A stretch of 51,869 nucleotides of DNA from a virus, in the IMG/VR virus record IMGVR_UViG_3300044961_000057, positions 1 through 51,869 of that record. One strand, given 5' to 3'. The notes under the pieces are model-generated. The model did no database searches. It saw nothing but the letters and a program-made list of their open reading frames with translations, and was not told the DNA's origin. Below, piece by piece: positions 1 through 51,869 of the stretch; position 1 is the stretch's first letter, and every line of letters begins with the position of its first letter. A program made the position numbers and the translations under genes.

Positions 1-143
1 CAACGTGTCTTTCGGTTGCGTCGAAGACTTTCTGACCGTGCTCAATAGCATTCTCGGCGGCAACTATTGGGATCGCCCCTTCGCGATCGACGCGAACGAT
101 ACGTTCACGGGCCCGTCAGGAGCGAAGGGCGGCGATCAGGTTC
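1..143. repeat. Terminal direct repeat, left copy
   Basis: These 143 bases recur at 51727-51869 with one difference (T at 17, C at 51743). The repeat lies inside a coding frame that continues through the junction, so it marks circularity or terminal redundancy of the assembly and not an inserted element. The mismatch changes one codon (Cys TGC here, Arg CGC in the right copy), which points to a sequencing error or a minor variant. Confidence 0.95.
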
Positions 144-367
144 TCTTCGTCGAAGACGTTGGCGCACCGTACCCGCCCAGCGACCCGCCGAGTCAAGCGA
201 AGGTCGAAGAGGCGCTAGGGTTTCTGAAAGTGATCGCTCCCGCTGGCTCGCGTGTGATTCTCGCGACCGTGATCGATCCGGCGCTAGGCGCGAACGTTTT
301 CCGCCTGGATAGCGGCGGATCTTCTCTTGACGTTGGATACTTCTACAGCGCGTTCGATCGCGTGTGA
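2..367 (+). CDS. Baseplate protein, DUF2612-like (3' part, continues from 51449)
   Basis: This is the C-terminal part of a gene whose start is at 51449. Joining the ends through the 143-bp repeat gives one frame of 214 codons. The joined N-terminal half has the pattern LDRIGEIV...GLRDDAETR...GRVEDFLTVLN, which resembles the DUF2612 family of phage baseplate or tail-end proteins. It follows baseplate J, the position of the protein that closes the baseplate wedge. There is a GTG at 5, but no ribosome site precedes it, so it is probably not a start. The fibre gene follows at 380. Function is inferred from family resemblance and position. Confidence 0.8.
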   Translation, partial: NVSFGCVEDFLTVLNSILGGNYWDRPFAIDANDTFTGPSGAKGGDQVLFVEDVGAPYPPSDPPSQAKVEEALGFLKVIAPAGSRVILATVIDPALGANVFRLDSGGSSLDVGYFYSAFDRV

Positions 368-379
368 GGTTTTGAAACA

Positions 380-1765
380 ATGGCTCAACCTTCGCAAACT
401 CCCGACTGGAACACGGGCGGCTCGAACCGCACCGACCCGCCGAGCGGTCAGAAGATCTCGGGTTGGACGGTCAACCAAACCCCGCCCTCGTCGTATTTCA
501 ATTGGTGGATGAACCTCGTTTATCAATGGGTTCTCTACCTGAAGAACCTCACGACCGAAGCTCTCACTTGGGGCGCGTTTCAGACGTTCAACGCGGCTCT
601 TCGCGGGTTCGGAACCAACTTGAACCCCGGCGTTCGCGGTGACTCGGGCGGCTCGGGTTTCGCTGGCGTGCGCGGGCACTCGGTGTTCACGGGCGTCGGT
701 GAACACGGCGTTCTCGGCACGCACCAAACGACCGGAACCGGCGTGAAGGGTGAGACCGCGACCGGGATCGGTGCTCACGGTGACGCGTCGGGCTCGGGCG
801 CGGGTGTGAAGGGCTCGAGCAACACCGGCCTCGGCGTCTACGCAACTTCGAACTCGGGAATCGCTTTGTCGGCCGCGAGCACCTCGAACATTGGTGCGGT
901 CTTGACGGGTGGAACGATCGCTTTGTCGGTCGGAAACCAACCGGGCTCGGGCGGTGATTCTTTCCCGGCCGTTGCTGCTTACGGCTCTTCGCCGAATTCG
1001 CTCTATCCCGGCAAGCCCGCGATCTCCGCATTTGGCGGCGGTATTGACGATCCCGCCGACGCTCAAGTCACGGCCTCGGCCTCGGCGATCCTGGCGCAAG
1101 GCGGCAACGCCTACGGCAACGATTCGATCGCACCGGCAATCGCCAACCAAAACGCGGGGCACGGTGTCGTTGCTCGCGGCGGCGCGACGCAAGGTGAGTT
1201 CAACGACGGTCGACCGGGAACCGGCGTCATTGCCTACGGCGGCGATCAGATCGACCTGGCGTTCAACGATACGATTGGCGGCGTGGGTCTCAAGGCGGTT
1301 GCTGGTACGGGCGCGGGTGGGCGCGGCAACGCGATCGAGGCCGACGGCGTGATCGAGGTCAACGACAAGATCAGACTCACGGGCTCAAGCCTTGCCGCTT
1401 CCGTCGGTCAGACGAACGAAATCTCACCCGGTCTCGTCGTGAAGGCATGGGCTCGAATTCGAATCTCGAGCGGAACCTACACGCTTCAAGCGGGTCAGAA
1501 CGTGACGAGCGTTGTCGCGGGCGGTTCGCCGACGACGGGTCAGTTCAAGATCAACCTTGCGGCCGCCATTCCGCGCGCGTCGCGTTGTATCATTGTTCAC
1601 TCTGACGTGCCCTCGCACGCGGCGCACGCCTACGACGACACGGCGGTGCTCGGTGCCTCGAACACGGTCGTTACGTTCGAGGTCGTCGACCGGCTCTTGA
1701 CTTCGACGATCAACCTCACCACGAACACCGTGCGGTTGCACGTCATGATCCTCGGGATCCAGTGA
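380..1765 (+). CDS. Putative tail fibre protein
   Basis: A 461-aa protein. Residues 1-60 carry the pattern common at the head of phage fibre proteins: a Pro/Gly-rich start, then KISGWTVNQTPPSSYFNWWMN and an aromatic stretch ending YQWVLYLKN. This part probably anchors to the baseplate. The middle is Gly/Ser/Thr-rich with short beta-type repeats (GVRG, GVGEHG, GVKGETATG), as expected of a trimeric fibre shaft. The last ~120 residues look globular and may form the tip. It lies directly downstream of the baseplate genes. Receptor specificity cannot be read from the sequence. Confidence 0.7.
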   Translation: MAQPSQTPDWNTGGSNRTDPPSGQKISGWTVNQTPPSSYFNWWMNLVYQWVLYLKNLTTEALTWGAFQTFNAALRGFGTNLNPGVRGDSGGSGFAGVRGHSVFTGVGEHGVLGTHQTTGTGVKGETATGIGAHGDASGSGAGVKGSSNTGLGVYATSNSGIALSAASTSNIGAVLTGGTIALSVGNQPGSGGDSFPAVAAYGSSPNSLYPGKPAISAFGGGIDDPADAQVTASASAILAQGGNAYGNDSIAPAIANQNAGHGVVARGGATQGEFNDGRPGTGVIAYGGDQIDLAFNDTIGGVGLKAVAGTGAGGRGNAIEADGVIEVNDKIRLTGSSLAASVGQTNEISPGLVVKAWARIRISSGTYTLQAGQNVTSVVAGGSPTTGQFKINLAAAIPRASRCIIVHSDVPSHAAHAYDDTAVLGASNTVVTFEVVDRLLTSTINLTTNTVRLHVMILGIQ

Positions 1766-1771
1766 GGCGAC

Positions 1772-2086
1772 ATGATCCCTACTCTTCTCGCTCAAGTCGA
1801 CCCGAGCACCGTCGCAAACGGGCTCTCGAAAGACCTGAACACGGCGCTCGCGTGGGGCCTGGCTCTCGCGCTTCTCGCGATCGCCTACCTCTTCAAGAGC
1901 CAAAACGACGAGCGTAAGGAATACGCGAAGGCGCTCGAAGCGGCTCAAACGAAGCTTGTTGAGACGATTCGAGCGGACGCGAAAGAGCAGCGCGAGATCC
2001 TTTCGCAGATCGTGCCGCTCTCAACGAAGTTGACCGAGGGTCTCGAGATCCTCGAGCGTGTAACCGACACGCTCACGAGGGAATGA
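1772..2086 (+). CDS. Small membrane protein with coiled coil, holin candidate
   Basis: A 104-aa protein with one clear hydrophobic segment at about residues 26-43 (ALAWGLALALLAIAYLF), followed by a charged helical region rich in Glu, Lys and Gln with coiled-coil character. GAGGCGAC just before ATG 1772 is a plausible ribosome site. It opens a compact cluster with a DUF5675 protein and another membrane-anchored protein, so a holin or antiholin role is reasonable. A single membrane span and soluble tail are compatible with several phage membrane proteins, so the role is inferred from position. Confidence 0.5.
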   Translation: MIPTLLAQVDPSTVANGLSKDLNTALAWGLALALLAIAYLFKSQNDERKEYAKALEAAQTKLVETIRADAKEQREILSQIVPLSTKLTEGLEILERVTDTLTRE

Positions 2087-2286
2087 CCATGTTTCGAAAG
2101 AAACCAGCGGTTCATGTCGACACCGTGCAAGCCGAAGCCGAGCGCGCGCAAGTTCGCAAGGCATTCGAAGCCATGCGAGCCGAACTCGATCAGACGACGA
2201 CTCGAGCCGACGCCGTGCTCGAGCGGCTCAAGACGCGGGCGCACCTCTCACAAGAGCCGAAGTTGAAGCTCGTCAAGGTGAAGTGA
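2083..2286 (+). CDS. Small charged helical protein
   Basis: A 67-aa protein, rich in Arg, Glu, Ala and Lys, predicted to be mostly helical with no membrane segment. It overlaps the preceding gene by 4 nt (ATGA) and the next by 1 nt (TGATG), so it is translationally coupled in the lysis-like cluster. ATG 2089 is an alternative start two codons later. No family is recognised. Confidence 0.6.
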   Translation: MTMFRKKPAVHVDTVQAEAERAQVRKAFEAMRAELDQTTTRADAVLERLKTRAHLSQEPKLKLVKVK

Positions 2287-2696
2287 TGAAACTCGAACTC
2301 AAACGAAAATGGTTCACCGACAAGAGCACGATCGGCGAACTCTACGTGAACGGCGTCTTCGAGTGTTTCGTGCTCGAGGATCGCGTGCGCGAAGTGAAGA
2401 TCCAGAATGAGACCGCGATCCCGGCCGGTCACTACGCGATCGACATGGCGACGAAGAGCCCGAAGTTCGGCCGAGTTCTTCCGCGACTCGTGAGCGTTCC
2501 CGGTTACACGGGCGTTCTGATCCACCCTGGCAACAATCCCGCCGACACGGCCGGTTGCCTCTTGCCCGGCATGATCCGCGAGACCGACCGAGTTCTTCAG
2601 TCGAAGATCGCGTTCGATCGGCTCTTTGCGAAGCTCGAGGTCGCGCACCTCAACCACGAAGCGATCTGGCTCACGATCACCAATGAAGCTCACTGA
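2286..2696 (+). CDS. DUF5675 family protein
   Basis: A 136-aa protein matching the DUF5675 pattern: an N-terminal strand region (KRKWFTDKSTIGELYVNG), FECFVLEDRVRE, IPAGHYAI, then VPGYTGVLIHPGNNPADTAGC. The His and Cys in IHPGN...GC are conserved in this family and loosely recall the His/Cys arrangement of L,D-transpeptidase-like enzymes, but no activity is established. ATG 2286 is chosen because it forms TGATG with the upstream stop; GTG 2283 is one codon earlier. It sits between a holin-like protein and a membrane-anchored protein, in the slot where an endolysin would be expected. Confidence 0.75.
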   Translation: MKLELKRKWFTDKSTIGELYVNGVFECFVLEDRVREVKIQNETAIPAGHYAIDMATKSPKFGRVLPRLVSVPGYTGVLIHPGNNPADTAGCLLPGMIRETDRVLQSKIAFDRLFAKLEVAHLNHEAIWLTITNEAH

Positions 2697-3204
2697 CCCG
2701 GCGTCACGTTGGCTCGTGTGGCCCGCGCTCTCTCTCGCGCTCGTTGCGGCGGCGGGCGCGGGGCGTTGGTTCGACCCTCCCACGATCACCGAGACGAAGA
2801 GCGACGTTCGGATCGTGACTCGTGAGGTCGTGCGTTGGAAGACCCGCGCAACGAAAGACACCTACGAGAAGCGAACGCCCGTTGCGATCGCTACACCCGA
2901 CGGCGGGATCACGATCGCGAACGTCGTCGAACGCTCAACGCGTGAGTTGACCTCGAGCGAGGGTGAGTCGAAGCGCGATGCGTTGACCGACTCGAAGAGC
3001 TACACGAAGAGCGGCGTCGACCTCTCGCGCTACCGCGTCGGCTTGCAAGTCGGCGCTACCTGGCGCGAGCCCGCCATTCCGATCGCGGGCCCTCTCGTCG
3101 TCGGTGCAACCGCCGAAGCGCGGATCGGGAACCTTCCGATCTGGCTCGGTGCATGGGGCGGCACGTACAACGCGGCCGGGATCTCACTGTCAGGGGAGTT
3201 CTGA
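2683..3204 (+). CDS. Membrane-anchored protein, possible spanin-like lysis protein
   Basis: A 173-aa protein. Residues ~9-25 (WLVWPALSLALVAAAGA) form a single N-terminal membrane span preceded by few charges, giving an N-in, C-out protein. The rest is charged and then beta-like, ending in glycine-rich strands (GLQVGATWREP, GATAEARIGNLPIWLG, GISLSGEF). Start ATG 2683 is chosen because the upstream extension has the Arg/Ser bias of an out-of-frame read; it overlaps the DUF5675 gene by 14 nt. Membrane topology and position suggest a Rz-like or unimolecular spanin-type protein, but there is no lipobox or second anchor. Confidence 0.5.
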   Translation: MKLTDPASRWLVWPALSLALVAAAGAGRWFDPPTITETKSDVRIVTREVVRWKTRATKDTYEKRTPVAIATPDGGITIANVVERSTRELTSSEGESKRDALTDSKSYTKSGVDLSRYRVGLQVGATWREPAIPIAGPLVVGATAEARIGNLPIWLGAWGGTYNAAGISLSGEF

Positions 3205-3206
3205 AC

Positions 3207-4397
3207 ATGACCGAAGCAAAGAAGCGTTGCCCGATCTGCACTCGAGATCGGGCACTCGACGAATTCGCTCGCAACCCTTCACGAACCGACGGCCGAGACG
3301 GGTATTGCAAGCCATGCAAAGCCGAGCGCGCCCGAGAGTATTCGGCGAAGCATCGCGAGAAGAACGCACCCGAGCCCGTCGACCCGCTCAAGGCGGCTCA
3401 ACAACGACACGCCGAACGCGTCGCGACCTCGAGCTTGAAAGCCGAGCACGCGGCGTTGCTCGAGGAAAACAAGAGGCTCAAATGGTCGCTCGAGGTCGCG
3501 GCGCACATGAACGCGAACGCTCGAGCGGCCGAGATTCACCGCGCCGTTCCGACGAAGGGCGAAGCGGTTGCGTGCATGATCGCGAGTGATTGGCACGTCG
3601 AAGAGCCCGTTCAAGCCGACAAGGTTCACGGGCTCAACGAGTTCGACCTGGCGATCGCCGAGAAGCGGGCTCACGCGTTCTTCGCGAACGGGTTGCGCCT
3701 GGCCGAGATCATGGCGCGCGAAGTGAAGATCGAGACGCTCTTTCTCGGTCTTCTCGGCGACTTCTTCTCGGGTCACATTCACGAAGAGTTGCGAGAGAGC
3801 AACTTGCTTGCCCCCGGTGAAGCGGCTCACTTCGTTCTGAACACGCTCGCGAGCGGGATCGAATTCCTCATTCGCGAGAGCAAGTTTCAGATCGAGATCG
3901 ATGCGTTGCCCGGCAATCACGGGCGAATGACCGTCAAGCCGAGAATTCAGAACGCGACTGAAACGAGCCTCGAGACGTTCATGTTTCACTCGCTGGCGTT
4001 CCGCTTCGCTGGCAACCCTCGCGTGAACTTCCGCGTCGCGAACTCGAAGATCGTTTACCGTCGATTCTTCGAGCGCTTCAACATGCGCCTCTTGCACGGC
4101 GACGACGTGAAGTTCGGCGGCGGCGTCGGCGGCGTCACGATCCCGATTCGAAAGAAGCTCGCGCCCTGGGATAAGGCGATCCGCGCCGACCTGACGGTCA
4201 TGGGTCACTTTCACCAACTTCTAGACGGCGGCGATTTCATCGTGAACGGCTCGTTGATTGGTTACAACGAGTTCGCTCAAGCGATCGGCGCGAGCCCTGA
4301 AGAAGCGCGGCAAGCGTTCTTTTTGATCCACAATCGGAACGGCGGCGAGAAATCGATCACCGCGCCGATCTGGCTCGATCGGGCTCACGGTCGCTGA
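3207..4397 (+). CDS. Zinc-ribbon plus calcineurin-like metallophosphoesterase
   Basis: A 396-aa protein with two parts. Residues 8-37 hold a CxxC...CxxC zinc ribbon (C8, C11, C34, C37) like those heading phage HNH and endonuclease VII-type proteins. Residues ~60-105 form a charged linker. Residues ~120-340 carry the metallophosphoesterase motifs in order: SDWH (D128, H130), LLGDF (D185), PGNHGR (N237, H238), LLHGDD (H297) and GHFH (H334, H336). The metal site looks complete, so it is probably an active nuclease or phosphodiesterase, with the ribbon perhaps binding DNA. ATG 3207 follows the previous stop by 2 nt and has GGGGAG upstream. It is the last plus-strand gene before the convergent operon. 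Confidence 0.85.
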   Translation: MTEAKKRCPICTRDRALDEFARNPSRTDGRDGYCKPCKAERAREYSAKHREKNAPEPVDPLKAAQQRHAERVATSSLKAEHAALLEENKRLKWSLEVAAHMNANARAAEIHRAVPTKGEAVACMIASDWHVEEPVQADKVHGLNEFDLAIAEKRAHAFFANGLRLAEIMAREVKIETLFLGLLGDFFSGHIHEELRESNLLAPGEAAHFVLNTLASGIEFLIRESKFQIEIDALPGNHGRMTVKPRIQNATETSLETFMFHSLAFRFAGNPRVNFRVANSKIVYRRFFERFNMRLLHGDDVKFGGGVGGVTIPIRKKLAPWDKAIRADLTVMGHFHQLLDGGDFIVNGSLIGYNEFAQAIGASPEEARQAFFLIHNRNGGEKSITAPIWLDRAHGR

Positions 4398-4401
4398 AAA
4401 G

Positions 4402-4436
4402 ACAAGAGCCCCTCGATCTAATCGAGAGGCTCTTGT
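4402..4436. terminator. Convergent intrinsic terminator
   Basis: A perfect 9-bp stem (ACAAGAGCC/GGCTCTTGT) with a 5-bp extension and the 5-nt loop TCTAA lies between two convergent genes. The T-run CTTTTC follows the stem on the minus-strand transcript, so it best terminates the long leftward operon. It may also stop rightward transcription of the phosphoesterase gene. Confidence 0.8.
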
Positions 4437-4481
4437 GCGCTCGCGCACGGTGGGAGGGGGAAACCGAACGCGGCGACTTGA

Positions 4482-4910
4482 TCAGCCGAGCGTGTAGACG
4501 TTCGGGCGGCGGCCGGTCGAACCGTCGGCCTTGCGAATCGTCGTCTTCACGCCCGAGAGCTTCGCGACCTGGCGCTTCACGGCGATCGCCGAGCGCTTGA
4601 AGATCTTCGCGAGTTCTTTCGCGGTGTGCGGCCGCTTCTTCAGAAGAGCGGTGAGCTTCTCGGTCGTGATCGCCGACTCGACGCCGAACTTGCGATCGGC
4701 CTTCTTCGCCTTCGCGGGCTTGCTCTTCTTCGCGGCGGGCTTCTTCGCCTTCGCGGGCTTGCTCTTCTTCGCGGCGACCTTCTTCGGCTTCACGTCGGCG
4801 ACCTTCGCGGTCGTCTTCGCGGGCTTGTTCCCGCCGACCGTGCCGTTCTTCAACGCGGTCGCGAGTTCGCTCGAGGTCATGTCTTCAGGGCTCTTCGTCG
4901 TCGTGTCCAT
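4482..4910 (-). CDS. Histone H1-like Lys/Ala-rich DNA-binding protein with wHTH
   Basis: A 142-aa protein. Residues ~32-80 are a Lys/Ala/Pro-rich tail with a tandem repeat (AAKKSKPAKAKKP), like bacterial histone H1-like proteins. Residues ~85-142 look like a small winged helix (ITTEKLTALLKKRPHTAKEL, IFKRSAIAVKRQVAKL, then a basic hairpin). ATG 4910 is preferred over the longer frame because the extension overlaps the upstream gene and is Arg/Ser-rich shadow sequence. It is the last gene of the leftward operon and overlaps its neighbour by 26 nt. A role in DNA compaction or gene silencing is inferred. Confidence 0.75.
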   Translation of the reverse strand: MDTTTKSPEDMTSSELATALKNGTVGGNKPAKTTAKVADVKPKKVAAKKSKPAKAKKPAAKKSKPAKAKKADRKFGVESAITTEKLTALLKKRPHTAKELAKIFKRSAIAVKRQVAKLSGVKTTIRKADGSTGRRPNVYTLG

Positions 4911-5310
4911 TTTGGGGCCTTTCGTTTGTGTTCGGCGTTTCCGCGCCGAGCGGTTTCGCAACATTGCCAGAATCGAAACCCTCGGGCAAGGGCTCTCTCG
5001 GATCGAGTTCGACGGGCAACGAATCCTCGGGCCCGACGTACCCTTTGATCGCCTCGAACTTGAACTCACCCTTGGCGAAATCCCAGGTCGTTTCAAACCC
5101 GAGCTTTCGGAAGGCTTCGCGAGTGATCATGAACGGCAAGAGGCCGAGCTTCGGCCCGCGCGCCACGCCGATCGGCGCAAGGTGCCCGTTGAAGAGATAG
5201 GTCGCCTCGAGCCCGATCCCTTTCTCGGTCGTATCGAGGCGGGTGAACTTCGCGTCAGGAAACACCTTGCGAAGCACCTTGAGACACTTCTTTTCGTTTG
5301 GGAAGTTCAC
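4885..5310 (-). CDS. Hypothetical protein
   Basis: An acidic protein of 141 aa with no recognised family. The first ~100 residues look globular (KVLRKVFPDAKFTRLDTTEK, FNGHLAPIGVARGPKLGLLP), and the last ~35 are disordered, rich in Pro, Glu and Asp. GTG 5310 forms a GTGA overlap with the dNMP kinase stop, the usual junction in this operon; a GTG three codons upstream (5319) is an alternative. Coupling to the nucleotide kinase gives no clear functional hint. Confidence 0.65.
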   Translation of the reverse strand: MNFPNEKKCLKVLRKVFPDAKFTRLDTTEKGIGLEATYLFNGHLAPIGVARGPKLGLLPFMITREAFRKLGFETTWDFAKGEFKFEAIKGYVGPEDSLPVELDPREPLPEGFDSGNVAKPLGAETPNTNERPQNGHDDEEP

Positions 5311-6062
5311 CCGATCCACCCGAACCCTTCGATCATGTCGCGCACGTCGACCTCGAGCTTCGCGAGCCCGAGCGATTTCTTGTTGTTGATCACCGCGTGG
5401 AATCGACCGGGTGAGATCCCGATCAAGCCGCGTTCGCTGGCGTGTTGAACAATCGGGATCGGCTCGCTCTCGGTGTCGATCACGCGCACGATGCGCGCGC
5501 CCGAGCGCTCGAAGATCTCGACCTCATTCGCGAACCGGCCGTCGGTGATCACCGTGACCGCTTCGGTGTTCTTCCTGGCCCGCTCGAGCGCGATGTTCGC
5601 CCACACGTCAGGCCCGAACACCGTGCGACCGAGATCGGTTCCCAAGGTTTGCAGAACGCGGCGCGGCGAGAACTCGAACGCACGGTTCGCGAACGCGCCT
5701 TTCTCGAGCATCGTGAACGGGCTCAAGCTCTCGAACCAAGCGATCACCGCATCACCCGGCGCGGGGCGCTTCGCGGCTCGAGCCCATTCCCGAACGAACG
5801 TCGCGCCGACGTTCCAAAGCCGCTCGCGACTCTGATCCCAATACGTGAGATCCGAACCTCGAGGGTCGACCTTGTTTCGTTCCTGACTTGAGCCCCAAAG
5901 TTGCGACTCGTTGAAAAGAAACACGGCGCGGGCGAACTCTTTGAGCGGCGCGGCGAGAGCCAGTCGCGCGACCTGACCGGGAAGCATGTTTTCGATCATG
6001 CTCGCGATCGTGTCTTTGCCCGATCCGGCCTGACCGCACAACAAGATCACTTTGCCGCTCAT
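5307..6062 (-). CDS. Deoxynucleoside monophosphate kinase
   Basis: A 251-aa protein with an N-terminal P-loop (GQAGSGKDT, residues 10-18). It resembles the T4 gp1-type dNMP kinases, which phosphorylate dNMPs to dNDPs in the cytoplasm to feed phage DNA synthesis. Supporting segments are LAAPLKEFAR (~35-45), RRVLQTLGTDLGR (~135-147, the LQ..GTD..R pattern of this family) and VITDGRFANEVE (~173-184). The length fits the family. It lies in an operon with MazG, an HD nucleotidase and DNA polymerase, consistent with control of the nucleotide pool. Confidence 0.85.
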   Translation of the reverse strand: MSGKVILLCGQAGSGKDTIASMIENMLPGQVARLALAAPLKEFARAVFLFNESQLWGSSQERNKVDPRGSDLTYWDQSRERLWNVGATFVREWARAAKRPAPGDAVIAWFESLSPFTMLEKGAFANRAFEFSPRRVLQTLGTDLGRTVFGPDVWANIALERARKNTEAVTVITDGRFANEVEIFERSGARIVRVIDTESEPIPIVQHASERGLIGISPGRFHAVINNKKSLGLAKLEVDVRDMIEGFGWIG

Positions 6063-6063
6063 G

Positions 6064-6348
6064 TCACTTCACCGAGGGCCAGGAGAATTCACCCGCGTTC
6101 GTGCCCTCGCGAGCCGAGCCGATCCACGCGATCGGGGCGAGGATCAACGGCACGCGGTTCGCCTCGGGCTCCCATTGCACGACTTGCGGCATGTCGGCGC
6201 GCCCGTTGAGGAACGCGCCGAGGTTCGCGGTTCCGTCTTTGTTCACGGCGATCACGAGAGCGGGAACGATCTCGCCGACGCGATCCTTCGACATGGTTTC
6301 GCGCTCGGTGAGACGGAAGTGAACGATTCGGCCGACGGTGAGCTTCAT
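6064..6348 (-). CDS. Small beta-rich hypothetical protein
   Basis: A 94-aa protein with strand-like segments (LTVGRIVHFRL, IVPALVIAVNKDGTANLGAF, VVQWEPEANRV). Proteins that begin VGRIVHF and carry an 'a.VI.V..DGt.nL.vF' core are common in phages of GC-rich hosts, but their function is unknown. It overlaps the upstream wHTH gene by 4 nt (ATGA) and ends 1 nt before the dNMP kinase start. Confidence 0.7.
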   Translation of the reverse strand: MKLTVGRIVHFRLTERETMSKDRVGEIVPALVIAVNKDGTANLGAFLNGRADMPQVVQWEPEANRVPLILAPIAWIGSAREGTNAGEFSWPSVK

Positions 6349-6575
6349 TGTTTGACCTCGTAGGTTTTCGACATGGGGCCACGCTTACCGGCGCGGCGGC
6401 GGTTGGTCTCGAGCTTGAGACCGAGATCGGTCGTGAGCCGAGCGAGCCACGCGAACGCGGTCGGCTTGCTCACCTTGAATCGTTCGCAGATCTCGCGAAC
6501 GGTGAAAGGCTTCTCTCGAAGAGCGTCGGCGAGACGCTCGAGATCGCTTTTGTTCAGGTCTTCCAAGTAGCTCAA
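6345..6575 (-). CDS. Small winged-helix DNA-binding protein (TTG start)
   Basis: A 76-aa protein with a helix-turn-helix pattern: SDLERLADALREKPFTVREI, then ERFKVSKPTAFAWLARLTTD, then a basic wing and tail (NRRRAGKRGPMSKTYEVKQ). No ATG precedes the conserved region. TTG 6575 is chosen because it forms TTGA with the RuvC stop and has GAGGA at ribosome-site distance. It may act as a small regulator. The overlap couples it to the resolvase gene. Confidence 0.7.
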   Translation of the reverse strand: MSYLEDLNKSDLERLADALREKPFTVREICERFKVSKPTAFAWLARLTTDLGLKLETNRRRAGKRGPMSKTYEVKQ

Positions 6576-7171
6576 GAATTCCTCGACAAGACCTCTTCGG
6601 GGCTCGGCTCGTAGGTCACAACGGTTGCGCCAGGGTAAACACGATGCGGCTCGAGGCGCTCGAGATACTTCAGACCGATCCCGATCGCGTCGATCACGTT
6701 GTGTCGCAAGCTCTTCGGCGTCGGCTCGATTCGGCTCGCTTCGCCTTTCGAAAGTCGGGCCTCGATTCGGCGAATCATCGTGTCGCCGTCGATCGTGCCC
6801 TTCCAGTCTCGCGGGAAGTAGCGAACACGAACCTCGGCCGCAACGACCGAGCACGCGAGCGCGTAGGCTACGCCAGCGAGAGCAATCAGATCGTTCTGAT
6901 CGCCTTTCTGGCGCGCGGCCGGGTACACGCGCGGGATCTCGACAACGACGACACGAACGCGCCGAGCGTCGACGTTGAGCCAGCGGTGAAGCGCTTCGCA
7001 CGCGGCGAATGCGACGGCCGGATCGTTGTCGCTCTTGATCGGGTTGCGGATCAAGGCCGCTCGGCCGAGCGAATTGTTCACGTCGAAATCGTCAAGAGGG
7101 TGAAGGTCGGCCTCTTGCGAGAAGAGAGCCGCGCCGAAGTGACGCACGCCAGGATCGATCGAAAGAATCAC
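6572..7171 (-). CDS. RuvC-like Holliday junction resolvase
   Basis: A 199-aa protein with an RNase H-like fold. It begins with the strand motif ILSIDPGVRHFG (catalytic D6), followed by VVVVEIPRVYP (E78) and HNVIDAIGIG (H157, D161). These are the acidic positions of the RuvC active site, in the right order and spacing. It would resolve branched DNA during replication, recombination or before packaging. The start is GTG 7171, forming GTGA with the HD-domain gene stop. Its length fits phage RuvC-like nucleases. Confidence 0.8.
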   Translation of the reverse strand: MILSIDPGVRHFGAALFSQEADLHPLDDFDVNNSLGRAALIRNPIKSDNDPAVAFAACEALHRWLNVDARRVRVVVVEIPRVYPAARQKGDQNDLIALAGVAYALACSVVAAEVRVRYFPRDWKGTIDGDTMIRRIEARLSKGEASRIEPTPKSLRHNVIDAIGIGLKYLERLEPHRVYPGATVVTYEPSPEEVLSRNS

Positions 7172-7773
7172 CCGAGCACCTTGTGAGCCGCGTCGCGGAA
7201 GTATTCGCGCAAGTCGTCGAAGCTCGTGCGATGAATGCCGAGGTCGGAATCAACGCGGCACCAAGCGTGCTCGAGCGCTTCGGTCACACCGAGCGGCGCG
7301 GTCGGCATGTTCCACGCGCGCGGCGGCGGCCCGAGAAGCAACCAACGTTCGACGTTGCACGACTCCACGTCGATCATGCGAACGGCGGCGAGTTCGTCGG
7401 CGTCGACGTTGATCGAGAAGCGCGCGCGAATGCGGTTGTCGATCTCGGCCTCGAGCTTTCGATATTCCTCGAACACGAACGTTCGCTTCACCGGGTTCGC
7501 AACGTCGTTGAGGAACGCTTCGCCGAAGTCGTGCGCCAGGGCCCAACGGCGCGCTTGCTCGCTCAAGCCGAGTTCACACGCGGCGTGCCACACGATCATT
7601 GAATGCTCGGCGACCGAGTAGAAACGTGAGGTGCGGCCCGTGTAGCGGCACAAGAAACCGAGCGCGTGCGTCACGTCGTCGATCTGAATTTGCTCGAGTT
7701 GCAGATCGAGCGGCGTGATCATCGGTGCCGACTCGGTGCCCTGGATCCATGCGTCTTTCGCGACTTGGTTCAC
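7168..7773 (-). CDS. HD-domain phosphohydrolase, YfbR-like 5'-nucleotidase
   Basis: A 201-aa protein with RYTGRTSRFYSVAEHS (H57), ALAHDFGEAFLNDV (H81, D82, E85, D90) and a PVKR stretch, the typical order of YfbR-type HD enzymes that dephosphorylate dNMPs. GTG 7773 is chosen because GAAAGG precedes it at proper spacing; the longer frame runs into the upstream gene. With the dNMP kinase and MazG it would tune phage nucleotide pools. Family assignment is strong; substrate is inferred. Confidence 0.8.
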   Translation of the reverse strand: MNQVAKDAWIQGTESAPMITPLDLQLEQIQIDDVTHALGFLCRYTGRTSRFYSVAEHSMIVWHAACELGLSEQARRWALAHDFGEAFLNDVANPVKRTFVFEEYRKLEAEIDNRIRARFSINVDADELAAVRMIDVESCNVERWLLLGPPPRAWNMPTAPLGVTEALEHAWCRVDSDLGIHRTSFDDLREYFRDAAHKVLG

Positions 7774-7798
7774 GTTGTGCCTTTCGATAGTTGACGGT

Positions 7799-8326
7799 TT
7801 ACTTCGAGAGCGAGCCGAACGCAACAAGCGCGACCGGGAACGGGGCGGCGTCGCCGACCTTCCCGGCCGCGTCGGCGAAGCGCATTCGACCTCGCCAGAA
7901 GATCACTTCACCGGGCTTCTCGCCGAGCCGCACGGGCTCAACGAAGTTGTGCCACCAAGACGTGTCACTTCGCACCGGCAAGAGCGCGATCACGCACGCA
8001 CCCTTGTCGGCCTCGAGCGCGGCTTTCTCAACCCAACGGTTGATCACACCGCGACCGAACGGCGGATTCATCCACGCGGCCCCGCCGAGATAGCGGCACC
8101 AAGCGGCCCAATCCTGAATCAAACCGTCGACCGCGCGGATCGTGTCGCCGAACGCGTTCGAAAGGTCGGCCCCTGGCGGCGCGAAATAGTTCGGCGCTTT
8201 CTGGCGGCCGGGCGTCGCGCACACGTCCAAGACGAGCGGGTATTGAGTCCGCACGAGCGCGATCACGTCGTCGGGCGTGCCCCATTCGATCGATGCGCTC
8301 GAGAAGTGAACGTCAAGGCGACTCAT
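7799..8326 (-). CDS. Dam-type phage DNA N6-adenine methyltransferase
   Basis: A 175-aa protein of the small phage adenine methyltransferase family. Visible motifs are EWGTPDDV (14-21), the SAM-region LDVCATPGRQKAPNYF (33-48) and catalytic WMNPPFGRG (NPPF at 87-90), followed by VIALLPVRSDTSWW (~111-124), also typical of the family. It probably methylates adenine in phage DNA to evade host restriction. GATC is frequent in this genome, but the target site cannot be read from the protein. It overlaps the MazG gene by 4 nt (ATGA). Confidence 0.85.
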   Translation of the reverse strand: MSRLDVHFSSASIEWGTPDDVIALVRTQYPLVLDVCATPGRQKAPNYFAPPGADLSNAFGDTIRAVDGLIQDWAAWCRYLGGAAWMNPPFGRGVINRWVEKAALEADKGACVIALLPVRSDTSWWHNFVEPVRLGEKPGEVIFWRGRMRFADAAGKVGDAAPFPVALVAFGSLSK

Positions 8327-8877
8327 TCGACGGGTGCCCCGTTCGCGTCGAACCCTTCGTCGGCGTAGTGGTTGCGAGCGGCGCTCGCATACTCTTCTTC
8401 GAGCGCTTCGACCGTCGGCGAACCGGCGTGAGGCTTCGGCCAGGTCTCGAGAGCGTATGAGCCCGCCTCGAGCCCGCCCGCTTCACGGTGCGCGAGACCC
8501 TCGAGCCCGGTTCGAACGCTGAAGATCGCCGTCGGCGCGGTCGGTGCCGGGTTCGGGATCTCGTCGCGCTTCGCCTTCGACGCTTCGACCGAGAAACCGG
8601 CCGGGTAACGCGCGCGCAACTTCGCGACGTTCGTTTGAGCGATCACGTCGAGAGAGATCCCGAGTTGATCGGCCAACGTGGCGATGTACCAAAGCACGTC
8701 GCCGAGTTCTTTCGTGACCTTCGACTTGTCGAGATCGTGCCCGTGGCCCTTGTGTTTCTTGATCAGGTCGGCGACCTCGCCCGCCTCACCGCACAAGCCG
8801 AGCGCGAAGATCGCGACCTTATCGCCTTCGTTGCTAGCCGTTCGGATCGCTTCGTTCTGATACGTATCGAAATCCAT
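8323..8877 (-). CDS. MazG-like nucleotide pyrophosphohydrolase
   Basis: A 184-aa protein. Residues ~20-95 match the MazG helical fold with metal-binding acidic residues in LCGEAGEVAD (E31, E34) and KELGDVLWY (E57, D60), plus KHGHDLDKSKVTKE between them. MazG-like enzymes hydrolyse NTPs or dNTPs, and phage versions may lower alarmone or modified-nucleotide levels. The C-terminal ~80 residues are low-complexity, Pro/Ala/Glu-rich, and probably disordered. ATG 8877 is preceded by AAAGG inside the polymerase 3' end, which supports this start over a longer frame. Confidence 0.85.
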   Translation of the reverse strand: MDFDTYQNEAIRTASNEGDKVAIFALGLCGEAGEVADLIKKHKGHGHDLDKSKVTKELGDVLWYIATLADQLGISLDVIAQTNVAKLRARYPAGFSVEASKAKRDEIPNPAPTAPTAIFSVRTGLEGLAHREAGGLEAGSYALETWPKPHAGSPTVEALEEEYASAARNHYADEGFDANGAPVE

Positions 8878-8879
8878 GT

Positions 8880-11150
8880 TCACTGACCTTTCTTCTTCGG
8901 TTCCCACGGGATCAATTTCCCGTTCGCGTCATACACCGGATCGGCCGCCTTGTACCAACGGCGCATGAGAGCGGGTTCGCAATTGATCGCCACGTCGGGA
9001 ACGAACTTGCGCATTCCGAGTTCAGGATCGCGCATGATCTCGGCGAGGCGCATCGCGGCGTCATGAGCCTGGCTCTCGGGCAAGAGAGCTAGAATTTCGT
9101 CGTGTGCGAACACGATCGGTTTCGACCCGTAGAGAGCCGAGCGCTTGTCGGTGTAGCACTCTCGAGACACGTTCCAAAGCGCGTGTTTCGCTCCCATCGC
9201 GGCGAGGTGTTGAAAGCAATGGTTCGCGGCTTGCGAGGCGTTGAGCTTTCCGCGAACGAATCCCGTGCCCGGTGAAAGGATCTGGCCCTCGCCCTCGTCA
9301 ATCCCAGGAATGGAAGAGATCCATTCGAAATAGTCGTTCATTTCGGGCCAGGTATCGAGCCACCCGGCTTTCAACTCGGCCGAGACCTCGGCGCATTGGT
9401 CGCACACGGGCGGAACCGGGCGCTTCTTCCACGTCGTGATCTTCACCGAGCCGCACGGGTGAACCTCGCGACCCATGAGCCGACACATTGACCCGTGATC
9501 GCCCCCGACCTTCGCGCGGCGTTGCGTGATCGCGAACTTCACCGGGCCCATGAGCCCGCCGAAGCCGAAGTTACCGGCCTTCGAGCCCTGGCGAATGAGC
9601 TTGTAGAACTCGGCCTTCGCGTCGACTTGCGCCTTGAATGCGGCATATTCGATCGAGGTCATGCGCGCGCCGAGGATCGAGTGAGCGTCTTTCCCGGCGT
9701 TGATCGCTTCGGCGATCCTCGAGTAACCGACGACCCAAAGCGCGACCTGGCCCAACGTCGCGAACTCAAGAGCGTTGTAGTCGACCGAAACGAGAACCCA
9801 ACCCTCGGGAGCAACGATGCACTCGCGAACCCCGCCCTCGGGTCGCTTCACGAGGCGATCGTTCGCGTCGTGAATGAACACGAACTTCGGCAACGTCTGA
9901 AGAATGCCCCACGAAGCGCGCGCCGTTTCGAGAATCACGTTCGGCGAAATGATCGCGGGCGCTCGAGCGGCGTTGCGCAAAAACGGAACGTAAGTGTCGA
10001 GAACCTTCGCGTCTCGCTCGGCGAGACCCTCTAACACCTCGTCGTGTGACTCGAGCAACGTGTCACGGTCGGCCTTGATCCCGTCGGCGGGCGTGCGCGG
10101 CACGGTGGGCGCAATCTCGAGCCCGGTCGCCGAGCACGTCTTGCACTGGATCAGGTTCTTCGTCTTCGCGCTCTTGACCTTGCCCGTGCCGTTGCAGTTC
10201 GAACACTTTGAGTTCGGGTCGGTGCCGTAGGCGATCGCAACGCGCGCCTTCACCGCGCTTCCGTTCTCTTTCCATTCGTCGCCCTCGAGCTTGAGCAAAT
10301 TCGCGGCGCGAAGTTGCCCCTCGGTGCGCTCGTGCTCGCGCACCATGTCGGCGGCGAGAGCTTCGACGGCGGCGGGATCCGCGCGAATGCCCCACACGGC
10401 GGCGAGTTGCATCGCGAACGCGGCGCGCGTTTGGTGCGTGAGGTGTGACCAACCAAGCGGCTCGGCCGATTGCGTGCGCGGGATCCAGCGGAAGATCGGG
10501 CCCTGGTTTTCGTAGTCGCCCGAGAGCGCTCGGCGGCGTTGCTCTTGCGCGACCTCTCGCGTGTTGTTCGCGTCGTCGATCGGGTACGTGCGCGCTTTCT
10601 CGGGCCACGCCGAGATCGGGAGCGCGGCAAGCTCACCGTAGCGCAACCGATATTCGTCATTTTCCTTCGCGTTGTTGCGACCGAGGATCAGGCGAACGCA
10701 TGTCTCGAGGCTATAGCGTTTCGTAACCTTTCCCCATGAGCCGTCATGCTTCATGACTCGAAGCGGCCCGCCCGTGTTCGGGTCTTTGTAGAGAATGCCC
10801 TTCGCGATCGCGTCGAGAGCGATCGAGTGTTGCACGTCATGCACAAGCCCGCGCTCGAGGTGCTCGAAGATCTCGGGCAAGAGATCGAGCCGAAACGCGC
10901 CGACGATCGCCAGGTCGAACGAAATGTTCGCGCCGTCGAGAATCTTTCGCTCTCGGAAGATCCGGCCGAAGGTCTCGAGCGCTTGATCGGCGGGCTCGAG
11001 CCAGGAACCGCCCGCGTCGGCGAACGATCCACACACGGGCGGCGGCGTGAGATTGCCCGGCGTGATCAAGAAGGTCTCGAGGTCGCCTGACACGGCGTCG
11101 CCCTCGAACTCGTCGGGCTCGGGTTCCACGTATCCGATCGGCTCAACCAT
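8880..11150 (-). CDS. Family A DNA polymerase with 3'-5' exonuclease and inserted zinc motifs
   Basis: A 756-aa replicative polymerase. The exonuclease part shows SGDLETFL (~20-27, Exo I) and GANISFDLAIVGA (~73-85, Exo II). The polymerase part shows motif A SVDYNALEFATLGQ (~455), motif B KAGNFGFGGLMG (~525) and motif C FAHDEI (~682). Two cysteine clusters are unusual. One is a DnaJ-like pair CSNCNGTG...CKTCSATG (~315-345); the other is C...C...CDQC at ~555-590, next to the fingers. ATG 11150 has GAGAGGG upstream. It lies upstream of MazG and downstream of a tRNA-Gln. Confidence 0.9.
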   Translation of the reverse strand: MVEPIGYVEPEPDEFEGDAVSGDLETFLITPGNLTPPPVCGSFADAGGSWLEPADQALETFGRIFRERKILDGANISFDLAIVGAFRLDLLPEIFEHLERGLVHDVQHSIALDAIAKGILYKDPNTGGPLRVMKHDGSWGKVTKRYSLETCVRLILGRNNAKENDEYRLRYGELAALPISAWPEKARTYPIDDANNTREVAQEQRRRALSGDYENQGPIFRWIPRTQSAEPLGWSHLTHQTRAAFAMQLAAVWGIRADPAAVEALAADMVREHERTEGQLRAANLLKLEGDEWKENGSAVKARVAIAYGTDPNSKCSNCNGTGKVKSAKTKNLIQCKTCSATGLEIAPTVPRTPADGIKADRDTLLESHDEVLEGLAERDAKVLDTYVPFLRNAARAPAIISPNVILETARASWGILQTLPKFVFIHDANDRLVKRPEGGVRECIVAPEGWVLVSVDYNALEFATLGQVALWVVGYSRIAEAINAGKDAHSILGARMTSIEYAAFKAQVDAKAEFYKLIRQGSKAGNFGFGGLMGPVKFAITQRRAKVGGDHGSMCRLMGREVHPCGSVKITTWKKRPVPPVCDQCAEVSAELKAGWLDTWPEMNDYFEWISSIPGIDEGEGQILSPGTGFVRGKLNASQAANHCFQHLAAMGAKHALWNVSRECYTDKRSALYGSKPIVFAHDEILALLPESQAHDAAMRLAEIMRDPELGMRKFVPDVAINCEPALMRRWYKAADPVYDANGKLIPWEPKKKGQ

Positions 11151-11178
11151 TGCGAAACCCTCTCATGAAAACGACGGC

Positions 11179-11199
11179 GGCCCGTTGTTCAGGCGGGCC
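11179..11199 (-). terminator. GC-rich stem-loop between tRNA and polymerase gene
   Basis: A 6-bp stem GGCCCG/CGGGCC with a 9-nt loop, followed on the minus transcript by a short U-rich run (CGUUUUC). It lies between the tRNA-Gln/structured RNA and the polymerase start. It could attenuate transcription or mark a processing site; the T-run is weak for a full terminator. Confidence 0.4.
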
Positions 11200-11202
11200 C
11201 TT

Positions 11203-11259
11203 ACCGAGCCTCTAGCATTCGTGCTTAGTCCGCACGCGCTTAGAGTGAACGTGCTCGGT
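11203..11259 (-). ncRNA. Long nested hairpin, candidate structured RNA
   Basis: The 57-nt minus-strand sequence folds into three stacked stems: ACCGAGC/GCTCGGT (7 bp, closing), CTCTA+GC/GC+TAGAG (7 bp with a one-base bulge) and CGTGC/GCACG (5 bp) with loop GGACTAA. It lies 8 nt downstream of the tRNA-Gln 3' end in the same transcript. It is not a tRNA: there is no T-arm and it is too short. Whether it is a small RNA, a processing signal or a tRNA relic is unknown. Confidence 0.45.
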
Positions 11260-11267
11260 GCCGTCTA

Positions 11268-11338
11268 CTGACCCGCTAGGATTCGAACCTAGATAGCGCG
11301 AGTCAAAGTCGCGCGTCCTACCGTTAGACGACGGGTCA
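11268..11338 (-). tRNA. tRNA-Gln (anticodon TTG)
   Basis: A 71-nt cloverleaf: acceptor TGACCCG/CGGGTCA, D-stem GTCT/GGAC, anticodon stem CGCGA/TCGCG with loop CTTTGAC (anticodon TTG), T-arm CTAGG-TTCGAAT-CCTAG and discriminator G. CCA is not encoded. It reads CAA. Gln is mostly CAA in phage genes such as the terminase, while a GC-rich host would favour CAG, so the tRNA fits phage codon use. It precedes the polymerase gene on the same strand. Confidence 0.93.
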
Positions 11339-11430
11339 AAAGCGAGGGTTTTTGCGCTGACCGAATCGGCTTGCCCTCGGGCGTAGCGGGGCGTTCCGAT
11401 CATGTTCTTTGCCCGATATTTTCGGGGCGC

Positions 11431-11449
11431 GCGGTTGACCCTCAACCGC
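11431..11449. promoter_or_regulatory. Perfect 8-3-8 inverted repeat, operator candidate
   Basis: GCGGTTGA-CCC-TCAACCGC is a perfect inverted repeat in the 199-bp gene-free stretch 11339-11537. On the minus strand it overlaps a weak -35-like TTGAGG that has AAATAT 18 bp downstream, which could be a promoter for the tRNA and polymerase genes. A short palindrome GCCAAATTGGC lies at 11504-11514. No coding frame is supported in this stretch. Confidence 0.4.
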
Positions 11450-11537
11450 TCTTTCGACCGCTGCTAGCAAGCGAGCGAAAGCTATGTGACGCGTTACTTA
11501 TTCGCCAAATTGGCTACTTGTTCACGCGCGTTCGCGT

Positions 11538-12086
11538 TCACTTCTTCGAGAGCAGCGCGCGAAGCTCGGCGATCTCTTCGGCCGTCGCGGCGTAGGGACG
11601 CCAGTTGTACCCGGTGAAGGGCTTGCCAGCGTTCGGCCCACCCTTGATCGGCTTGCGGAAGGTCGCCACGCGAACGGGGCGGCCCGTGTAGGGCTGATCG
11701 TTCCCGACGGCCTTCTTGATCTCGCCCGCGAACCACGTCGGATCCGCGTCGGCCTCGGCCTCGGCCTTCCCGAGAAGAGCGCAGAGAAGCGCCTTCGCGT
11801 TGCCCTGGCCGGTCTGCTTACCAATGTCGGTGATGAACACCGCATCGGAATTGACCGGGTTCGGCGTCGGCGCGGCCTCACCGGGCTTCAACATGTTCGC
11901 GTCGACCGACACGGCGGCCGCCTCGATCACGTAGAACTCGGCCTTGAACCAGACCTCGGAACCCTTCACGCTCGGCTCGATCAGGAGCTTGCGCACGGCG
12001 ACCGTGTATTCACCGTCGCGGATCACGTTACCGCCCGCGTTCGCCTTCGCCTTCACGATCTTGTCAACGTAGCTCGAAACGTCCAT
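11538..12086 (-). CDS. Replication-module protein, possible OB-fold/ssDNA-binding
   Basis: A 182-aa protein with alternating strand-like segments (GEYTVAVRKLLIEPSVKGSE, VWFKAEFYVIEA, DAVFITDIGKQTGQG, RPVRVATFRKPIKGG). It lies between polymerase and helicase genes, where phages often encode a single-stranded DNA-binding or recombination accessory protein. The strand pattern would suit an OB-fold, but no family is certain. ATG 12086 has AAAGAGGAAG upstream, a good ribosome site, and a hairpin at 12113-12133 separates it from the upstream gene. Confidence 0.6.
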   Translation of the reverse strand: MDVSSYVDKIVKAKANAGGNVIRDGEYTVAVRKLLIEPSVKGSEVWFKAEFYVIEAAAVSVDANMLKPGEAAPTPNPVNSDAVFITDIGKQTGQGNAKALLCALLGKAEAEADADPTWFAGEIKKAVGNDQPYTGRPVRVATFRKPIKGGPNAGKPFTGYNWRPYAATAEEIAELRALLSKK

Positions 12087-12112
12087 TTTGTTCTTCCTCT
12101 TTCGCGTTCGAA

Positions 12113-12133
12113 ACGACCGAGAAATTCGGTCGT
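12113..12133. terminator. Stem-loop in the early operon
   Basis: A perfect 8-bp stem ACGACCGA/TCGGTCGT with a 5-nt loop (GAAAT) lies between the small gene ending at 12138 and the gene starting at 12086. On the minus transcript only TTTCG follows, so it is probably a partial terminator or attenuator. On the plus strand GTTTTC follows. Confidence 0.45.
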
Positions 12134-12137
12134 GTTT

Positions 12138-12326
12138 TCAGGCTCGCGCCCGAAACTTGTTGCGCTCTCGCTCGGTGAGCTTGAGCGCTTGAATCAGATC
12201 CGCGCCCGTGTGCTCGTAGATCCGACAACGGGGCGAGTGCCACGAAGCGATCCAGCAACCGAGCCAGCGAAGCGCGTTGAGCATGTCGAGAGTAATAGTT
12301 AGTTTTCGATCGGGCGTCAAGCTCAA
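12138..12326 (-). CDS. Small hypothetical protein (TTG start)
   Basis: A 62-aa protein (LTPDRKLTITLDMLNALRWL near its start) with a helical, basic C-terminus. The first candidate codon, TTG 12326, overlaps the helicase stop as TTGA, matching the coupling used elsewhere in the operon. The ribosome site is weak, so expression probably depends on re-initiation after the helicase. No family is recognised. Confidence 0.55.
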   Translation of the reverse strand: MSLTPDRKLTITLDMLNALRWLGCWIASWHSPRCRIYEHTGADLIQALKLTERERNKFRARA

Positions 12327-14338
12327 TCGTCAAGATCCCACGTTTTCGAAGCGAAGTTCAGACGTTGCGGCGTGCTCGTCGTCGTCTCGGCGTAGCGGGC
12401 TTGAGCTTCGGCTTGAGCAATGTCGCTCACGAGTTCGGCGTGATAGCGGTAGAACTCGGCCGAAACCTCGTCGGCGGGTTGCCCTTCGCGGTGCGTGCGG
12501 CCGAGAAGTTGTTCAGTCGTCTTGCCGTTCGACGGCGGGTGAACAATCAGGTTTCGCGAGAAAGCATATTGAAGGTTCTTGCCTTCGCCGTGCGCCTTGA
12601 TCGACGCGAAGATCGAGCGGTCGCCTTTCTCGAGAATGATCGTCGCGCTCGCTTCTTTGCCCCCAGGGAAGAAACCGAAGTTGAGTTTTTGTTCGCGCGC
12701 GATTTGTCGGGCTCGAGTCATGAACTCGTCGTGTTCGAACCAAACGATTCCCGGTTGAGTCTTCGCCCATTCGATCGAATCACGCACGAGCCAATCAGAG
12801 ATCCAAACGGCCTCGGTCTCGGGTTGGACGGTCTTGTGAACGGCCTTCCACGCGAGCCAGTGTTGAGCGGCGAACACGGGAAGCGGCCCGTTGCGTGTTC
12901 CTGGCGGGAAGAACTTTCGTTCACCGTTCACGTCGGCGTGATAGCCCTCGAACCAACGAATCGCGGCGCGCGTCACGTTGCCCGGTGAATCGTAGTTTTC
13001 GCGCGGGTATTGAAGCTCGGCGCGGATCTCGGCGCGCCATGCCTTGCGCAGCTTGAGCCAGGTCTTGATCTGATCGACGGTCTCGCCTCGAGGGTAGCGC
13101 CAACGGTAGAAGAATCCCGACGCGACCTGACGCACGCAACGCGCGATCTCGAGCACCTCGATCAATTCTTCGCCGTCGGGTCGTTGCTTCAACTCACGAA
13201 CGAAGTTCACACACTTCGAGATCAGATTTGCTCTCGAGCCGTTCTCGAGCCACGTCACGAACTCGGGCGCGAGCTTCGGCACGCTCTCGGCGTCGACGGC
13301 GGCCGGAATCATGACACGGCGTTCCGAGAGCACGAGCGAGCACTTCAGCGGTGAGTCTTGCGTGACGATCACGCCATGAACCGAGGTGAACCGCCGTTGA
13401 AAGAGCAATCGCGCGCGCTCGGTGTCGTCGGCGTGCTTTCGGATCTCGTCGGTCGCGAACACCGAGAACGCCTCGAGCAACGAGCCAGGGTGTTTCAAAA
13501 ACGGTTGCGTCGAACTCACGGCGTCGAGAGCGGCGGCCCATTCGTCGGTCGTCGGCGGGTGAATCGGGAGCGGTGACCGCTCACGCATCGCGAGCGCGGC
13601 AAGGTGCGCGTAGTCTTTCAGGCTTCGCGTTGTGAGCGTGCCCGAGAGCGCGGCGAAACGGGTGTTCGGGAGCTTCGCGAACGCGCGAAGGAATCGAATC
13701 GTTCGCGCGGCACTCGGATCGCGCAAGTTGTGAGCTTCGTCGGCGATGATCAGATCCACATGAGGGATCCGCGACAAGAGATCGGAATTCTTGAGCGCAG
13801 AAAGCTCGTGATAGGTGACAACGTGAAGCGTCGGGCGGTTCTCGAAGAACTCGCGACCGAGGTTCGCGGCGAGGTTCGGCGTTCGAAAGTGTGCGGACCA
13901 TTGCGGATAGTCGCGCATGAGGAATTGCGGCTTGAGCGAGGGCGGGATCAGCAACACGGCCGTTCGCACGCCTGGGATCGCCATAGCGAGCAAAATATCA
14001 ATACCCGTCTTGCCGTCGCCAACACCGATCGAGGCGAGCAAGCCTCGAGCGTCGCTCGCTTCCTCGAGAGCCCACCCTTGCACGGGGCGCAGATCGGTAA
14101 TGCATCGGCCCCAACGAGCGACGCAATCACACGGCGTCGTGCGTTCGCGCCGAAGGTGTTTTGTCCAAAGCTCGGCGGCGAGAGGGTCGCGAACGTTGAG
14201 TTCGCGCGCCTCGAGCGCGGCGATCCGCGTGAGGTCTTCGCTCGGCCCGACGGGTTGCCCCTGGCGAAAGCGCGCAACGGGTCGACCGTCGCCTTTGGAC
14301 GCGGCGAGATCAAAAGCCAGATTCGGATCGAACTTCAC
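12323..14338 (-). CDS. SNF2-like superfamily 2 helicase
   Basis: A 671-aa protein with the superfamily 2 motifs in order: Walker A GVGDGKT (105-111), DEAH box IIADEAHN (D200-H203), SGT motif III (~235), and late motifs KAHGEGKNLQY (~605) and LLGRTHREGQ (~635, motif VI with the arginine finger). The layout is that of SNF2-type phage helicases, which remodel forks or protein-DNA complexes. Three cysteines at 70-79 (CDCVARWGRC) may bind a metal. GTG 14338 forms GTGA with the upstream zinc-finger gene. Length is normal for the family. Confidence 0.85.
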   Translation of the reverse strand: MKFDPNLAFDLAASKGDGRPVARFRQGQPVGPSEDLTRIAALEARELNVRDPLAAELWTKHLRRERTTPCDCVARWGRCITDLRPVQGWALEEASDARGLLASIGVGDGKTGIDILLAMAIPGVRTAVLLIPPSLKPQFLMRDYPQWSAHFRTPNLAANLGREFFENRPTLHVVTYHELSALKNSDLLSRIPHVDLIIADEAHNLRDPSAARTIRFLRAFAKLPNTRFAALSGTLTTRSLKDYAHLAALAMRERSPLPIHPPTTDEWAAALDAVSSTQPFLKHPGSLLEAFSVFATDEIRKHADDTERARLLFQRRFTSVHGVIVTQDSPLKCSLVLSERRVMIPAAVDAESVPKLAPEFVTWLENGSRANLISKCVNFVRELKQRPDGEELIEVLEIARCVRQVASGFFYRWRYPRGETVDQIKTWLKLRKAWRAEIRAELQYPRENYDSPGNVTRAAIRWFEGYHADVNGERKFFPPGTRNGPLPVFAAQHWLAWKAVHKTVQPETEAVWISDWLVRDSIEWAKTQPGIVWFEHDEFMTRARQIAREQKLNFGFFPGGKEASATIILEKGDRSIFASIKAHGEGKNLQYAFSRNLIVHPPSNGKTTEQLLGRTHREGQPADEVSAEFYRYHAELVSDIAQAEAQARYAETTTSTPQRLNFASKTWDLDD

Positions 14339-14580
14339 GAGCCCCTCTCGAGCTTCTCAAGGTCGAAGTGTTTCGACCAACCAACGAAACCGCACGATTC
14401 ACAACGATACTCGCGCGCTTGCGACGACATGCGCGCGTTTCGATTCGCGCGCACCTCACGCTTGCCCCCGGTGAGCTTGACGTGAAAACGCGAGCCCTCG
14501 GGCCAACGTGCGCCGCTTCGACGGCACCTCGAACAACGGAAGTTGATCGGGCACCCGGTGCCCGCGTTCGTTCCCGGCAT
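14335..14580 (-). CDS. Small zinc-finger protein, start abuts a tRNA
   Basis: An 81-aa basic protein with two CxxC knuckles (FRCSRCRR at ~14-21 and YRCESCGF at ~57-64), probably one zinc ribbon split by a basic loop. ATG 14580 is the very next base after the discriminator of the tRNA at 14581-14668. Processing of that tRNA would leave an mRNA beginning with AUG, so the gene may be translated leaderless. It overlaps the helicase gene by GTGA. DNA or RNA binding is inferred. Confidence 0.7.
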   Translation of the reverse strand: MPGTNAGTGCPINFRCSRCRRSGARWPEGSRFHVKLTGGKREVRANRNARMSSQAREYRCESCGFVGWSKHFDLEKLERGS

Positions 14581-14668
14581 TGTCGACGGAAGGGATTCGA
14601 ACCCTTCAAGCTCTCTCGAGCAACCGAGGGTGCGACCCTCGTGCGGTTTCCAGTTACGCCACGTCGAC
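14581..14668 (-). tRNA. Class II tRNA with anticodon CGC (unusual)
   Basis: An 88-nt cloverleaf: acceptor GTCGACG/CGTCGAC, D-stem GCG/CGC with A14, GG and A21-type bases in the loop, anticodon stem CGAGG/CCTCG with loop GTCGCAC (anticodon CGC, Ala GCG codons), long variable arm with stem GCTC/GAGC, and T-arm GAAGGG-TTCGAAT-CCCTTC. The long variable arm and discriminator A are Leu/Tyr-type features; G3:U70 for alanine is absent (C3:G70). Acceptor plus T-stem is 13 bp, not 12, and G32-C38 can pair. CCA is not encoded. Aminoacylation identity is uncertain. Confidence 0.75.
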
Positions 14669-14673
14669 GAAAA

Positions 14674-14698
14674 CCGCGCGGGCTCGCGACCCGCGCGG
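14674..14698 (-). terminator. Strong GC hairpin directly 5' of the class II tRNA
   Basis: A perfect 9-bp stem CCGCGCGGG/CCCGCGCGG with a 7-nt loop, followed on the minus transcript by GTTTTC that runs into the tRNA 5' end. It has intrinsic-terminator form and would end the transcript from the gene at 14704-14973. Alternatively it serves as a processing or pausing element ahead of the tRNA. Confidence 0.65.
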
Positions 14699-14703
14699 GT
14701 GCT

Positions 14704-14973
14704 TCACCGCGAAATGTAGCCTTCGGCCTCGAGCATGTCGAAGAGCGACATTCGCTCGAGCCGAGCGTTCGCACGCTTCGCGGCCTTCTCGGCGTGCTCG
14801 CGCATTTCGCGCTCGAGACGAACGCGCCCGTCTTCGCTCACGTTCGCCTGACCTCGGATCGTGAACGTGTACCACGGGGCGGGCTCATGAAACCGAGACG
14901 AGACCGGCGCGCCGTTGAGCCGAGCCCGCTTGCGCTTTTGGTAGCGCGTCGTGATCTTCGCGGCCTCGCTCAC
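14704..14973 (-). CDS. Small basic hypothetical protein
   Basis: An 89-aa protein. A basic N-terminus (ITTRYQKRKRARLNGAPVSS) precedes a strand (PWYTFTIRGQANV) and a long charged helix (RLEREMREHAEKAAKRANAR). GTG 14973 forms GTGA with the 43-aa gene upstream. No family is recognised. The terminator-like hairpin that follows makes it the last gene before the tRNA. Confidence 0.6.
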   Translation of the reverse strand: MSEAAKITTRYQKRKRARLNGAPVSSRFHEPAPWYTFTIRGQANVSEDGRVRLEREMREHAEKAAKRANARLERMSLFDMLEAEGYISR

Positions 14974-15101
14974 GGTGCGGCCCTCGCTTCGGCGTTGCGC
15001 TTCTCGCGGGCCTCACGGCGGGCCAGCGGGTGAAGGTGGCTCTTCGCACGCGCGCGCAACTTCTCGGCGTGAACTTGCCAGGGTTGCGGCTTCGTGTTCA
15101 C
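14970..15101 (-). CDS. 43-aa basic micro-protein
   Basis: A 43-codon frame fills the gap between two genes exactly, with GTGA overlaps at both ends (start GTG 15101; stop inside the next start at 14973). The product is basic and helical (begins MNTKPQPWQVHAEKLRARAK). The precise double overlap is the main evidence that it is real; no function can be given. Confidence 0.6.
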   Translation of the reverse strand: MNTKPQPWQVHAEKLRARAKSHLHPLARREAREKRNAEARAAP

Positions 15102-15328
15102 CGTCGGAAGCGCGCGCGCGCATGATGCACGAGCGGCGAGCGGCCCGAGTAGATCAGGCGACCGCCACCGATGCGGCGCGGCGCGGGGAACGGGTTCGAG
15201 CCCCGCGCGGATTGCGCGCGGAAGATCGACGAACGAAGCTCGTAAGCCTTCTTCTGCTCACCGCGCTTCTCGAGCCCGAGCGCGATCGCGAGAAGCGCGC
15301 CGAGATTGAAACCTCGAATGCCCTTCAC
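15098..15328 (-). CDS. Small hypothetical protein
   Basis: A 76-aa protein with a short amphipathic helix near the start (GFNLGALLAIALGLEKRG) and an Arg-rich C-terminus (RSPLVHHARARFRR). GTG 15328 is chosen because it overlaps the nuclease stop as GTGA; the longer frame is a shadow of the nuclease gene. It may be a nuclease accessory, but that is only inferred from coupling. Confidence 0.6.
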   Translation of the reverse strand: MKGIRGFNLGALLAIALGLEKRGEQKKAYELRSSIFRAQSARGSNPFPAPRRIGGGRLIYSGRSPLVHHARARFRR

Positions 15329-17154
15329 CGACGACCTCGGATCACCAACGAGGCGAGGCCCGAGAGCGCCTCGATCACCGGCTCGGCGAGGTCGCTCGAG
15401 TAGATCGAGCACAAGCCCGACGGCGGCGACTCACGCGCGGCGGCGGCGAGAGCCCCGCGCCACGCCATGAACGCCAACGGGTTGTCTTTCGGCGCGAACC
15501 GCACGTCGGGAACGTTCGCGCTCTTCGCGAGGTTCTCGGCCAGGTCGGCGACGTAGGGCGTGAGGTCGGTCGCACCGACGCTCGGGGCGCAGTCGACGCA
15601 CAACACGAGCCCGTTGAAGAGGCTCGCGCTCGCTTCGCCCGTGGCGATCGCCTCGGCGGCCGCGCTCGCGTTCTTCGAGCCCTTCGGCCGACCGCGACCG
15701 CGCTTCGCGGGCTCTTCGGGAGCGGCGGGCGGCGGCACGTTCGAGCCCGTCGCGGCGATCGCGGCGTTCGGCGAAACGGCGGCGGGCGGCGCGCTCGCGG
15801 CGAGTTCTTCGGGGTTCTTCGCGGCGGGCGGTTGATCGGGCGGCGCGACCGCGTTCGGCACGTCGACGATCAGCATTCGACGCGCGGGCTTCTCGGGCGC
15901 GGCGGGCGGCGTGCTCACGGCGGAAGCCGACGCGGGCGGCGAGAGCGGCGGCAAGCCGAAGTGAGCCCGGCTCGTGTCGTCGTCGGTCACGTCGATCACT
16001 TCTTCGGTGAGCCCGACGCGCGCGGGCGAACCGTCAGGCTTCGAGAAGAAGCCACCCGTCGGCGAGAGCGCCTCGAGGCGAGCGAGACCGCCCCCGCTCG
16101 GGAGCAAATACAGCTTGCCCGAGACCGCGTTCGCAACGGCGAGACGCACGAGACCGCCCGACGCGGCGGGAGGTGCCGACGCGGGAGCCGTCGCGGGAGC
16201 GACGACGGGCGGCGGCGAGTTCACGGCGGGAGCCGTCGCGGGAGCGGCGGCCGGGGTTGACTTCATGGCGCTTCGAACGGCGTCAACGAGACCCATGTTC
16301 GGATCTTCCTTCAAGGTAATCCCAGGGCGGGGCACGCCTGGGATCAGGGTTTGCGCGAAACGTCGCGCGGGCGCATTCGGGCATGTCGACAAGAAATCGC
16401 ACCCGCCGAATTTCGAGCACGAATCTTCTCTTGCTGCAACTTCGAGATCAACGAGTCGCTTCGCGGCCTCTTGCATCGGCCCGTCAACAAGAGAGCAGAT
16501 CTCGGCGAAGCGGTCAAGAATATGTTCGCGATCGAGTTCGACCGGAACCGCAAACGCGAGACGCGGCCCTTGCGTTTGGTGGTTATGGTGCGCGAACAAA
16601 ACACTCTTCGCGCTCGGCCAGCGCATGAGGCACCAAGCCGCATAGACGATCGCTTGATCGTCGGTGCGAAGCTCTTCCTTTGTCTCGGCGTAGAGTTCGA
16701 GATCCTTCCTGAACTTGTGATCGATCACGATCGCTTGCCCGGCCTGGATCACGTCGGGCGGGAGAATGAGATCGGAATAACCGACGAACTCAACTCCTTT
16801 CGGCGTGAAGAGAGTCGGGTTCGTGATCGCGGCCTCAACGAGCAACGGGCCCTTTTGAAACGGCGCGTGCGGCACGTAAGGTTCGAGCAACTCGCTACCC
16901 GAGCGCGCAAGCGGCCCGCGCACGTCTTCACCCGTGAGCAAGTAATGTTCGATCTGTTTGTGCCCCGCGTCGCCGATCGCCTGACCTTTCGAGGGTGGCT
17001 TTTTCGGAAGGTGCGCGCGTTTGTCGTACCACCATTTTCGAGCGCAATCGCGAAACGCCTTGATTTGAGTCACTGAAACTCTTACGAGGCGGCCGTTCTC
17101 GATCGAGGCACGGCGCGAAGCGCGGTCTTCTTTCTTCACCGGGGCGTCGGTCAC
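15325..17154 (-). CDS. RecB/Cas4-like PD-(D/E)XK nuclease with long Pro/Ala linker
   Basis: A 609-aa protein. Residues ~25-265 form a RecB-family nuclease: GDAGHKQIEHYL (61-72), GYSDLI (D128), VIDHK (D145, K147) and DDQAIVYA (Q167). Four cysteines, C37 and C246/C252/C258, are placed like the iron-sulfur cluster of Cas4/AddB nucleases. Residues ~290-500 are Pro/Ala-rich and low-complexity. The last ~90 residues look folded again (VLCVDCAPSVG...). It probably processes DNA ends with the helicase and resolvase. GTG 17154 forms GTGA with the gene upstream. Confidence 0.85.
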   Translation of the reverse strand: MTDAPVKKEDRASRRASIENGRLVRVSVTQIKAFRDCARKWWYDKRAHLPKKPPSKGQAIGDAGHKQIEHYLLTGEDVRGPLARSGSELLEPYVPHAPFQKGPLLVEAAITNPTLFTPKGVEFVGYSDLILPPDVIQAGQAIVIDHKFRKDLELYAETKEELRTDDQAIVYAAWCLMRWPSAKSVLFAHHNHQTQGPRLAFAVPVELDREHILDRFAEICSLVDGPMQEAAKRLVDLEVAAREDSCSKFGGCDFLSTCPNAPARRFAQTLIPGVPRPGITLKEDPNMGLVDAVRSAMKSTPAAAPATAPAVNSPPPVVAPATAPASAPPAASGGLVRLAVANAVSGKLYLLPSGGGLARLEALSPTGGFFSKPDGSPARVGLTEEVIDVTDDDTSRAHFGLPPLSPPASASAVSTPPAAPEKPARRMLIVDVPNAVAPPDQPPAAKNPEELAASAPPAAVSPNAAIAATGSNVPPPAAPEEPAKRGRGRPKGSKNASAAAEAIATGEASASLFNGLVLCVDCAPSVGATDLTPYVADLAENLAKSANVPDVRFAPKDNPLAFMAWRGALAAAARESPPSGLCSIYSSDLAEPVIEALSGLASLVIRGRR

Positions 17155-17396
17155 GCAACACTCTTACGCGGTTTCGAAACTTGAGTCAACGACACGGGCG
17201 CGCGAAATGCGCCAGGGCTCGCGAGGGCTCGCGAGAAATCACCCGCGTCGACCTTGATCGTGAGTTCGCTCGTACCATTCGGCCCTGGCACGTTGAGAAT
17301 GAGCTTGACGAACTTGTGAGGCTTCGTGCTCGGGCCCGATGCGGTGTGCGTCGTGATCTCGCGCTCGAGTGACTCGACATGAACGGAAGGGCTCAC
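17151..17396 (-). CDS. Small hypothetical protein
   Basis: An 81-aa protein with a central strand pair (HKFVKLILNVPG, SELTIKVDAGDF) and a basic tail. GTG 17396 forms GTGA with the zinc-finger gene upstream. No family is recognised; it lies in the string of small genes between primase and nuclease. Confidence 0.6.
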   Translation of the reverse strand: MSPSVHVESLEREITTHTASGPSTKPHKFVKLILNVPGPNGTSELTIKVDAGDFSRALASPGAFRAPVSLTQVSKPRKSVA

Positions 17397-17587
17397 GGGT
17401 TCTCGATCCTTTCTTCGCGTTGGTCTTCGCGCTCGGCCGCTTCAACTTGCACGCGGGCGAGTTGCTCGGCTTGCGACTCACCGCGAATAATCGCGCGCCT
17501 CGAGCGCTCGGGCACCATGCGCCAATGGTGCGAGCAAAACTCGCTCGAGCGCTTTCCGCGTCGACATTTGCGCACGATGCAACTCAC
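17393..17587 (-). CDS. Small zinc-knuckle protein
   Basis: A 64-aa protein starting with CIVRKC...FCSHHW, a Cys/His knuckle of the type seen in many small phage proteins, followed by an acidic and Arg-rich helix (QVEAAEREDQREERIE). Start GTG 17587 and stop both use GTGA overlaps. It may bind nucleic acid or help a partner; the role is unknown. Confidence 0.65.
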   Translation of the reverse strand: MSCIVRKCRRGKRSSEFCSHHWRMVPERSRRAIIRGESQAEQLARVQVEAAEREDQREERIENP

Positions 17588-17829
17588 GCGCGGGCCTCGG
17601 GAAACGCGTTGCGTGAGAGGTTCGCCTTGATCGCGTAGTCTCGAGCGTTTCGAATTTGCTCGATCAACGCGCTCGCCTGATCCTCGTCGAGAATCATCGC
17701 GGTTCCGAGTTCTTCATTCTCGAGCACGACGACGATCGCGGTTTTCGGCCGATCGTCTACCGTGATTTCGCTCGCGATCACCTTGATCGATTCCATGAGC
17801 CGAGCGGGCTTGTTGTTATCATCACTCAT
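17584..17829 (-). CDS. Small acidic hypothetical protein
   Basis: An 81-aa protein with strand-helix character (ESIKVIASEITV, KTAIVVVLENEE, DEDQASALIEQIRNARDYA). ATG 17829 overlaps the primase stop by 8 nt. The 'DEDQASALIEQI' helix pattern is common in small phage proteins next to primases, but no function is known. Confidence 0.65.
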   Translation of the reverse strand: MSDDNNKPARLMESIKVIASEITVDDRPKTAIVVVLENEELGTAMILDEDQASALIEQIRNARDYAIKANLSRNAFPEARA

Positions 17830-20449
17830 GAGCTTCTTTCCTCTCGCTGATTACCGAGTTCTCGGTGTGAAGTTTCGTGCGAATCGCGCCAACGTCGCCG
17901 ATCTGAAGTCGCTCAACCCAATTCAGGATCAAGCCCGCGTCGATTCGGTGGAACGTGATCGACTTGCCTTGAACGATTGCCGATGCGCCCTCGTGCGAGA
18001 GCGAGCGCAACGCGCGGCCGAGTTGCGCGGCCGTCGGCACTTTGACCGAAGGCACGTAGCGCAACCAATGCGATTCTTTCGCGAGCGCTTCGGTGTTGAC
18101 CCACACTTCGCCCGAGCCGAACATGACAAGCGGTGTCGGGATCGGCGCAACGTCGGCCAGGTAGCGAGCGAGCCATTCGCACACGAGCGACGCCATACCC
18201 GCGCCCGTTGCGAGGTGTCGATGAAACTCGCTGGCGTTGCCTTCGACGAGAAAACGCGCGCCCTCGTTGACCGTGCGATTCGCTCGCAACCAAAGCGAGT
18301 GTTCGGCGATCATGTCGTGCTCGATCCAGCGAGTGATCGTCGGCGGCCCGCCGATGCTCTCGAGGTATTCCTTCGGCCGGTTGTCGGATCGCAAGTAATA
18401 GATGCGGCTCGCGATCGCCTCGAGGTCATTCGCCGAAAGCTCTTCGCCCGTGTCGAGAAGCCGATCGTTATTGCCCGCGATGATCACGCGCACGGCACCC
18501 TCGAGCGGTGCGGTCGGGAGAAACTTTCGATTCAGGGTGCGTTTCGTCGACCCGATGAAACGACGAAGCTCGGCCGTGATTCCCTTGCGCGTAGGAAGCG
18601 CTTCGTCGGCCAGCACGAGCGGACACGCGATCAACGACTCGTTGAATCCGTCGAGAACGCGCGCAAGCTCACTCGGCCCGCCCGTTGTCCAAAGGCGAGC
18701 GAGACCCGACGCGAGAAGCGTTTTCCCGATTCCGCCCGGCCCGTCGAGATACACGGCGCACGACTGACGATCGAGACGAGAAGCGGTCGCGACCCAATCG
18801 AGCAACCGCAACGAGGGATCGAGCAAGCGAAGCCACATGTCGACTTGCTCGTGAAAGCGCGGCTCGAGTCGGCGGATTGGTGTCGTCGCCTCGAAGAACG
18901 TTTGCGAGGTCGGCTCGTAGTAGCTTCGTTGCAGCGAGAGCGACGCTTCTACCTGACGCGCAACGGTCGAATAGTCGTGAAGGATCGCGCGCACCTCACG
19001 CATTCGCGTATTGCCCCGCTGATCGGTCGCGAAGAGCGAAACGGGAGCGCGGGCCAGGTCACGCACGATCGAATGCTCGAGGTTCGAGCGCGGGATCGGC
19101 GGGAGGTAGCGACCCTCAACGAAAATGTAGAACGAATCAGCCCGCGCGATGATCCATCGGCGTTGGAAGTCGAGAACGTCGACGCACCGTTGAGCCCGAG
19201 CCCATTCGGCAAGCTCGCTCTCTTCGTAGGGCCCGATCACCGTCGGCGCGGCCGAGGTCTCGAGCGATTCCGAACTTCCTGGCGCGTCGCCCGTCGGCGT
19301 GTTCGAGGTCGCGACCCGATCGGGAATGTGACCCGAGCGAGCGGCCTCGGCGCGAAGTCGACCGAAGATTTCCTCATTTGTTGCGGCTCGCGCGGCGTCG
19401 TGAGCGATCCGACGCTCGAGCGCGCGATCGAGCTTCTTTCGGGCCTCTTCGTGCCAATCTTCGAGTTCGCCCGAGGGAAGGATCTTGCGCTCGAATCGAC
19501 CGACGCTCTCGGCCAGGATCGCGAGAAGTACACCCGTCGGGATCGTCGGCGGAACCGCGAAGCGTGCGGCCGCACACAAGCGGTTCAAGGTGTCGTCGCG
19601 CGAACCCTCTTCGGCGAGTTGCTCACCCTTGAGAGCGCGCTTGATCAGGTCGGCGTTTCGCCCGCCCGCGCTCGAGAGCAGCTTGCGAACGTGCTCGAGA
19701 TCGACGGGTTGATCGTGCGCGGCGTGCGCGGCGGCTCGAGCTTCGGCGATCTTCGAGTCGGCGATCTCGCTCGCCCGCGCGGTGATCAGCAAGGCGCGCG
19801 ATTCGGTCAAGATCTCGTCGACGTTGAGCGGCGCGGTTCCGTCAGTCGTCGCGGCGAACGTCAACGCGTCGGGCGGCGCGGCCGGGAGGTAATAGAGGCG
19901 CGCGGGATCTTTGGTGCTCGGGTCGTTGTAGAAGCCGAACCGCTTTTCGACACCCGCTCGAAACGGCACGTTCTCGGCCGGGAGCAACGGGCGCGAGAGT
20001 TTGAACGCGATTCGACACTTCGGGCGTTCGGGGTTGTAGCGGTAGCTTGAATGCACAACGGCGGCGACGCCTGACGATTCGATCGACTCGAGCACGCGGC
20101 CGAAGGTCTCGGGATCGATCGGCTCTTTGGGCGCTCTCTCGTCGAGATCGAACACGCCAACGGTCACACGTTCGACGTTCACCGCGAGACGCTTCGAGCC
20201 TGGCTTGAACTCGGCCGGAACCCACGCGGGCCCGCTCTTGCCCGAATCCGTTGAGCCCGTGCCTTTGCACGCATCACACCCGGTGCCCGCGCCTTCACAC
20301 CTCGGGCACGGGAGCGACGGGCGGCGATCGTGGTGAAGCAAAAGCGCGGTGAGGTCTTCCCACGGGAGCGCGATCGGCTTCGGCTGATTATCGCGCTCGT
20401 GATCGAAGAGCGCGAGCGTAATTTGATCGGTCATGGGCGGGCGGCTCAC
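17822..20449 (-). CDS. Primase-helicase (AEP-like primase, D5/VirE-like ATPase)
   Basis: An 875-aa replication protein. Residues 48-64 hold a DnaJ-like zinc motif (CPRC...CDACKGTG). Residues ~90-160 look like an archaeo-eukaryotic primase core: VGVFDLDE (D101, D103), VVHSSYRY (H133) and KCRIAFKLSRPL. Residues ~560-700 are a superfamily 3/VirE-type ATPase: GPGGIGKT (~570), PLVLADEAL and IIAGNN (sensor, ~656). It should prime and unwind DNA for the family A polymerase. GTG 20449 forms GTGA with the gene upstream; ATG 20434 is an alternative. Confidence 0.82.
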   Translation of the reverse strand: MSRPPMTDQITLALFDHERDNQPKPIALPWEDLTALLLHHDRRPSLPCPRCEGAGTGCDACKGTGSTDSGKSGPAWVPAEFKPGSKRLAVNVERVTVGVFDLDERAPKEPIDPETFGRVLESIESSGVAAVVHSSYRYNPERPKCRIAFKLSRPLLPAENVPFRAGVEKRFGFYNDPSTKDPARLYYLPAAPPDALTFAATTDGTAPLNVDEILTESRALLITARASEIADSKIAEARAAAHAAHDQPVDLEHVRKLLSSAGGRNADLIKRALKGEQLAEEGSRDDTLNRLCAAARFAVPPTIPTGVLLAILAESVGRFERKILPSGELEDWHEEARKKLDRALERRIAHDAARAATNEEIFGRLRAEAARSGHIPDRVATSNTPTGDAPGSSESLETSAAPTVIGPYEESELAEWARAQRCVDVLDFQRRWIIARADSFYIFVEGRYLPPIPRSNLEHSIVRDLARAPVSLFATDQRGNTRMREVRAILHDYSTVARQVEASLSLQRSYYEPTSQTFFEATTPIRRLEPRFHEQVDMWLRLLDPSLRLLDWVATASRLDRQSCAVYLDGPGGIGKTLLASGLARLWTTGGPSELARVLDGFNESLIACPLVLADEALPTRKGITAELRRFIGSTKRTLNRKFLPTAPLEGAVRVIIAGNNDRLLDTGEELSANDLEAIASRIYYLRSDNRPKEYLESIGGPPTITRWIEHDMIAEHSLWLRANRTVNEGARFLVEGNASEFHRHLATGAGMASLVCEWLARYLADVAPIPTPLVMFGSGEVWVNTEALAKESHWLRYVPSVKVPTAAQLGRALRSLSHEGASAIVQGKSITFHRIDAGLILNWVERLQIGDVGAIRTKLHTENSVISERKEAHE

Positions 20450-20754
20450 TTCGACGAGCGACGAGCCTCACGCTTCGAGCGCACGGCGTCAAGGGTCGTC
20501 TTGACGTGCGCTTCGACGATCGAGCGAACGAACTCGCTCGCGCTCTTCTTCGCCTTGCGGGCCTCGAGGAACACGGCCGCCTTGCCGTCGCGAGAGAGAG
20601 TGAAGTTCACGGTCGCGCCTTCACCGGGCTTCGAGATCGAGCGGCTCTTTCCGAGCCGACCTCGGCGATCTTGCATGTAGTGACGAGAGCACATGCCTTT
20701 TGCTCGCGCCCCCTCGTTACAGCCCGCGACCTCACACTTCGTTTCGGTGCTCAT
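20446..20754 (-). CDS. Zinc-knuckle plus RHH-like small DNA-binding protein
   Basis: A 102-aa protein. Residues 7-25 form a Cys/His knuckle (CEVAGCNEG...MCSRHY). Residues ~48-85 resemble a ribbon-helix-helix: a strand NFTLSRDG, then two helices (KAAVFLEARKAKK, ASEFVRSIVEAHVK). The tail is basic. It may be a regulator or primase partner, being GTGA-coupled to the primase gene. AAAGG precedes ATG 20754, and a TTGACA promoter lies just upstream. Confidence 0.65.
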   Translation of the reverse strand: MSTETKCEVAGCNEGARAKGMCSRHYMQDRRGRLGKSRSISKPGEGATVNFTLSRDGKAAVFLEARKAKKSASEFVRSIVEAHVKTTLDAVRSKREARRSSK

Positions 20755-20761
20755 GGTGCCT

Positions 20762-20791
20762 TTGCTACTACTCTTCGGGTGAGAGTGTCAA
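20762..20791 (-). promoter_or_regulatory. Minus-strand promoter before the primase genes
   Basis: TTGACA (complement of 20786-20791) is followed by CTCTCACCCG, the same 16-base stretch as in the accessory-gene promoter at 25212-25227. The -10 region is poor (TAGTAG at 15 bp). Unlike the accessory promoters it leaves a short leader with AAAGG before ATG 20754. It would reinforce transcription of the primase and downstream genes. Confidence 0.5.
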
Positions 20792-21211
20792 CTAGAGAAC
20801 TTCGGCCAGGTCTCGAACGTGCCAGTCGCCGAGTTCGATCCACCCGGCGATCTCGCTCACGCGACGCTCGAACGCGTGATCGTGAAGGTCGTTCTTTCGT
20901 TCGACCCATTCGACGACGTGCGCGCATTCGTGCGCCAGGGTGAGCCAGGTCGCGCACGGGTCAAGCTCGAGGCGACCGAAGCGCAACGACCCGCGCGTTT
21001 GCAGGTCGGCAATCGAAGTGTGGAGCTTGTCACACGAGCGATTGCGCTTGATCGAGGTCACGAGCGGGCGGCCGATCAACGATCGACCGATCGCGTTCAA
21101 CCGCTCGAGGTGACGCACGAAAGCCCACGCGCCACGAAGCGAGACCGGGTGACACGCGAGTTCGGGCCAGCGCTCGAGTTCTCGCGCGTACACCTTGAAC
21201 GCGTAGCGCAT
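20792..21211 (-). CDS. Zincin-like metallopeptidase fold, SprT-like
   Basis: A 139-aa protein with the zinc-binding signature LAHECAHVVEW (H94, E95, H98) and a downstream His (H110 or H112 in LHDHAFERR) as probable third ligand. The HExxH plus nearby H layout recalls SprT/WLM-type minimal metallopeptidases, some of which act on DNA-bound proteins. In the replication operon such a role is possible, but the substrate is unknown. ATG 21211 follows the P-loop gene by 2 nt. Confidence 0.65.
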   Translation of the reverse strand: MRYAFKVYARELERWPELACHPVSLRGAWAFVRHLERLNAIGRSLIGRPLVTSIKRNRSCDKLHTSIADLQTRGSLRFGRLELDPCATWLTLAHECAHVVEWVERKNDLHDHAFERRVSEIAGWIELGDWHVRDLAEVL

Positions 21212-21213
21212 GG

Positions 21214-21420
21214 TCAGCGAATCCGAACGCGACCTTCGCGGTTGAGATCGAGCCCGTCTTGAGTCTCGTCAATCTCAACGTTCGTTGAGAGAGCGATCAC
21301 CTCGTCGACGTTGAGCAGCACGCCGATCTCGTCGGTATTGATCTTCGCGAGGATCTCTTTCGCGAGCGTGCTCTTACCCGACGCGTGCGGCCCGCTGATC
21401 AGGACCTTGATCGTTCGCAT
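21214..21420 (-). CDS. Short P-loop protein
   Basis: A 68-aa protein with a clear Walker A (GPHASGKST, residues 10-18) and an acidic LLNVDEVIAL strand that could be a partial Walker B. It is much shorter than normal kinases (about 150 aa or more) yet has intact gene boundaries. It may be a minimal phage nucleotide-binding protein or a truncated kinase. Confidence 0.6.
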   Translation of the reverse strand: MRTIKVLISGPHASGKSTLAKEILAKINTDEIGVLLNVDEVIALSTNVEIDETQDGLDLNREGRVRIR

Positions 21421-21421
21421 G

Positions 21422-21634
21422 TCACACGCTCCCGAGCAACTCGTGATAAGTCAGATCGATCTCGTCGCCCGGCTTGCGCTTGCTCTTCGCTTCGTTGTAC
21501 GCGGCGATCGCGAGTTCGCGAATGTCGAACACGATCTCAAACTCGGTCGGGCTCGCCTTACCGACGGCCGAGATCGTGTTGAAGCGGTTCGGGAGCTTCG
21601 TGTCACGCGTGCGAATCTTGAGAACGTAGCTCAT
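21422..21634 (-). CDS. Small hypothetical protein
   Basis: A 70-aa protein with an alternating strand-helix pattern (SYVLKIRTRDTKLP, EFEIVFDIRELAIAAYNEAK). ATG 21634 is preferred because the longer frame is an Arg-rich shadow of the upstream gene, and AAGAGGAAG precedes it. It overlaps the upstream gene by 4 nt. No family is recognised. Confidence 0.6.
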   Translation of the reverse strand: MSYVLKIRTRDTKLPNRFNTISAVGKASPTEFEIVFDIRELAIAAYNEAKSKRKPGDEIDLTYHELLGSV

Positions 21635-21933
21635 TTCTTCCTCTTGAATGCATCGGGGTTGTTGTAGCGAAAGCCGAAGGTTTCGTTCTTCCTCTTCTGA
21701 CGCTCGATCTTGCGCTGCTCTTCGGCCTCGAGCTTCGCGCGCTTTTCGTTCTCGTGCTCGAACACGAGGTTCGCAAGGCGGTTGATCTTCTCGCTTCGCT
21801 TGCCAGGGTAGAAGCAATGAACGCCTCGGTGCCCTGGCGAAAGCGAGCAATAGGCGACCTCGAACGTGAGAACGCCCGCGCTCGAGCCGAGGTGATACGC
21901 GAACCGAGCCGAGCAAAACTCGAGCGGCTTCAC
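21631..21933 (-). CDS. Small basic hypothetical protein
   Basis: A 100-aa protein. The first half resembles a short phage fold with two cysteines (CSARFAYHLGSS, FEVAYCSLSPGHRGVHC); the second is a long Lys/Arg/Glu helix (EHENEKRAKLEAEEQRKIER) with a basic tail. GTG 21933 forms GTGA with the gene upstream. Function unknown. Confidence 0.6.
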   Translation of the reverse strand: MKPLEFCSARFAYHLGSSAGVLTFEVAYCSLSPGHRGVHCFYPGKRSEKINRLANLVFEHENEKRAKLEAEEQRKIERQKRKNETFGFRYNNPDAFKRKK

Positions 21934-22148
21934 GGCGCGATCTCTCGGTCGACGAACTCGATCGCGGCGGCGAAGACCTTCGAGATCGCGTCGGCGCGGT
22001 TGCGGCCGCTCTCGATCAACTCGCGGTAGCGAAGCTCTTGCGTTTCGTCAGTCTCGATCGAGAACGTGATCCGCATGTTCGCGTGGCACATGTCGTCAAC
22101 CGTGCGAGTCGAGATCTTGAGAGCCTTGATCACCTTGTCGTGAGCCAT
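21930..22148 (-). CDS. Small hypothetical protein
   Basis: A 72-aa protein containing MRITFSIETDETQELRYREL followed by a helix ending in AAAIEFVDREI. The strand plus helix pattern might be a ribbon-helix-helix, but the match is loose. ATG 22148 is chosen because GAGGTGAAC precedes it. It follows the lipoprotein gene by 4 nt. Confidence 0.55.
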   Translation of the reverse strand: MAHDKVIKALKISTRTVDDMCHANMRITFSIETDETQELRYRELIESGRNRADAISKVFAAAIEFVDREIAP

Positions 22149-22152
22149 TTGT

Positions 22153-22431
22153 TCACCTCGAACCGATCGTGAAGGCACGACACGCGCGCGGATCGGTCGG
22201 CACGCACGGGTCAGGGTAGAAGTTGAAACACTTTCGAATGAACCCCTCGGCGTCACGCTCTAACACGACGCAAAGCCCAGGGTAAAGGTGCAAGTAATGA
22301 CCGGGCTCGAGCACGTCGACGCCGTTCGGGGTTTCGCCGATCACGACCGAGGGAAGCGGCGGCGGCTCGATCTCGGGCTCGAGCGGGCCACACGCCACGA
22401 AGAGAAACGCGGTGAGGTAAAGAGCGCGCAC
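22153..22431 (-). CDS. Putative lipoprotein
   Basis: A 92-aa protein starting MRALYLTAFLFVACGPLEPE: a short basic N-terminus, a hydrophobic stretch and a lipobox-like FVAC with cleavage before the Cys, so it would be lipid-anchored. The mature part is Pro-rich, then Cys-containing (LCVVLERDAEG, KCFNFYPDPC), probably with disulfides. GTG 22431 is chosen because GAAAGGCG precedes it. Surface lipoproteins made early may block superinfection; that role is an inference. Confidence 0.65.
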   Translation of the reverse strand: MRALYLTAFLFVACGPLEPEIEPPPLPSVVIGETPNGVDVLEPGHYLHLYPGLCVVLERDAEGFIRKCFNFYPDPCVPTDPRACRAFTIGSR

Positions 22432-22441
22432 GGTTCGCCTT

Positions 22442-22600
22442 TCAGTCGCCATAGCCGAGGGTGCCGTTGAACTCGCGCACATTGAGCGGCGAGACCCATT
22501 CGCGGCGATCCTCGTAGTAGAAGCTCACGAACACGTCGAAAACGTGCCCCTCGGTGTCGGCCTCGATCTTCCGAACGTGCGCTTCGCCTTTCGGGCGCAC
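22442..22600 (-). CDS. Small hypothetical protein overlapping a zinc-finger gene
   Basis: A 52-aa frame with natural composition (HVFDVFVSFYYEDRREWVSP) and mostly G/C third codon positions. It overlaps the zinc-finger gene by 76 nt if GTG 22600 is the start. GTG 22528, which overlaps the upstream stop as GTGA, would give only 28 aa. The strands suggest a small beta protein. The start is uncertain. Confidence 0.5.
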   Translation of the reverse strand: MRPKGEAHVRKIEADTEGHVFDVFVSFYYEDRREWVSPLNVREFNGTLGYGD

Positions 22601-22992
22601 CTCGAGCCGCAAAAGCGCTTCGGCCGATTCCCGCGCCCGTCGGCGCGCTTCGGCGCACCCTGGATCGGCTTGCCACACTCGAGGCACGTCGACGGGCGTT
22701 CGACGGCGCGCGCTTCGGTCGCCTTGCGGTTGTGGAACCTCACGCGGCATTTATCCGAGCAATACGAGCGCAACCAACCCTTGCCCGTGCCACGGTGATC
22801 GAATTCGCGACCGCACCCTTTGCAGGGCTCGATCGTCGACCGCTTCAACCGTGGGGCTCGAGCGTCGGCGGCCGCAACGCGTTTCACCTCGAGGTCATGC
22901 GCTCGAAGGTCGTAGGCGATTGCGCTCGCAACGGGCCAGGGCTCACCGTACCCGAGAAGCTCGAGCGTTTCCGAGTCGAGTTCGAGGCTCAC
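22525..22992 (-). CDS. Double zinc-finger protein
   Basis: A 155-aa basic protein with two repeated Cys modules: CKGCGREF...YCSDKCRVRFHNRK (~57-90) and CLECGKPI...FCGSRCARKAKR (~102-138). Each is a CxxC...CxxxC treble-clef-like knuckle followed by a basic helix, suited to nucleic-acid binding. GTG 22992 forms GTGA with the upstream wHTH gene. The last ~15 residues overlap another frame and may be less constrained. Confidence 0.7.
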   Translation of the reverse strand: MSLELDSETLELLGYGEPWPVASAIAYDLRAHDLEVKRVAAADARAPRLKRSTIEPCKGCGREFDHRGTGKGWLRSYCSDKCRVRFHNRKATEARAVERPSTCLECGKPIQGAPKRADGRGNRPKRFCGSRCARKAKRTFGRSRPTPRGTFSTCS

Positions 22993-23435
22993 GTTTTGTT
23001 CTCGAGGTCAGCTGCGTTCATTTCCTGGATCGCCCGCTCTTCAGGATCTTTGATTCGGCTGATCCAGATCCTTCGACCCGCGATCGTGAGTTCGATCGCT
23101 TCCGCGAAGTTGGTTGCGGTCTTCTCGAACTTCCCGCCCTTCGCGTGACCGAGTGCCTCGAGCTTGCGCGCATACTGGCGCGCGGTGACCGTTGAGAGCC
23201 CCGTTTCACGCACGAGCCCCGCGACCGTCAACGCGCCGCACCTCGCGAGCGCATCGCGCACGAGGGCTTGCCCGTGGGGCTCGGCGAAGTCGAATCCTTC
23301 GGTCTCGGCTCGAACCTTGTTGATCAAGCTCTCGAACGCCAGCGAGAGATCGTCGATTTTTCGAATCCTGGCGTAGCGCTGGATCCAGTCGAACGCGGGG
23401 TGAGACAAGAGGATTTGAAGCGGTTGTTTTTCCAT
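22989..23435 (-). CDS. wHTH protein, first gene of the leftward operon
   Basis: A 148-aa protein. Residues ~60-100 form a helix-turn-helix (ALVRDALARCGALTVAGLVR, ETGLSTVTARQYARKLEALG) with a following wing. It is the first gene downstream of the leftward promoter, next to a cluster of palindromes, so it is a good candidate for the regulator that binds them. ATG 23435 is supported by its distance from the promoter. No specific family is recognised. Confidence 0.65.
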   Translation of the reverse strand: MEKQPLQILLSHPAFDWIQRYARIRKIDDLSLAFESLINKVRAETEGFDFAEPHGQALVRDALARCGALTVAGLVRETGLSTVTARQYARKLEALGHAKGGKFEKTATNFAEAIELTIAGRRIWISRIKDPEERAIQEMNAADLENKT

Positions 23436-23452
23436 TTTTCGACCTCGTTTTA

Positions 23453-23481
23453 TTCCGAGAAATTCGGAAACGGCAGTTTCC
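23453..23481. promoter_or_regulatory. Overlapping inverted repeats, operator candidate 1
   Basis: Two overlapping perfect inverted repeats: TTCCGA-gaaat-TCGGAA (23453-23469) and GGAAAC-ggca-GTTTCC (23466-23481). They lie in the leader of the leftward operon. The second matches a near copy at 23583-23598, so a dimeric repressor binding both is plausible. Confidence 0.55.
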
Positions 23482-23495
23482 CAACTAACGCGCGC

Positions 23496-23507
23496 GATCT
23501 ATAGATC
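23496..23507. promoter_or_regulatory. 12-bp palindrome at the leftward promoter
   Basis: GATCTATAGATC is a perfect 12-bp palindrome lying at the predicted start point of leftward transcription. It could be an operator. It also contains two GATC sites, possible targets of an adenine methyltransferase if the enzyme prefers GATC. Confidence 0.4.
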
Positions 23508-23537
23508 AATATCATCACTTCTTTCTATATGTCAAGA
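23508..23537 (-). promoter_or_regulatory. Leftward early promoter
   Basis: On the minus strand TTGACA (23537-23532) is followed after 18 bp by GATATT (23513-23508), in the most AT-rich stretch of the genome. It would drive the long early operon starting with the wHTH gene at 23435. The leader of about 65 nt contains the operator-like repeats. Confidence 0.7.
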
Positions 23538-23582
23538 GAGAAAGAGGATCATTGGTAGTAGTAGGTAGCGGCCGAGATTTCG

Positions 23583-23598
23583 GGAAACCGCCGTTTTC
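23583..23598. promoter_or_regulatory. Operator candidate 2
   Basis: GGAAACCGCCGTTTTC is a near copy (13 of 16) of the repeat at 23466-23481, just upstream of the rightward -35 box. A second palindrome, TTCGA-TTT-TCGAA, follows at 23596-23608. The pair of related sites, one at each divergent promoter, suggests a switch between early and late transcription. Confidence 0.55.
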
Positions 23599-23608
23599 GA
23601 TTTTCGAA

Positions 23609-23638
23609 TTGACAAAGGCGAATTTTCACCCGTAAATT
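23609..23638 (+). promoter_or_regulatory. Rightward promoter for packaging/head genes
   Basis: TTGACA (23609-23614), 18 bp, TAAATT (23633-23638). The next ATG is at 23649, only 10 nt after the -10 box, with no ribosome site between. The transcript would therefore have a leader of only a few bases. Confidence 0.75.
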
Positions 23639-23648
23639 CACGCTCACC

Positions 23649-24140
23649 ATGTCTTCGCCAGATCAGCGCATCATTCGAGACCCGCGCACGGGTCAGATTC
23701 AGAAGGGCTCGAGGCTCAACCCGAGCGGGCGCAACGGGTCGCGCTCGCCCATGTGGAACATGCTCGATCAAATGCTCGGCGAGAACGCGATCGAGTGCTA
23801 CGTGTTCGCGGCGAACGTCATGCGAGGTCAGGTCAGCGCACCCGCTCGAAAGCCCGCGCCCGGTGAGGATTCCTCGAGCGCGGCCTTGATCCCGCTGATC
23901 GGGCCCACCATTCGCGAGAGACTCGACGCGGCTCTTTGGTTGGCCGAGCAACGCAACGGGCGCGCGCCCTCGAGCACGAGCGTTGAACTCACCGCAAACG
24001 TGAACATGCCGCTCGCCCGCCTGGATCCCTCGAGGCTCACCGACGCCGAGCTTGAGCAATTCGAAACCCTCGCCTTGAAAGCGGTCACGCATGACGCCGA
24101 GGGTGAGATCGTCGACGCCGAGATCGTGAGCCCGAAATGA
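23649..24140 (+). CDS. Probable terminase small subunit (DUF5681-like N-terminus)
   Basis: A 163-aa protein. The N-terminus has RTGQIQKGSRLNPSGRNGSR, like the 'GN.kGRP' motif of DUF5681-type proteins that often precede phage terminases. A helical middle (SPMWNMLDQMLGENAIECYV, IRERLDAALWLAEQRNGRAP) and an acidic tail follow. It is the first rightward gene, upstream of TerL though separated from it by a leftward accessory island. Assignment as TerS is by position and weak motif. Confidence 0.6.
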   Translation: MSSPDQRIIRDPRTGQIQKGSRLNPSGRNGSRSPMWNMLDQMLGENAIECYVFAANVMRGQVSAPARKPAPGEDSSSAALIPLIGPTIRERLDAALWLAEQRNGRAPSSTSVELTANVNMPLARLDPSRLTDAELEQFETLALKAVTHDAEGEIVDAEIVSPK

Positions 24141-24214
24141 TCGCGCTCTCGGTCGCGTTCTTCATGGCGCTCGTGATCCTCGGTTACGACGACGACCCGC
24201 CCTCGCCCGCCTGA
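24137..24214 (+). CDS. 25-aa membrane micro-protein
   Basis: ATG 24137 overlaps the TerS-like stop as ATGA. The 25-codon product starts MIALSVAFFMALVILG, a single hydrophobic segment, and ends in an acidic tail (YDDDPPSPA). Its end overlaps the minus-strand zinc-finger gene. Coupling and hydrophobicity support it, but it is too short to be certain. Confidence 0.4.
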   Translation: MIALSVAFFMALVILGYDDDPPSPA

Positions 24215-24372
24215 ACCCAACGAGCGAGCGTCGACCCACACTCGCAATTTCGAAACTCGAGCTTTTGATCGTGAAGTTCGTCGGTCGGGTCGTCGACGCG
24301 ATCACCGTGCCCGATTAGCTCGAGGTCGCCCCATTCGGCCGACCTCGAGCAACAAGAGCAATCGACCTTCAC
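24184..24372 (-). CDS. Small Cys-rich accessory protein
   Basis: A 62-aa acidic protein with CSCC near the N-terminus and CECG later (NCECGSTLARW), probably one zinc site. GTG 24372 forms GTGA with the upstream gene, so both belong to the same accessory unit driven by the promoter at 24816-24843. It is encoded against the direction of the late genes. Function unknown. Confidence 0.6.
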   Translation of the reverse strand: MKVDCSCCSRSAEWGDLELIGHGDRVDDPTDELHDQKLEFRNCECGSTLARWVQAGEGGSSS

Positions 24373-24809
24373 GCGTAGAACCGAGCCAGGATCCGCAAGA
24401 AAGCCGCGTGAACGGCCGTTTCATCGTGCCAGGATTCACGCACGGTAACCATGCGCCCGCCACCGAGCGCGGCCGAATCCCATTCGCGCACCTTGCGGCC
24501 GGTGAACACGACCTTCACAAGATCGCTGTAGACGTGCCACCCGAGCCGAAAGGTCGTTTCGTAAGGGTGAACGTAACGCTCGCCCGATTCGGTCTCGTAG
24601 ATCTCAAGATTGCTCTCATGCTTAGGGTTCGCGTTCGGCCAAAGAGCCGAGAACTCGATCGCGATCGCCTTCCACAAACGGCGCATTCCCTCGAGGTCGC
24701 CTTTCTTCGAGAGCGCGGGAAGCAAGCGATAGAGAACCTCGGTCATGGGCGAAGCGGGGTTCACGTCGATCAAGCGGCGGGCGAAAACCTTGTCGGTCGT
24801 GTCGGTCAT
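24369..24809 (-). CDS. Accessory hypothetical protein (leaderless)
   Basis: A 146-aa protein with helical N-terminal half (PMTEVLYRLLPALSKKGDLE) and a mixed region (FRLGWHVYSDLVKVVFTGRK). ATG 24809 lies 6 nt after the -10 box TATCTT of a repeated promoter, with no ribosome site, so it should be translated from a leaderless message. No family is recognised. Confidence 0.65.
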   Translation of the reverse strand: MTDTTDKVFARRLIDVNPASPMTEVLYRLLPALSKKGDLEGMRRLWKAIAIEFSALWPNANPKHESNLEIYETESGERYVHPYETTFRLGWHVYSDLVKVVFTGRKVREWDSAALGGGRMVTVRESWHDETAVHAAFLRILARFYA

Positions 24810-24815
24810 GAGAGA

Positions 24816-24843
24816 AAGATAACAGAACGCTTCGAGTTGTCAA
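24816..24843 (-). promoter_or_regulatory. Accessory promoter copy A
   Basis: TTGACA (24843-24838), 16 bp, TATCTT (24821-24816), 6 nt, ATG 24809. The sequence between the boxes is the same as copies E and nearly that of C, D and F. Transcription should start at or beside the A of ATG. Confidence 0.8.
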
Positions 24844-24857
24844 CACGAAATCGAAGA

Positions 24858-24881
24858 GCCCGGTCGATTTCTCGATCGGGC
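24858..24881 (-). terminator. Terminator between accessory units (B to A)
   Basis: A 10-bp stem with one G-U pair (GCCCGGTCGA/TCGATCGGGC) lies just after the stop at 24897. The minus transcript continues UCUUCGAUUUCG. The same stem core recurs at 34388-34417 and 34689-34716. Confidence 0.75.
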
Positions 24882-24896
24882 CCTGATTTCGCTCGC

Positions 24897-25193
24897 TTAG
24901 AGCTTCGTGTAAAGGCCGGTGAGATCCTCGAACACGCGGCGCAACGAATCCGCGTAGACCTGGCTCACGGGCTCACCGTAGGCGCACATATTGAGCCCGC
25001 GCCCGCGATAGGCTTGCACGGTGTAAGTATCGTCGGCCTCGAGGGTGATCACGATGCACGACGCACGCGAGATCGTCGGGAGCTTCATTTGCAGCCCGCG
25101 CCCGGTATCGAGCAAGCCCTTCGCGCCCGTCATGGTGAGGAATCGGTTACCGCCGAGTTGCTCGAGAATCGTCGTCGCGATCGCGTTGGTCAT
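24897..25193 (-). CDS. Accessory hypothetical protein
   Basis: A 98-aa protein containing LGGNRFLTMTGAKGLLDTGR and LQMKLPTISRASCIVITLEA. This 'GGNRF..MTGAK' pattern is widespread in small phage proteins of unknown role. ATG 25193 is 6 nt downstream of the -10 box TATTAT, so the mRNA is probably leaderless. It forms a single-gene unit. Confidence 0.7.
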   Translation of the reverse strand: MTNAIATTILEQLGGNRFLTMTGAKGLLDTGRGLQMKLPTISRASCIVITLEADDTYTVQAYRGRGLNMCAYGEPVSQVYADSLRRVFEDLTGLYTKL

Positions 25194-25199
25194 GAGGGA

Positions 25200-25227
25200 A
25201 TAATAACGGGTCGGGTGAGAGTGTCAA
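25200..25227 (-). promoter_or_regulatory. Accessory promoter copy B
   Basis: TTGACA (25227-25222), 16 bp, TATTAT (25205-25200), 6 nt, ATG 25193. The box spacing is the same as the other copies, but the spacer differs and matches the promoter before the primase genes (CTCTCACCCG). Confidence 0.8.
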
Positions 25228-25235
25228 CAAGAAAA

Positions 25236-25269
25236 GAGCGGGCCCGGTCGATTTCTTCCGAGCCCGCTC
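25236..25269 (-). terminator. Terminator between accessory units (C to B)
   Basis: An 8-bp stem GAGCGGGC/GCCCGCTC followed on the minus transcript by TTTTCTTG. One arm retains GGGCCCGGTCGATTTCTT shared with the other accessory terminators; the other arm has changed to keep pairing. Confidence 0.75.
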
Positions 25270-25275
25270 GAGCGG

Positions 25276-25506
25276 TCAGGTCTCTTCGTAGCGCACGACT
25301 CCAGGGGCCTCGAACATGGGCCCGTTGAGCCCGGTCACGAAAGGCGCGCCGTCGATCTCGGGCTTGATCGGGAGCCGAACCGCGCGCTTCACCTTGCCCG
25401 TGAAGAACCAACCACGAACCGCGCACGCGGGCTCGAGGTTCTCGAACTTCACGCGGATCGTGCCCGCGCTCTTCGTGACGATCACCGCTTCGGTTGCCGT
25501 GCTCAT
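25276..25506 (-). CDS. Accessory hypothetical protein
   Basis: A 76-aa beta-rich protein (TEAVIVTKSAGTIRVKFENL, FFTGKVKRAVRLP). It is the second gene of unit C and, unlike first genes, has a good ribosome site (GAAAGGAAC before ATG 25506). Function unknown. Confidence 0.65.
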   Translation of the reverse strand: MSTATEAVIVTKSAGTIRVKFENLEPACAVRGWFFTGKVKRAVRLPIKPEIDGAPFVTGLNGPMFEAPGVVRYEET

Positions 25507-25525
25507 TTTGTTCGTTCCTTTCAGG

Positions 25526-25705
25526 TCACTTGTTGCGAAGGGTCTCGTAGATCTCGCCCGCCAACTTCTCGAACGCGCCCGCGCCGAGCACTCGATCGAA
25601 CGATTCTCGAGTCGAGAGCCCGGCCGCCTTGTGCGCCAGGATCGCGGCGGAAATGAGAGCGTTCTTTTCAGCGGTCTTCGTGTCGGTCGCGGCGTTTGCG
25701 TTCAT
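25526..25705 (-). CDS. 59-aa accessory protein, first gene of unit C
   Basis: A 59-aa helical protein (NALISAAILAHKAAGLSTRE, then a helix ending IYETLRNK). The pattern 'AAILAHKAAG.S.REAFD.VLG' recurs in small proteins of unknown role in other phages. ATG 25705 is 6 nt after the -10 box of promoter C, and a ribosome site for the next gene follows its stop. Confidence 0.65.
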   Translation of the reverse strand: MNANAATDTKTAEKNALISAAILAHKAAGLSTRESFDRVLGAGAFEKLAGEIYETLRNK

Positions 25706-25711
25706 GAGAGA

Positions 25712-25739
25712 AAGATAACAGAACGATTCAAGGTGTCAA
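25712..25739 (-). promoter_or_regulatory. Accessory promoter copy C
   Basis: TTGACA (25739-25734), 16 bp, TATCTT (25717-25712), 6 nt, ATG 25705. No terminator arm lies beyond it because the neighbour on that side is the rightward TerL gene. Confidence 0.8.
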
Positions 25740-25780
25740 CACCTAATCGAACGAAAATCGACCGACGCGGCGCGTTGCGG

Positions 25781-25786
25781 TAGGGT
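25781..25786 (+). promoter_or_regulatory. TANNNT box before TerL
   Basis: TAGGGT followed by 7 nt and ATG 25794. A poor -35 match (TCGACC) lies 17 bp upstream. The spacing is that of a leaderless promoter and there is no good ribosome site, although GGTAGGG overlaps the box. Confidence 0.45.
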
Positions 25787-25793
25787 CGCGCGT

Positions 25794-27293
25794 ATGCCCC
25801 CGGTTTCCCTGGATCAAGTTGATCTCTTGCGGCTCTCGAGCGAGCGCATGAGGCGATCGTTTGCGCTTTTCGTTCGGCGCGCCTGGCAATACGTCGATCC
25901 CGCGCCGATCGTGTGGAATTGGCACCTAGACGCGTTGTGTACGTGCCTTCAAGCGGTGAGCGACGGGCGCATTCGAGAGTTGCTGATCAACATTCCGCCC
26001 GGTCACGCGAAGAGCTTGATCGTGTCGGTGCTTTGGCCCGCGTGGGTTTGGACCCGCGACCCTCGTTGGTCTTCGATCTTCGGCTCGTATGAACTCGGGC
26101 TCGTGACGCGTGACGCGGTGAGAACGCGCACGCTCGTTGAAAGTGAATGGTACATTCGACACTTTCGCTCGAGCGAAGAGGGCGCGGTTACCTGGGAGTT
26201 CGCCGACGATCAGAACTTGAAAAAGTTCTACAAGAACACGCTCGGCGGCGCGCGCACCGGAACAAGCGTCGGCTCGGGTACGGGCTACCGCGCGAACGCT
26301 CTCGTCGTAGACGACCCGATCTCGGCCGACGACTCATACTCGGAAGTTGAACGCGTGAAGGCGAACCGTTGGTTTTTCGAAACCATGTCTTCGCGCTTCA
26401 ACGATCAGGCGACCGCGATCCGCGTCGTGATCATGCAACGGTTGCATGAAGAGGATCTCTCGGGCGAGATCCTTCGGCGCGGCGGCTTTCAACACTTGAA
26501 CCTTCCGAGCGAGTTCAACCCGCTCGAGCGCTCGATCGTGCGCGCGCATGACGGCTCGGTGATCTGGCAAGACCCGCGCACGCAAGCGGGCGAACTTCTC
26601 TTTCCCGCGAAGTTCTCTCGAGCGGTTCTCGCGCAAGCGCGAAAAGACCTCGGCCCTTACGGGTACGCGGCACAACACGATCAGAAACCGACGCCCGCCG
26701 AGGGCGGCTTGCTGAAACGCGCTTGGTTCACCCGTCGCTATTTGCGGCCCGGTGAGGTCGCGCGCGAAGGGTTCGAATGCGTCACGCTCCCGACACGCTT
26801 CGACATGATCGCGATCGTGACCGACGCCGCGTTCAAGAAAACGGAAACGAGCGATCGTGTCGCGATCGGTGTCGTCGGTCGCAAGGGGCCGAAGCTCTAT
26901 TTGCTCGCGATGCGTTGGGATCGCATGAGCTTCACCGAGACCCTTCAAGCGATCCGCGATTTGCGCGCGGTCTGGAAACCGATCGAGATCGCGATCGAAG
27001 ACAAGGCGAACGGCTCGGCGATTATCGAACTCTTGAAGCAAGAGCTACCGGGCGTGATTCCGATCGAGCCCGACGGCGGGAAAGAAGCGCGCATCATGGC
27101 GGCGACCTCGAGCCTCGAGGCGGGCGATCTCTATCTCCCGCTTTCTGAACCGTGGGTCGACCCGTTGATCGAAGAGGCGGCCGCATTCCCTCGAGGTCGA
27201 CACGACGACGGGATCGATATGCTCGCCTACGCGATCAACCGCTACCTCACGCGCTCGAACCTGGCGCGCCTCGAAGCGCTTGCGTCAGGCTAA
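25794..27293 (+). CDS. terL: Terminase large subunit
   Basis: A 499-aa packaging motor. The ATPase half has Walker A PPGHAKS (68-74) after LLINI, and Walker B ALVVDDP (D173, D174). The nuclease half has IVTDAAFK (D344), IAIEDKANG (E402, D403) and RHDDGIDML (D471, D472, D475), the acidic residues of the RNase H-like headful or cos nuclease. Length is normal. It drives DNA into proheads through the portal, encoded next at 27552. The start has a TANNNT box 7 nt upstream and no clear ribosome site. Confidence 0.95.
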   Translation: MPPVSLDQVDLLRLSSERMRRSFALFVRRAWQYVDPAPIVWNWHLDALCTCLQAVSDGRIRELLINIPPGHAKSLIVSVLWPAWVWTRDPRWSSIFGSYELGLVTRDAVRTRTLVESEWYIRHFRSSEEGAVTWEFADDQNLKKFYKNTLGGARTGTSVGSGTGYRANALVVDDPISADDSYSEVERVKANRWFFETMSSRFNDQATAIRVVIMQRLHEEDLSGEILRRGGFQHLNLPSEFNPLERSIVRAHDGSVIWQDPRTQAGELLFPAKFSRAVLAQARKDLGPYGYAAQHDQKPTPAEGGLLKRAWFTRRYLRPGEVAREGFECVTLPTRFDMIAIVTDAAFKKTETSDRVAIGVVGRKGPKLYLLAMRWDRMSFTETLQAIRDLRAVWKPIEIAIEDKANGSAIIELLKQELPGVIPIEPDGGKEARIMAATSSLEAGDLYLPLSEPWVDPLIEEAAAFPRGRHDDGIDMLAYAINRYLTRSNLARLEALASG

Positions 27294-27384
27294 ACCCTCG
27301 AGAGCACCGACGCGACGCCGCACGCGCTCGGCGCGAGAGCTTGCGCCAGGGTGCCGCTACGAGATACCCTCGAGCGCGGACCCA

Positions 27385-27431
27385 CTAGCAGGGCGGCCGG
27401 GGCGTAACCCGCGACACGCGTGCGGGGCTAG
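27385..27431 (+). other. Structured element between terL and portal
   Basis: CTAGC (27385-27389) pairs with GCTAG (27427-27431), enclosing a hairpin CCCGC/GCGGG with a 9-nt loop. It lies in a 258-nt stretch (27294-27551) with no supported gene. It could be a small RNA, a processing element or part of a packaging site. Confidence 0.35.
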
Positions 27432-27494
27432 AAATCGCGAGGGCATGGCATGGTTGGGCGCAAGCCTCGAGTGCCGCGTGTTCTACCGAGCGCG

Positions 27495-27520
27495 CCCGCT
27501 TCGGTGGGTTTCCTCTTTTT
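27495..27520 (+). terminator. Terminator upstream of portal gene
   Basis: CCCGC-TTCG-GTGGG, a 5-bp stem closed by a UUCG tetraloop, followed by TTTCCTCTTTTT. It would stop transcripts from terL, and the portal gene then has its own TANNNT box. Confidence 0.65.
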
Positions 27521-27551
27521 CGCTCGCGTGCGTGCGTGGTAGCTTCGGCTC

Positions 27552-29354
27552 ATGGCTCGCAAGTCAAGCAAAAACGATCGTGCTCGAGGCGATTCGCTCG
27601 CACGTCAAGACGGGTGGAACAACGTTCTCACGGCGTTGGGCTCGAAGACTCGTGACAAGCGCGAGTCACACATTCCCGTTCCCGAGCCGCTCTCGTATGC
27701 CGACGCGCTCTCGATCTATCGAGCGAGCGACACGGCCGCCCGAATCGTCGACGTGCCCGCCGAGGAAATGTTGCGGCAAGGGTTCGAGATCAAGATTCCC
27801 GAGGGCCACGAAGAGAGCGAAGCGATCGTTTCTGCTCTCGACGATCTCGAGGTCGATTCGAAGTTGCTCGATCTCGCGAAGAAGACCCGCGCGTTCGGCG
27901 GCGCGGTTGCGCTCATGGGCGCACAAGACGGCGCAACGGATCTCTCGAAGCCGCTCAACGAGAACGCCATTCGCTCGATCGATTTTCTCACGGTCTTCGA
28001 TCCTTCCGAGGTCTCGGTTCTCGAGTTCGTCGGCGCGCCTGGCGATCGGAATTATGGCGAGCCCGCCATGTATTCGATCCACCCGAAGGTGTTGAGCGTC
28101 GCGCCGAAAGCGCTCGGGCTCGAGCGCGTTCACGCTTCGCGTGTTCTTCACTTCCGAGGCCCGTCGATCTCGCGCTTGCAAGAGCAGGCGAACCGAGGGT
28201 TCGGTGACTCGGTGTTCGATCTCGTGTGGAAGGTCGTTCGCAACTTCGACACGGCGCACGAGAACGCGCACGCGCTCGTTGAAGACTTCGCGCAAGCGGT
28301 CTTCAAGATCAAAGGTCTCGCCGAAGCGATCGCGGGTGATCGCGCCGACGTGGTGAAGAAGCGCCTCGAGATCATGGATCTCTCGCGCTCGGTCTTGCGC
28401 GGGATCGCTCTCGACGGTGAGAGCGAAGATTTCGAGCGCAAGCCGACGCCGATCAGCGGTCTTGCCGATCTTCTCGATCGCTTCGCGCAACGTCTCGCGG
28501 CCGCAACGCGAATCCCGGTGACCGTGCTCATGGGCCAAAGCCCGGCCGGGTTGAACGCCACGGGCGCGAGCGACATTCGCATTTTCTACGACTTCATTGC
28601 GAGCCAGCAAAACGCGATCTTGAAAAAGCCGCTCGAGCGTTTCGTTCGCTTGCTCATGCTCTCGAAGAAGGGCCCGACGAAGGGAATCGAGGCCGATAAT
28701 TGGTGCGTCGAATTCCGGCCGTTGTGGCAACCGAGCGAGCAAGAGCAAGCCCAAACGCGTCAGACGATCGCGCAAGCCGATCAGGTCTACCTGACGAACG
28801 GTGTCGTCTCGGCCGACGAGGTGCGAAAGGCGCGGTTCGGCGGCGACAAGTTCTCGGTCGACACCTCGATCGACGACGACAACGAGACCGAGAACGAAGC
28901 GAGCGACCTCGCCGACGAAGAGGGTGTGACTCGCGAGGTCGACGCCGAGGGCAACCCGATCCAAGTCAAGCCCGGTGAGACCGCGCCCGAGGGCTCGAGC
29001 GGCGCACCCGGCGCGCCTGCGATGGGCGGCGCACCCGGCGCACCCTCGAGCGGCGGCGCGCCCAAGGTGCAAGATCAGGCGATGAATGGTGCGCAAGTCA
29101 CCTCGTTGATCGAGGTCGTGCGCGCGTACCACGCCGAAGAGATCCCGCGTGAGAGCGCGCTTGCGATCGTTCGGATCGCGTTCCGCCTGACCGATCAAGA
29201 GGCGAGCGACCTGATCGGGCCCGAGAACTTTCAGCCGAAGGAACCGCCCGCGCCCGTGATCGCGCCTGGGATCGGCGGCAAGCCCGGCGCGCCCGAGCAA
29301 CCGAAGCAACCCTCAACCCCGCGACCCGCGCCACCGAGCGCGAAGGAAACCTGA
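27552..29354 (+). CDS. Portal protein, DUF1073 type
   Basis: A 600-aa protein. The core (~45-420) carries the DUF1073 portal pattern: SIYRASDTAARIVDVPAEEM, GGAVALMGAQDG, ASRVLHFRGPSI, GFGDSVFDLVWKVVRNFDTA, and ATRIPVTVLMGQSPAGLNATG. The portal forms the dodecameric ring for DNA entry and the head-tail joint. Residues ~440-520 are acidic and then Gly/Ala/Pro-rich, and a helical segment (VRAYHAEEIPRESALAIVRI) precedes a disordered Pro-rich tail. TAGCTT lies 6 nt before ATG 27552. Confidence 0.9.
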   Translation: MARKSSKNDRARGDSLARQDGWNNVLTALGSKTRDKRESHIPVPEPLSYADALSIYRASDTAARIVDVPAEEMLRQGFEIKIPEGHEESEAIVSALDDLEVDSKLLDLAKKTRAFGGAVALMGAQDGATDLSKPLNENAIRSIDFLTVFDPSEVSVLEFVGAPGDRNYGEPAMYSIHPKVLSVAPKALGLERVHASRVLHFRGPSISRLQEQANRGFGDSVFDLVWKVVRNFDTAHENAHALVEDFAQAVFKIKGLAEAIAGDRADVVKKRLEIMDLSRSVLRGIALDGESEDFERKPTPISGLADLLDRFAQRLAAATRIPVTVLMGQSPAGLNATGASDIRIFYDFIASQQNAILKKPLERFVRLLMLSKKGPTKGIEADNWCVEFRPLWQPSEQEQAQTRQTIAQADQVYLTNGVVSADEVRKARFGGDKFSVDTSIDDDNETENEASDLADEEGVTREVDAEGNPIQVKPGETAPEGSSGAPGAPAMGGAPGAPSSGGAPKVQDQAMNGAQVTSLIEVVRAYHAEEIPRESALAIVRIAFRLTDQEASDLIGPENFQPKEPPAPVIAPGIGGKPGAPEQPKQPSTPRPAPPSAKET

Positions 29355-29357
29355 TCC

Positions 29358-29648
29358 ATGAACCCCAAAATCGACGCGTTGATCGACGCTCTCGCCGCTT
29401 TCGCGGCCGCGCAAAACCCCGCGATCACCGAGACCGAAGCGCTCACGATCGCGGCCGTTCGTCTCGTGAAACGCTACTCGGCCGCCCGAAGCGTGAACGA
29501 ATGCCGCACGCTCGAGCCCGTGATCGCGCGGTTGACCTCGCGTTACGCGAAGCTCTCGAACGTCGAAGCGAACGCGCGCGAAACGATCCTCACCAACAAC
29601 CAAGCCGCGATCGACGCGGCGATCTCTTCGGCGAACGTCGCCGAGTAA
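29358..29648 (+). CDS. Small head-region hypothetical protein
   Basis: A 96-aa, mostly helical Ala-rich protein (MNPKIDALIDALAAFAAAQN, then VKRYSAARSVNECRTLEPVI). It lies 3 nt after the portal stop, so it is co-translated with late head genes. No family is recognised. Confidence 0.65.
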   Translation: MNPKIDALIDALAAFAAAQNPAITETEALTIAAVRLVKRYSAARSVNECRTLEPVIARLTSRYAKLSNVEANARETILTNNQAAIDAAISSANVAE

Positions 29649-29660
29649 GGGACGCAAGTC

Positions 29661-30071
29661 ATGGCAAACGTGGTTTACACCGAGTTTCTCAACTCGCTTC
29701 TCGATCTGAACCCCTCGATCGACTTCGACACCGACACGATCAAGGTCGCAATGGTGACCTCGGCTTACACGCCGAGCGCGGCTCACCAATTCTTCTCGAG
29801 CGTGACCGGCGTTGTCGGCACACCTCAAACGCTCACGACGCCGACGGTCACGGCGGGCGTGTTCGATGCGGCCGACGTGACGTTCACGGCCGTTGCGGCG
29901 GGTTCGACCGTCGTTGGTCTCGTGCTCTACAAAGACACGGGCGTTGCCGCGACTTCGCCCCTGATCGCTTTCATCGATTCCGTTGCGTCGGGGCTCCCGG
30001 TCGCGACGAACGGCGGTAACATCGTGATCGCGTGGGATAACGGCGCGAACAAGATCTTGAAGGTCGGGTGA
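29661..30071 (+). CDS. Virion structural protein (small beta-rich)
   Basis: A 136-aa protein beginning VVYTEFLNSLLDLNPSIDFD and continuing TDTIKVAMVTSAYTPSAAHQ, a pattern common to small phage structural proteins near the head genes. The rest is Thr/Val/Ala-rich beta (VGLVLYKDTG, NIVIAWDNG). Probable decoration or accessory virion protein. GGGACGCAAG precedes ATG 29661. Confidence 0.65.
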   Translation: MANVVYTEFLNSLLDLNPSIDFDTDTIKVAMVTSAYTPSAAHQFFSSVTGVVGTPQTLTTPTVTAGVFDAADVTFTAVAAGSTVVGLVLYKDTGVAATSPLIAFIDSVASGLPVATNGGNIVIAWDNGANKILKVG

Positions 30072-30075
30072 TCAC

Positions 30076-30324
30076 ATGGCCGCTCCCTACTGGCTTTTCG
30101 TCGAATCCATGAACGCCGAGGTCGGCCCCATCGCGCCCGAGTTCGGCTCGGTCGAAGCGGCGGCCCTCGTTGCGGCCGCCCGTTCCGACAACATTCGCGC
30201 GGTCTCGGGCGCGAGCGATTTCGTTTCTCGCTGGCGTTTGCGCCCGGTCGTCGGTCTTCTCGACGAGACCGAAGCGGCCGCCTGGGAAGCTCTCGCCTCG
30301 ATCAACGCGTTCGCCACGTTCTAA
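30076..30324 (+). CDS. Small hypothetical protein, late region
   Basis: An 82-aa protein, acidic and Ala-rich (YWLFVESMNAEVGPIAPEFG; LDETEAAAWEALASINAFAT). It follows the structural gene by 4 nt in the late transcription unit. No family is recognised. Confidence 0.6.
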   Translation: MAAPYWLFVESMNAEVGPIAPEFGSVEAAALVAAARSDNIRAVSGASDFVSRWRLRPVVGLLDETEAAAWEALASINAFATF

Positions 30325-30336
30325 GGAACCGACGCC

Positions 30337-30528
30337 ATGCCGAAAACGAAACACTTGCCGATCCTCGATTCGGTGACCTCGAACACGATCGAAGTTGCGA
30401 TCGTTCGAGGTCGCGTGCGAATTCAGTTCTCGATCACGCACGGCGTCGAACTCACACCCGTTGCGGCTCGAGCGCTGGCGAAGCGCTTGCGCGAACTCGC
30501 CGACACTCTCACAACCCCGGTGATCTGA
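30337..30528 (+). CDS. Small hypothetical protein, late region
   Basis: A 63-aa protein with two strands (NTIEVAIVRGRVRIQFSI) followed by a helix (PVAARALAKRLRELADTL). The strand-helix layout is common in small virion-associated proteins. It ends 1 nt before the next gene starts. Confidence 0.6.
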   Translation: MPKTKHLPILDSVTSNTIEVAIVRGRVRIQFSITHGVELTPVAARALAKRLRELADTLTTPVI

Positions 30529-30529
30529 C

Positions 30530-31318
30530 ATGGCGATCTCGACTCTCGACGGATTGATCGCGGCCTCGAAGCAAGTTCGACCGTTCTACAAGGTGAGCGC
30601 AACGAGCAAGGCGGCCGGTTCGTTTCACTCGCTTTGGACCCTGGCCGGTTTGCCCGGCGCGGGTTCGGCTCCCGGTACGGCGGCGGGCGCGGCGTGCAAT
30701 AACACGACCGTCGGCGCGTTGCCGTGGACCTCACCGGACGGCGCAAACCTGGCTTACCTGGCGGCGCTCGAGCTTGCGGGCGCGACGATCGGCAACTTCA
30801 TTCTCTACGATCGTCTTGTCCACACGTCGACGCTCTCGGGCACGGTCACGACTGCGCAAACCGTGAACTCGGCCGCTCTCACCCGCTACACGACGGGCGA
30901 AGACGTTGAGGCGTGGCTCGAGTTCTACGCGGCGACGGGCTCAACGGCAACGACCGCAACCGTGAGCTACACGAACGAAGCGGGAACGGCGGGGCGCACG
31001 GGTTCGGCGGCGATCGTCGCAACCACGGTGATCGGTCAAATGATCCCGATCACGTTGCAAGCTGGCGACAAGGGTGTTCGCTCGGTGCAATCGGTCACGC
31101 TCGCGGCGTCGACCCTCACGGCCGGAAACTTCGGCGTGACGCTCATGAAGCGGCTTCAAAACGCGCCCATGATGATCGCGAACGTCGGCCAAACCTTCGA
31201 CTTCGGCGCAACCGGGTTGCCGCAAGTCGTCGCGGGTGCGTGCCTCGCATTCGCGGTGTTGTGCTCGGCGACGAACACGGGCATCGTGACGGGAGCGGTC
31301 AAGACCGCCGAGGGCTGA
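30530..31318 (+). CDS. Putative virion structural protein
   Basis: A 262-aa protein rich in Thr, Ala, Ser and Gly with beta-strand character throughout (GNFILYDRLVHTST, DVEAWLEFYAATGSTATTAT, GQMIPITLQAGDKGVRSVQS). This composition and its position between portal and head morphogenesis genes suggest a structural virion protein. It precedes the 14-repeat protein and may form part of the same surface structure. Confidence 0.6.
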   Translation: MAISTLDGLIAASKQVRPFYKVSATSKAAGSFHSLWTLAGLPGAGSAPGTAAGAACNNTTVGALPWTSPDGANLAYLAALELAGATIGNFILYDRLVHTSTLSGTVTTAQTVNSAALTRYTTGEDVEAWLEFYAATGSTATTATVSYTNEAGTAGRTGSAAIVATTVIGQMIPITLQAGDKGVRSVQSVTLAASTLTAGNFGVTLMKRLQNAPMMIANVGQTFDFGATGLPQVVAGACLAFAVLCSATNTGIVTGAVKTAEG

Positions 31319-31321
31319 TCC

Positions 31322-32539
31322 TTGGGTATCCCGTTTCGCAATCCGAACGCGGGTCGACTCACCCGGCGCTTTGTTGCGCGCTCGGGCGTCGATCTGCTTA
31401 CGGGTCGTGTCGACGGTGGATCAGCACAAGCGGCCGAGAACGTTTTTCGTGACGGTATTTTCGGAACGGTCGCGAGCAACGTAACCGTTTCGCCGAATGG
31501 TCTCGCGATCGCGGTGACGCTCGGTGCGCCTGGCGTGTCAGCGACCGCGACCGTTTCACCGAACGGGCTTGCGATCCCGATCGCCTTCGGTTCGCCGACG
31601 GTGCAACCGGGCTCGGTGAACGTCTCGCCGAACGGTCTCGCAATCGCGGTGACGCTCGGCGCGCCCTCGGTGCAACCGGGTTCGGTGAACGTCTCGCCGA
31701 ATGGTCTCGCGATCCCGGTGAGCTTCGGTTCGCCTTCGGTCACGCAACCGATCGTGATCTCGCCGAACGGGCTTGCGATCCCGCTCGCGTTCGGCGCGCC
31801 CTCGGTGCAACCGGGCTCGGTGAGCATCGCACCGAACGGCGTTGCGATCGCGGTGACGCTCGGCGCGCCCTCGGTGCAACCGGGCTCGGTGAACGTCTCG
31901 CCGAACGGTGTTGCGATCCCGCTCGCGTTCGGCGCGCCCTCGGTGCAACCGGGCTCGGTGAACATCGCGCCGAACGGCGTGCTCATTCCGCGCACGCTCG
32001 GCACGCCAACGATCACGGCGACCGCTTCGATCTCACCGAACGGCGTTGCGATCTCGGTGAGCTTCGGTTCGCCGACGGTGCAACCGGGCTCGGTGAGCAT
32101 CGCGCCGAACGGCGTTGCGATCCCGGTGAGCTTCGGTTCGCCGACGGTTGGCAACAACACGATCGCGCCGAGCAACGTCAGTGTGAACGGGCTCGCTATT
32201 CCGTTCAACTTCGGCCGCCCGTCGATCACGCCCGGCTCGGTGAACGTCTCGCCGAATGGGCTTTCGATCTCGGTCGCGTTCGGGTCACCCTCGGTCACCT
32301 CGATCGCTACGGTCTCGCCGAGCGGGTTCAAGATCCCGGTCACGTTCGGCGCGCCTGCTCTCGTCTACAACCAAAACGTTTCACCGAACGGCGTCTTGAT
32401 TCCTCTCACGTTCGGGTTGCTCGTGATCGCTGATCGCTCGAATGAGCGGGTCGTGTATCGTGGCCCGCCGTTGCGGTTTCCGTCAGGCTCGAGCCGAGGT
32501 GCGCTCGGGTTCACTCCTAAGCGGGGCAAATGGACATGA
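31322..32539 (+). CDS. Repeat protein with 14 beta repeats, probable virion surface protein
   Basis: A 405-aa protein. After a ~50-aa basic N-terminus come 14 repeats of about 22-23 residues with consensus xVSPNGLAIPVxFGxPSV, covering ~residues 57-375. Short Pro-Gly links (VQPGS) join them. A basic, folded C-terminus ends GALGFTPKRGKWT. The regular strands suggest a beta-solenoid or string of small beta units, suited to a fibre or head decoration. TTG 31322 is the start, with GAGGG 7 nt upstream. Neighbouring repeats are almost identical in DNA, so repeat number can change by recombination. Confidence 0.7.
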   Translation: MGIPFRNPNAGRLTRRFVARSGVDLLTGRVDGGSAQAAENVFRDGIFGTVASNVTVSPNGLAIAVTLGAPGVSATATVSPNGLAIPIAFGSPTVQPGSVNVSPNGLAIAVTLGAPSVQPGSVNVSPNGLAIPVSFGSPSVTQPIVISPNGLAIPLAFGAPSVQPGSVSIAPNGVAIAVTLGAPSVQPGSVNVSPNGVAIPLAFGAPSVQPGSVNIAPNGVLIPRTLGTPTITATASISPNGVAISVSFGSPTVQPGSVSIAPNGVAIPVSFGSPTVGNNTIAPSNVSVNGLAIPFNFGRPSITPGSVNVSPNGLSISVAFGSPSVTSIATVSPSGFKIPVTFGAPALVYNQNVSPNGVLIPLTFGLLVIADRSNERVVYRGPPLRFPSGSSRGALGFTPKRGKWT

Positions 32540-33372
32540 TGAATCGGGGCGCATTCAAGGCACTCGTGCAAGCGGGCGGCGCACAACGCGCGCGCGTAGC
32601 GCTTCCGAAAATGGCGCTTCCGACGGCGCAAGCTCGGCGCTACTCGCGCGCGTTGCGCGGGAAACTTCTCGCCGACGCTCTCGCGCTCGTGCGCGCGAAG
32701 CTCGTGCCGAAGCTCGAGGCTCTCGCCGAGAACACCTCGAAGATCGCAACGAGCGTTCGCACCGACGCCGACGAGATCGGGAACACTCTCGACGAGATTC
32801 AAACCGAGTTTCTTTCGAAATGGTCGCGTCGACGAATGACCTCGCTCGTGCGCCCGGTCGCCGAAGAGATCGAGCGCTTTCACGCGACGCAACTCAACCG
32901 CTCGTTGCGCGCGGCCGTCGGTGTTGACGTGGTTGGGTCTGAACCCTGGCTCGAGAAATCGATCGACGAGTTCACGGCCGAGAACGTCGGCTTGATCAAG
33001 TCGATCCCGACGCGGTTCTTCGACGACCTCGAGACGAACTTGAAGCGTGAACTCGCCGACGGTGCCCGCTGGGAAGAACTCGCGGGAATCGTAGAAGAGC
33101 GCTACGGCGTCGCTCAATCACGCGCGGAATTGATCGCGCGCGATCAGGCGGGAAAGTTCTTCGGCGATCTCAACCGAGTTCGTCAGGGCGACCTCGGGAT
33201 CGAGCGCTTCACATGGCGCACGATGCACGACAACCGAGTTCGTGAAGAGCACGAGGCGCGAGACGGCGAAGCGTTCGCTTGGAACGATCCGCCCGACGGT
33301 GAGACACCGGGCGAGCCCGTGTTGTGCCGCTGCTACGCCGAGCCCGACCTTGCGGGCTTGCTCGAAGACTAG
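32530..33372 (+). CDS. Head morphogenesis protein (SPP1 gp7 / Mu F-like)
   Basis: A 280-aa protein. The C-terminal third shows the family pattern: RAELIARDQAGKFFGDLNRV, FTWRTMHDNRVREEHEARDG, AFAWNDPPDGETPG and CRCYAEPD. The N-terminal part is helical. These proteins enter the prohead with the portal and help assembly. The gene overlaps the repeat-protein stop; ATG 32536 forms ATGA with that stop and is an equally good start. Its end overlaps the minus-strand accessory island by 3 nt. Confidence 0.85.
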   Translation: MDMMNRGAFKALVQAGGAQRARVALPKMALPTAQARRYSRALRGKLLADALALVRAKLVPKLEALAENTSKIATSVRTDADEIGNTLDEIQTEFLSKWSRRRMTSLVRPVAEEIERFHATQLNRSLRAAVGVDVVGSEPWLEKSIDEFTAENVGLIKSIPTRFFDDLETNLKRELADGARWEELAGIVEERYGVAQSRAELIARDQAGKFFGDLNRVRQGDLGIERFTWRTMHDNRVREEHEARDGEAFAWNDPPDGETPGEPVLCRCYAEPDLAGLLED

Positions 33373-33644
33373 TCTCGACGAAAGAACACGAGCGCGAACG
33401 CGTGAGAGAGGATCGGCGCGGGCGGGTTCTTCGGGTCGGCCGAAAGCCGATCGACCTCATACCCGAGCGCGATCCGAAGCTCACGCGTCGCGTTGTCGAG
33501 AGCGGCTTGTTCGTGCGGCTCGAGCTTGAAGTGTGCGCGGATCTTCTCGCACGCCTGGGAAATCGCCTGAAACGCGAAGACCTTCTCACGCGCCCGATCT
33601 GAGAGAACCTCGAGCGCTTCTCGGTACGTGAACGGGAGCTTCAT
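33369..33644 (-). CDS. Accessory hypothetical protein
   Basis: A 91-aa helical protein (PFTYREALEVLSDRAREKVF, LEPHEQAALDNATRELRIAL). It is the third gene of unit D and is 4-nt coupled to the gene upstream (ATG 33644). Its stop overlaps the stop of the head morphogenesis gene on the other strand. Function unknown. Confidence 0.6.
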   Translation of the reverse strand: MKLPFTYREALEVLSDRAREKVFAFQAISQACEKIRAHFKLEPHEQAALDNATRELRIALGYEVDRLSADPKNPPAPILSHAFALVFFRRD

Positions 33645-33889
33645 TCGATCGCCTTCCTGATTGCGTTGATTGCCGCGTGAGGATCTTCGAAACCGTAGAA
33701 CTCGGCGCGCGCCGTTCCCTTGCGAGCAACGATCACGTAAGGCCCGCTCATGCCCTGGCGCGGCTCGCTCGAAAGCTCGAGCTTCGGCCCGCGCTTTCCC
33801 GACCAATCCCGCTCGCTCAACACGTGGATCACCGCGTCGGTACGTCGACGCCAGCGACCGAACACGAACACTTCGTCATGCTCGCTCAT
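33641..33889 (-). CDS. Accessory hypothetical protein
   Basis: An 82-aa basic protein with mixed strands (EVFVFGRWRRRTDAVIHVLS, PYVIVARKGTARAEFYGFED). ATG 33889 overlaps the previous gene by 4 nt. Second gene of unit D. No family is recognised. Confidence 0.6.
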   Translation of the reverse strand: MSEHDEVFVFGRWRRRTDAVIHVLSERDWSGKRGPKLELSSEPRQGMSGPYVIVARKGTARAEFYGFEDPHAAINAIRKAIE

Positions 33890-34341
33890 GCGCGCACCTT
33901 GACCCATTCGACAACCGCGTTCAAGTCGGCCGACTCGATCCGATCCCATTTGTTCGGCCCGACCTTGTGCGCGGCATGGAATCCGCCGAAACCGTTGAGG
34001 CCGATCTTGAACGCGGCGGCCGCATTCTCGGGCGACGACTTGCGAAGGTTCGTGATCGCTTCGACCGACGCCTGATATTCGCGCTCGTAGAGACCGCGAT
34101 CGAAAGCGCGCGCACACGCGATCTGCTCTTCGTGTGCCCGCTCGGTCTCGCGACGAATCTTCGCGGCGTTGAACTTCTCACCCGTGCGACCGCTCAACGC
34201 GCGGGCGGCGCACACACACCCGAAATAGACGATCTCGCCGTCGACCTCGAGGGCGGCCGTCGACTTGAGCCCGGTCTTGCCGCACAAGTCGCACGCCGAA
34301 ACTTCGTCAGTCCAACCGAGAAACGTGATCGCGTTGTTCAT
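33886..34341 (-). CDS. Zinc-binding accessory protein (leaderless)
   Basis: A 151-aa protein. CDLCG near residue 17 and FGCVCAARAL near residue 41 form a Cys-based zinc site, followed by long helices (RRETERAHEEQIACARAFDR). This layout occurs in small phage and plasmid proteins of unknown role. ATG 34341 is 6 nt after a TATCTT box with no ribosome site, so it is a leaderless candidate. Confidence 0.7.
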   Translation of the reverse strand: MNNAITFLGWTDEVSACDLCGKTGLKSTAALEVDGEIVYFGCVCAARALSGRTGEKFNAAKIRRETERAHEEQIACARAFDRGLYEREYQASVEAITNLRKSSPENAAAAFKIGLNGFGGFHAAHKVGPNKWDRIESADLNAVVEWVKVRA

Positions 34342-34347
34342 GAGAGA

Positions 34348-34375
34348 AAGATAACAGAATGATTCGAGGTGTCAA
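34348..34375 (-). promoter_or_regulatory. Accessory promoter copy D
   Basis: TTGACA (34375-34370), 16 bp, TATCTT (34353-34348), 6 nt, ATG 34341. The downstream GAGAGAAAGATAACAGAA tract is shared with copies A, C, E and F apart from single changes. Confidence 0.8.
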
Positions 34376-34387
34376 CACGAAAAGTGA

Positions 34388-34417
34388 AGGGCCCGGTCGA
34401 TTTCTTGATCGGGCCCT
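34388..34417 (-). terminator. Terminator between accessory units (E to D)
   Basis: A 12-bp stem with two G-U pairs around AGGGCCCGGTCGA, 5-nt loop. It lies 13 nt from the stop of unit E and 12 nt before the -35 box of promoter D. Confidence 0.75.
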
Positions 34418-34429
34418 GGTTTCGGTCGC

Positions 34430-34642
34430 TTACGCGCCGATCCCGGCGTCTCGCAAGTCACCTCGAGTGACCCAAATCAGCGAACCGCAAATGTCGGCTT
34501 GCGCCCGACAATTCACTTCGCCGATCGAGACGATCGTGAAGCGGTGACCCGCGCGGAAGAAACAACCGATCGGCGAGGTGTAGTCGCGCGCGATCGTGAA
34601 GGTGGAACCGACAACGAGAGAGGAAGTGTTGTTGTTGTTCAT
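34430..34642 (-). CDS. Small accessory protein (leaderless)
   Basis: A 70-aa beta-rich protein (SLVVGSTFTIARDYTSPIGC, HRFTIVSIGEVNCRAQADIC) with three cysteines. ATG 34642 is 6 nt after the TATCTT of promoter E. Single-gene unit. Function unknown. Confidence 0.65.
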   Translation of the reverse strand: MNNNNTSSLVVGSTFTIARDYTSPIGCFFRAGHRFTIVSIGEVNCRAQADICGSLIWVTRGDLRDAGIGA

Positions 34643-34648
34643 GAGAGA

Positions 34649-34676
34649 AAGATAACAGAACGCTTCGAGTTGTCAA
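34649..34676 (-). promoter_or_regulatory. Accessory promoter copy E
   Basis: TTGACA (34676-34671), 16 bp, TATCTT (34654-34649), 6 nt, ATG 34642. Identical to copy A through the boxes and spacer. Confidence 0.8.
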
Positions 34677-34688
34677 CACGAAATCGAA

Positions 34689-34716
34689 AGGGCCCGGTCG
34701 ATTTCGATCGGGCCCT
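34689..34716 (-). terminator. Terminator between accessory units (F to E)
   Basis: A 12-bp stem AGGGCCCGGTCG/CGATCGGGCCCT with a 4-nt loop between the stop at 34729 and promoter E. Downstream on the minus transcript is TTTCGATTTCG. Confidence 0.78.
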
Positions 34717-34728
34717 GGTTTCGCGCGT

Positions 34729-35031
34729 TTAGGCCCAACGAGTGAGCTTCAAACGGTCACCAACGACGATCACCGCGAACCCCGTTGCGAGCGCGAACCG
34801 ATTGCGGTTGCGGTTGAAACCGCCCGACACGCACGACCAATTGAAGAGGTGATTACCGCCACCCGACGCGACGAACATGCGCCCGTCATTGCCGACGGGA
34901 ACGCTCGCGCGGGTCACCTCTTCGTTGAGGCACGCGGGATCGTACCCGTTGAGGTCGACTCGGCCGAGCAAGCCGAGCCGCTCGAGTTCGTTGCGAAGCG
35001 TCGTGATCTCTTCAGTCTTGAGAAAGTTCAT
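34729..35031 (-). CDS. Accessory hypothetical protein
   Basis: A 100-aa protein: an N-terminal helix (TEEITTLRNELERLGLLGRV) then a glycine-rich beta part (FVASGGGNHLFNWSCVSGGF, ATGFAVIVVGDRLKL). Second gene of unit F, with GAAAGG upstream of ATG 35031. Function unknown. Confidence 0.65.
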   Translation of the reverse strand: MNFLKTEEITTLRNELERLGLLGRVDLNGYDPACLNEEVTRASVPVGNDGRMFVASGGGNHLFNWSCVSGGFNRNRNRFALATGFAVIVVGDRLKLTRWA

Positions 35032-35049
35032 TGTGTGCGCCTTTCGTTT

Positions 35050-35241
35050 TCAGCCGAGGGTGTAGTGAGCGACTTGTTGATCGTGCGGAAGAGAGTTGAG
35101 GTGCGCGGCAAGCTCGAGCGCTTGCGCGTGCGTGAGGTCGGTTTTGAAGAAGCGGCCGCCAACGACCGCGAAGGTGTGATCCGGGCCCGACGAGATTTTC
35201 GAAAGACCGTTGAGAGCAGCGGTGAAGAGCGCGTTGTTCAT
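35050..35241 (-). CDS. Small accessory protein (leaderless)
   Basis: A 63-aa protein (ALFTAALNGLSKISSGPDHT, then a helix ALELAAHLNSLP). It is the first gene of unit F; ATG 35241 is 6 nt after TATCTT. No family is recognised. Confidence 0.65.
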   Translation of the reverse strand: MNNALFTAALNGLSKISSGPDHTFAVVGGRFFKTDLTHAQALELAAHLNSLPHDQQVAHYTLG

Positions 35242-35247
35242 GAGAGA

Positions 35248-35275
35248 AAGATAACAGAACGCTTCGAGATGTCAA
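35248..35275 (-). promoter_or_regulatory. Accessory promoter copy F
   Basis: TTGACA (35275-35270), 16 bp, TATCTT (35253-35248), 6 nt, ATG 35241. Beyond it, only one arm of the accessory terminator (AGGGCCCGGTCGATTTCTCG, ~35288-35307) remains; the pairing arm is missing. Confidence 0.8.
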
Positions 35276-35368
35276 CACGAAATCGAAAGGGCCCGGTCGA
35301 TTTCTCGGTTTACCGTTAGGTTTCGCACACTTGCGCGCGCGGTCGAAAAGCTCGATCCTTCGATCATC

Positions 35369-36559
35369 ATGGATCGCGTTCGTCGTCTTGATCGTTCGAG
35401 TTTCGGCCGAGCCCAACGGCTCGATAACGGAATGATCCGCGCGCCCGCGCGCCTGACGCGAACGGGCGTGTTCACGTATCTCACGGCCGACGGTAAGACC
35501 GTGCGTGAACTTCGCTTGCCCGAGGAAGTGTTCGCGCCCGAGTCGCTCTCGAGCTTCGAGCTTGTGCCGCTCACGAACGATCACCCGACCGAGAACGGCG
35601 GTGAGGTCACGGCCGAGAACGCGAAGCGCTTGAGCGTCGGAACCGTCGGCAACGTGAAGCGCGACGAGACCGATCGAAACTATGTCGGCGCGGTTCTCAT
35701 GATTCACGACGCCGACGCCGCTTCGCTCGTTGAGTCGGGCAAGCGCGAGATTTCGTGCGGCTATTTCTGCGATCGCGAACCGGCCGAGCCTGGCGCGACG
35801 TACCGCGATCCGCTCACGGGCGACGCCGAGCCCTACGACTTCGTTCAACGAAACATTCGCGGCAACCACGTTGCGATCGTGAACGTCGGGCGCGCGGGCC
35901 CCGAAGTGCGGATCATCATGGACGCGGCCGACGGTGTTCAGGTAGATTCGACCGATGTTCGAGTCATGAAGACTCAAACCGAGGGCGTCACGCCCGAAAG
36001 AAAGGCAACTGAAATGCTGAAGATCACGATCGACGGCGTGACCTACGAGGTCGCGCCCCAGGTTTCCGAAGCGCTCGCGAAGGAACGCAAGATCAACGCC
36101 GACATGCTCGAGGCCGTTCGCGGTGAGTCCGCGAAGGTGAAGAGCGATCTCGACAAGGCGATCGCTCGCGCCGACGCGCTCGAGGCCGAGAAGAAGACCC
36201 TCGCCGAGAAGCTCGAGAAGGCGACCAAGCCCGAGGCGATCTCGGCGGCCGTGACCGAGCGTGTTTCGCTCGAGTCGATCGCGGCTCGTTTCGAGGTGAA
36301 GACCGACGGTCTCGACAACCTCGCCGTTCGGCGCGCGGTGATCACCAAGATCGACGCGAACGTGAAGCTCGAGGGCAAGAGCGACGACTACGTGATCGGC
36401 ATGTTCGATCACGTCACCAAGACCGACGCGAACACGGCGGTCTCGAAGCTCAAGGGTGAGCCCTCGAGCGTCGTGAAGGTCGACGAGAAGACCCTGAAGA
36501 ACGCGGCCGATCGTCGCGCCGAGTTCAACAACGCGTTCTTCGGCAAGAGCGCGAAGTAA
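35369..36559 (+). CDS. Prohead protease (DUF2213) fused to scaffold
   Basis: A 396-aa protein. Residues ~1-190 match DUF2213-type capsid maturation proteases: ELVPLTNDHP, VGTVGNVKRDETDRNYVGAV, REISCGYFCDRE, and RNIRGNHVAIVNVGRAGP; the His and Ser positions are those expected for catalysis. Residues ~215-330 form a long charged coiled coil (SDLDKAIARADALEAEKKTL) typical of scaffold. It would guide capsid assembly and then cleave it. An internal start at 36014 would release the scaffold alone. The start is ATG 35369, without an obvious strong ribosome site. Confidence 0.85.
   Translation: MDRVRRLDRSSFGRAQRLDNGMIRAPARLTRTGVFTYLTADGKTVRELRLPEEVFAPESLSSFELVPLTNDHPTENGGEVTAENAKRLSVGTVGNVKRDETDRNYVGAVLMIHDADAASLVESGKREISCGYFCDREPAEPGATYRDPLTGDAEPYDFVQRNIRGNHVAIVNVGRAGPEVRIIMDAADGVQVDSTDVRVMKTQTEGVTPERKATEMLKITIDGVTYEVAPQVSEALAKERKINADMLEAVRGESAKVKSDLDKAIARADALEAEKKTLAEKLEKATKPEAISAAVTERVSLESIAARFEVKTDGLDNLAVRRAVITKIDANVKLEGKSDDYVIGMFDHVTKTDANTAVSKLKGEPSSVVKVDEKTLKNAADRRAEFNNAFFGKSAK
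36014..36559 (+). CDS. Nested in-frame scaffold protein (internal start)
   Basis: ATG 36014 is residue 216 of the protease-scaffold gene, in frame, and is preceded by AGAAAGGCAAC, one of the better ribosome sites here. The product would be 181 aa: a short folded start (LKITIDGVTYEVAPQVSEAL) and the coiled-coil scaffold. This resembles the lambda C/Nu3 arrangement. The second product is inferred, not shown. Confidence 0.55.
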   Translation: MLKITIDGVTYEVAPQVSEALAKERKINADMLEAVRGESAKVKSDLDKAIARADALEAEKKTLAEKLEKATKPEAISAAVTERVSLESIAARFEVKTDGLDNLAVRRAVITKIDANVKLEGKSDDYVIGMFDHVTKTDANTAVSKLKGEPSSVVKVDEKTLKNAADRRAEFNNAFFGKSAK

Positions 36560-36595
36560 ACCTCAACCCAACTTTCCCGAAAGGAAAACGAAACC

Positions 36596-37087
36596 ATGTC
36601 GCAAACCAGCTACCTGTCAACGATGCAAACCGCCTACGAGGGCGGGCACGGTGTTCTCGAGAAGGTGATCACCGTTCGCAACAACTCGGGCGCGGAAATC
36701 CCGCACGGCCGCGCGGTCGTCTTCGACGGCGGCGCGGGCACGACCGAGATCGCCGCGAAGCTCCCGAGCGGTTCGACCGACGTGATCATGGGCGCGCTGC
36801 TCTACGAGCACTCGCACGAGACCGCGAACGGCAACGGCATTCCCGCGAACGGCACCGGCTCGGTCGTCTCGCGCGGTGAGATCTGGATGTTCACCGAGCA
36901 AGCCGTGACTCCCGCCGATCCCGTGTTCGTGCGCTACAACGCGGCGGGCGGCACCGGCTCGAGCCCGGCCGTCGGCCAGGTTCGCAAAGACGCCGACACC
37001 GCGAAGGCGGTCGCGGCGACGAACGCTCGTTTCCGCACGGTCGCGGCGGCGGGTGCCCTGGTTCTCGTCGAATGGAACCTCCCGTAA
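36596..37087 (+). CDS. Capsid cement/decoration protein
   Basis: A 163-aa beta-rich protein with GHGVLEKVITVRNNSGAEIP, GRAVVFDGG and SRGEIWMFTEQAVTPADPVF, the pattern of phage structural cement proteins located between scaffold and major capsid genes. It likely stabilises the mature capsid from the outside. GAAAGGAAAACG precedes ATG 36596. Confidence 0.75.
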   Translation: MSQTSYLSTMQTAYEGGHGVLEKVITVRNNSGAEIPHGRAVVFDGGAGTTEIAAKLPSGSTDVIMGALLYEHSHETANGNGIPANGTGSVVSRGEIWMFTEQAVTPADPVFVRYNAAGGTGSSPAVGQVRKDADTAKAVAATNARFRTVAAAGALVLVEWNLP

Positions 37088-37129
37088 CACTCTTCTGATC
37101 CTCGTGATCAACTGAAAGGAAACGAAACC

Positions 37130-38044
37130 ATGTTCATGCACCTCGACGCCGTTCAAACGGCGTTCTTCTCACGGCAACTCGAAGAGATCGACACTCAACT
37201 CTACGAGGTCAAAATGGCGGACCTTGAGGTTCGTCAACTCGTCGACGTGAAGCCGATCAACCCCGGCGCGGAAAGCCACACCTACCGGCAGTTCGACAAG
37301 CGCGGCGTCGCCAAGATCATGGCGAACTACGCGAGCGGCTCGCCCCGCGTCGACGTGGACGGGAAGGAATACACGGCGACGCTCAAGAGCGTTCGTGATT
37401 CCTTCGGCTACTCGATTCAGGAGATCCGCAACGCTTCGTTCGCGGGCCTTCCTCTCGACGCCATGAAGGCAATGGCGGCTCGTCGCGCGATCGACGAGAA
37501 GCTCAACGCGATCGGCCTCTCGGGTGATTCCGAGTTCGGCTTGCTCGGTCTCTTCAACCAGACCAACGCGCAAACCTACACCGTTCCCGCCGACGGCACC
37601 GGCTCGAGCGCGTTGTGGGCGAACAAGACGAGCGACCTGATCCTTCGCGACATGTTCGGGATCGTCGATCAGATCCCGACCGTGACGAAGGAAGTCGAGA
37701 AGCCGAAGCGGCTACTCATGCCCTACTCGCGGTTCCGCCTGATCAGCTCGAAGCGCATGGGTTCCGGTGACGGCACCCTGACCGTGCTCACGTTCTTCAA
37801 GACGCAACGCCCCGATATCGAAGTTCGCGGCGCGCTGCTTCTCGACACGGCGGGCGCGGGCGGCACGGCTCGCATGGTCGCCTACGACCCGAGCCCCGTG
37901 AACGTTCAATGGGCGGTCGCGGTTCCGTTCGAGTCGTTCCCCCCGCAACTTCAGGGCATGGAATACGTGATCGAGTGTCACGCGCGCGCGGGCGGCGTGT
38001 TCATGCGCTACCCGCTCACGATGGCTTACGGCGACGGGATCTAA
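37130..38044 (+). CDS. Major capsid protein (DUF2184)
   Basis: A 304-aa protein of the DUF2184 capsid family, with HK97-like fold expected. Visible segments are VRQLVDVKPINPGAESHTYR, DSFGYSIQEIRNASFAGLPL, the helix AARRAIDEKLNAIGLSGDSE, and the C-terminal VIECHARAGGVFMRYPLTMA. GAAAGGAAACG precedes ATG 37130. It follows the cement gene, and a strong terminator follows it, fitting a highly expressed unit. Confidence 0.88.
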   Translation: MFMHLDAVQTAFFSRQLEEIDTQLYEVKMADLEVRQLVDVKPINPGAESHTYRQFDKRGVAKIMANYASGSPRVDVDGKEYTATLKSVRDSFGYSIQEIRNASFAGLPLDAMKAMAARRAIDEKLNAIGLSGDSEFGLLGLFNQTNAQTYTVPADGTGSSALWANKTSDLILRDMFGIVDQIPTVTKEVEKPKRLLMPYSRFRLISSKRMGSGDGTLTVLTFFKTQRPDIEVRGALLLDTAGAGGTARMVAYDPSPVNVQWAVAVPFESFPPQLQGMEYVIECHARAGGVFMRYPLTMAYGDGI

Positions 38045-38056
38045 CCTCGCCAGGGT

Positions 38057-38097
38057 GAAGGGGCCGCGCACGTCTAGAGCGTGCGCGGTTCCCCTTC
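38057..38097 (+). terminator. Strong terminator after the capsid gene
   Basis: A long stem: GAAGGGG + CCGCGCACG pairs with CGTGCGCGG + CCCCTTC, with two unpaired Ts and the 7-nt loop TCTAGAG. The T-run is short, so partial readthrough to the neck genes is likely. A second imperfect repeat (TTCGAGA...TCTCGAA) follows. Confidence 0.7.
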
Positions 38098-38161
38098 GAG
38101 ATTCGAAATCGCTCGAGTCTCGAAGGGGCGCAAGAGCCCACCAACCCCGAAAGGATTTCAC

Positions 38162-38485
38162 ATGCAAGAGAGCGTTTCGATTCGCAACAACACCGTGAGC
38201 GTCCACATGATCGGCCCGATCGAGGTCGGCGGCGAGAGCTACACCCTCCCGCCCGGCGTGCCCGTGCGCGTGCCGCTCGCGTTCCTCGAGCGCTTCGACG
38301 GCTCGGCCGTGCTCGCGCACAAGTTCAAGAACGGCGATCTCGAGTTCATCACCAACGAGACCGACGAGAAGAAGGCCGTCGAAGAGGCGAAGAACCTCGC
38401 CGAGATCATCGCGGCGACCGGCGCGAAGGTCGACGGCGGCGGCGCGCCCGAGAGCGCGCCCGAGACCAACACCGAGCCGAAGTGA
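38162..38485 (+). CDS. Small hypothetical protein, head-tail region
   Basis: A 107-aa protein: beta-type N-terminal half (VSIRNNTVSVHMIGPIEVGG, LPPGVPVRVPLAFLERF) and an acidic Ala/Glu-rich tail. ATG 38162 is chosen because GAAAGGATT precedes it; the longer frame reads through the terminator. It may be a neck or capsid-associated protein. Confidence 0.65.
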   Translation: MQESVSIRNNTVSVHMIGPIEVGGESYTLPPGVPVRVPLAFLERFDGSAVLAHKFKNGDLEFITNETDEKKAVEEAKNLAEIIAATGAKVDGGGAPESAPETNTEPK

Positions 38486-38500
38486 TTCGAGGGATCGACC

Positions 38501-38881
38501 GTGGCGCTTTGGACCAAAGACGACGTTCGGAATCGCGCGCCTGAAATGAGCGTCGCGAACGGCGTTCCTGACGCCACGGTCGATCTCTACATTTCGATCG
38601 CAGAAAAGCAGGTCGACGATCGCATTTTCGGTGACCTCACGATCGACGCGGGTTCGTACCTGACCGCTCACTTGCTCAAGACCGACGGTTACGGCGCGGC
38701 GGGGCAAGGCGCGGGCGGCAACGCGGCGGGCCCGGTGACCGGGATCACCGTCGGCAAGGTGTCGGTGCAATACGCGAGCGCCTCGAGCCCGGCCGCGTCG
38801 GCTGAACTCGCACGGTCACGCTACGGCGTCGCATTCTCGAGACTGATCCGCCTGGCGGGGCCAACCCCGATCGTGATTTGA
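38501..38881 (+). CDS. Head-tail connector (DUF4054-like)
   Basis: A 126-aa protein starting with a helix (DDVRNRAPEMSVANGVPDAT) and DLYISIAEKQVDDRIFGDLT, with a conserved turn SYLTAHLLKT and a Gly/Ala-rich loop before SRYGVAFSRLIRLAG. This is the DUF4054 pattern of neck connector proteins. GTG 38501 is the start. The gene order capsid-connector-gp10-like supports it. Confidence 0.75.
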   Translation: MALWTKDDVRNRAPEMSVANGVPDATVDLYISIAEKQVDDRIFGDLTIDAGSYLTAHLLKTDGYGAAGQGAGGNAAGPVTGITVGKVSVQYASASSPAASAELARSRYGVAFSRLIRLAGPTPIVI

Positions 38882-38887
38882 GGCCCC

Positions 38888-39397
38888 ATGAAAGGGCGCG
38901 TCACGATCAAAAAGAACTCGAAGGGCCGAGCGGCCCTCGAACGTGCGCTCAAGCGCATTGATTCCGATCGCCCAATCGTGAAGGTCGGGCTTCTCGCGGG
39001 CTCGAGCGCGAAGCGTGAAGACGGGCTCTCGAATCCCGAACTCGGCGTGATTCACGAGTTCGGCACGTCGCGCATTCCCGCGCGCCCGTTTCTTCGGCCC
39101 GCGATTCGAAAGCACGCCGACGAATACACACGCGCGCTCGAGGGCGTCTTGAAGCGCGCTCTCAACGGCGAAGACTACGAGCGCGGGCTCAAGTTGATCG
39201 GCCAAAAAGCATCGGCCGACGTGAAGAACTTCGTCACGCGCGGGCCCGCGATCCCGCCTCCCAATGCCCCCGCGACCCTGGCTCGCAAAGAGGCGAAGCG
39301 GCGACCGGGCTCGAAGGGTGCCGTTCGCACGCTCGTTGACACCGGGCGCATGGTCGGTTCGATCTCCTACGAGGTTCAGAAAGGATCGAAAAAATGA
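38888..39397 (+). CDS. Neck/tail completion protein (HK97 gp10 / Mu G-like)
   Basis: A 169-aa basic protein with VKVGLLAGSSAK, LGVIHEFGTSRIPARPFLRP (the family hallmark), a helical middle and LVDTGRMVGSISYEVQ at the end. These proteins occlude or join the head-tail interface. Its stop overlaps the next gene by 4 nt. Confidence 0.8.
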   Translation: MKGRVTIKKNSKGRAALERALKRIDSDRPIVKVGLLAGSSAKREDGLSNPELGVIHEFGTSRIPARPFLRPAIRKHADEYTRALEGVLKRALNGEDYERGLKLIGQKASADVKNFVTRGPAIPPPNAPATLARKEAKRRPGSKGAVRTLVDTGRMVGSISYEVQKGSKK

Positions 39398-39762
39398 GTC
39401 TCTTCGATCTCTCGGGTGCCGTTGCACTCGCGTTCACGCACACGATCACGGTGACGCGCTTCGCGACCGATTCGTTCGCGAGCAACGGCAAGGCAAACGC
39501 GCGCTCGGTCTCGAGCACGTTCACGACCGGCGCGAGCGTGCAACCCATCGGGCGCAAGCTCGATCGCGAAGACCGACAAGGCTTCAACGAGCGAGACGAC
39601 AACGTGACCGTGCTCACCTCGGTCGAACTCTCGATTCGAGATCGTCTCACCGTGCCCGGTCTCGGTGACTTCGAGGTCGAAAGTGTCGAGATCTGGCACC
39701 CGGCCGGGGGATACTGCGAAGCGACCGCGCGCAAACTCGCCGCGCCGTTCGAGCCGAGGTGA
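39394..39762 (+). CDS. Head-tail joining protein
   Basis: A 122-aa beta-rich protein: HTITVTRFATDSFASNGKAN, GASVQPIGRKLDREDRQGFN, IRDRLTVPGLGDFEVESVEI. The layout resembles head closure proteins of myoviruses and it lies in that slot (after the gp10-like, before the neck terminator). Function is inferred from order. Confidence 0.65.
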   Translation: MSLFDLSGAVALAFTHTITVTRFATDSFASNGKANARSVSSTFTTGASVQPIGRKLDREDRQGFNERDDNVTVLTSVELSIRDRLTVPGLGDFEVESVEIWHPAGGYCEATARKLAAPFEPR

Positions 39763-39765
39763 CCT

Positions 39766-40299
39766 ATGGGGATCGCGAATTGGTCGACGATCGAAGACAC
39801 GATTCAAGCTCAAATCGCGGCGGGCTCGGGCATCGCGGGCGCGTCGGTTCGTTGGGCGGATCAGTCGCGAGACTCGCCCGCGTCGGGCGATTCCGTTCGC
39901 CTGGCGATCACGAACGGCGCAACCGTCGGTCACGCCGAAGAGCACGAGATCAATAACCCGACGCCGAGCGCGGGAAATGAGATCTTGCTTCGCGAGCACG
40001 AGCACCTCGAGTTCGACGTTGAAGTTCAGTTCTTCAGCATGACGCCGCACGGCAACTCGTCGGCCTGGGCTCGAGCGCGCACGACCTCGAGCTACCTTCA
40101 ACGCGACGACGTGACCGAGAACCTTTTCGCGGCGGGGCTCGCGCTCGTGTCGGTCGACCGTGTGCAACGAGCACCCGCCGTGCTAGAAACTGAGATTCAG
40201 GATCGAGCGGTTTTCACGGCTCGTTTCCGCACGCTTGACGGTAGCGAGCAAGCTACCACGTACATCGAAAGGGCCGAATGGATCGGCTCGTTGACCTGA
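39766..40299 (+). CDS. Neck terminator/tail completion protein
   Basis: A 177-aa protein with ANWSTIEDTIQAQIAAGSGI, VRLAITNGATVGHAEEHEIN and the C-terminal VFTARFRTLDGSEQATTYIE. This matches in layout the phage neck terminator-like family (LIC_12616 type) located just before the sheath gene in similar phages. It would cap the tail tube at the neck. Confidence 0.65.
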   Translation: MGIANWSTIEDTIQAQIAAGSGIAGASVRWADQSRDSPASGDSVRLAITNGATVGHAEEHEINNPTPSAGNEILLREHEHLEFDVEVQFFSMTPHGNSSAWARARTTSSYLQRDDVTENLFAAGLALVSVDRVQRAPAVLETEIQDRAVFTARFRTLDGSEQATTYIERAEWIGSLT

Positions 40300-40312
40300 A
40301 AGGATCGAACAA

Positions 40313-41632
40313 ATGGCTTCTCTCTCTGACATTGTGACCGTGAACGTGAGCACTCTCACGACGGCCGTGAAGCAACCGGGTTTCGGAACCCCGTTGATCG
40401 CAGATTACAACACCCGCTTCGCCGAGCGCGTGCGCTTCTACACGTCGCTTCAAGGGCTGATCGACGACGGGTTCACCGTCAACGACGGTGCATACCGCAC
40501 GGCGGCCGCGATCTTCGCGCAATCGCCCCAGGTCACCAAGATCGCGATCGGTCGTCGCGCTCTCGCGCCCGATCTTCAGATCGACCTGACGCCGACGGCG
40601 GTGAACTCGCGCACCTACAAGGTCGATTTGATCGGCCCGGCCGGTCTCACCGCGACCGCTTCGTTCACGAGCGATTCGACCGCGACCGTTGCCGAGATCA
40701 CGGCGGGTCTCACCTCGGCGATCAACACGGCGGCCGTCGGGATCACCGCGACCGATCAGACGACCTTCGTTCGTCTCAAGGCGGCGTCGGCGGGTCTGCA
40801 CTTCTGCGCTTCCGCGCAAGACCTCTCGCTGATCACCGCACAACAAACCCACGTCGATCCTGGCATCGCGACCGACCTCGCCGCGATCGCTCTCGAGTCG
40901 GCCGACTGGTACGGCCTGACGCTCTCGACGGCGGGCAAGGCCGAGATCGTCGCGGCGGCCGCGTGGGTCGAGTCGAACAAGAAGTTCGGCGCGTTCACCT
41001 CGCAAGACGGCGACATTCTCGGTTCGGGCTCGAGCGACGTTGCTTCGACCGTGAAGACCGCGAACAACTTCCGCTCGATCGTGTTCTTCTCGAACAAGGG
41101 TCTCGCGCAATCGGCGGCGGCCGCGCTTCTCGGCGCGACCTTCCCGTTCGATCCCGGCTCGGTGACCTTCAAGTTTCGCAAGCTCGCGGGCGTCACTTCC
41201 GACGCTCTCACGGCGACGCAACTCACGAACCTTCGCAACAAGAACGCGATGTTCTTCACCGACTACGGCGGGATCTCGATCACGGCCGAGGGCAAGACGG
41301 CGGCCGGTGAGTTCGCCGACGTGATCCGCGACCGCGATTGGTTCGAGTCGCGGCTTCAAGCGCGCGTGTTCAACGTGCTCGTGAACAACGCGAAGGTGCC
41401 GTTCACCGATCGCGGGATCGCGGCGATCGAGGCCGAGCTTCGCGCGCAACTGACCGAGGGCATTCAATCGGGGTTCCTCACCGACAACCCCGCGCCCGTC
41501 GTCTCGGTTCCGCTCGCTTCGGCCGTCGCGTCGATCGACAAGGCGGCGCGCCTGCTCAAGCCGATTTCGTTCACCGCGAAGGTCGCGGGAGCGATCCACG
41601 CCATCACGATCACCGGAACGATCACGGTCTAA
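40313..41632 (+). CDS. Contractile tail sheath protein (DUF3383)
   Basis: A 439-aa protein of the DUF3383 family: LSDIVTVNVSTLTTAVKQPG at the N-terminus, FAQSPQVTKIAIGRRALAPD, a beta insertion (~85-150), WYGLTLSTAGKAEIVAAAAW, DRDWFESRLQARVFNVLVNN and a C-terminal strand ITITGTITV that would donate to the neighbour. DUF3383 proteins are the sheath of this type of myovirus. GAAAGGA precedes ATG 40313. Confidence 0.88.
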   Translation: MASLSDIVTVNVSTLTTAVKQPGFGTPLIADYNTRFAERVRFYTSLQGLIDDGFTVNDGAYRTAAAIFAQSPQVTKIAIGRRALAPDLQIDLTPTAVNSRTYKVDLIGPAGLTATASFTSDSTATVAEITAGLTSAINTAAVGITATDQTTFVRLKAASAGLHFCASAQDLSLITAQQTHVDPGIATDLAAIALESADWYGLTLSTAGKAEIVAAAAWVESNKKFGAFTSQDGDILGSGSSDVASTVKTANNFRSIVFFSNKGLAQSAAAALLGATFPFDPGSVTFKFRKLAGVTSDALTATQLTNLRNKNAMFFTDYGGISITAEGKTAAGEFADVIRDRDWFESRLQARVFNVLVNNAKVPFTDRGIAAIEAELRAQLTEGIQSGFLTDNPAPVVSVPLASAVASIDKAARLLKPISFTAKVAGAIHAITITGTITV

Positions 41633-41665
41633 CCGATCGCTCACAACCCGAAAGGAAACTGAAAC

Positions 41666-42088
41666 ATGGCAACCAAGACCTACAACGCGAAGAAGGTTCT
41701 CATTTCGTTCGCGGGCAAGACTCTCACGGGCGTTCTCGACGGTTCATTCGTGAAGGTCTCGCGCAACAACGATTCCTTCATGCTCGCGATCGGTTCCGAC
41801 GGCGAAGCGGCTCGAGCCGCGAACGCCGACAAGTCGGGCACGGTGACGGTGACGCTCATGCAAACGTCGCCGAGCAACGACGATCTCTCGAACCTCATGA
41901 GCACCGACGAACTCACGAACACGGGCACGGGCGCGCTCTTCGTGAAAGACGCGAGCGGCCGAACGCTCGTGTCGGCCGTCGACGCCTGGATCCGCAAGCC
42001 CGCCGACGTGGAGTTCGCTCGCGAGATCACCGGGCGTGAATGGGTCTTCGAGACCGGCAACCTCGAGATCTTCAACGCTGGCAACTGA
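41666..42088 (+). CDS. Tail tube protein
   Basis: A 140-aa protein, AKKVLISFAGKTLTGVLDGS, KVSRNNDSFMLAIGSDGEAA, LVSAVDAWIRKPADVEFARE, GREWVFETGNLEIFNAGN. The pattern is that of DUF3277-type tube proteins that follow DUF3383 sheath genes. It polymerises as the inner tail tube. GAAAGGAAACTG precedes ATG 41666. Confidence 0.82.
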   Translation: MATKTYNAKKVLISFAGKTLTGVLDGSFVKVSRNNDSFMLAIGSDGEAARAANADKSGTVTVTLMQTSPSNDDLSNLMSTDELTNTGTGALFVKDASGRTLVSAVDAWIRKPADVEFAREITGREWVFETGNLEIFNAGN

Positions 42089-42114
42089 CGCGAACTCGAT
42101 CTTCGTGTAGAACC

Positions 42115-42142
42115 GAGGGCGGGGCCGAAAGGCCCCGCCCTC
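42115..42142 (+). terminator. Strong terminator after the tube gene
   Basis: A perfect 12-bp stem GAGGGCGGGGCC/GGCCCCGCCCTC with a GAAA tetraloop, followed by ACTCTTTGG. It probably lowers expression of the chaperone and tape measure genes relative to sheath and tube. Confidence 0.85.
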
Positions 42143-42161
42143 ACTCTTTGGAGATCACAAC

Positions 42162-42593
42162 ATGATTCAGACGAAAGAAATCGAACTCGAGACCTCGAAG
42201 GGCCGCGCCGTTTTCGAGGTGCCGCAACTCGACGGCGTGCGCGCGGTGAAGCTCTTCGTTCGACTCACCAACAAGGCGGGGCCCGCGATCGCAATGCTCA
42301 AGTCGGGCGGCGCGGCGGCGGCCCTCGGCGCATTCCTCGAGCACCTCGAGCCCGACGAATACGAGCGGATTCAAAACGAGTTGCTCGCTCGCGTGTCGTG
42401 CCGCTGGCCCGAGGGTGACGACACCGACTCGAACGCCGTGCGGAACCTGGGAACGATCTTCACCGGGCACCCGTTCGAGCTTGGTCGGCTCGTGCTCTTC
42501 GCTCTCGAGGCGAACTATGGTTCTTTCTTCGAGCGCCTTCGCGACGCCGTGACGAAGGCTCTCGCCGAAACGGCGACGGTGAAGAAGAGCTAA
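42162..42593 (+). CDS. Tail assembly chaperone
   Basis: A 143-aa protein in the chaperone slot between tube and tape measure: a beta start (EIELETSKGRAVFEVPQLDG), helices (AVKLFVRLTNKAGPAIAMLK, LEHLEPDEYERIQNELLARV) and HPFELGRLVLFALEANYGSF. In many phages a C-terminal extension is made by frameshift; here the -1 frame downstream is open (see 42594-42787). Confidence 0.72.
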   Translation: MIQTKEIELETSKGRAVFEVPQLDGVRAVKLFVRLTNKAGPAIAMLKSGGAAAALGAFLEHLEPDEYERIQNELLARVSCRWPEGDDTDSNAVRNLGTIFTGHPFELGRLVLFALEANYGSFFERLRDAVTKALAETATVKKS

Positions 42594-42787
42594 CGCTTGA
42601 TCAGATCGACCCCTCGATTTGTTGGCCGATCGAGCGGTTGATCCTCGAGCGCATCGCGACCCGCCGAGACCTCGAAACCTGCTATTCTTTCGACGACGTG
42701 ATCGAAGAGAACAAAGCACTCGACGCCTGGCATTGGGCGCAACGCGAACAAGAGCGCCGAGCGGCGTCGAAGAAGGGTAACCGATGA
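42594..42787 (+). CDS. Chaperone C-terminal extension or separate second chaperone (-1 frame)
   Basis: In the -1 frame relative to the chaperone, an open stretch ending at TGA 42787 encodes DQIDPSICWPIERLILERIA, then DLETCYSFDDVIEENKALDA and WHWAQREQERRAASKKGNR. The 'DV..ENKALDAWHWAQ' helix is the usual end of chaperone frameshift products. The frame is open back into the upstream gene and reads DGEEELTLDQID just before, which looks natural. Its stop overlaps the tape measure start as ATGA. No canonical slippery heptamer is visible, so a TTG start is also possible. The 5' boundary is arbitrary. Confidence 0.55.
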
Positions 42788-44430
42788 TCGTCGAAGAACT
42801 TGTTGCGGTTCTCGGTGCCAAGATCGAGAAGGGTGATTTCGCCGACGCGTTCGCCCTTCTCGATCACCTCGGCGGCGCATTCGACGCGGTGTTCGGCGCG
42901 ATCGAAAAGGGCGTGACCGAAGCGTTCAAGACCGTTCACGAGGTCGCCATGATGGGCGACGAGATCGGCTCAACCGCCGAGCAACTCGGGATCGCGGCGG
43001 GCGCGCTTCAAGAACTCGGGTACGCGGCGAAGCTCTCGGACGCGGACGCCGAAGGGCTCACGGCGGGGTTGCGCTTCCTTTCGCGCGCGGCGGCCGAAGC
43101 GGCGGGCGGATCGAAAGAAGCGCAAGAGGCGTTGCGCGGGATCAAGTATTCCGACGCGAAGGGGCTGCTTTCGGTTCAAGACATTTTCGAAAACGTCGCC
43201 GACAAGTTCGCGACGTTGCCGAACGGTGTTGAGAAAGTAAACCTCGCAATGAAGTTGTTCGGGCGTCAGGGTGCGAGCCTGATCCCGATGCTCAACAAAG
43301 GGGCCGACGGGATCGCGGCTCTTCGCGCCGAGGCTCAAGCCTCGGGCGTCGTGCTTTCTGATTCCGTTCTTCAAGCGAGCGGGGCTTATGACGACGCGTT
43401 CAAGCGGCTCGAGGGCTCGATCCAGGGCTTGAAGAACCAATTCGCGGGGCCCGTGATCGAGAAGGTGACCGAGCTTTTCGGTCGTCTTCGCGAGTTGCTC
43501 GCGAGCCCGCAAGTGAAGCGAGCCGTCGACGGGCTCTCGCGCGGGTTCGGCCGACTCGTCGACACGCTCTCACTTCTCGCGCGTTTCGTCGGTTGGCTTC
43601 CGAAGCTCGTCGACGGGTTCGTTTCAGTCGTGCGCGCTTTCGACCGCTTCGGTGTGATCGCCGACTTCTTCGAATGGCTCTTTTCGGTTGAGGGCGGGAT
43701 CTTCGCCATTGCGACCGTGCTCGGCGCGTTGGCGGCGGCGGCCCTCACGGCGGGCGCTTCGCTCGTTGGTGCGGCGATCTCGGCGGCGGCGGCCTGGCTC
43801 GCGGCGGCCGCGCCTTTCATCGCGCTCGGTGCGCTGATCGCGTTGGTCGTTGACGATCTCTACACGTTCGCCGAGGGTGGTGATTCCATGCTCGGGCGTG
43901 TGATCCGTTGGTTCAACGCGATCAACCCCGAAGACAACGCTTTCATTCGCCTTCTCAAGACGGCGGGCGCGCTGCTCTTCGACCTCACCGATCCGGTCAA
44001 ATGGCAAAAGCTCGGGCAAGCGATTTTCGATTTCGCCTTGTCTCCCGTGCGCGGGATCATCGATTCGCTCAAATGGGTTCTCGATCTGATCAACAAGACC
44101 GCGCCCGGTCTGAAAGACCCGCTCTCGCTCGGCGACAAATCGTTCGGCGACGCCATGCGCGAGAAGTTTCCCGGTCTCTCGGATCCGCTCTCGCTCGGCG
44201 ACAAATCGTTCGGCGACGCCATGCGCGAGAAGTTTCCCGGCATGGCTCCCGTTCTTCCGAGTTCTTCGACGGTCTCGAATCGGAACAACACGACGATCTC
44301 GGCACCGATCACGATCACCGTTCCGCCTGGCACCGACGCGGCGGGTGTCGCCGAAGCGGCTCGAACGGCCGTGCGTGAAGAACTCGGCGCGCAACTTCAA
44401 GACGCTCACGCGGCGAACGGCGGAAACTGA
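42784..44430 (+). CDS. Tail tape measure protein
   Basis: A 548-aa protein: helical N-terminus (KGDFADAFALLDHLGGAFDA), a family-like region (VEKVNLAMKLFGRQGASLIP, ADGIAALRAEAQASGVVLSD), a hydrophobic membrane-like centre (~310-370, rich in Ala/Val/Leu) and a tandem repeat near the end. It sets tail length; 548 aa predicts a fairly short tail. Start ATG 42784 overlaps the chaperone extension. Confidence 0.88.
   Translation: MIVEELVAVLGAKIEKGDFADAFALLDHLGGAFDAVFGAIEKGVTEAFKTVHEVAMMGDEIGSTAEQLGIAAGALQELGYAAKLSDADAEGLTAGLRFLSRAAAEAAGGSKEAQEALRGIKYSDAKGLLSVQDIFENVADKFATLPNGVEKVNLAMKLFGRQGASLIPMLNKGADGIAALRAEAQASGVVLSDSVLQASGAYDDAFKRLEGSIQGLKNQFAGPVIEKVTELFGRLRELLASPQVKRAVDGLSRGFGRLVDTLSLLARFVGWLPKLVDGFVSVVRAFDRFGVIADFFEWLFSVEGGIFAIATVLGALAAAALTAGASLVGAAISAAAAWLAAAAPFIALGALIALVVDDLYTFAEGGDSMLGRVIRWFNAINPEDNAFIRLLKTAGALLFDLTDPVKWQKLGQAIFDFALSPVRGIIDSLKWVLDLINKTAPGLKDPLSLGDKSFGDAMREKFPGLSDPLSLGDKSFGDAMREKFPGMAPVLPSSSTVSNRNNTTISAPITITVPPGTDAAGVAEAARTAVREELGAQLQDAHAANGGN
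44119..44240 (+). repeat. Tandem 66-bp duplication in tape measure gene
   Basis: A 56-bp block is repeated perfectly at 44119-44174 and 44185-44240 (period 66 bp, 22 codons), giving two copies of DPLSLGDKSFGDAMREKFPG. Perfect identity at synonymous sites means the duplication is recent. Confidence 0.95.
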
Positions 44431-44432
44431 TC

Positions 44433-45032
44433 ATGGCAACGACCTTCACTTTCGAACAAGGCAACTCGGTTGACACGATCGTTTTCGATGCGACGACGCA
44501 AGAGGTTCCCATGTTCGACGCCGACGTGACCGAACACGCGGTCGAAACGGGCGCGGCGAACAACGACAACGTGCGCGCGAAGCCGACGAATCTTCGACTC
44601 GAGGTGACCGTGACAGATTACCCGCTCTCGTCGAAGGGGCGCGGGATCGGCGGGCAAGCCGAGAAGGGGCGCGCGGCTCGCATTCTCGAGAAGCTCGTGA
44701 GTCTTCGCGCCGACGGTGTGCGGCTCTTCGTTGAGACCGGGCTTCGCACATACGAGAACATGGTGATCAAGAGCGTCTCGAGCCCGCGCGACAAGGCGGT
44801 GAGCGGCGCGCTTCGGATCTCTATGCTGCTCACCGAGATCAAGACGGTGCGCAACGAGAGCGTGCCCGTGAAGCTCTCGCCGACGAACACGAAAGCGAAA
44901 CCGAAAGTCGACGGCGGCAAGCAACCAACGACGCCCACCGACGACGCGACCAAGCGGAAAAGCTGGCTCGCTGGCGGGGCTGACTCACTCTCTGACGGGC
45001 TGAAAAAGGTCGGCTCGATCCTCGGAAACTGA
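44433..45032 (+). CDS. Dit-like baseplate protein
   Basis: A 199-aa protein with FEQGNSVDTIVFDATTQEVP, LRLEVTVTDYPLSSKGRG and LRISMLLTEIKTVRNES, the pattern of the Dit-like baseplate proteins encoded directly after the tape measure in DUF3383-type myoviruses. The C-terminal ~50 residues are Lys/Pro/Asp-rich and end in a short helix. Probable adaptor between tube and hub. Confidence 0.7.
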   Translation: MATTFTFEQGNSVDTIVFDATTQEVPMFDADVTEHAVETGAANNDNVRAKPTNLRLEVTVTDYPLSSKGRGIGGQAEKGRAARILEKLVSLRADGVRLFVETGLRTYENMVIKSVSSPRDKAVSGALRISMLLTEIKTVRNESVPVKLSPTNTKAKPKVDGGKQPTTPTDDATKRKSWLAGGADSLSDGLKKVGSILGN

Positions 45033-45034
45033 TC

Positions 45035-45379
45035 ATGGCTCAAACGATCCCGACTCGCACCGATCCGCGCTATTCGATCGAGGTCGAACTTGACGGCACG
45101 AACTTCGTGCTCGAGTTCGAATGGAACGATCGCGCGACGTCATGGTTTCTCGACGTGCTCAACGAGGCGCGCGAACGGTTGCTCACGGGCGTTCGAATCG
45201 TCGTCGGGTTCCCGCTGATCGCTCGCTACCGCGACTCGAGGCTTCCGAAAGGTGACCTCTCGGCCGTCGACACTTCGGGGCTCGGGCTTGATCCTGCCCT
45301 CGAAGACCTCGGCGATCGCGTGCTCTTGGTCTACACGCCGTTCGACGAGATCCCGGCCGGGTTCAAGGTGCTCGCGTGA
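45035..45379 (+). CDS. Baseplate plug-like protein
   Basis: A 114-aa beta-rich protein (RYSIEVELDGTNFVLEFEWN, GVRIVVGFPLIARYRD, DRVLLVYTPFDEIP). It resembles the small plug protein (Pam3 gp18-type) encoded between Dit-like and hub genes in related phages. Its stop overlaps the hub gene start by 4 nt (GTGA). Confidence 0.65.
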   Translation: MAQTIPTRTDPRYSIEVELDGTNFVLEFEWNDRATSWFLDVLNEARERLLTGVRIVVGFPLIARYRDSRLPKGDLSAVDTSGLGLDPALEDLGDRVLLVYTPFDEIPAGFKVLA

Positions 45380-46206
45380 ACGATCTTCTTTTCGGTCGAA
45401 AGTATTCGCTGATCGTCGGCGACCTGAAGATCGACGCGTTGCGCGTCGCTTTCAAGGTGAAGAAGACGCTTACGAAAGAGCCGAACACGGCCGAGATCAC
45501 GGTGACGAACCTCGCCGAGACCTCGAGGCGAAAGATCCAGGGGAAAGGGATCCCGGTCGTGCTCTCGGCCGGGTACGTCGACAATCTCGCGGTGATCTTC
45601 TCGGGTGACGCACGCTTCACCGATCACGGGCGCGAAGGTGCCGACTGGCGCACGCGCATTCGGTGCGGTGACGGTGAGCGAGCCTATGCGTTCAAGCGCT
45701 TTCAGGGTTCGTTCGCGCCTGGCACCTCGATCGCCGACGTGATTCGAGCGGCCGCGTCGGCTCTCTCGCTCAACACCGGCAACTTGAACGATGCTCTCGC
45801 GCTCCCGTTTCGCGGCGGGCGCACGGTGTTTCGCAACGGGTTCTCGGCGAACGGTGACGCGATCGACGTGCTCGAAGGGCTCTTGCGCGGCGCGGGCTTC
45901 ACGCTCTCGATTCAAAACGGCGCGTTGCAGGTCTTGCAAGGCGGCTCACCCGTGCCGTCGACCGCGATCCTTCTCACGCCTGACACCGGGCTCGTCGGCT
46001 CGCCTGAACTTGGAACGCCCGCGAAGAAAGGCGAAGCACCTCGAGTCAAGGCGCGCTCGTTGCTGCAACCGAAGATCCGTTGCGGCGGCGTCGTTGAGCT
46101 TCGCGCCGACGGGTTCAAGGGTCAATTCCGAGTCGAGACCGTCGAACACTCGGGAGACACCGACGGGCGCGACTGGTACACTGACCTTGAACTCAAGCCG
46201 ATCTGA
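45376..46206 (+). CDS. Baseplate hub protein
   Basis: A 276-aa protein with YSLIVGDLKIDALRVAFKVK, TKEPNTAEITVTNL, VVLSAGYVDNLAVIFSGDAR and a later domain (IDVLEGLLRGAGFTLSIQNG, LQVLQGG, DWYTDLELKP), as in gpD/gp27-type hub proteins. The hub joins tube to spike. GTG 45376 overlaps the previous stop. Confidence 0.75.
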   Translation: MNDLLFGRKYSLIVGDLKIDALRVAFKVKKTLTKEPNTAEITVTNLAETSRRKIQGKGIPVVLSAGYVDNLAVIFSGDARFTDHGREGADWRTRIRCGDGERAYAFKRFQGSFAPGTSIADVIRAAASALSLNTGNLNDALALPFRGGRTVFRNGFSANGDAIDVLEGLLRGAGFTLSIQNGALQVLQGGSPVPSTAILLTPDTGLVGSPELGTPAKKGEAPRVKARSLLQPKIRCGGVVELRADGFKGQFRVETVEHSGDTDGRDWYTDLELKPI

Positions 46207-46214
46207 CTCTTTCC

Positions 46215-47024
46215 ATGTCGAACCGCTCGCCCGCCCTCGCCGAAGTGATCCGCCTTGCGCTCGAGCGCCAGGGTCGGGCGCTTCGTGTCGGCTTGCCTGG
46301 CCGAATCGATCGCTTCGACGCGGCGAATCAACTCGCCGACGTGACCCCTCTCTTGCAAGAGACGACGTTCGACGAGACCGGGGCCGAGGTCGTTGAATCG
46401 CTCCCGGTTCTGACGAACGTTCCCGTTCAATTCGCGGGCGGCGGCGGGTACGCGGTGACGTTCCCGGTCGCGAGCGGTGACCCGTGTTGGCTCACGTTCG
46501 CCGACCGATCGATCGATGAATGGATCGAGCGCGGCGGCGTTGTCGATCCGGTTGACCTTCGCCGACACGACTTCGCCGATCCCGTGGCGATCCTCGGCGT
46601 GCGCTCGAAAGCCGACAAGCTCACCGAGTTCGACGGCTCGCGCGCGGTGTTCGGCAACAAGGGCCCTCGGATCGCAGTCGACGGTTCGAGCGTTCACCTC
46701 GGCGTCGGGAATGGCGCGAGCGCGGGTCAACGCGTGTTGCGCGGCGACGCATACCGCACGGCCGAAGACACGTTGCTTGATTCGATCGCGTCGGCGGCTC
46801 AATCGGCGGCAACGGCGTTGATCGCGGCGACCGCTGCTCTCGCTTCGGCGGGCACGGCGAACGCGGTTCCCGTCGTCGGCGGAATTCCGGCCGCGCCCTT
46901 TTTCGCAACGGCGGCGACGCAACTCACGACGGCCGCGATCGCGTTGCAATCGATCCAGGGGATCGTGAACGCGTTCAAGGCGCAAGATTCGACCTTCAAG
47001 GCAAATGAGGTGAAGGTTCCATGA
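46215..47024 (+). CDS. Tail spike/central puncture protein (Gp138 N-terminal domain)
   Basis: A 269-aa protein. The N-terminal OB-like part (GLPGRIDRFDAANQLADVTP, VPVQFAGGGGYAVTFPVASG, CWLTFADRSIDEWIERGG) matches the Gp138/gpV-type spike N-domain. The middle is a beta stretch; the C-terminal ~90 residues are Ala/Thr-rich. It would pierce the host envelope. ATG 46215. Confidence 0.75.
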   Translation: MSNRSPALAEVIRLALERQGRALRVGLPGRIDRFDAANQLADVTPLLQETTFDETGAEVVESLPVLTNVPVQFAGGGGYAVTFPVASGDPCWLTFADRSIDEWIERGGVVDPVDLRRHDFADPVAILGVRSKADKLTEFDGSRAVFGNKGPRIAVDGSSVHLGVGNGASAGQRVLRGDAYRTAEDTLLDSIASAAQSAATALIAATAALASAGTANAVPVVGGIPAAPFFATAATQLTTAAIALQSIQGIVNAFKAQDSTFKANEVKVP

Positions 47025-47578
47025 GTCTGATCGTGACCGATTGGGAGCTTGCGCGCGCCAACGAGATCGCCGACCGCGCGAAAGAAGCGAACGTGAACGG
47101 TGTCGCGGGTGCCGAAGACCTCGGGCCTTCGTTCCCGAGCGGTGTCGCCTGGCCCGCGTCGGCCGACGCCGAACTTCGTCGCCTGTCTTACTCGTTGCTT
47201 GGATCGCTCGCGATCACGCAAGAATGGATCGAAGTCTCGAGCTTCGAGAACAATTGGATCCCGCTCGGAAACTCTTCGTCGCACAACCCCGCGTTCATGA
47301 TCGATCCGTTCGGGTTCGTTCACTGGCGCGGGCTCGTTGGTCGCTCGAGCGGGGCGGCCGTGAACGGTGAGACGATCTGCAACTTCCCGGCGCGCTACAT
47401 GCCCGCGAAACTGATCGGGTTCCCGTGCATTACGAACTCGGGTTTGATCCACGTCGGCGTTTTCAACGACGGGGCCGACGGCGGCGGGCGGCTCGTGTGG
47501 CGCACTACTGGCGGCTTCACGGGCGGTTATTCGTTCGTCTATCTCGACAATATCGGCGTGTACGACACGCGAGGGTGA
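47021..47578 (+). CDS. Baseplate/fibre-associated protein
   Basis: A 185-aa protein. N-terminal helix (TDWELARANEIADRAKEANV), then beta segments (NWIPLGNSS, FMIDPFGFVHWRGLVGRSSG, LIHVGVFNDGADGGGRLVWR) resembling fibre tip or carbohydrate-binding folds. It overlaps the spike gene by 4 nt (ATGA). Possible fibre attachment or tip protein; not assigned to a family. Confidence 0.6.
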   Translation: MSLIVTDWELARANEIADRAKEANVNGVAGAEDLGPSFPSGVAWPASADAELRRLSYSLLGSLAITQEWIEVSSFENNWIPLGNSSSHNPAFMIDPFGFVHWRGLVGRSSGAAVNGETICNFPARYMPAKLIGFPCITNSGLIHVGVFNDGADGGGRLVWRTTGGFTGGYSFVYLDNIGVYDTRG

Positions 47579-47581
47579 CCC

Positions 47582-49288
47582 ATGCCAAACGTGATTCCTT
47601 CACCGATCCCTTTCGCTACCGCGACCGCTCCCGGCGTTGTGTCGACGGCGGCGCAAACGCTCGGCGCGGGAGCGAAAACTTTCTCGGCCGACGTTGTTCT
47701 TGCGTCGGGTGCGCTGCTCACGGGAACCGCGTTCACGTTCGGCGCGGGCGGTTTCTTCGGGAGTAACCCCGCGTGGGTCACGACGAACACAACGAAGTTC
47801 ATCATTCAAAACGGAACCCCGATTTCGGGTTTCGCTGGGATCGATCTTCGAGCAACGGCCGGGGTTCAATTCGCGTCAAGTCTCGGCGCTTCCGCGTCTG
47901 ACGTGGTGATCAAGATCGGTTCGAGCCAGGTCGACGGGTCGGTGAATGCGAGCGCAAAGATCGCCTCATTCTTGACCGGGCTCACGGGAACCGAGGTCGA
48001 GTCGTTGTATGTTGCGAAAGGCGGCGTTCTCGGCGGGAGCGGCGGAAAGCTCACGATCAATTCGACCGTCGGCACGCAAGCGACTTGGGGATCTTCAGGC
48101 TTGTTCGTGACCGGCTCGGTCGCCGAGATCGCTTCGTTGAGCATTCCGGTTCAAGTTCGCGGCAACGGTGCCGTTGCGCGCTTGATCTCGAATCTCGGCG
48201 CGGGTGCGTCGGATCTCTGCACCGTTGCGGGTTCAACGAGGGCCGACGGGTCGGTGAACGCGACCGCGAAGCTCTTCAGTGTTCGATCCGGGATCGGTGG
48301 AACCGAGGTCGATAAGCTCTATGTGCAAGGCGACGGTGGGGTTGTCGCGAATGCGCCCTCAACGATCGGAACGGGATTCGCAAACCCGGCTTTGCGAATC
48401 CCGATTGTTGGTAGCACGCAAACGAACCTCTTTCAGATCGGCGGAACCACGGTTTCGACCTGGGAGCTTGCGATCGGATTCTACACGGGTGCTGGTGCCC
48501 CCGTGATTTCGTCTCGTGCTGGCCCTCTTCTGATCAGTCTCGCGTCAGGCACGAGCGTTTCACCGTTCACGCCTGGCACGGCTGACGTTGGTTCGACAAC
48601 GAACTATTGGCGGCGTGTGTATGCGAACGCTTTCTCAAACGTGAACGGATCGGGCGCAACCGACATTTGCACGACACTCGGCACGTCTACGGCTGACGGT
48701 TCGGTGAACTCGAGCGCCAAGCTCTTGTCACTTCGCACCGGGATCGGTGGAACCGAAGTCGAGTATCTTTCGATCGCGAAGAATACCGTTGTTTTCCCAT
48801 CGGCAAGTCAGACGATTATCAAATGGGATTCTGGTGACGTGAACCATTGGGAGCTTCGCGCGCAACCGGGCGGCAATTTCTCGATCGGGAACAATACGGT
48901 CGACTATTTGCGCCTTCGTTTGAGCGACGGCGCGATCGCTTCCGATTTCGGTCTCGTTGCCACCAACGGATCGGGAACGGCGGATTACTTCAAAGTCGTC
49001 GCGGGCGTCGGTCGCGTCGACCAATGGGGCACCGACTCGAGCGGAACGCCTGGCGCGGCGACGATCAACAAGCCGACCGGGATCAGCGCAATCGCGAGCG
49101 GAACGAACACGGTCACGATCACGAACTCGCTCGCAACGGCGACGAGTCGAGTGATGATCACTTGGCTCGGCGATCACGGTGCGGCGCGTTGGTGGGTCAA
49201 TCGCTCGGCGGGTGCCTTCACGGTTGTTCTTCCGACGAACGCGACCGCGAACACGGCGTTCGCGTGGGAAGTGTCTTCGCTTCTCTGA
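47582..49288 (+). CDS. Tail fibre protein with repeated modules
   Basis: A 568-aa protein, Gly/Ser/Thr/Ala-rich. Three internal repeats share DGSVNASAKI...TGxxGTEVExLYV (around residues 120-145, 220-245 and 377-402), spaced by beta stretches, as in trimeric fibre shafts. The C-terminal part (VTITNSLATATSRVMITWLG, ARWWVNRSAGAFTV) may be a tip. It follows another fibre-like gene and may carry host specificity. Confidence 0.65.
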   Translation: MPNVIPSPIPFATATAPGVVSTAAQTLGAGAKTFSADVVLASGALLTGTAFTFGAGGFFGSNPAWVTTNTTKFIIQNGTPISGFAGIDLRATAGVQFASSLGASASDVVIKIGSSQVDGSVNASAKIASFLTGLTGTEVESLYVAKGGVLGGSGGKLTINSTVGTQATWGSSGLFVTGSVAEIASLSIPVQVRGNGAVARLISNLGAGASDLCTVAGSTRADGSVNATAKLFSVRSGIGGTEVDKLYVQGDGGVVANAPSTIGTGFANPALRIPIVGSTQTNLFQIGGTTVSTWELAIGFYTGAGAPVISSRAGPLLISLASGTSVSPFTPGTADVGSTTNYWRRVYANAFSNVNGSGATDICTTLGTSTADGSVNSSAKLLSLRTGIGGTEVEYLSIAKNTVVFPSASQTIIKWDSGDVNHWELRAQPGGNFSIGNNTVDYLRLRLSDGAIASDFGLVATNGSGTADYFKVVAGVGRVDQWGTDSSGTPGAATINKPTGISAIASGTNTVTITNSLATATSRVMITWLGDHGAARWWVNRSAGAFTVVLPTNATANTAFAWEVSSLL

Positions 49289-49300
49289 TAGGGTGAGCCC

Positions 49301-50242
49301 ATGCACTTCTTGACGCTCTATCAGGCTTCGAGCCCGTCGACGCCCAAGACTGACGCGACGCCGACGATCACGGTGTATCGTGATCGCTTCGGCGCGAGTC
49401 GGCTCGCGGGTGCCCCGGTGATTCGAAACCTCGGCGGCGGGTGCTACGGGTTCGATCCTTCAACGGCCGATGAAGCGATCGGTTGCGGTTACCTGATCGA
49501 CGCGGGCGCGGCGTCGACGCCTCGATACGCGTTCGGCACGGTGGGGAATGTCGCGGTGTTCTTCGCGCTCTTCGACGGTGCGGGCGCACCTCTCGCAACC
49601 GCAACGCCAGCGATCAACACGTACAAAAAGCCCGACGGCACCGACGCGACGCCGATCCCGGCGATCTCGAACATGACGGGCGGTCTCTACGGCTTCACGC
49701 CGAGCGATTCCGATCGGGTGCTCGGTGTCGGTTACGAGGGCTCGAGCGGCTCGGCGTCGGCTTTCCCGACGCGTTTCGGCGGCGTGGTGAGTGACGGTGT
49801 GATCACGGGCGGCGGCCTTCCCGCGATCACGTCGACGACGAACGCGGGAACGGTGAGCACAACCGCCGTGCCGCGTGAGCGAGATCTTGCCTTCGATTTC
49901 AAGACGAAGAAGTTCATTCTCGCGGCGGGCGATCTCACGCTTACGAAAGACCTCGAGGCGATTCGACAAGCGGTTCAGATTCGTTGTCAGACGTTCCTCG
50001 GTGAATGGTTTCTCGATCTCGAGGCCGGGATTCCCTACTTTCAAAACGTGCTCGTCAAGTCGCCGAACATCGCGGCGATTCGCCAAATCTTCCGCAACAA
50101 GATCGAAACCGTGCCCGGCGTCGTTGCGGTGACGCGGCTCGATCTCAACTTCGATCGCCAGACTCGAAGCCTTACGTTGAGCTTCTCGGCGAATACTGAC
50201 CTCGGCGAAATCGCCGGAACGATCACGCCCCCGACGGCGTAA
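49301..50242 (+). CDS. Baseplate wedge gp25-like with duplicated N-terminal beta domains
   Basis: A 313-aa protein. Residues ~20-80 and ~95-160 are two related domains (ATPTITVYRDRFGASRLAGA and ATPAINTYKKPDGTDATPIP, each followed by GxYGFxPS). Residues ~190-313 are gp25/DUF2634-like: DLEAIRQAVQIRCQTFLGEW, IETVPGVVAVTRLDLNFDRQ. It forms part of the wedge with baseplate J. TAGGGT lies 6 nt before ATG 49301, a leaderless-type start. Confidence 0.78.
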   Translation: MHFLTLYQASSPSTPKTDATPTITVYRDRFGASRLAGAPVIRNLGGGCYGFDPSTADEAIGCGYLIDAGAASTPRYAFGTVGNVAVFFALFDGAGAPLATATPAINTYKKPDGTDATPIPAISNMTGGLYGFTPSDSDRVLGVGYEGSSGSASAFPTRFGGVVSDGVITGGGLPAITSTTNAGTVSTTAVPRERDLAFDFKTKKFILAAGDLTLTKDLEAIRQAVQIRCQTFLGEWFLDLEAGIPYFQNVLVKSPNIAAIRQIFRNKIETVPGVVAVTRLDLNFDRQTRSLTLSFSANTDLGEIAGTITPPTA

Positions 50243-50253
50243 GAGGATCTCCC

Positions 50254-51435
50254 ATGCCTGGCCCCTACGGTATCACCGCGACCGGATTCACCGCGAAGCC
50301 TCTCGCCGACATTCGTTCGGATCTCGAGGCCCGCTTTCGCACGACGTTCGGCAACGGGATCGATCTCTCGGCTGATTCGGTGTTCGGCCAACTGATTGGG
50401 ATCTTCGCTGATCGTCTCGCCGACGCCTGGCAACTCGGGCAAGGGATCTACGCGAACGCATTCACCGACGGGGCGCAAGGTGCCGCGCTTGACGCGTTGT
50501 GCGCTCTCACCGGGATCGCACGCAAGGCGGCGACCTCGAGCCGCGTCATGGTGACGTTGACGGGCACGCCGAGCACCTTGATCCCGGCTGGTAAGATCCT
50601 CTCGGTGACCGGCGTAGGCTCGCGCTTTCAACTCGTCGCCAACGCGACGATCGGCGGCGGTGGCACGGTCTCGGCCGAGTTCATCGCGATCGCGTCGGGC
50701 CCGGTTGTCGCACCGGCCGGAACGCTCACAACGATCGAAACTCCCGTTTCCGGTTGGGCCAGCGCAACGAACCCTCTCGATCAGTTCTACCTCGGCACGA
50801 ACACCGAGACCGACGCCGAGCTTCGCCTTCGTCGTGAGCAATCGCTTCGGGCGCTCGGCGGCGGTTCGGTCGACGCGATTCAAGCGGCGATCTTCGAGGT
50901 GCTCAACGTGTCAGACGTTTACGTGTTCGCGAACGAAACCGACGCGACCGACGCGAACGGGCTCCCGCCTCATTCGTTCGAGTGTGTTGTGAACGGCGGT
51001 CTCGACGCGGACATTGCGGCGAAGATCTTCGCGGTGAAACCGGCCGGGATCGCGACCTACGGCACGACGACCTCGAGCGTCGCCGATTCCGTCGGCACGT
51101 CGCACACGATCAAGTTCTCTCGGCCGACGGTGCTCAACGTGTACGTGACGATCGACGTGATCGCCTACCGCGCAACGGCACCTTCGAACCTGGCAAGCCT
51201 GATCTCGGCGGCCGTTGTCGCGTTCGGCGACCTGAATTACAACGTTGGCTCGCCCGTGATCGCGGCGGCCTTGGTTCCGACCGTGTTCGGCTCGAGCGTC
51301 GGCATTCGCGACGTTCCCTCGGTCAAGATCGGAACCGCGCCGAGCCCGACCCTATCGACGACGATCACGCCGACCAATCGCCAGATCGCCGACCTCGACA
51401 CTTCGCGCGTTGTGGTGAACGTGACCCTCATTTGA
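50254..51435 (+). CDS. Baseplate J-like protein
   Basis: A 393-aa protein with the gpJ pattern: IRSDLEARFRTTFGNGIDLS, DSVFGQLIGIFADRLADAWQ, GAALDALCALTGIARKAATS, NPLDQFYLGTNTETDAELRL, EQSLRALGGGSVDAIQAAIF and VLNVSDVYVFANETDATDAN. It builds the wedge around the hub with the gp25-like and DUF2612-like proteins. AGAGG precedes ATG 50254. Confidence 0.9.
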   Translation: MPGPYGITATGFTAKPLADIRSDLEARFRTTFGNGIDLSADSVFGQLIGIFADRLADAWQLGQGIYANAFTDGAQGAALDALCALTGIARKAATSSRVMVTLTGTPSTLIPAGKILSVTGVGSRFQLVANATIGGGGTVSAEFIAIASGPVVAPAGTLTTIETPVSGWASATNPLDQFYLGTNTETDAELRLRREQSLRALGGGSVDAIQAAIFEVLNVSDVYVFANETDATDANGLPPHSFECVVNGGLDADIAAKIFAVKPAGIATYGTTTSSVADSVGTSHTIKFSRPTVLNVYVTIDVIAYRATAPSNLASLISAAVVAFGDLNYNVGSPVIAAALVPTVFGSSVGIRDVPSVKIGTAPSPTLSTTITPTNRQIADLDTSRVVVNVTLI

Positions 51436-51448
51436 TAGGCTCGAGCAC

Positions 51449-51869
51449 ATGGCGCTCGAGGCGATCAACGATCACGTCAGTCAAGCTCTCGCGCGGCTCG
51501 AGTTGCAGTTTCGCGACTCGGCCGACGTGCTCGGGATCACGAGCGCGCTCGCCCTCGAGGTGCAAGCGCTCGAAGACGCGTTTCAGCAACTCAACACGTT
51601 GTTTCGCTCGGTCAATGCCGCAACGGGCGCGACACTCGATCGCATTGGCGAGATCGTCAACGCACCCGCTCGGGGTCTTCGAGACGACGCCGAAACGCGA
51701 ACGATGCTCTATGCGGCGATCTCGCGCAACGTGTCTTTCGGTCGCGTCGAAGACTTTCTGACCGTGCTCAATAGCATTCTCGGCGGCAACTATTGGGATC
51801 GCCCCTTCGCGATCGACGCGAACGATACGTTCACGGGCCCGTCAGGAGCGAAGGGCGGCGATCAGGTTC
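51449..51869 (+). CDS. Baseplate protein, DUF2612-like (5' part, continues at 2-367)
   Basis: This is the N-terminal part (ALEAINDHVSQALARLELQF, LDRIGEIVNAPARGLRDDAE). Through the terminal repeat it joins 2-367 in one frame of 214 codons. TAGGCT lies 7 nt before ATG 51449 and overlaps the end of the J gene; there is no strong ribosome site, so a leaderless start is likely. Confidence 0.8.
   Translation, partial: MALEAINDHVSQALARLELQFRDSADVLGITSALALEVQALEDAFQQLNTLFRSVNAATGATLDRIGEIVNAPARGLRDDAETRTMLYAAISRNVSFGRVEDFLTVLNSILGGNYWDRPFAIDANDTFTGPSGAKGGDQV
51727..51869. repeat. Terminal direct repeat, right copy
   Basis: Copy of 1-143 with one mismatch (C at 51743 against T at 17). Together the copies show that the contig closes on itself; the unique length is 51,726 bp. 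Confidence 0.95.

Follow-up and report, generated by a model that had tools for sequence, protein, structure and literature searches.

In mitochondrial genomes, tRNA genes serve as punctuation: a tRNA lies directly before an open reading frame (ORF), and its excision leaves an mRNA that starts at or near the start codon. The locus described here has this geometry in a phage, with a tRNA gene that touches the start codon of a small protein gene. RNase Z cuts precursor tRNAs lacking an encoded CCA after the discriminator base, so that such a cut at this locus would yield an RNA whose 5′ end is exactly AUG.

Leaderless mRNAs and their translation are common in actinobacteria (PMC4633059), a group that may or may not include the host of this phage. 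Maps of RNA 5′ ends in these bacteria also show where tRNA 3′ ends are cut. Most of the 12 CCA-encoding tRNAs in S. coelicolor are cut between the two Cs (PMC4681348), as are examples of CCA-encoding tRNAs in P. acnes (PMC3848588). Cleavage between the Cs would leave a 5′ AUG wherever the discriminator is followed by one C and the start codon (N73-C-AUG). No report of tRNA processing generating leaderless phage mRNAs was found in the open literature searched.

A tRNA gene flush with a start codon

The window, by which we mean the whole stretch of DNA analysed, is IMGVR_UViG_3300044961_000057, a linear virus record of 51.9 kb (51,869 nucleotides) that belongs to a contractile-tailed phage. Its right side carries terminase, portal, sheath, tape measure, and baseplate genes, and its left side encodes DNA polymerase, primase, helicase, nucleases, and nucleotide enzymes. 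On the minus strand, an 89-aa gene is followed by a hairpin with TTTT, the tRNA, an 81-aa gene, and a helicase gene (Table 1).

Table 1. Features around the tRNA–gene junction, with positions in the window.
Feature	Positions	Strand	Remarks
DEAD/SNF2-like helicase gene, downstream	12323–14338	−	GTG start overlaps stop of 81-aa gene
Gene for 81-aa protein MPGTNAGTG..., two CxxC pairs (zinc-ribbon-like)	14335–14580	−	Start codon ATG 14578–14580
Junction: discriminator A, then A of ATG	14580–14581	−	Offset 0; from sequence
Type II tRNA gene, 88 nt, no encoded CCA	14581–14668	−	Discriminator A 14581; ARAGORN and Rfam RF00005
Anticodon CGC in 7-nt loop GTCGCAC	14632–14634	−	Reads GCG (Ala)
GC-rich hairpin, 10 bp, then TTTT; terminator-like	14674–14698	−	Between 89-aa gene and tRNA
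89-aa gene, upstream	14704–14973	−	Stop 123 nt before ATG 14580
Weak sigma-70-like promoter match TCGACA-17-TACATT	14713–14741	−	Inside 3′ end of 89-aa gene

The original prediction placed the tRNA 3′ end directly against a start codon, and with the tRNA delimited by ARAGORN and Rfam this contact is exact. The two genes share a strand at offset 0, tRNA punctuation being recognized by a common strand and zero or near-zero spacing. That ATG 14580 and no other codon is the true start is also borne out by comparison: in 11 of 17 relatives the N-terminal motif MPGTNAGTG, or one that differs little from it, begins at M1 itself. No in-frame ATG, GTG, or TTG occurs between the upstream stop (14706–14704) and this codon.

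The 81-aa gene has no Shine-Dalgarno site. Its predicted energy is −0.3 kcal/mol; for 48 genes of the same phage the median is −5.6 kcal/mol. The usual position of the site is occupied by the 3′ strand of the tRNA. An absent Shine-Dalgarno site and a start codon fixed by conservation, the marks sought in a leaderless gene, are thus both found here. The stop of the 89-aa gene lies too far upstream (Table 1) for stop-start coupling.

These features can be joined into one mechanism. The tRNA and the 81-aa gene would be co-transcribed, and a host RNase Z or equivalent endonuclease would cut the CCA-less precursor after the discriminator, releasing the tRNA and leaving the A of AUG 14580 as the 5′ end of the downstream RNA. 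Given a host able to translate such messages, the 81-aa protein would then be made from a leaderless mRNA, a mode of initiation that would replace the Shine-Dalgarno or stop-start-coupled initiation of its relatives and make expression of the gene dependent on tRNA maturation.

The 81-aa protein and its relatives

Searches of viral contigs returned six loci with relatives of the 81-aa protein and then 20, the two sets overlapping, and the family alignment comprises 18 members, the window and 17 relatives. Both CxxC pairs are invariant in this alignment. The Pfam family Zn_ribbon_8 scores 13.4 bits on the 81-aa protein, against a cut-off of 34.4, and the predicted structural model has a pLDDT of 78; fold and PDB searches with the protein gave no confident relative. 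The family with the MPGTNAGTG motif and two CxxC pairs, found in about 20 viral contigs (L002–L028), is uncharacterized, with no PHROG or Pfam match above cut-off. A tblastn search of named phages with the 81-aa protein gave no match, and the sole match of a genome scan is fragmentary and lies in Haloarcula.

Most relatives have a start codon that overlaps the stop of the preceding gene or lies shortly after it. A Shine-Dalgarno site of −4 to −14 kcal/mol is present in most, three of the 20 being weaker than −4. A tRNA beside the 81-aa gene is absent from every relative found. Searches by protein, alignment, helicase, primase, and a pattern running from T arm to MPGTNA yielded no other junction between a tRNA and an 81-aa gene. 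The sequence of the closest relative (L008, with a primase 79% identical) ends before the junction site, and no closer relative that spans the junction was found. The 81-aa family does not conserve the arrangement of tRNA and gene; conservation of this kind is seen in Streptomyces phages, where another pair of genes is involved.

An unusual tRNA

The tRNA scores 35.5 bits with RF00005, for which the gathering score is 29, and a fast Rfam scan of the whole window missed it. Its cloverleaf is intact in the acceptor, D, anticodon, and T arms, with a perfect acceptor stem (GTCGACG/CGTCGAC) and a perfect T arm; an intact cloverleaf and a covariance score above threshold are what is expected of a functional tRNA. 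The identity of the molecule is less uniform. ARAGORN labels it Ala(CGC), and its body is Leu-like when compared with phage tRNA-Leu, with the D arm TGGCGTAACTGGAAACCGC, a long variable arm, and A73. Alanyl-tRNA synthetase needs G3-U70, and a tRNA-Ala would also have a class I body; this tRNA has C3-G70 and the long variable arm. Of the traits of a tRNA-Leu, it has the class II body, A73, and the D arm, but its CGC anticodon is not one for Leu. An allo-tRNA or selenocysteine tRNA was considered and dropped, as the D stem has 3 bp, the anticodon is not UCA, and the acceptor stem has 7 bp.

Two further traits set the tRNA apart. In its anticodon loop, G32-C38 and U33-A37 can pair, and minimum free energy folding predicts a 7-bp stem closed by a 3-nt loop; a G32-C38 pair occurs in one of 300 other viral tRNAs, that of contig L150 described below. 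One extra base sits between the T stem and the acceptor stem, which would form a 13-bp stack if it is paired.

A tRNA of this kind may be degenerate or repurposed and kept mainly as a processing signal, not as an adaptor, a reading that refines the proposal of a processed leaderless mRNA and is compatible with it. The combination of a Leu-like D arm and long variable arm with a CGC anticodon speaks for it, as do C3-G70 in place of G3-U70 and an anticodon loop that can be closed. So does codon usage: GCG is the main Ala codon of the phage (482 of 866 Ala codons), so inserting Leu there would be harmful. The same combination recurs in an unrelated phage contig, L150, where a Leu-like tRNA with a CGC anticodon and G32-C38 (positions 307–386) is again followed by C and the ATG of an ORF. 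Against this reading stand the perfect acceptor stem and T arm, the intact fold, a score that is low yet above threshold, and the poor RF00005 score of the L150 element. A pattern search of viral contigs found no Leu-like CGC tRNAs beyond these two, and the two cases suggest retention of such tRNAs as processing signals. For the tRNA of the window we hold this to be possible, leaning somewhat against it.

What brought the L150 contig into the sample was a neighbouring tRNA-like element with ATA behind it. This mini element (245–300) has no D arm and consists of an acceptor stem (GTCTCGG/CCGAGGC), one arm, and a T arm. A gap of 6 nt separates it from the Leu-like CGC tRNA downstream, and Rfam scores it as mascRNA-like, below threshold.

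Flush junctions in other phages

An ATG that opens an ORF flush behind a tRNA is roughly a 1–3% event per tRNA, so one case alone could be coincidence. Under dense gene packing, the junction could have arisen by chance, with the 81-aa gene translated weakly and without a Shine-Dalgarno site from an uncut transcript and processing playing no part. A flush case per roughly 50–100 tRNAs occurs anyway, and in a first sample one of 168 tRNAs was flush with an ATG whose ORF spans 40 codons or more. The lack of a tRNA in all relatives of the 81-aa gene and the Shine-Dalgarno energies above −4 kcal/mol in three of the 20 likewise fit a chance origin.

When no ORF was required, ATG and ATA followed the discriminator about equally often (13 and 15 cases), with no excess of ATG, in contigs that had been picked by that very pattern and in which most ATGs open no ORF. 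The test was repeated with ORFs of at least 40 codons, after removal of ORFs running into the next tRNA and of pattern-selected tRNAs. Among 380 CCA-less tRNAs of viral contigs, which had been fetched by a pattern with ATG or ATA behind another tRNA, ATG-ORFs numbered 12 at offsets 0–2 against 4 at offsets 3–8. An independent set comprised 19 named tRNA-rich phages chosen with the junction disregarded (484 tRNAs, 158 of them without CCA) and dominated by Jay2Jay; here the corresponding numbers were 6 and 2. Permuted triplets (GAT, GTA, AGT) at offsets 0–2 gave 0.33 in each set. Relative to the rate at offsets 3–8, the Poisson probability is 1e-6 in viral contigs and 6e-4 in named phages; tRNAs are treated as independent here, which makes both values look stronger than they are.

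At offset +1, the named phages have 11 ORF starts (6 ATG and 5 GTG or TTG), against 0.0 for the permuted ATG triplets. Each of the 11 reads N73-C-start codon, and every one lies in an actinophage (Jay2Jay, A3Wally, or Francesca). Among the other named phages, 47 tRNAs lack CCA, and none of these has a start at offsets 0–2. In Jay2Jay (L268, L269), 8 of 41 tRNAs have a start codon with an ORF within 0–2 nt, an unusually high share. Across the samples, flush starts are in excess over neighbouring offsets and permuted triplets.

Such junctions are also annotated by depositors, whose coding sequences start right after the tRNA in Francesca (78189/78190), Jay2Jay (106458/106459), and A3Wally (100819/100820). 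Matches to the region of tRNA-Leu and gene 212 of Jay2Jay occur in 83 Streptomyces phage records. In seven of these, with most pairs of genes only 55–79% identical, the junction always reads TAC|ATG or TAC|GTG, and the gene 212 protein is conserved from its first residue. The position of the junction is kept while the sequences of these phages diverge.

Both the excess of flush starts in two samples and the conserved junction of the Streptomyces phages argue against coincidence. So does the tRNA fold of −39 kcal/mol, which ends one base before the AUG and should hinder binding of the 30S subunit to uncut RNA. We regard coincidence as unlikely, while giving it real weight.

Origin of the proposed 5′ end

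Leaderless mRNAs are usually promoter-derived (PMC4681348), and transcription from a promoter within the tRNA, or shortly before it, could begin directly at the ATG and give a leaderless or short-leader transcript. The bases 7–12 before 14580 (CTTCCG) contain no −10-like hexamer, and the sole promoter match is weak and lies 130 bases upstream, with one sigma-70-like match found against 0.3 expected. This origin is very improbable. Still less probable is a tRNA that betrays a phage attachment site or a scar left by integration: tRNA ends at attP are common among temperate phages, but the window has a whole tRNA, and no integrase is present among its 26 main genes scanned (terminase, portal, sheath, DNA polymerase, primase, nucleases).

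The segment from 14674 to 14741 holds the weak promoter match and the strong terminator-like hairpin ahead of the tRNA, whose transcription would have to pass the hairpin. Shuffled sequences yield terminator-like sites at least as often as the region does. From the TGA of the 89-aa gene (14704–14706), the frame stays open for 41 codons, crossing the hairpin and the tRNA before it enters the 81-aa gene, a length not unusual given the base composition.

The original prediction had further proposed that tRNA processing creates a leaderless message and ties expression of the gene to tRNA maturation. The start codon, the missing Shine-Dalgarno site, the excess of flush starts, and conservation in Streptomyces phages support it; co-transcription, the cut, leaderless initiation, and the coupling to maturation are steps that we infer. 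A leaderless mRNA made by tRNA processing is the best explanation given the junction data, the published cuts, and the commonness of leaderless translation, and on balance it is the probable source of the 81-aa message. Confidence is tempered because the gene's own family lacks the tRNA and because the additional base that separates the T and acceptor stems might shift the cut. The terminator-like hairpin just upstream of the tRNA also counts against a leaderless message, and the junction of the window is at offset 0, in contrast to the conserved actinophage junctions, which are at +1 after a C.

More broadly, many phages, and above all actinophages, may use tRNAs as punctuation, with genes placed where 3′ processing exposes the AUG and, in some cases such as the window and L150, with odd tRNAs of discordant body and anticodon perhaps serving only that end; we consider this a possibility that falls a little short of being probable. 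If it holds, bacterial viruses would independently use the logic of mitochondrial tRNA punctuation, and their dense tRNA clusters would double as mRNA processing sites. Leaderless mRNAs that bear a 5′ monophosphate would then exist as a class, and something besides decoding would account for the retention of some phage tRNAs. Gene starts right after tRNAs would be real, though they may be overlooked by gene finders built to expect a Shine-Dalgarno site.

Comparison with known systems

The window tRNA resembles bacterial tRNA-Leu in its D arm, long variable arm, and A73, and tRNA-Ala(CGC) in its anticodon. It differs from both in the mismatch between body and anticodon, in the loop that G32-C38 can close, and in having one more base where the T stem meets the acceptor stem.

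The nearest counterparts of the junction are Jay2Jay genes 211/212 with their relatives, A3Wally (a Microbacterium phage), and Francesca (a Rhodococcus phage), in which a coding sequence likewise begins at the very next base after an annotated tRNA end. Their tRNA and protein families differ from those of the window, and one C separates discriminator and start codon in the Streptomyces, A3Wally, and Francesca pairs. The records and literature examined state no mechanism for these pairs.

Actinobacterial leaderless mRNAs (PMC4633059; PMC4681348; PMC3848588) share with the 81-aa gene the lack of a Shine-Dalgarno site and the start codon proposed to lie at the 5′ end. Their 5′ ends are transcription starts that bear a triphosphate, whereas the end in the window would be made by processing and bear a monophosphate. 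Mitochondrial punctuation, for its part, is a genome-wide scheme, whereas the window offers a single junction in a phage, served by bacterial enzymes and ribosomes, at which cleavage is presumed. By analogy, the locus may be likened to mitochondrial punctuation in its geometry and to actinobacterial leaderless translation in its start, as a candidate for kinship with both and an established member of neither.

Follow-up and report, generated by a model that had tools for sequence, protein, structure and literature searches.

Repeated promoter and start-codon cassettes, apparently leaderless, with small accessory genes in two islands of a phage

Described promoter cassettes and the islands of the window

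The closest described counterparts of the elements reported here are the PeSLs, promoter-early stem-loop cassettes of T4-type phages (Arbiol 2010 and Comeau 2014, as summarised in PMC4503421), in which a composite of promoter and stem-loop lies between small accessory genes and at which genes are shuffled between related phages. Other systems share some of these features. The lambdoid morons are additional genes, each equipped with a promoter and terminator of its own, that are lodged between conserved genes (PMC1524935). The 41-nt repeats of PAK_P1-like Pseudomonas phages have the form TTGACA-N17-TAgAAT with conserved surroundings and occur five to six times per genome in a variable region (PMC4309531). 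In the cluster K mycobacteriophages, a repeated start-associated sequence (SAS/ESAS) is found together with a promoter before small genes, and one leaderless gene has been predicted near these elements (PMC11373665). Finally, mycobacterial leaderless genes have a promoter placed for a start at the ATG and lack an SD sequence (PMC4633059).

The window, by which we mean the entire stretch of phage DNA analysed, is a record of 51,869 bases that looks complete because its two ends overlap by 143 nt with 99% identity. Among the best matches of its TerL, Aeromonas phage 56 and other phages with small genomes, none exceeds 41%. Two islands of minus-strand genes run opposite to the plus-strand late genes (Table 1). 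Island 1 consists of three units in the gap between the TerS-like and TerL genes, which measures 1654 nt in the window versus roughly 200 nt in the related phages L009 and L010. Island 2 (33.4-35.3 kb) consists of three further units between the plus-strand genes 32530-33372 and 35369-36559. The initial annotation had described the units of island 1 as TTGACA, a 16-nt spacer, TATCTT or TATTAT, six nucleotides and ATG, and all three are found exactly so. When the whole window is searched for this exact pattern (TTGACA-N16-TATCTT/TATTAT-N6-ATG), all six units of the two islands are recovered on the minus strand and the structure is absent from the plus strand; 150 dinucleotide shuffles yield none. 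A looser promoter scan, allowing up to two mismatches, gives 12 matches versus 3.4 expected, and a repeat search of the whole window groups the six units into one family with a 79-nt unit. The promoter at 25227 has a spacer of a different class from the other five, and the spacers of those at 24843 and 34676 are identical.

Read in the minus direction, a typical junction between two units runs from a stop codon through a hairpin rich in GC (AGGGCCCGATC..GACCGGGCCCT) and a T-containing tail to TTGACA, the 16-nt spacer, TATCTT, TCTCTC and ATGAACAACG. Behind each lead gene come zero to two further genes, started by an SD sequence (GAAAGG) or by a stop-start overlap. The four inter-unit stretches (54-65 nt) fold at -25 to -30 kcal/mol, and the U-richness of the hairpin tails is only moderate. 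The proposal that related stem-loops end the units holds at these four junctions and fails after the last unit of either island, where a related hairpin is absent. A full hairpin is likewise absent upstream of the first unit in both islands; in the first unit of island 2 (35275), only the 3' half of the motif is left upstream, at 35276-35305. One strong promoter occurs six times in near-identical form, usually coupled to a terminator and with different small genes behind each copy, and the arrangement looks like a built-in plug for accessory genes.

Table 1. Features of the two islands and their flanks in the window
Feature	Position	Strand	Remarks
TerS-like gene	23649..24140	+	flanks island 1; named from position and homologues
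TerL	25794..27293	+	flanks island 1; -10-like box 7 nt before ATG
Promoter, island 1 unit 1 (TTGACA-N16-TATCTT)	25712..25739	-	predicted start ATG 25705; no SD
59-aa lead gene, island 1 unit 1	25526..25705	-	L039 and L008 homologues in early region behind leaderless-type promoters
76-aa second gene, island 1 unit 1	25276..25506	-	SD (GAAAGGA); 88% identical L039 homologue with own leaderless-type cassette
Inter-unit hairpin/terminator	25236..25269	-	T-rich tail; between island 1 units 1 and 2
Promoter, island 1 unit 2 (TTGACA-N16-TATTAT)	25200..25227	-	ATG 25193; class B spacer, as in L039 internal units
98-aa lead gene, island 1 unit 2	24897..25193	-	phrog_9437; widespread in unrelated phages
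Inter-unit hairpin (AGGGCCCGATC..GACCGGGCTCT)	24855..24884	-	island 1
Promoter, island 1 unit 3	24816..24843	-	ATG 24809; exact match
146-aa lead gene, island 1 unit 3	24369..24809	-	without family match
62-aa GTG-start ORF, island 1 unit 3	24184..24372	-	GTGA overlap; coupled second gene; not called by gene caller, coding uncertain
Promoter, island 2 unit 1	35248..35275	-	ATG 35241; exact match
63-aa lead gene, island 2 unit 1	35050..35241	-	
100-aa second gene, island 2 unit 1	34729..35031	-	SD-led (GAAAGG)
Inter-unit hairpin	34689..34716	-	island 2
Promoter, island 2 unit 2	34649..34676	-	ATG 34642; exact match
70-aa lead gene, island 2 unit 2	34430..34642	-	start ATGAACAACAACAACAC, CA-rich
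Inter-unit hairpin	34388..34417	-	island 2
Promoter, island 2 unit 3	34348..34375	-	ATG 34341; exact match
151-aa lead gene, island 2 unit 3	33886..34341	-	N-terminus 72% identical to same-site L010 gene
82-aa overlapping second gene, island 2 unit 3	33641..33889	-	
91-aa overlapping third gene, island 2 unit 3	33369..33644	-	homologue is second gene of L039 island 2 unit

Elsewhere on the minus strand, an HNH-endonuclease-like gene (20446-20800) has in front of it TTGACACTCTCACCCGA, 17 nt that also occur in the class B promoter of island 1 unit 2; here AAAGG and a short leader follow. A 48-aa ORF (12138-12330) behind TTGACG-N17-TATTAC, 7 nt and ATG, without an SD sequence, could be a seventh leaderless-type start. 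The promoter of the leftward early region (23508-23535, TTGACATATAGAAAGAAGTGATGATATT) has a long leader and is conserved in the sister phage L039 with TTTACA. The window also specifies a protein of many roughly 23-residue tandem repeats (31322-32539, plus strand; 66-69 nt period), a tRNA-Gln(ttg) confirmed by Rfam (11267-11339, minus strand) and a tRNA-Ala(cgc) called by ARAGORN without Rfam confirmation (14581-14668, minus strand).

The initial comparison with the PeSLs is sound as far as the working of the elements goes: promoter and stem-loop are combined between small accessory genes at four inter-unit junctions, and genes have been shuffled between the window and its relatives L039 and L008. 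However, the phage is not T4-type (a 52-kb record with overlapping ends and TerL matches of at most 41%), and the T4 early consensus is absent, with TTGACA in six of six promoters versus the T4 early -35 element GTTTAC (consensus from PMC1524935). In contrast to the PeSLs as summarised in the account cited, the promoter here ends at the start codon, in an apparently leaderless arrangement, the units run against the late genes and are gathered in two islands, and the cores differ between sister phages. The PAK_P1-like repeats resemble the islands in that a sigma-70 promoter block recurs within a variable region, but differ in sequence and phage group; terminator coupling and a leaderless start are not reported for them, whereas here the core changes between sisters and the cargo is swapped. 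The 13-bp SAS extends a ribosome-binding site, whereas here the SD sequence is absent and the promoter abuts the ATG. Unlike in the mycobacterial leaderless genes, the leaderless-type junction is here part of a repeated phage cassette.

Promoter cores within and between sister phages

Relatives were found via TerL and a conserved structural protein, the TerL identity to the window being 82% in L038/L039 (one species), 81% in L008 (an 8.4-kb fragment), 63% in L009 and 59% in L010. The same design recurs in six units of L039, spread over island 1, island 2 and the early region, and their promoters fall into two classes. Class A, with the CTTAGGGGTGAACTGATT spacer, occupies the lead position at all three sites with 97-100% identity, and class B (ACCCACCCGAACCGA) serves the internal units. 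Two units are present in L008, one of them between TerS and TerL and the other in the early region. In L009 and L010, the TerS-TerL gap is short and contains no island. None of the TTGACA promoters in the L009 early region abuts an ATG, those with a clear gene behind them having a leader and an SD sequence; the L009 TerL is also preceded by an SD sequence, and the L010 operon at the island 2 site is without a repeated promoter. The distant TerL relatives (L011-L037, L043-L048 and L116-L118) show no such units except for isolated chance-like matches. The design is carried by only three phage species, one of them the 8.4-kb fragment, so event counts are small. An Anaeromyxobacter MAG, tried as a route to the host, led to TerL relatives of 49-50% in two genomes of the phylum thus reached, which are too distant to name a host.

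The 28-bp promoter core, which the initial annotation had proposed to look for in related phages, is not common to them, and the copies are alike within each phage. Across all viral contigs, the exact core has one extra match only, in L007, which we reject as chance since the contig is unrelated and is AT-rich where the match falls; a looser core pattern retrieves the L039 species only. Outside the -35 element, promoters are 80% identical within phages versus 63% between the window and L039 (permutation p=0.0026), and the lead promoters at corresponding sites of these two phages are only 63-67% alike, despite conserved upstream flanks. Hence, since the split of the lineages, the cores appear to have been homogenised within each genome or exchanged jointly for new ones.

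A different account of this pattern is that the units have ordinary early promoters, whose spacer is read by a phage regulator or a modified RNA polymerase that co-evolves with them, making recombination between units unnecessary. The three lead promoters of L039 fit it well, because their identical block spans only about -37 to +4 and the flanks are unrelated, as a binding site would give. Two spacer classes stand side by side in both the window and L039, small HTH-like proteins below the Pfam cut-offs are encoded at 4482-4910 and 6345-6575, and repressor-bound repeats, the stoperators, are among the elements described for mycobacteriophages in PMC9283540. However, the likeness among the window units extends to the arms and loops of the hairpins, which a promoter-binding protein need not read, and the swaps of cargo described below would be left unexplained. 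We give such a regulator a fairly low but appreciable probability, chiefly because the identical block of L039 is confined to the promoter.

The start of the lead genes

In all 14 units of the three related phages, the -10 box lies 6-8 nt from the ATG: in the window units, the A of the ATG is the seventh position after the -10 hexamer, whereas the -10-like box stands 6-7 nt before the ATG in the six units of L039, which have no SD sequence adjoining the start codon, and 7-8 nt before it in the two units of L008, whose lead genes likewise lack an SD sequence. Transcription usually starts seven positions past the -10 element. The first purine past this element is the A of the ATG in six of six window units, the intervening bases all being pyrimidines, and the sequence before the lead ATG, TCTCTC or TTCGTC, is without an SD sequence. 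The mean anti-SD pairing energy is -1.4 kcal/mol for the six lead genes versus -6.2 kcal/mol for the 69 other window genes as delimited by rough in-house gene calls (p=5e-5). The L039 lead gene at 15511 scores -5.6, though its start region is that of the sibling units. CA and AC steps are frequent in codons 2-6 of the lead genes (4.8 versus 1.8 per gene, p=6e-4); CA repeats near the start reportedly enhance leaderless translation (PMC9031893), though they were not needed for it in mycobacterial work (PMC4633059).

The sequence evidence thus bears out the leaderless start that had been proposed for island 1: with the -10 box at 6-8 nt in 14 units, and because the lead genes lack the SD sequence that most other genes have, transcription most likely starts at the lead-gene ATG and gives a leaderless mRNA. 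It could instead start slightly to either side, leaving a short leader of about 1-5 nt or beginning a few bases downstream, such that the mRNAs would be near-leaderless or weakly leadered and rely on the pyrimidine-rich TCTCTC. The spread of the -10-to-ATG spacing from 6 to 8 nt across phages is compatible with this, as the choice of start site can move by 1-2 bases. The position of the first purine in all six window units, and the fact that no SD sequence would be available from any such position, make it improbable.

Boxes of the TANNNT type also stand 6-7 nt before the ATG of the TerL and portal genes on the plus strand of the window (25730-25800 and 27480-27560), and similar boxes precede their orthologues in L008 and L039. 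This suggests leaderless late transcripts; leaderless-type starts are thus a wider trait of the phage group and extend beyond the islands. Such widespread leaderless initiation, late genes included, has apparently not been described in this lineage in the literature as far as we searched.

Cargo exchange and its implications

With units separated by slashes, island 1 reads 59-aa, 76-aa / 98-aa / 146-aa, 62-aa in the window and 98-aa / 67-aa / 76-aa / 70-aa in L039 (98 and 76 being the window lengths of the homologues), and a single 105-aa gene in L008. The 76-aa gene is led by an SD sequence in the window (MSTATEAV...) and starts inside a cassette in L039 (MTNANPTATAAV...), with a different N-terminus; downstream of it, both phages have a similar terminator and a class B promoter, and the next gene differs. 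The 98-aa gene stands behind a class B promoter in the window and a class A promoter in L039; the first 19 residues of its product are identical in the two and the remainder has diverged. The 59-aa family occupies the early region in L039 and L008 and leads island 1 in the window, where it is absent from the early site. For just one island 2 gene of the window, the last, was a homologue detected in the L039 unit. This sister phage, with the same design and reshuffled cargo and promoter classes, supports the initial proposal of a modular system for acquiring small genes.

At the island 2 site of L010, the minus-strand gene 12106-12399 resembles the 151-aa cargo of the window in its N-terminus and, weakly, the 70-aa cargo in its later part, and is apparently a fusion of parts of the two. 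Island 2 of L039 contains a gene that by eye is cytosine-C5 methyltransferase-like (13980-14850, minus strand) and is absent from the window island. Pfam and PADLOC gave nothing worth reporting on the function of the cargo, and, apart from the 98-aa protein, none of it has an informative match to a family. For that protein, a two-sequence AlphaFold model (pLDDT 75) matched no PDB fold significantly.

Relatives of the 98-aa protein (phrog_9437) occur in phages of Agrobacterium, Rhodobacter, Pseudomonas, Enterobacter and Tenacibaculum, among others. Viral contigs hold 285 confirmed stretches of this family, and the best 80 of these 285 include 65 with an assignable start. Among these 65 loci, only two L039-type contigs have a promoter at the ATG, and 69% have an anti-SD score of -4.5 or better. 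The 59-aa family is likewise SD-led in three unrelated contigs. Hence, the leaderless start would appear to travel with the cassette and not with the gene. The ATGACCAAC start of the 98-aa gene is also present in a homologue from a Rhodobacter phage, and the gene itself may therefore account for part of the shared start.

These comparisons also bear on whether the units could be morons of the lambdoid type, that is, independent insertions of foreign genes, each with its own promoter and terminator. Small genes with a promoter and often a terminator, inverted to the late genes and lying at what are gaps of roughly 200 nt in L009 and L010, are what such insertions would produce, and one cargo gene is widespread among unrelated phages. 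However, the cargo does not stand out in GC content (58-65% versus a phage average of 62%), and the promoters are near-identical to one another, several units sharing one cassette sequence, rather than foreign. The same genes carry SD leaders in many other phages, and no integrase was found among the phage proteins scanned, nor were other signs of lysogeny. Independent insertion is thus still less probable than a short leader. Chance resemblance with a recent tandem duplication and no functional system, to which the identical spacers at 24843 and 34676 might point, is contradicted by the comparative data, the architecture being retained over 14 units and with different spacers in the sister phage, and is very improbable.

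We therefore favor, with a probability of roughly 0.7, the reading of the units as leaderless promoter-start cassettes for small accessory genes, joined via terminators, read by a host sigma-70-type polymerase and swapped by recombination. The host RNA polymerase would recognise the perfect TTGACA and the often TG-extended -10 element and start transcription seven bases past the latter, on the first base of the ATG. The lead gene would then be translated from a leaderless mRNA with no ribosome-binding site, and the later genes via an SD sequence or stop-start overlap. The GC-rich hairpin between units would terminate one transcript just ahead of the next promoter. Expression is probably early, opposite in direction to the late genes. 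The units hardly differ in the terminator, the promoter or the opening bases of the reading frame, which makes homologous recombination possible; such recombination could swap the cargo and copy the promoter from unit to unit, which would explain why the cores are alike within a phage and different between sisters. More tentatively, the leaderless promoter-ATG junction might serve as a universal gene adaptor, at which any frame joined to the ATG would be expressed at once because no ribosome-binding site is needed, with concerted evolution keeping the adaptors recombinable as a new core replaces all copies in each lineage.

How phages gain small accessory genes, such as those for anti-defence or host takeover, and express them immediately is poorly understood. 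The elements that appear new here are the leaderless junction and the replacement of the core within a genome together with reshuffled cargo. The sister genomes catch swaps of cassettes, in which a cargo gene with an SD sequence in one phage has the leaderless form in its sister. They thereby make it testable whether promoter-start junctions act as adaptors for recombination, and they provide a sequence by which islands of accessory genes can be searched for.
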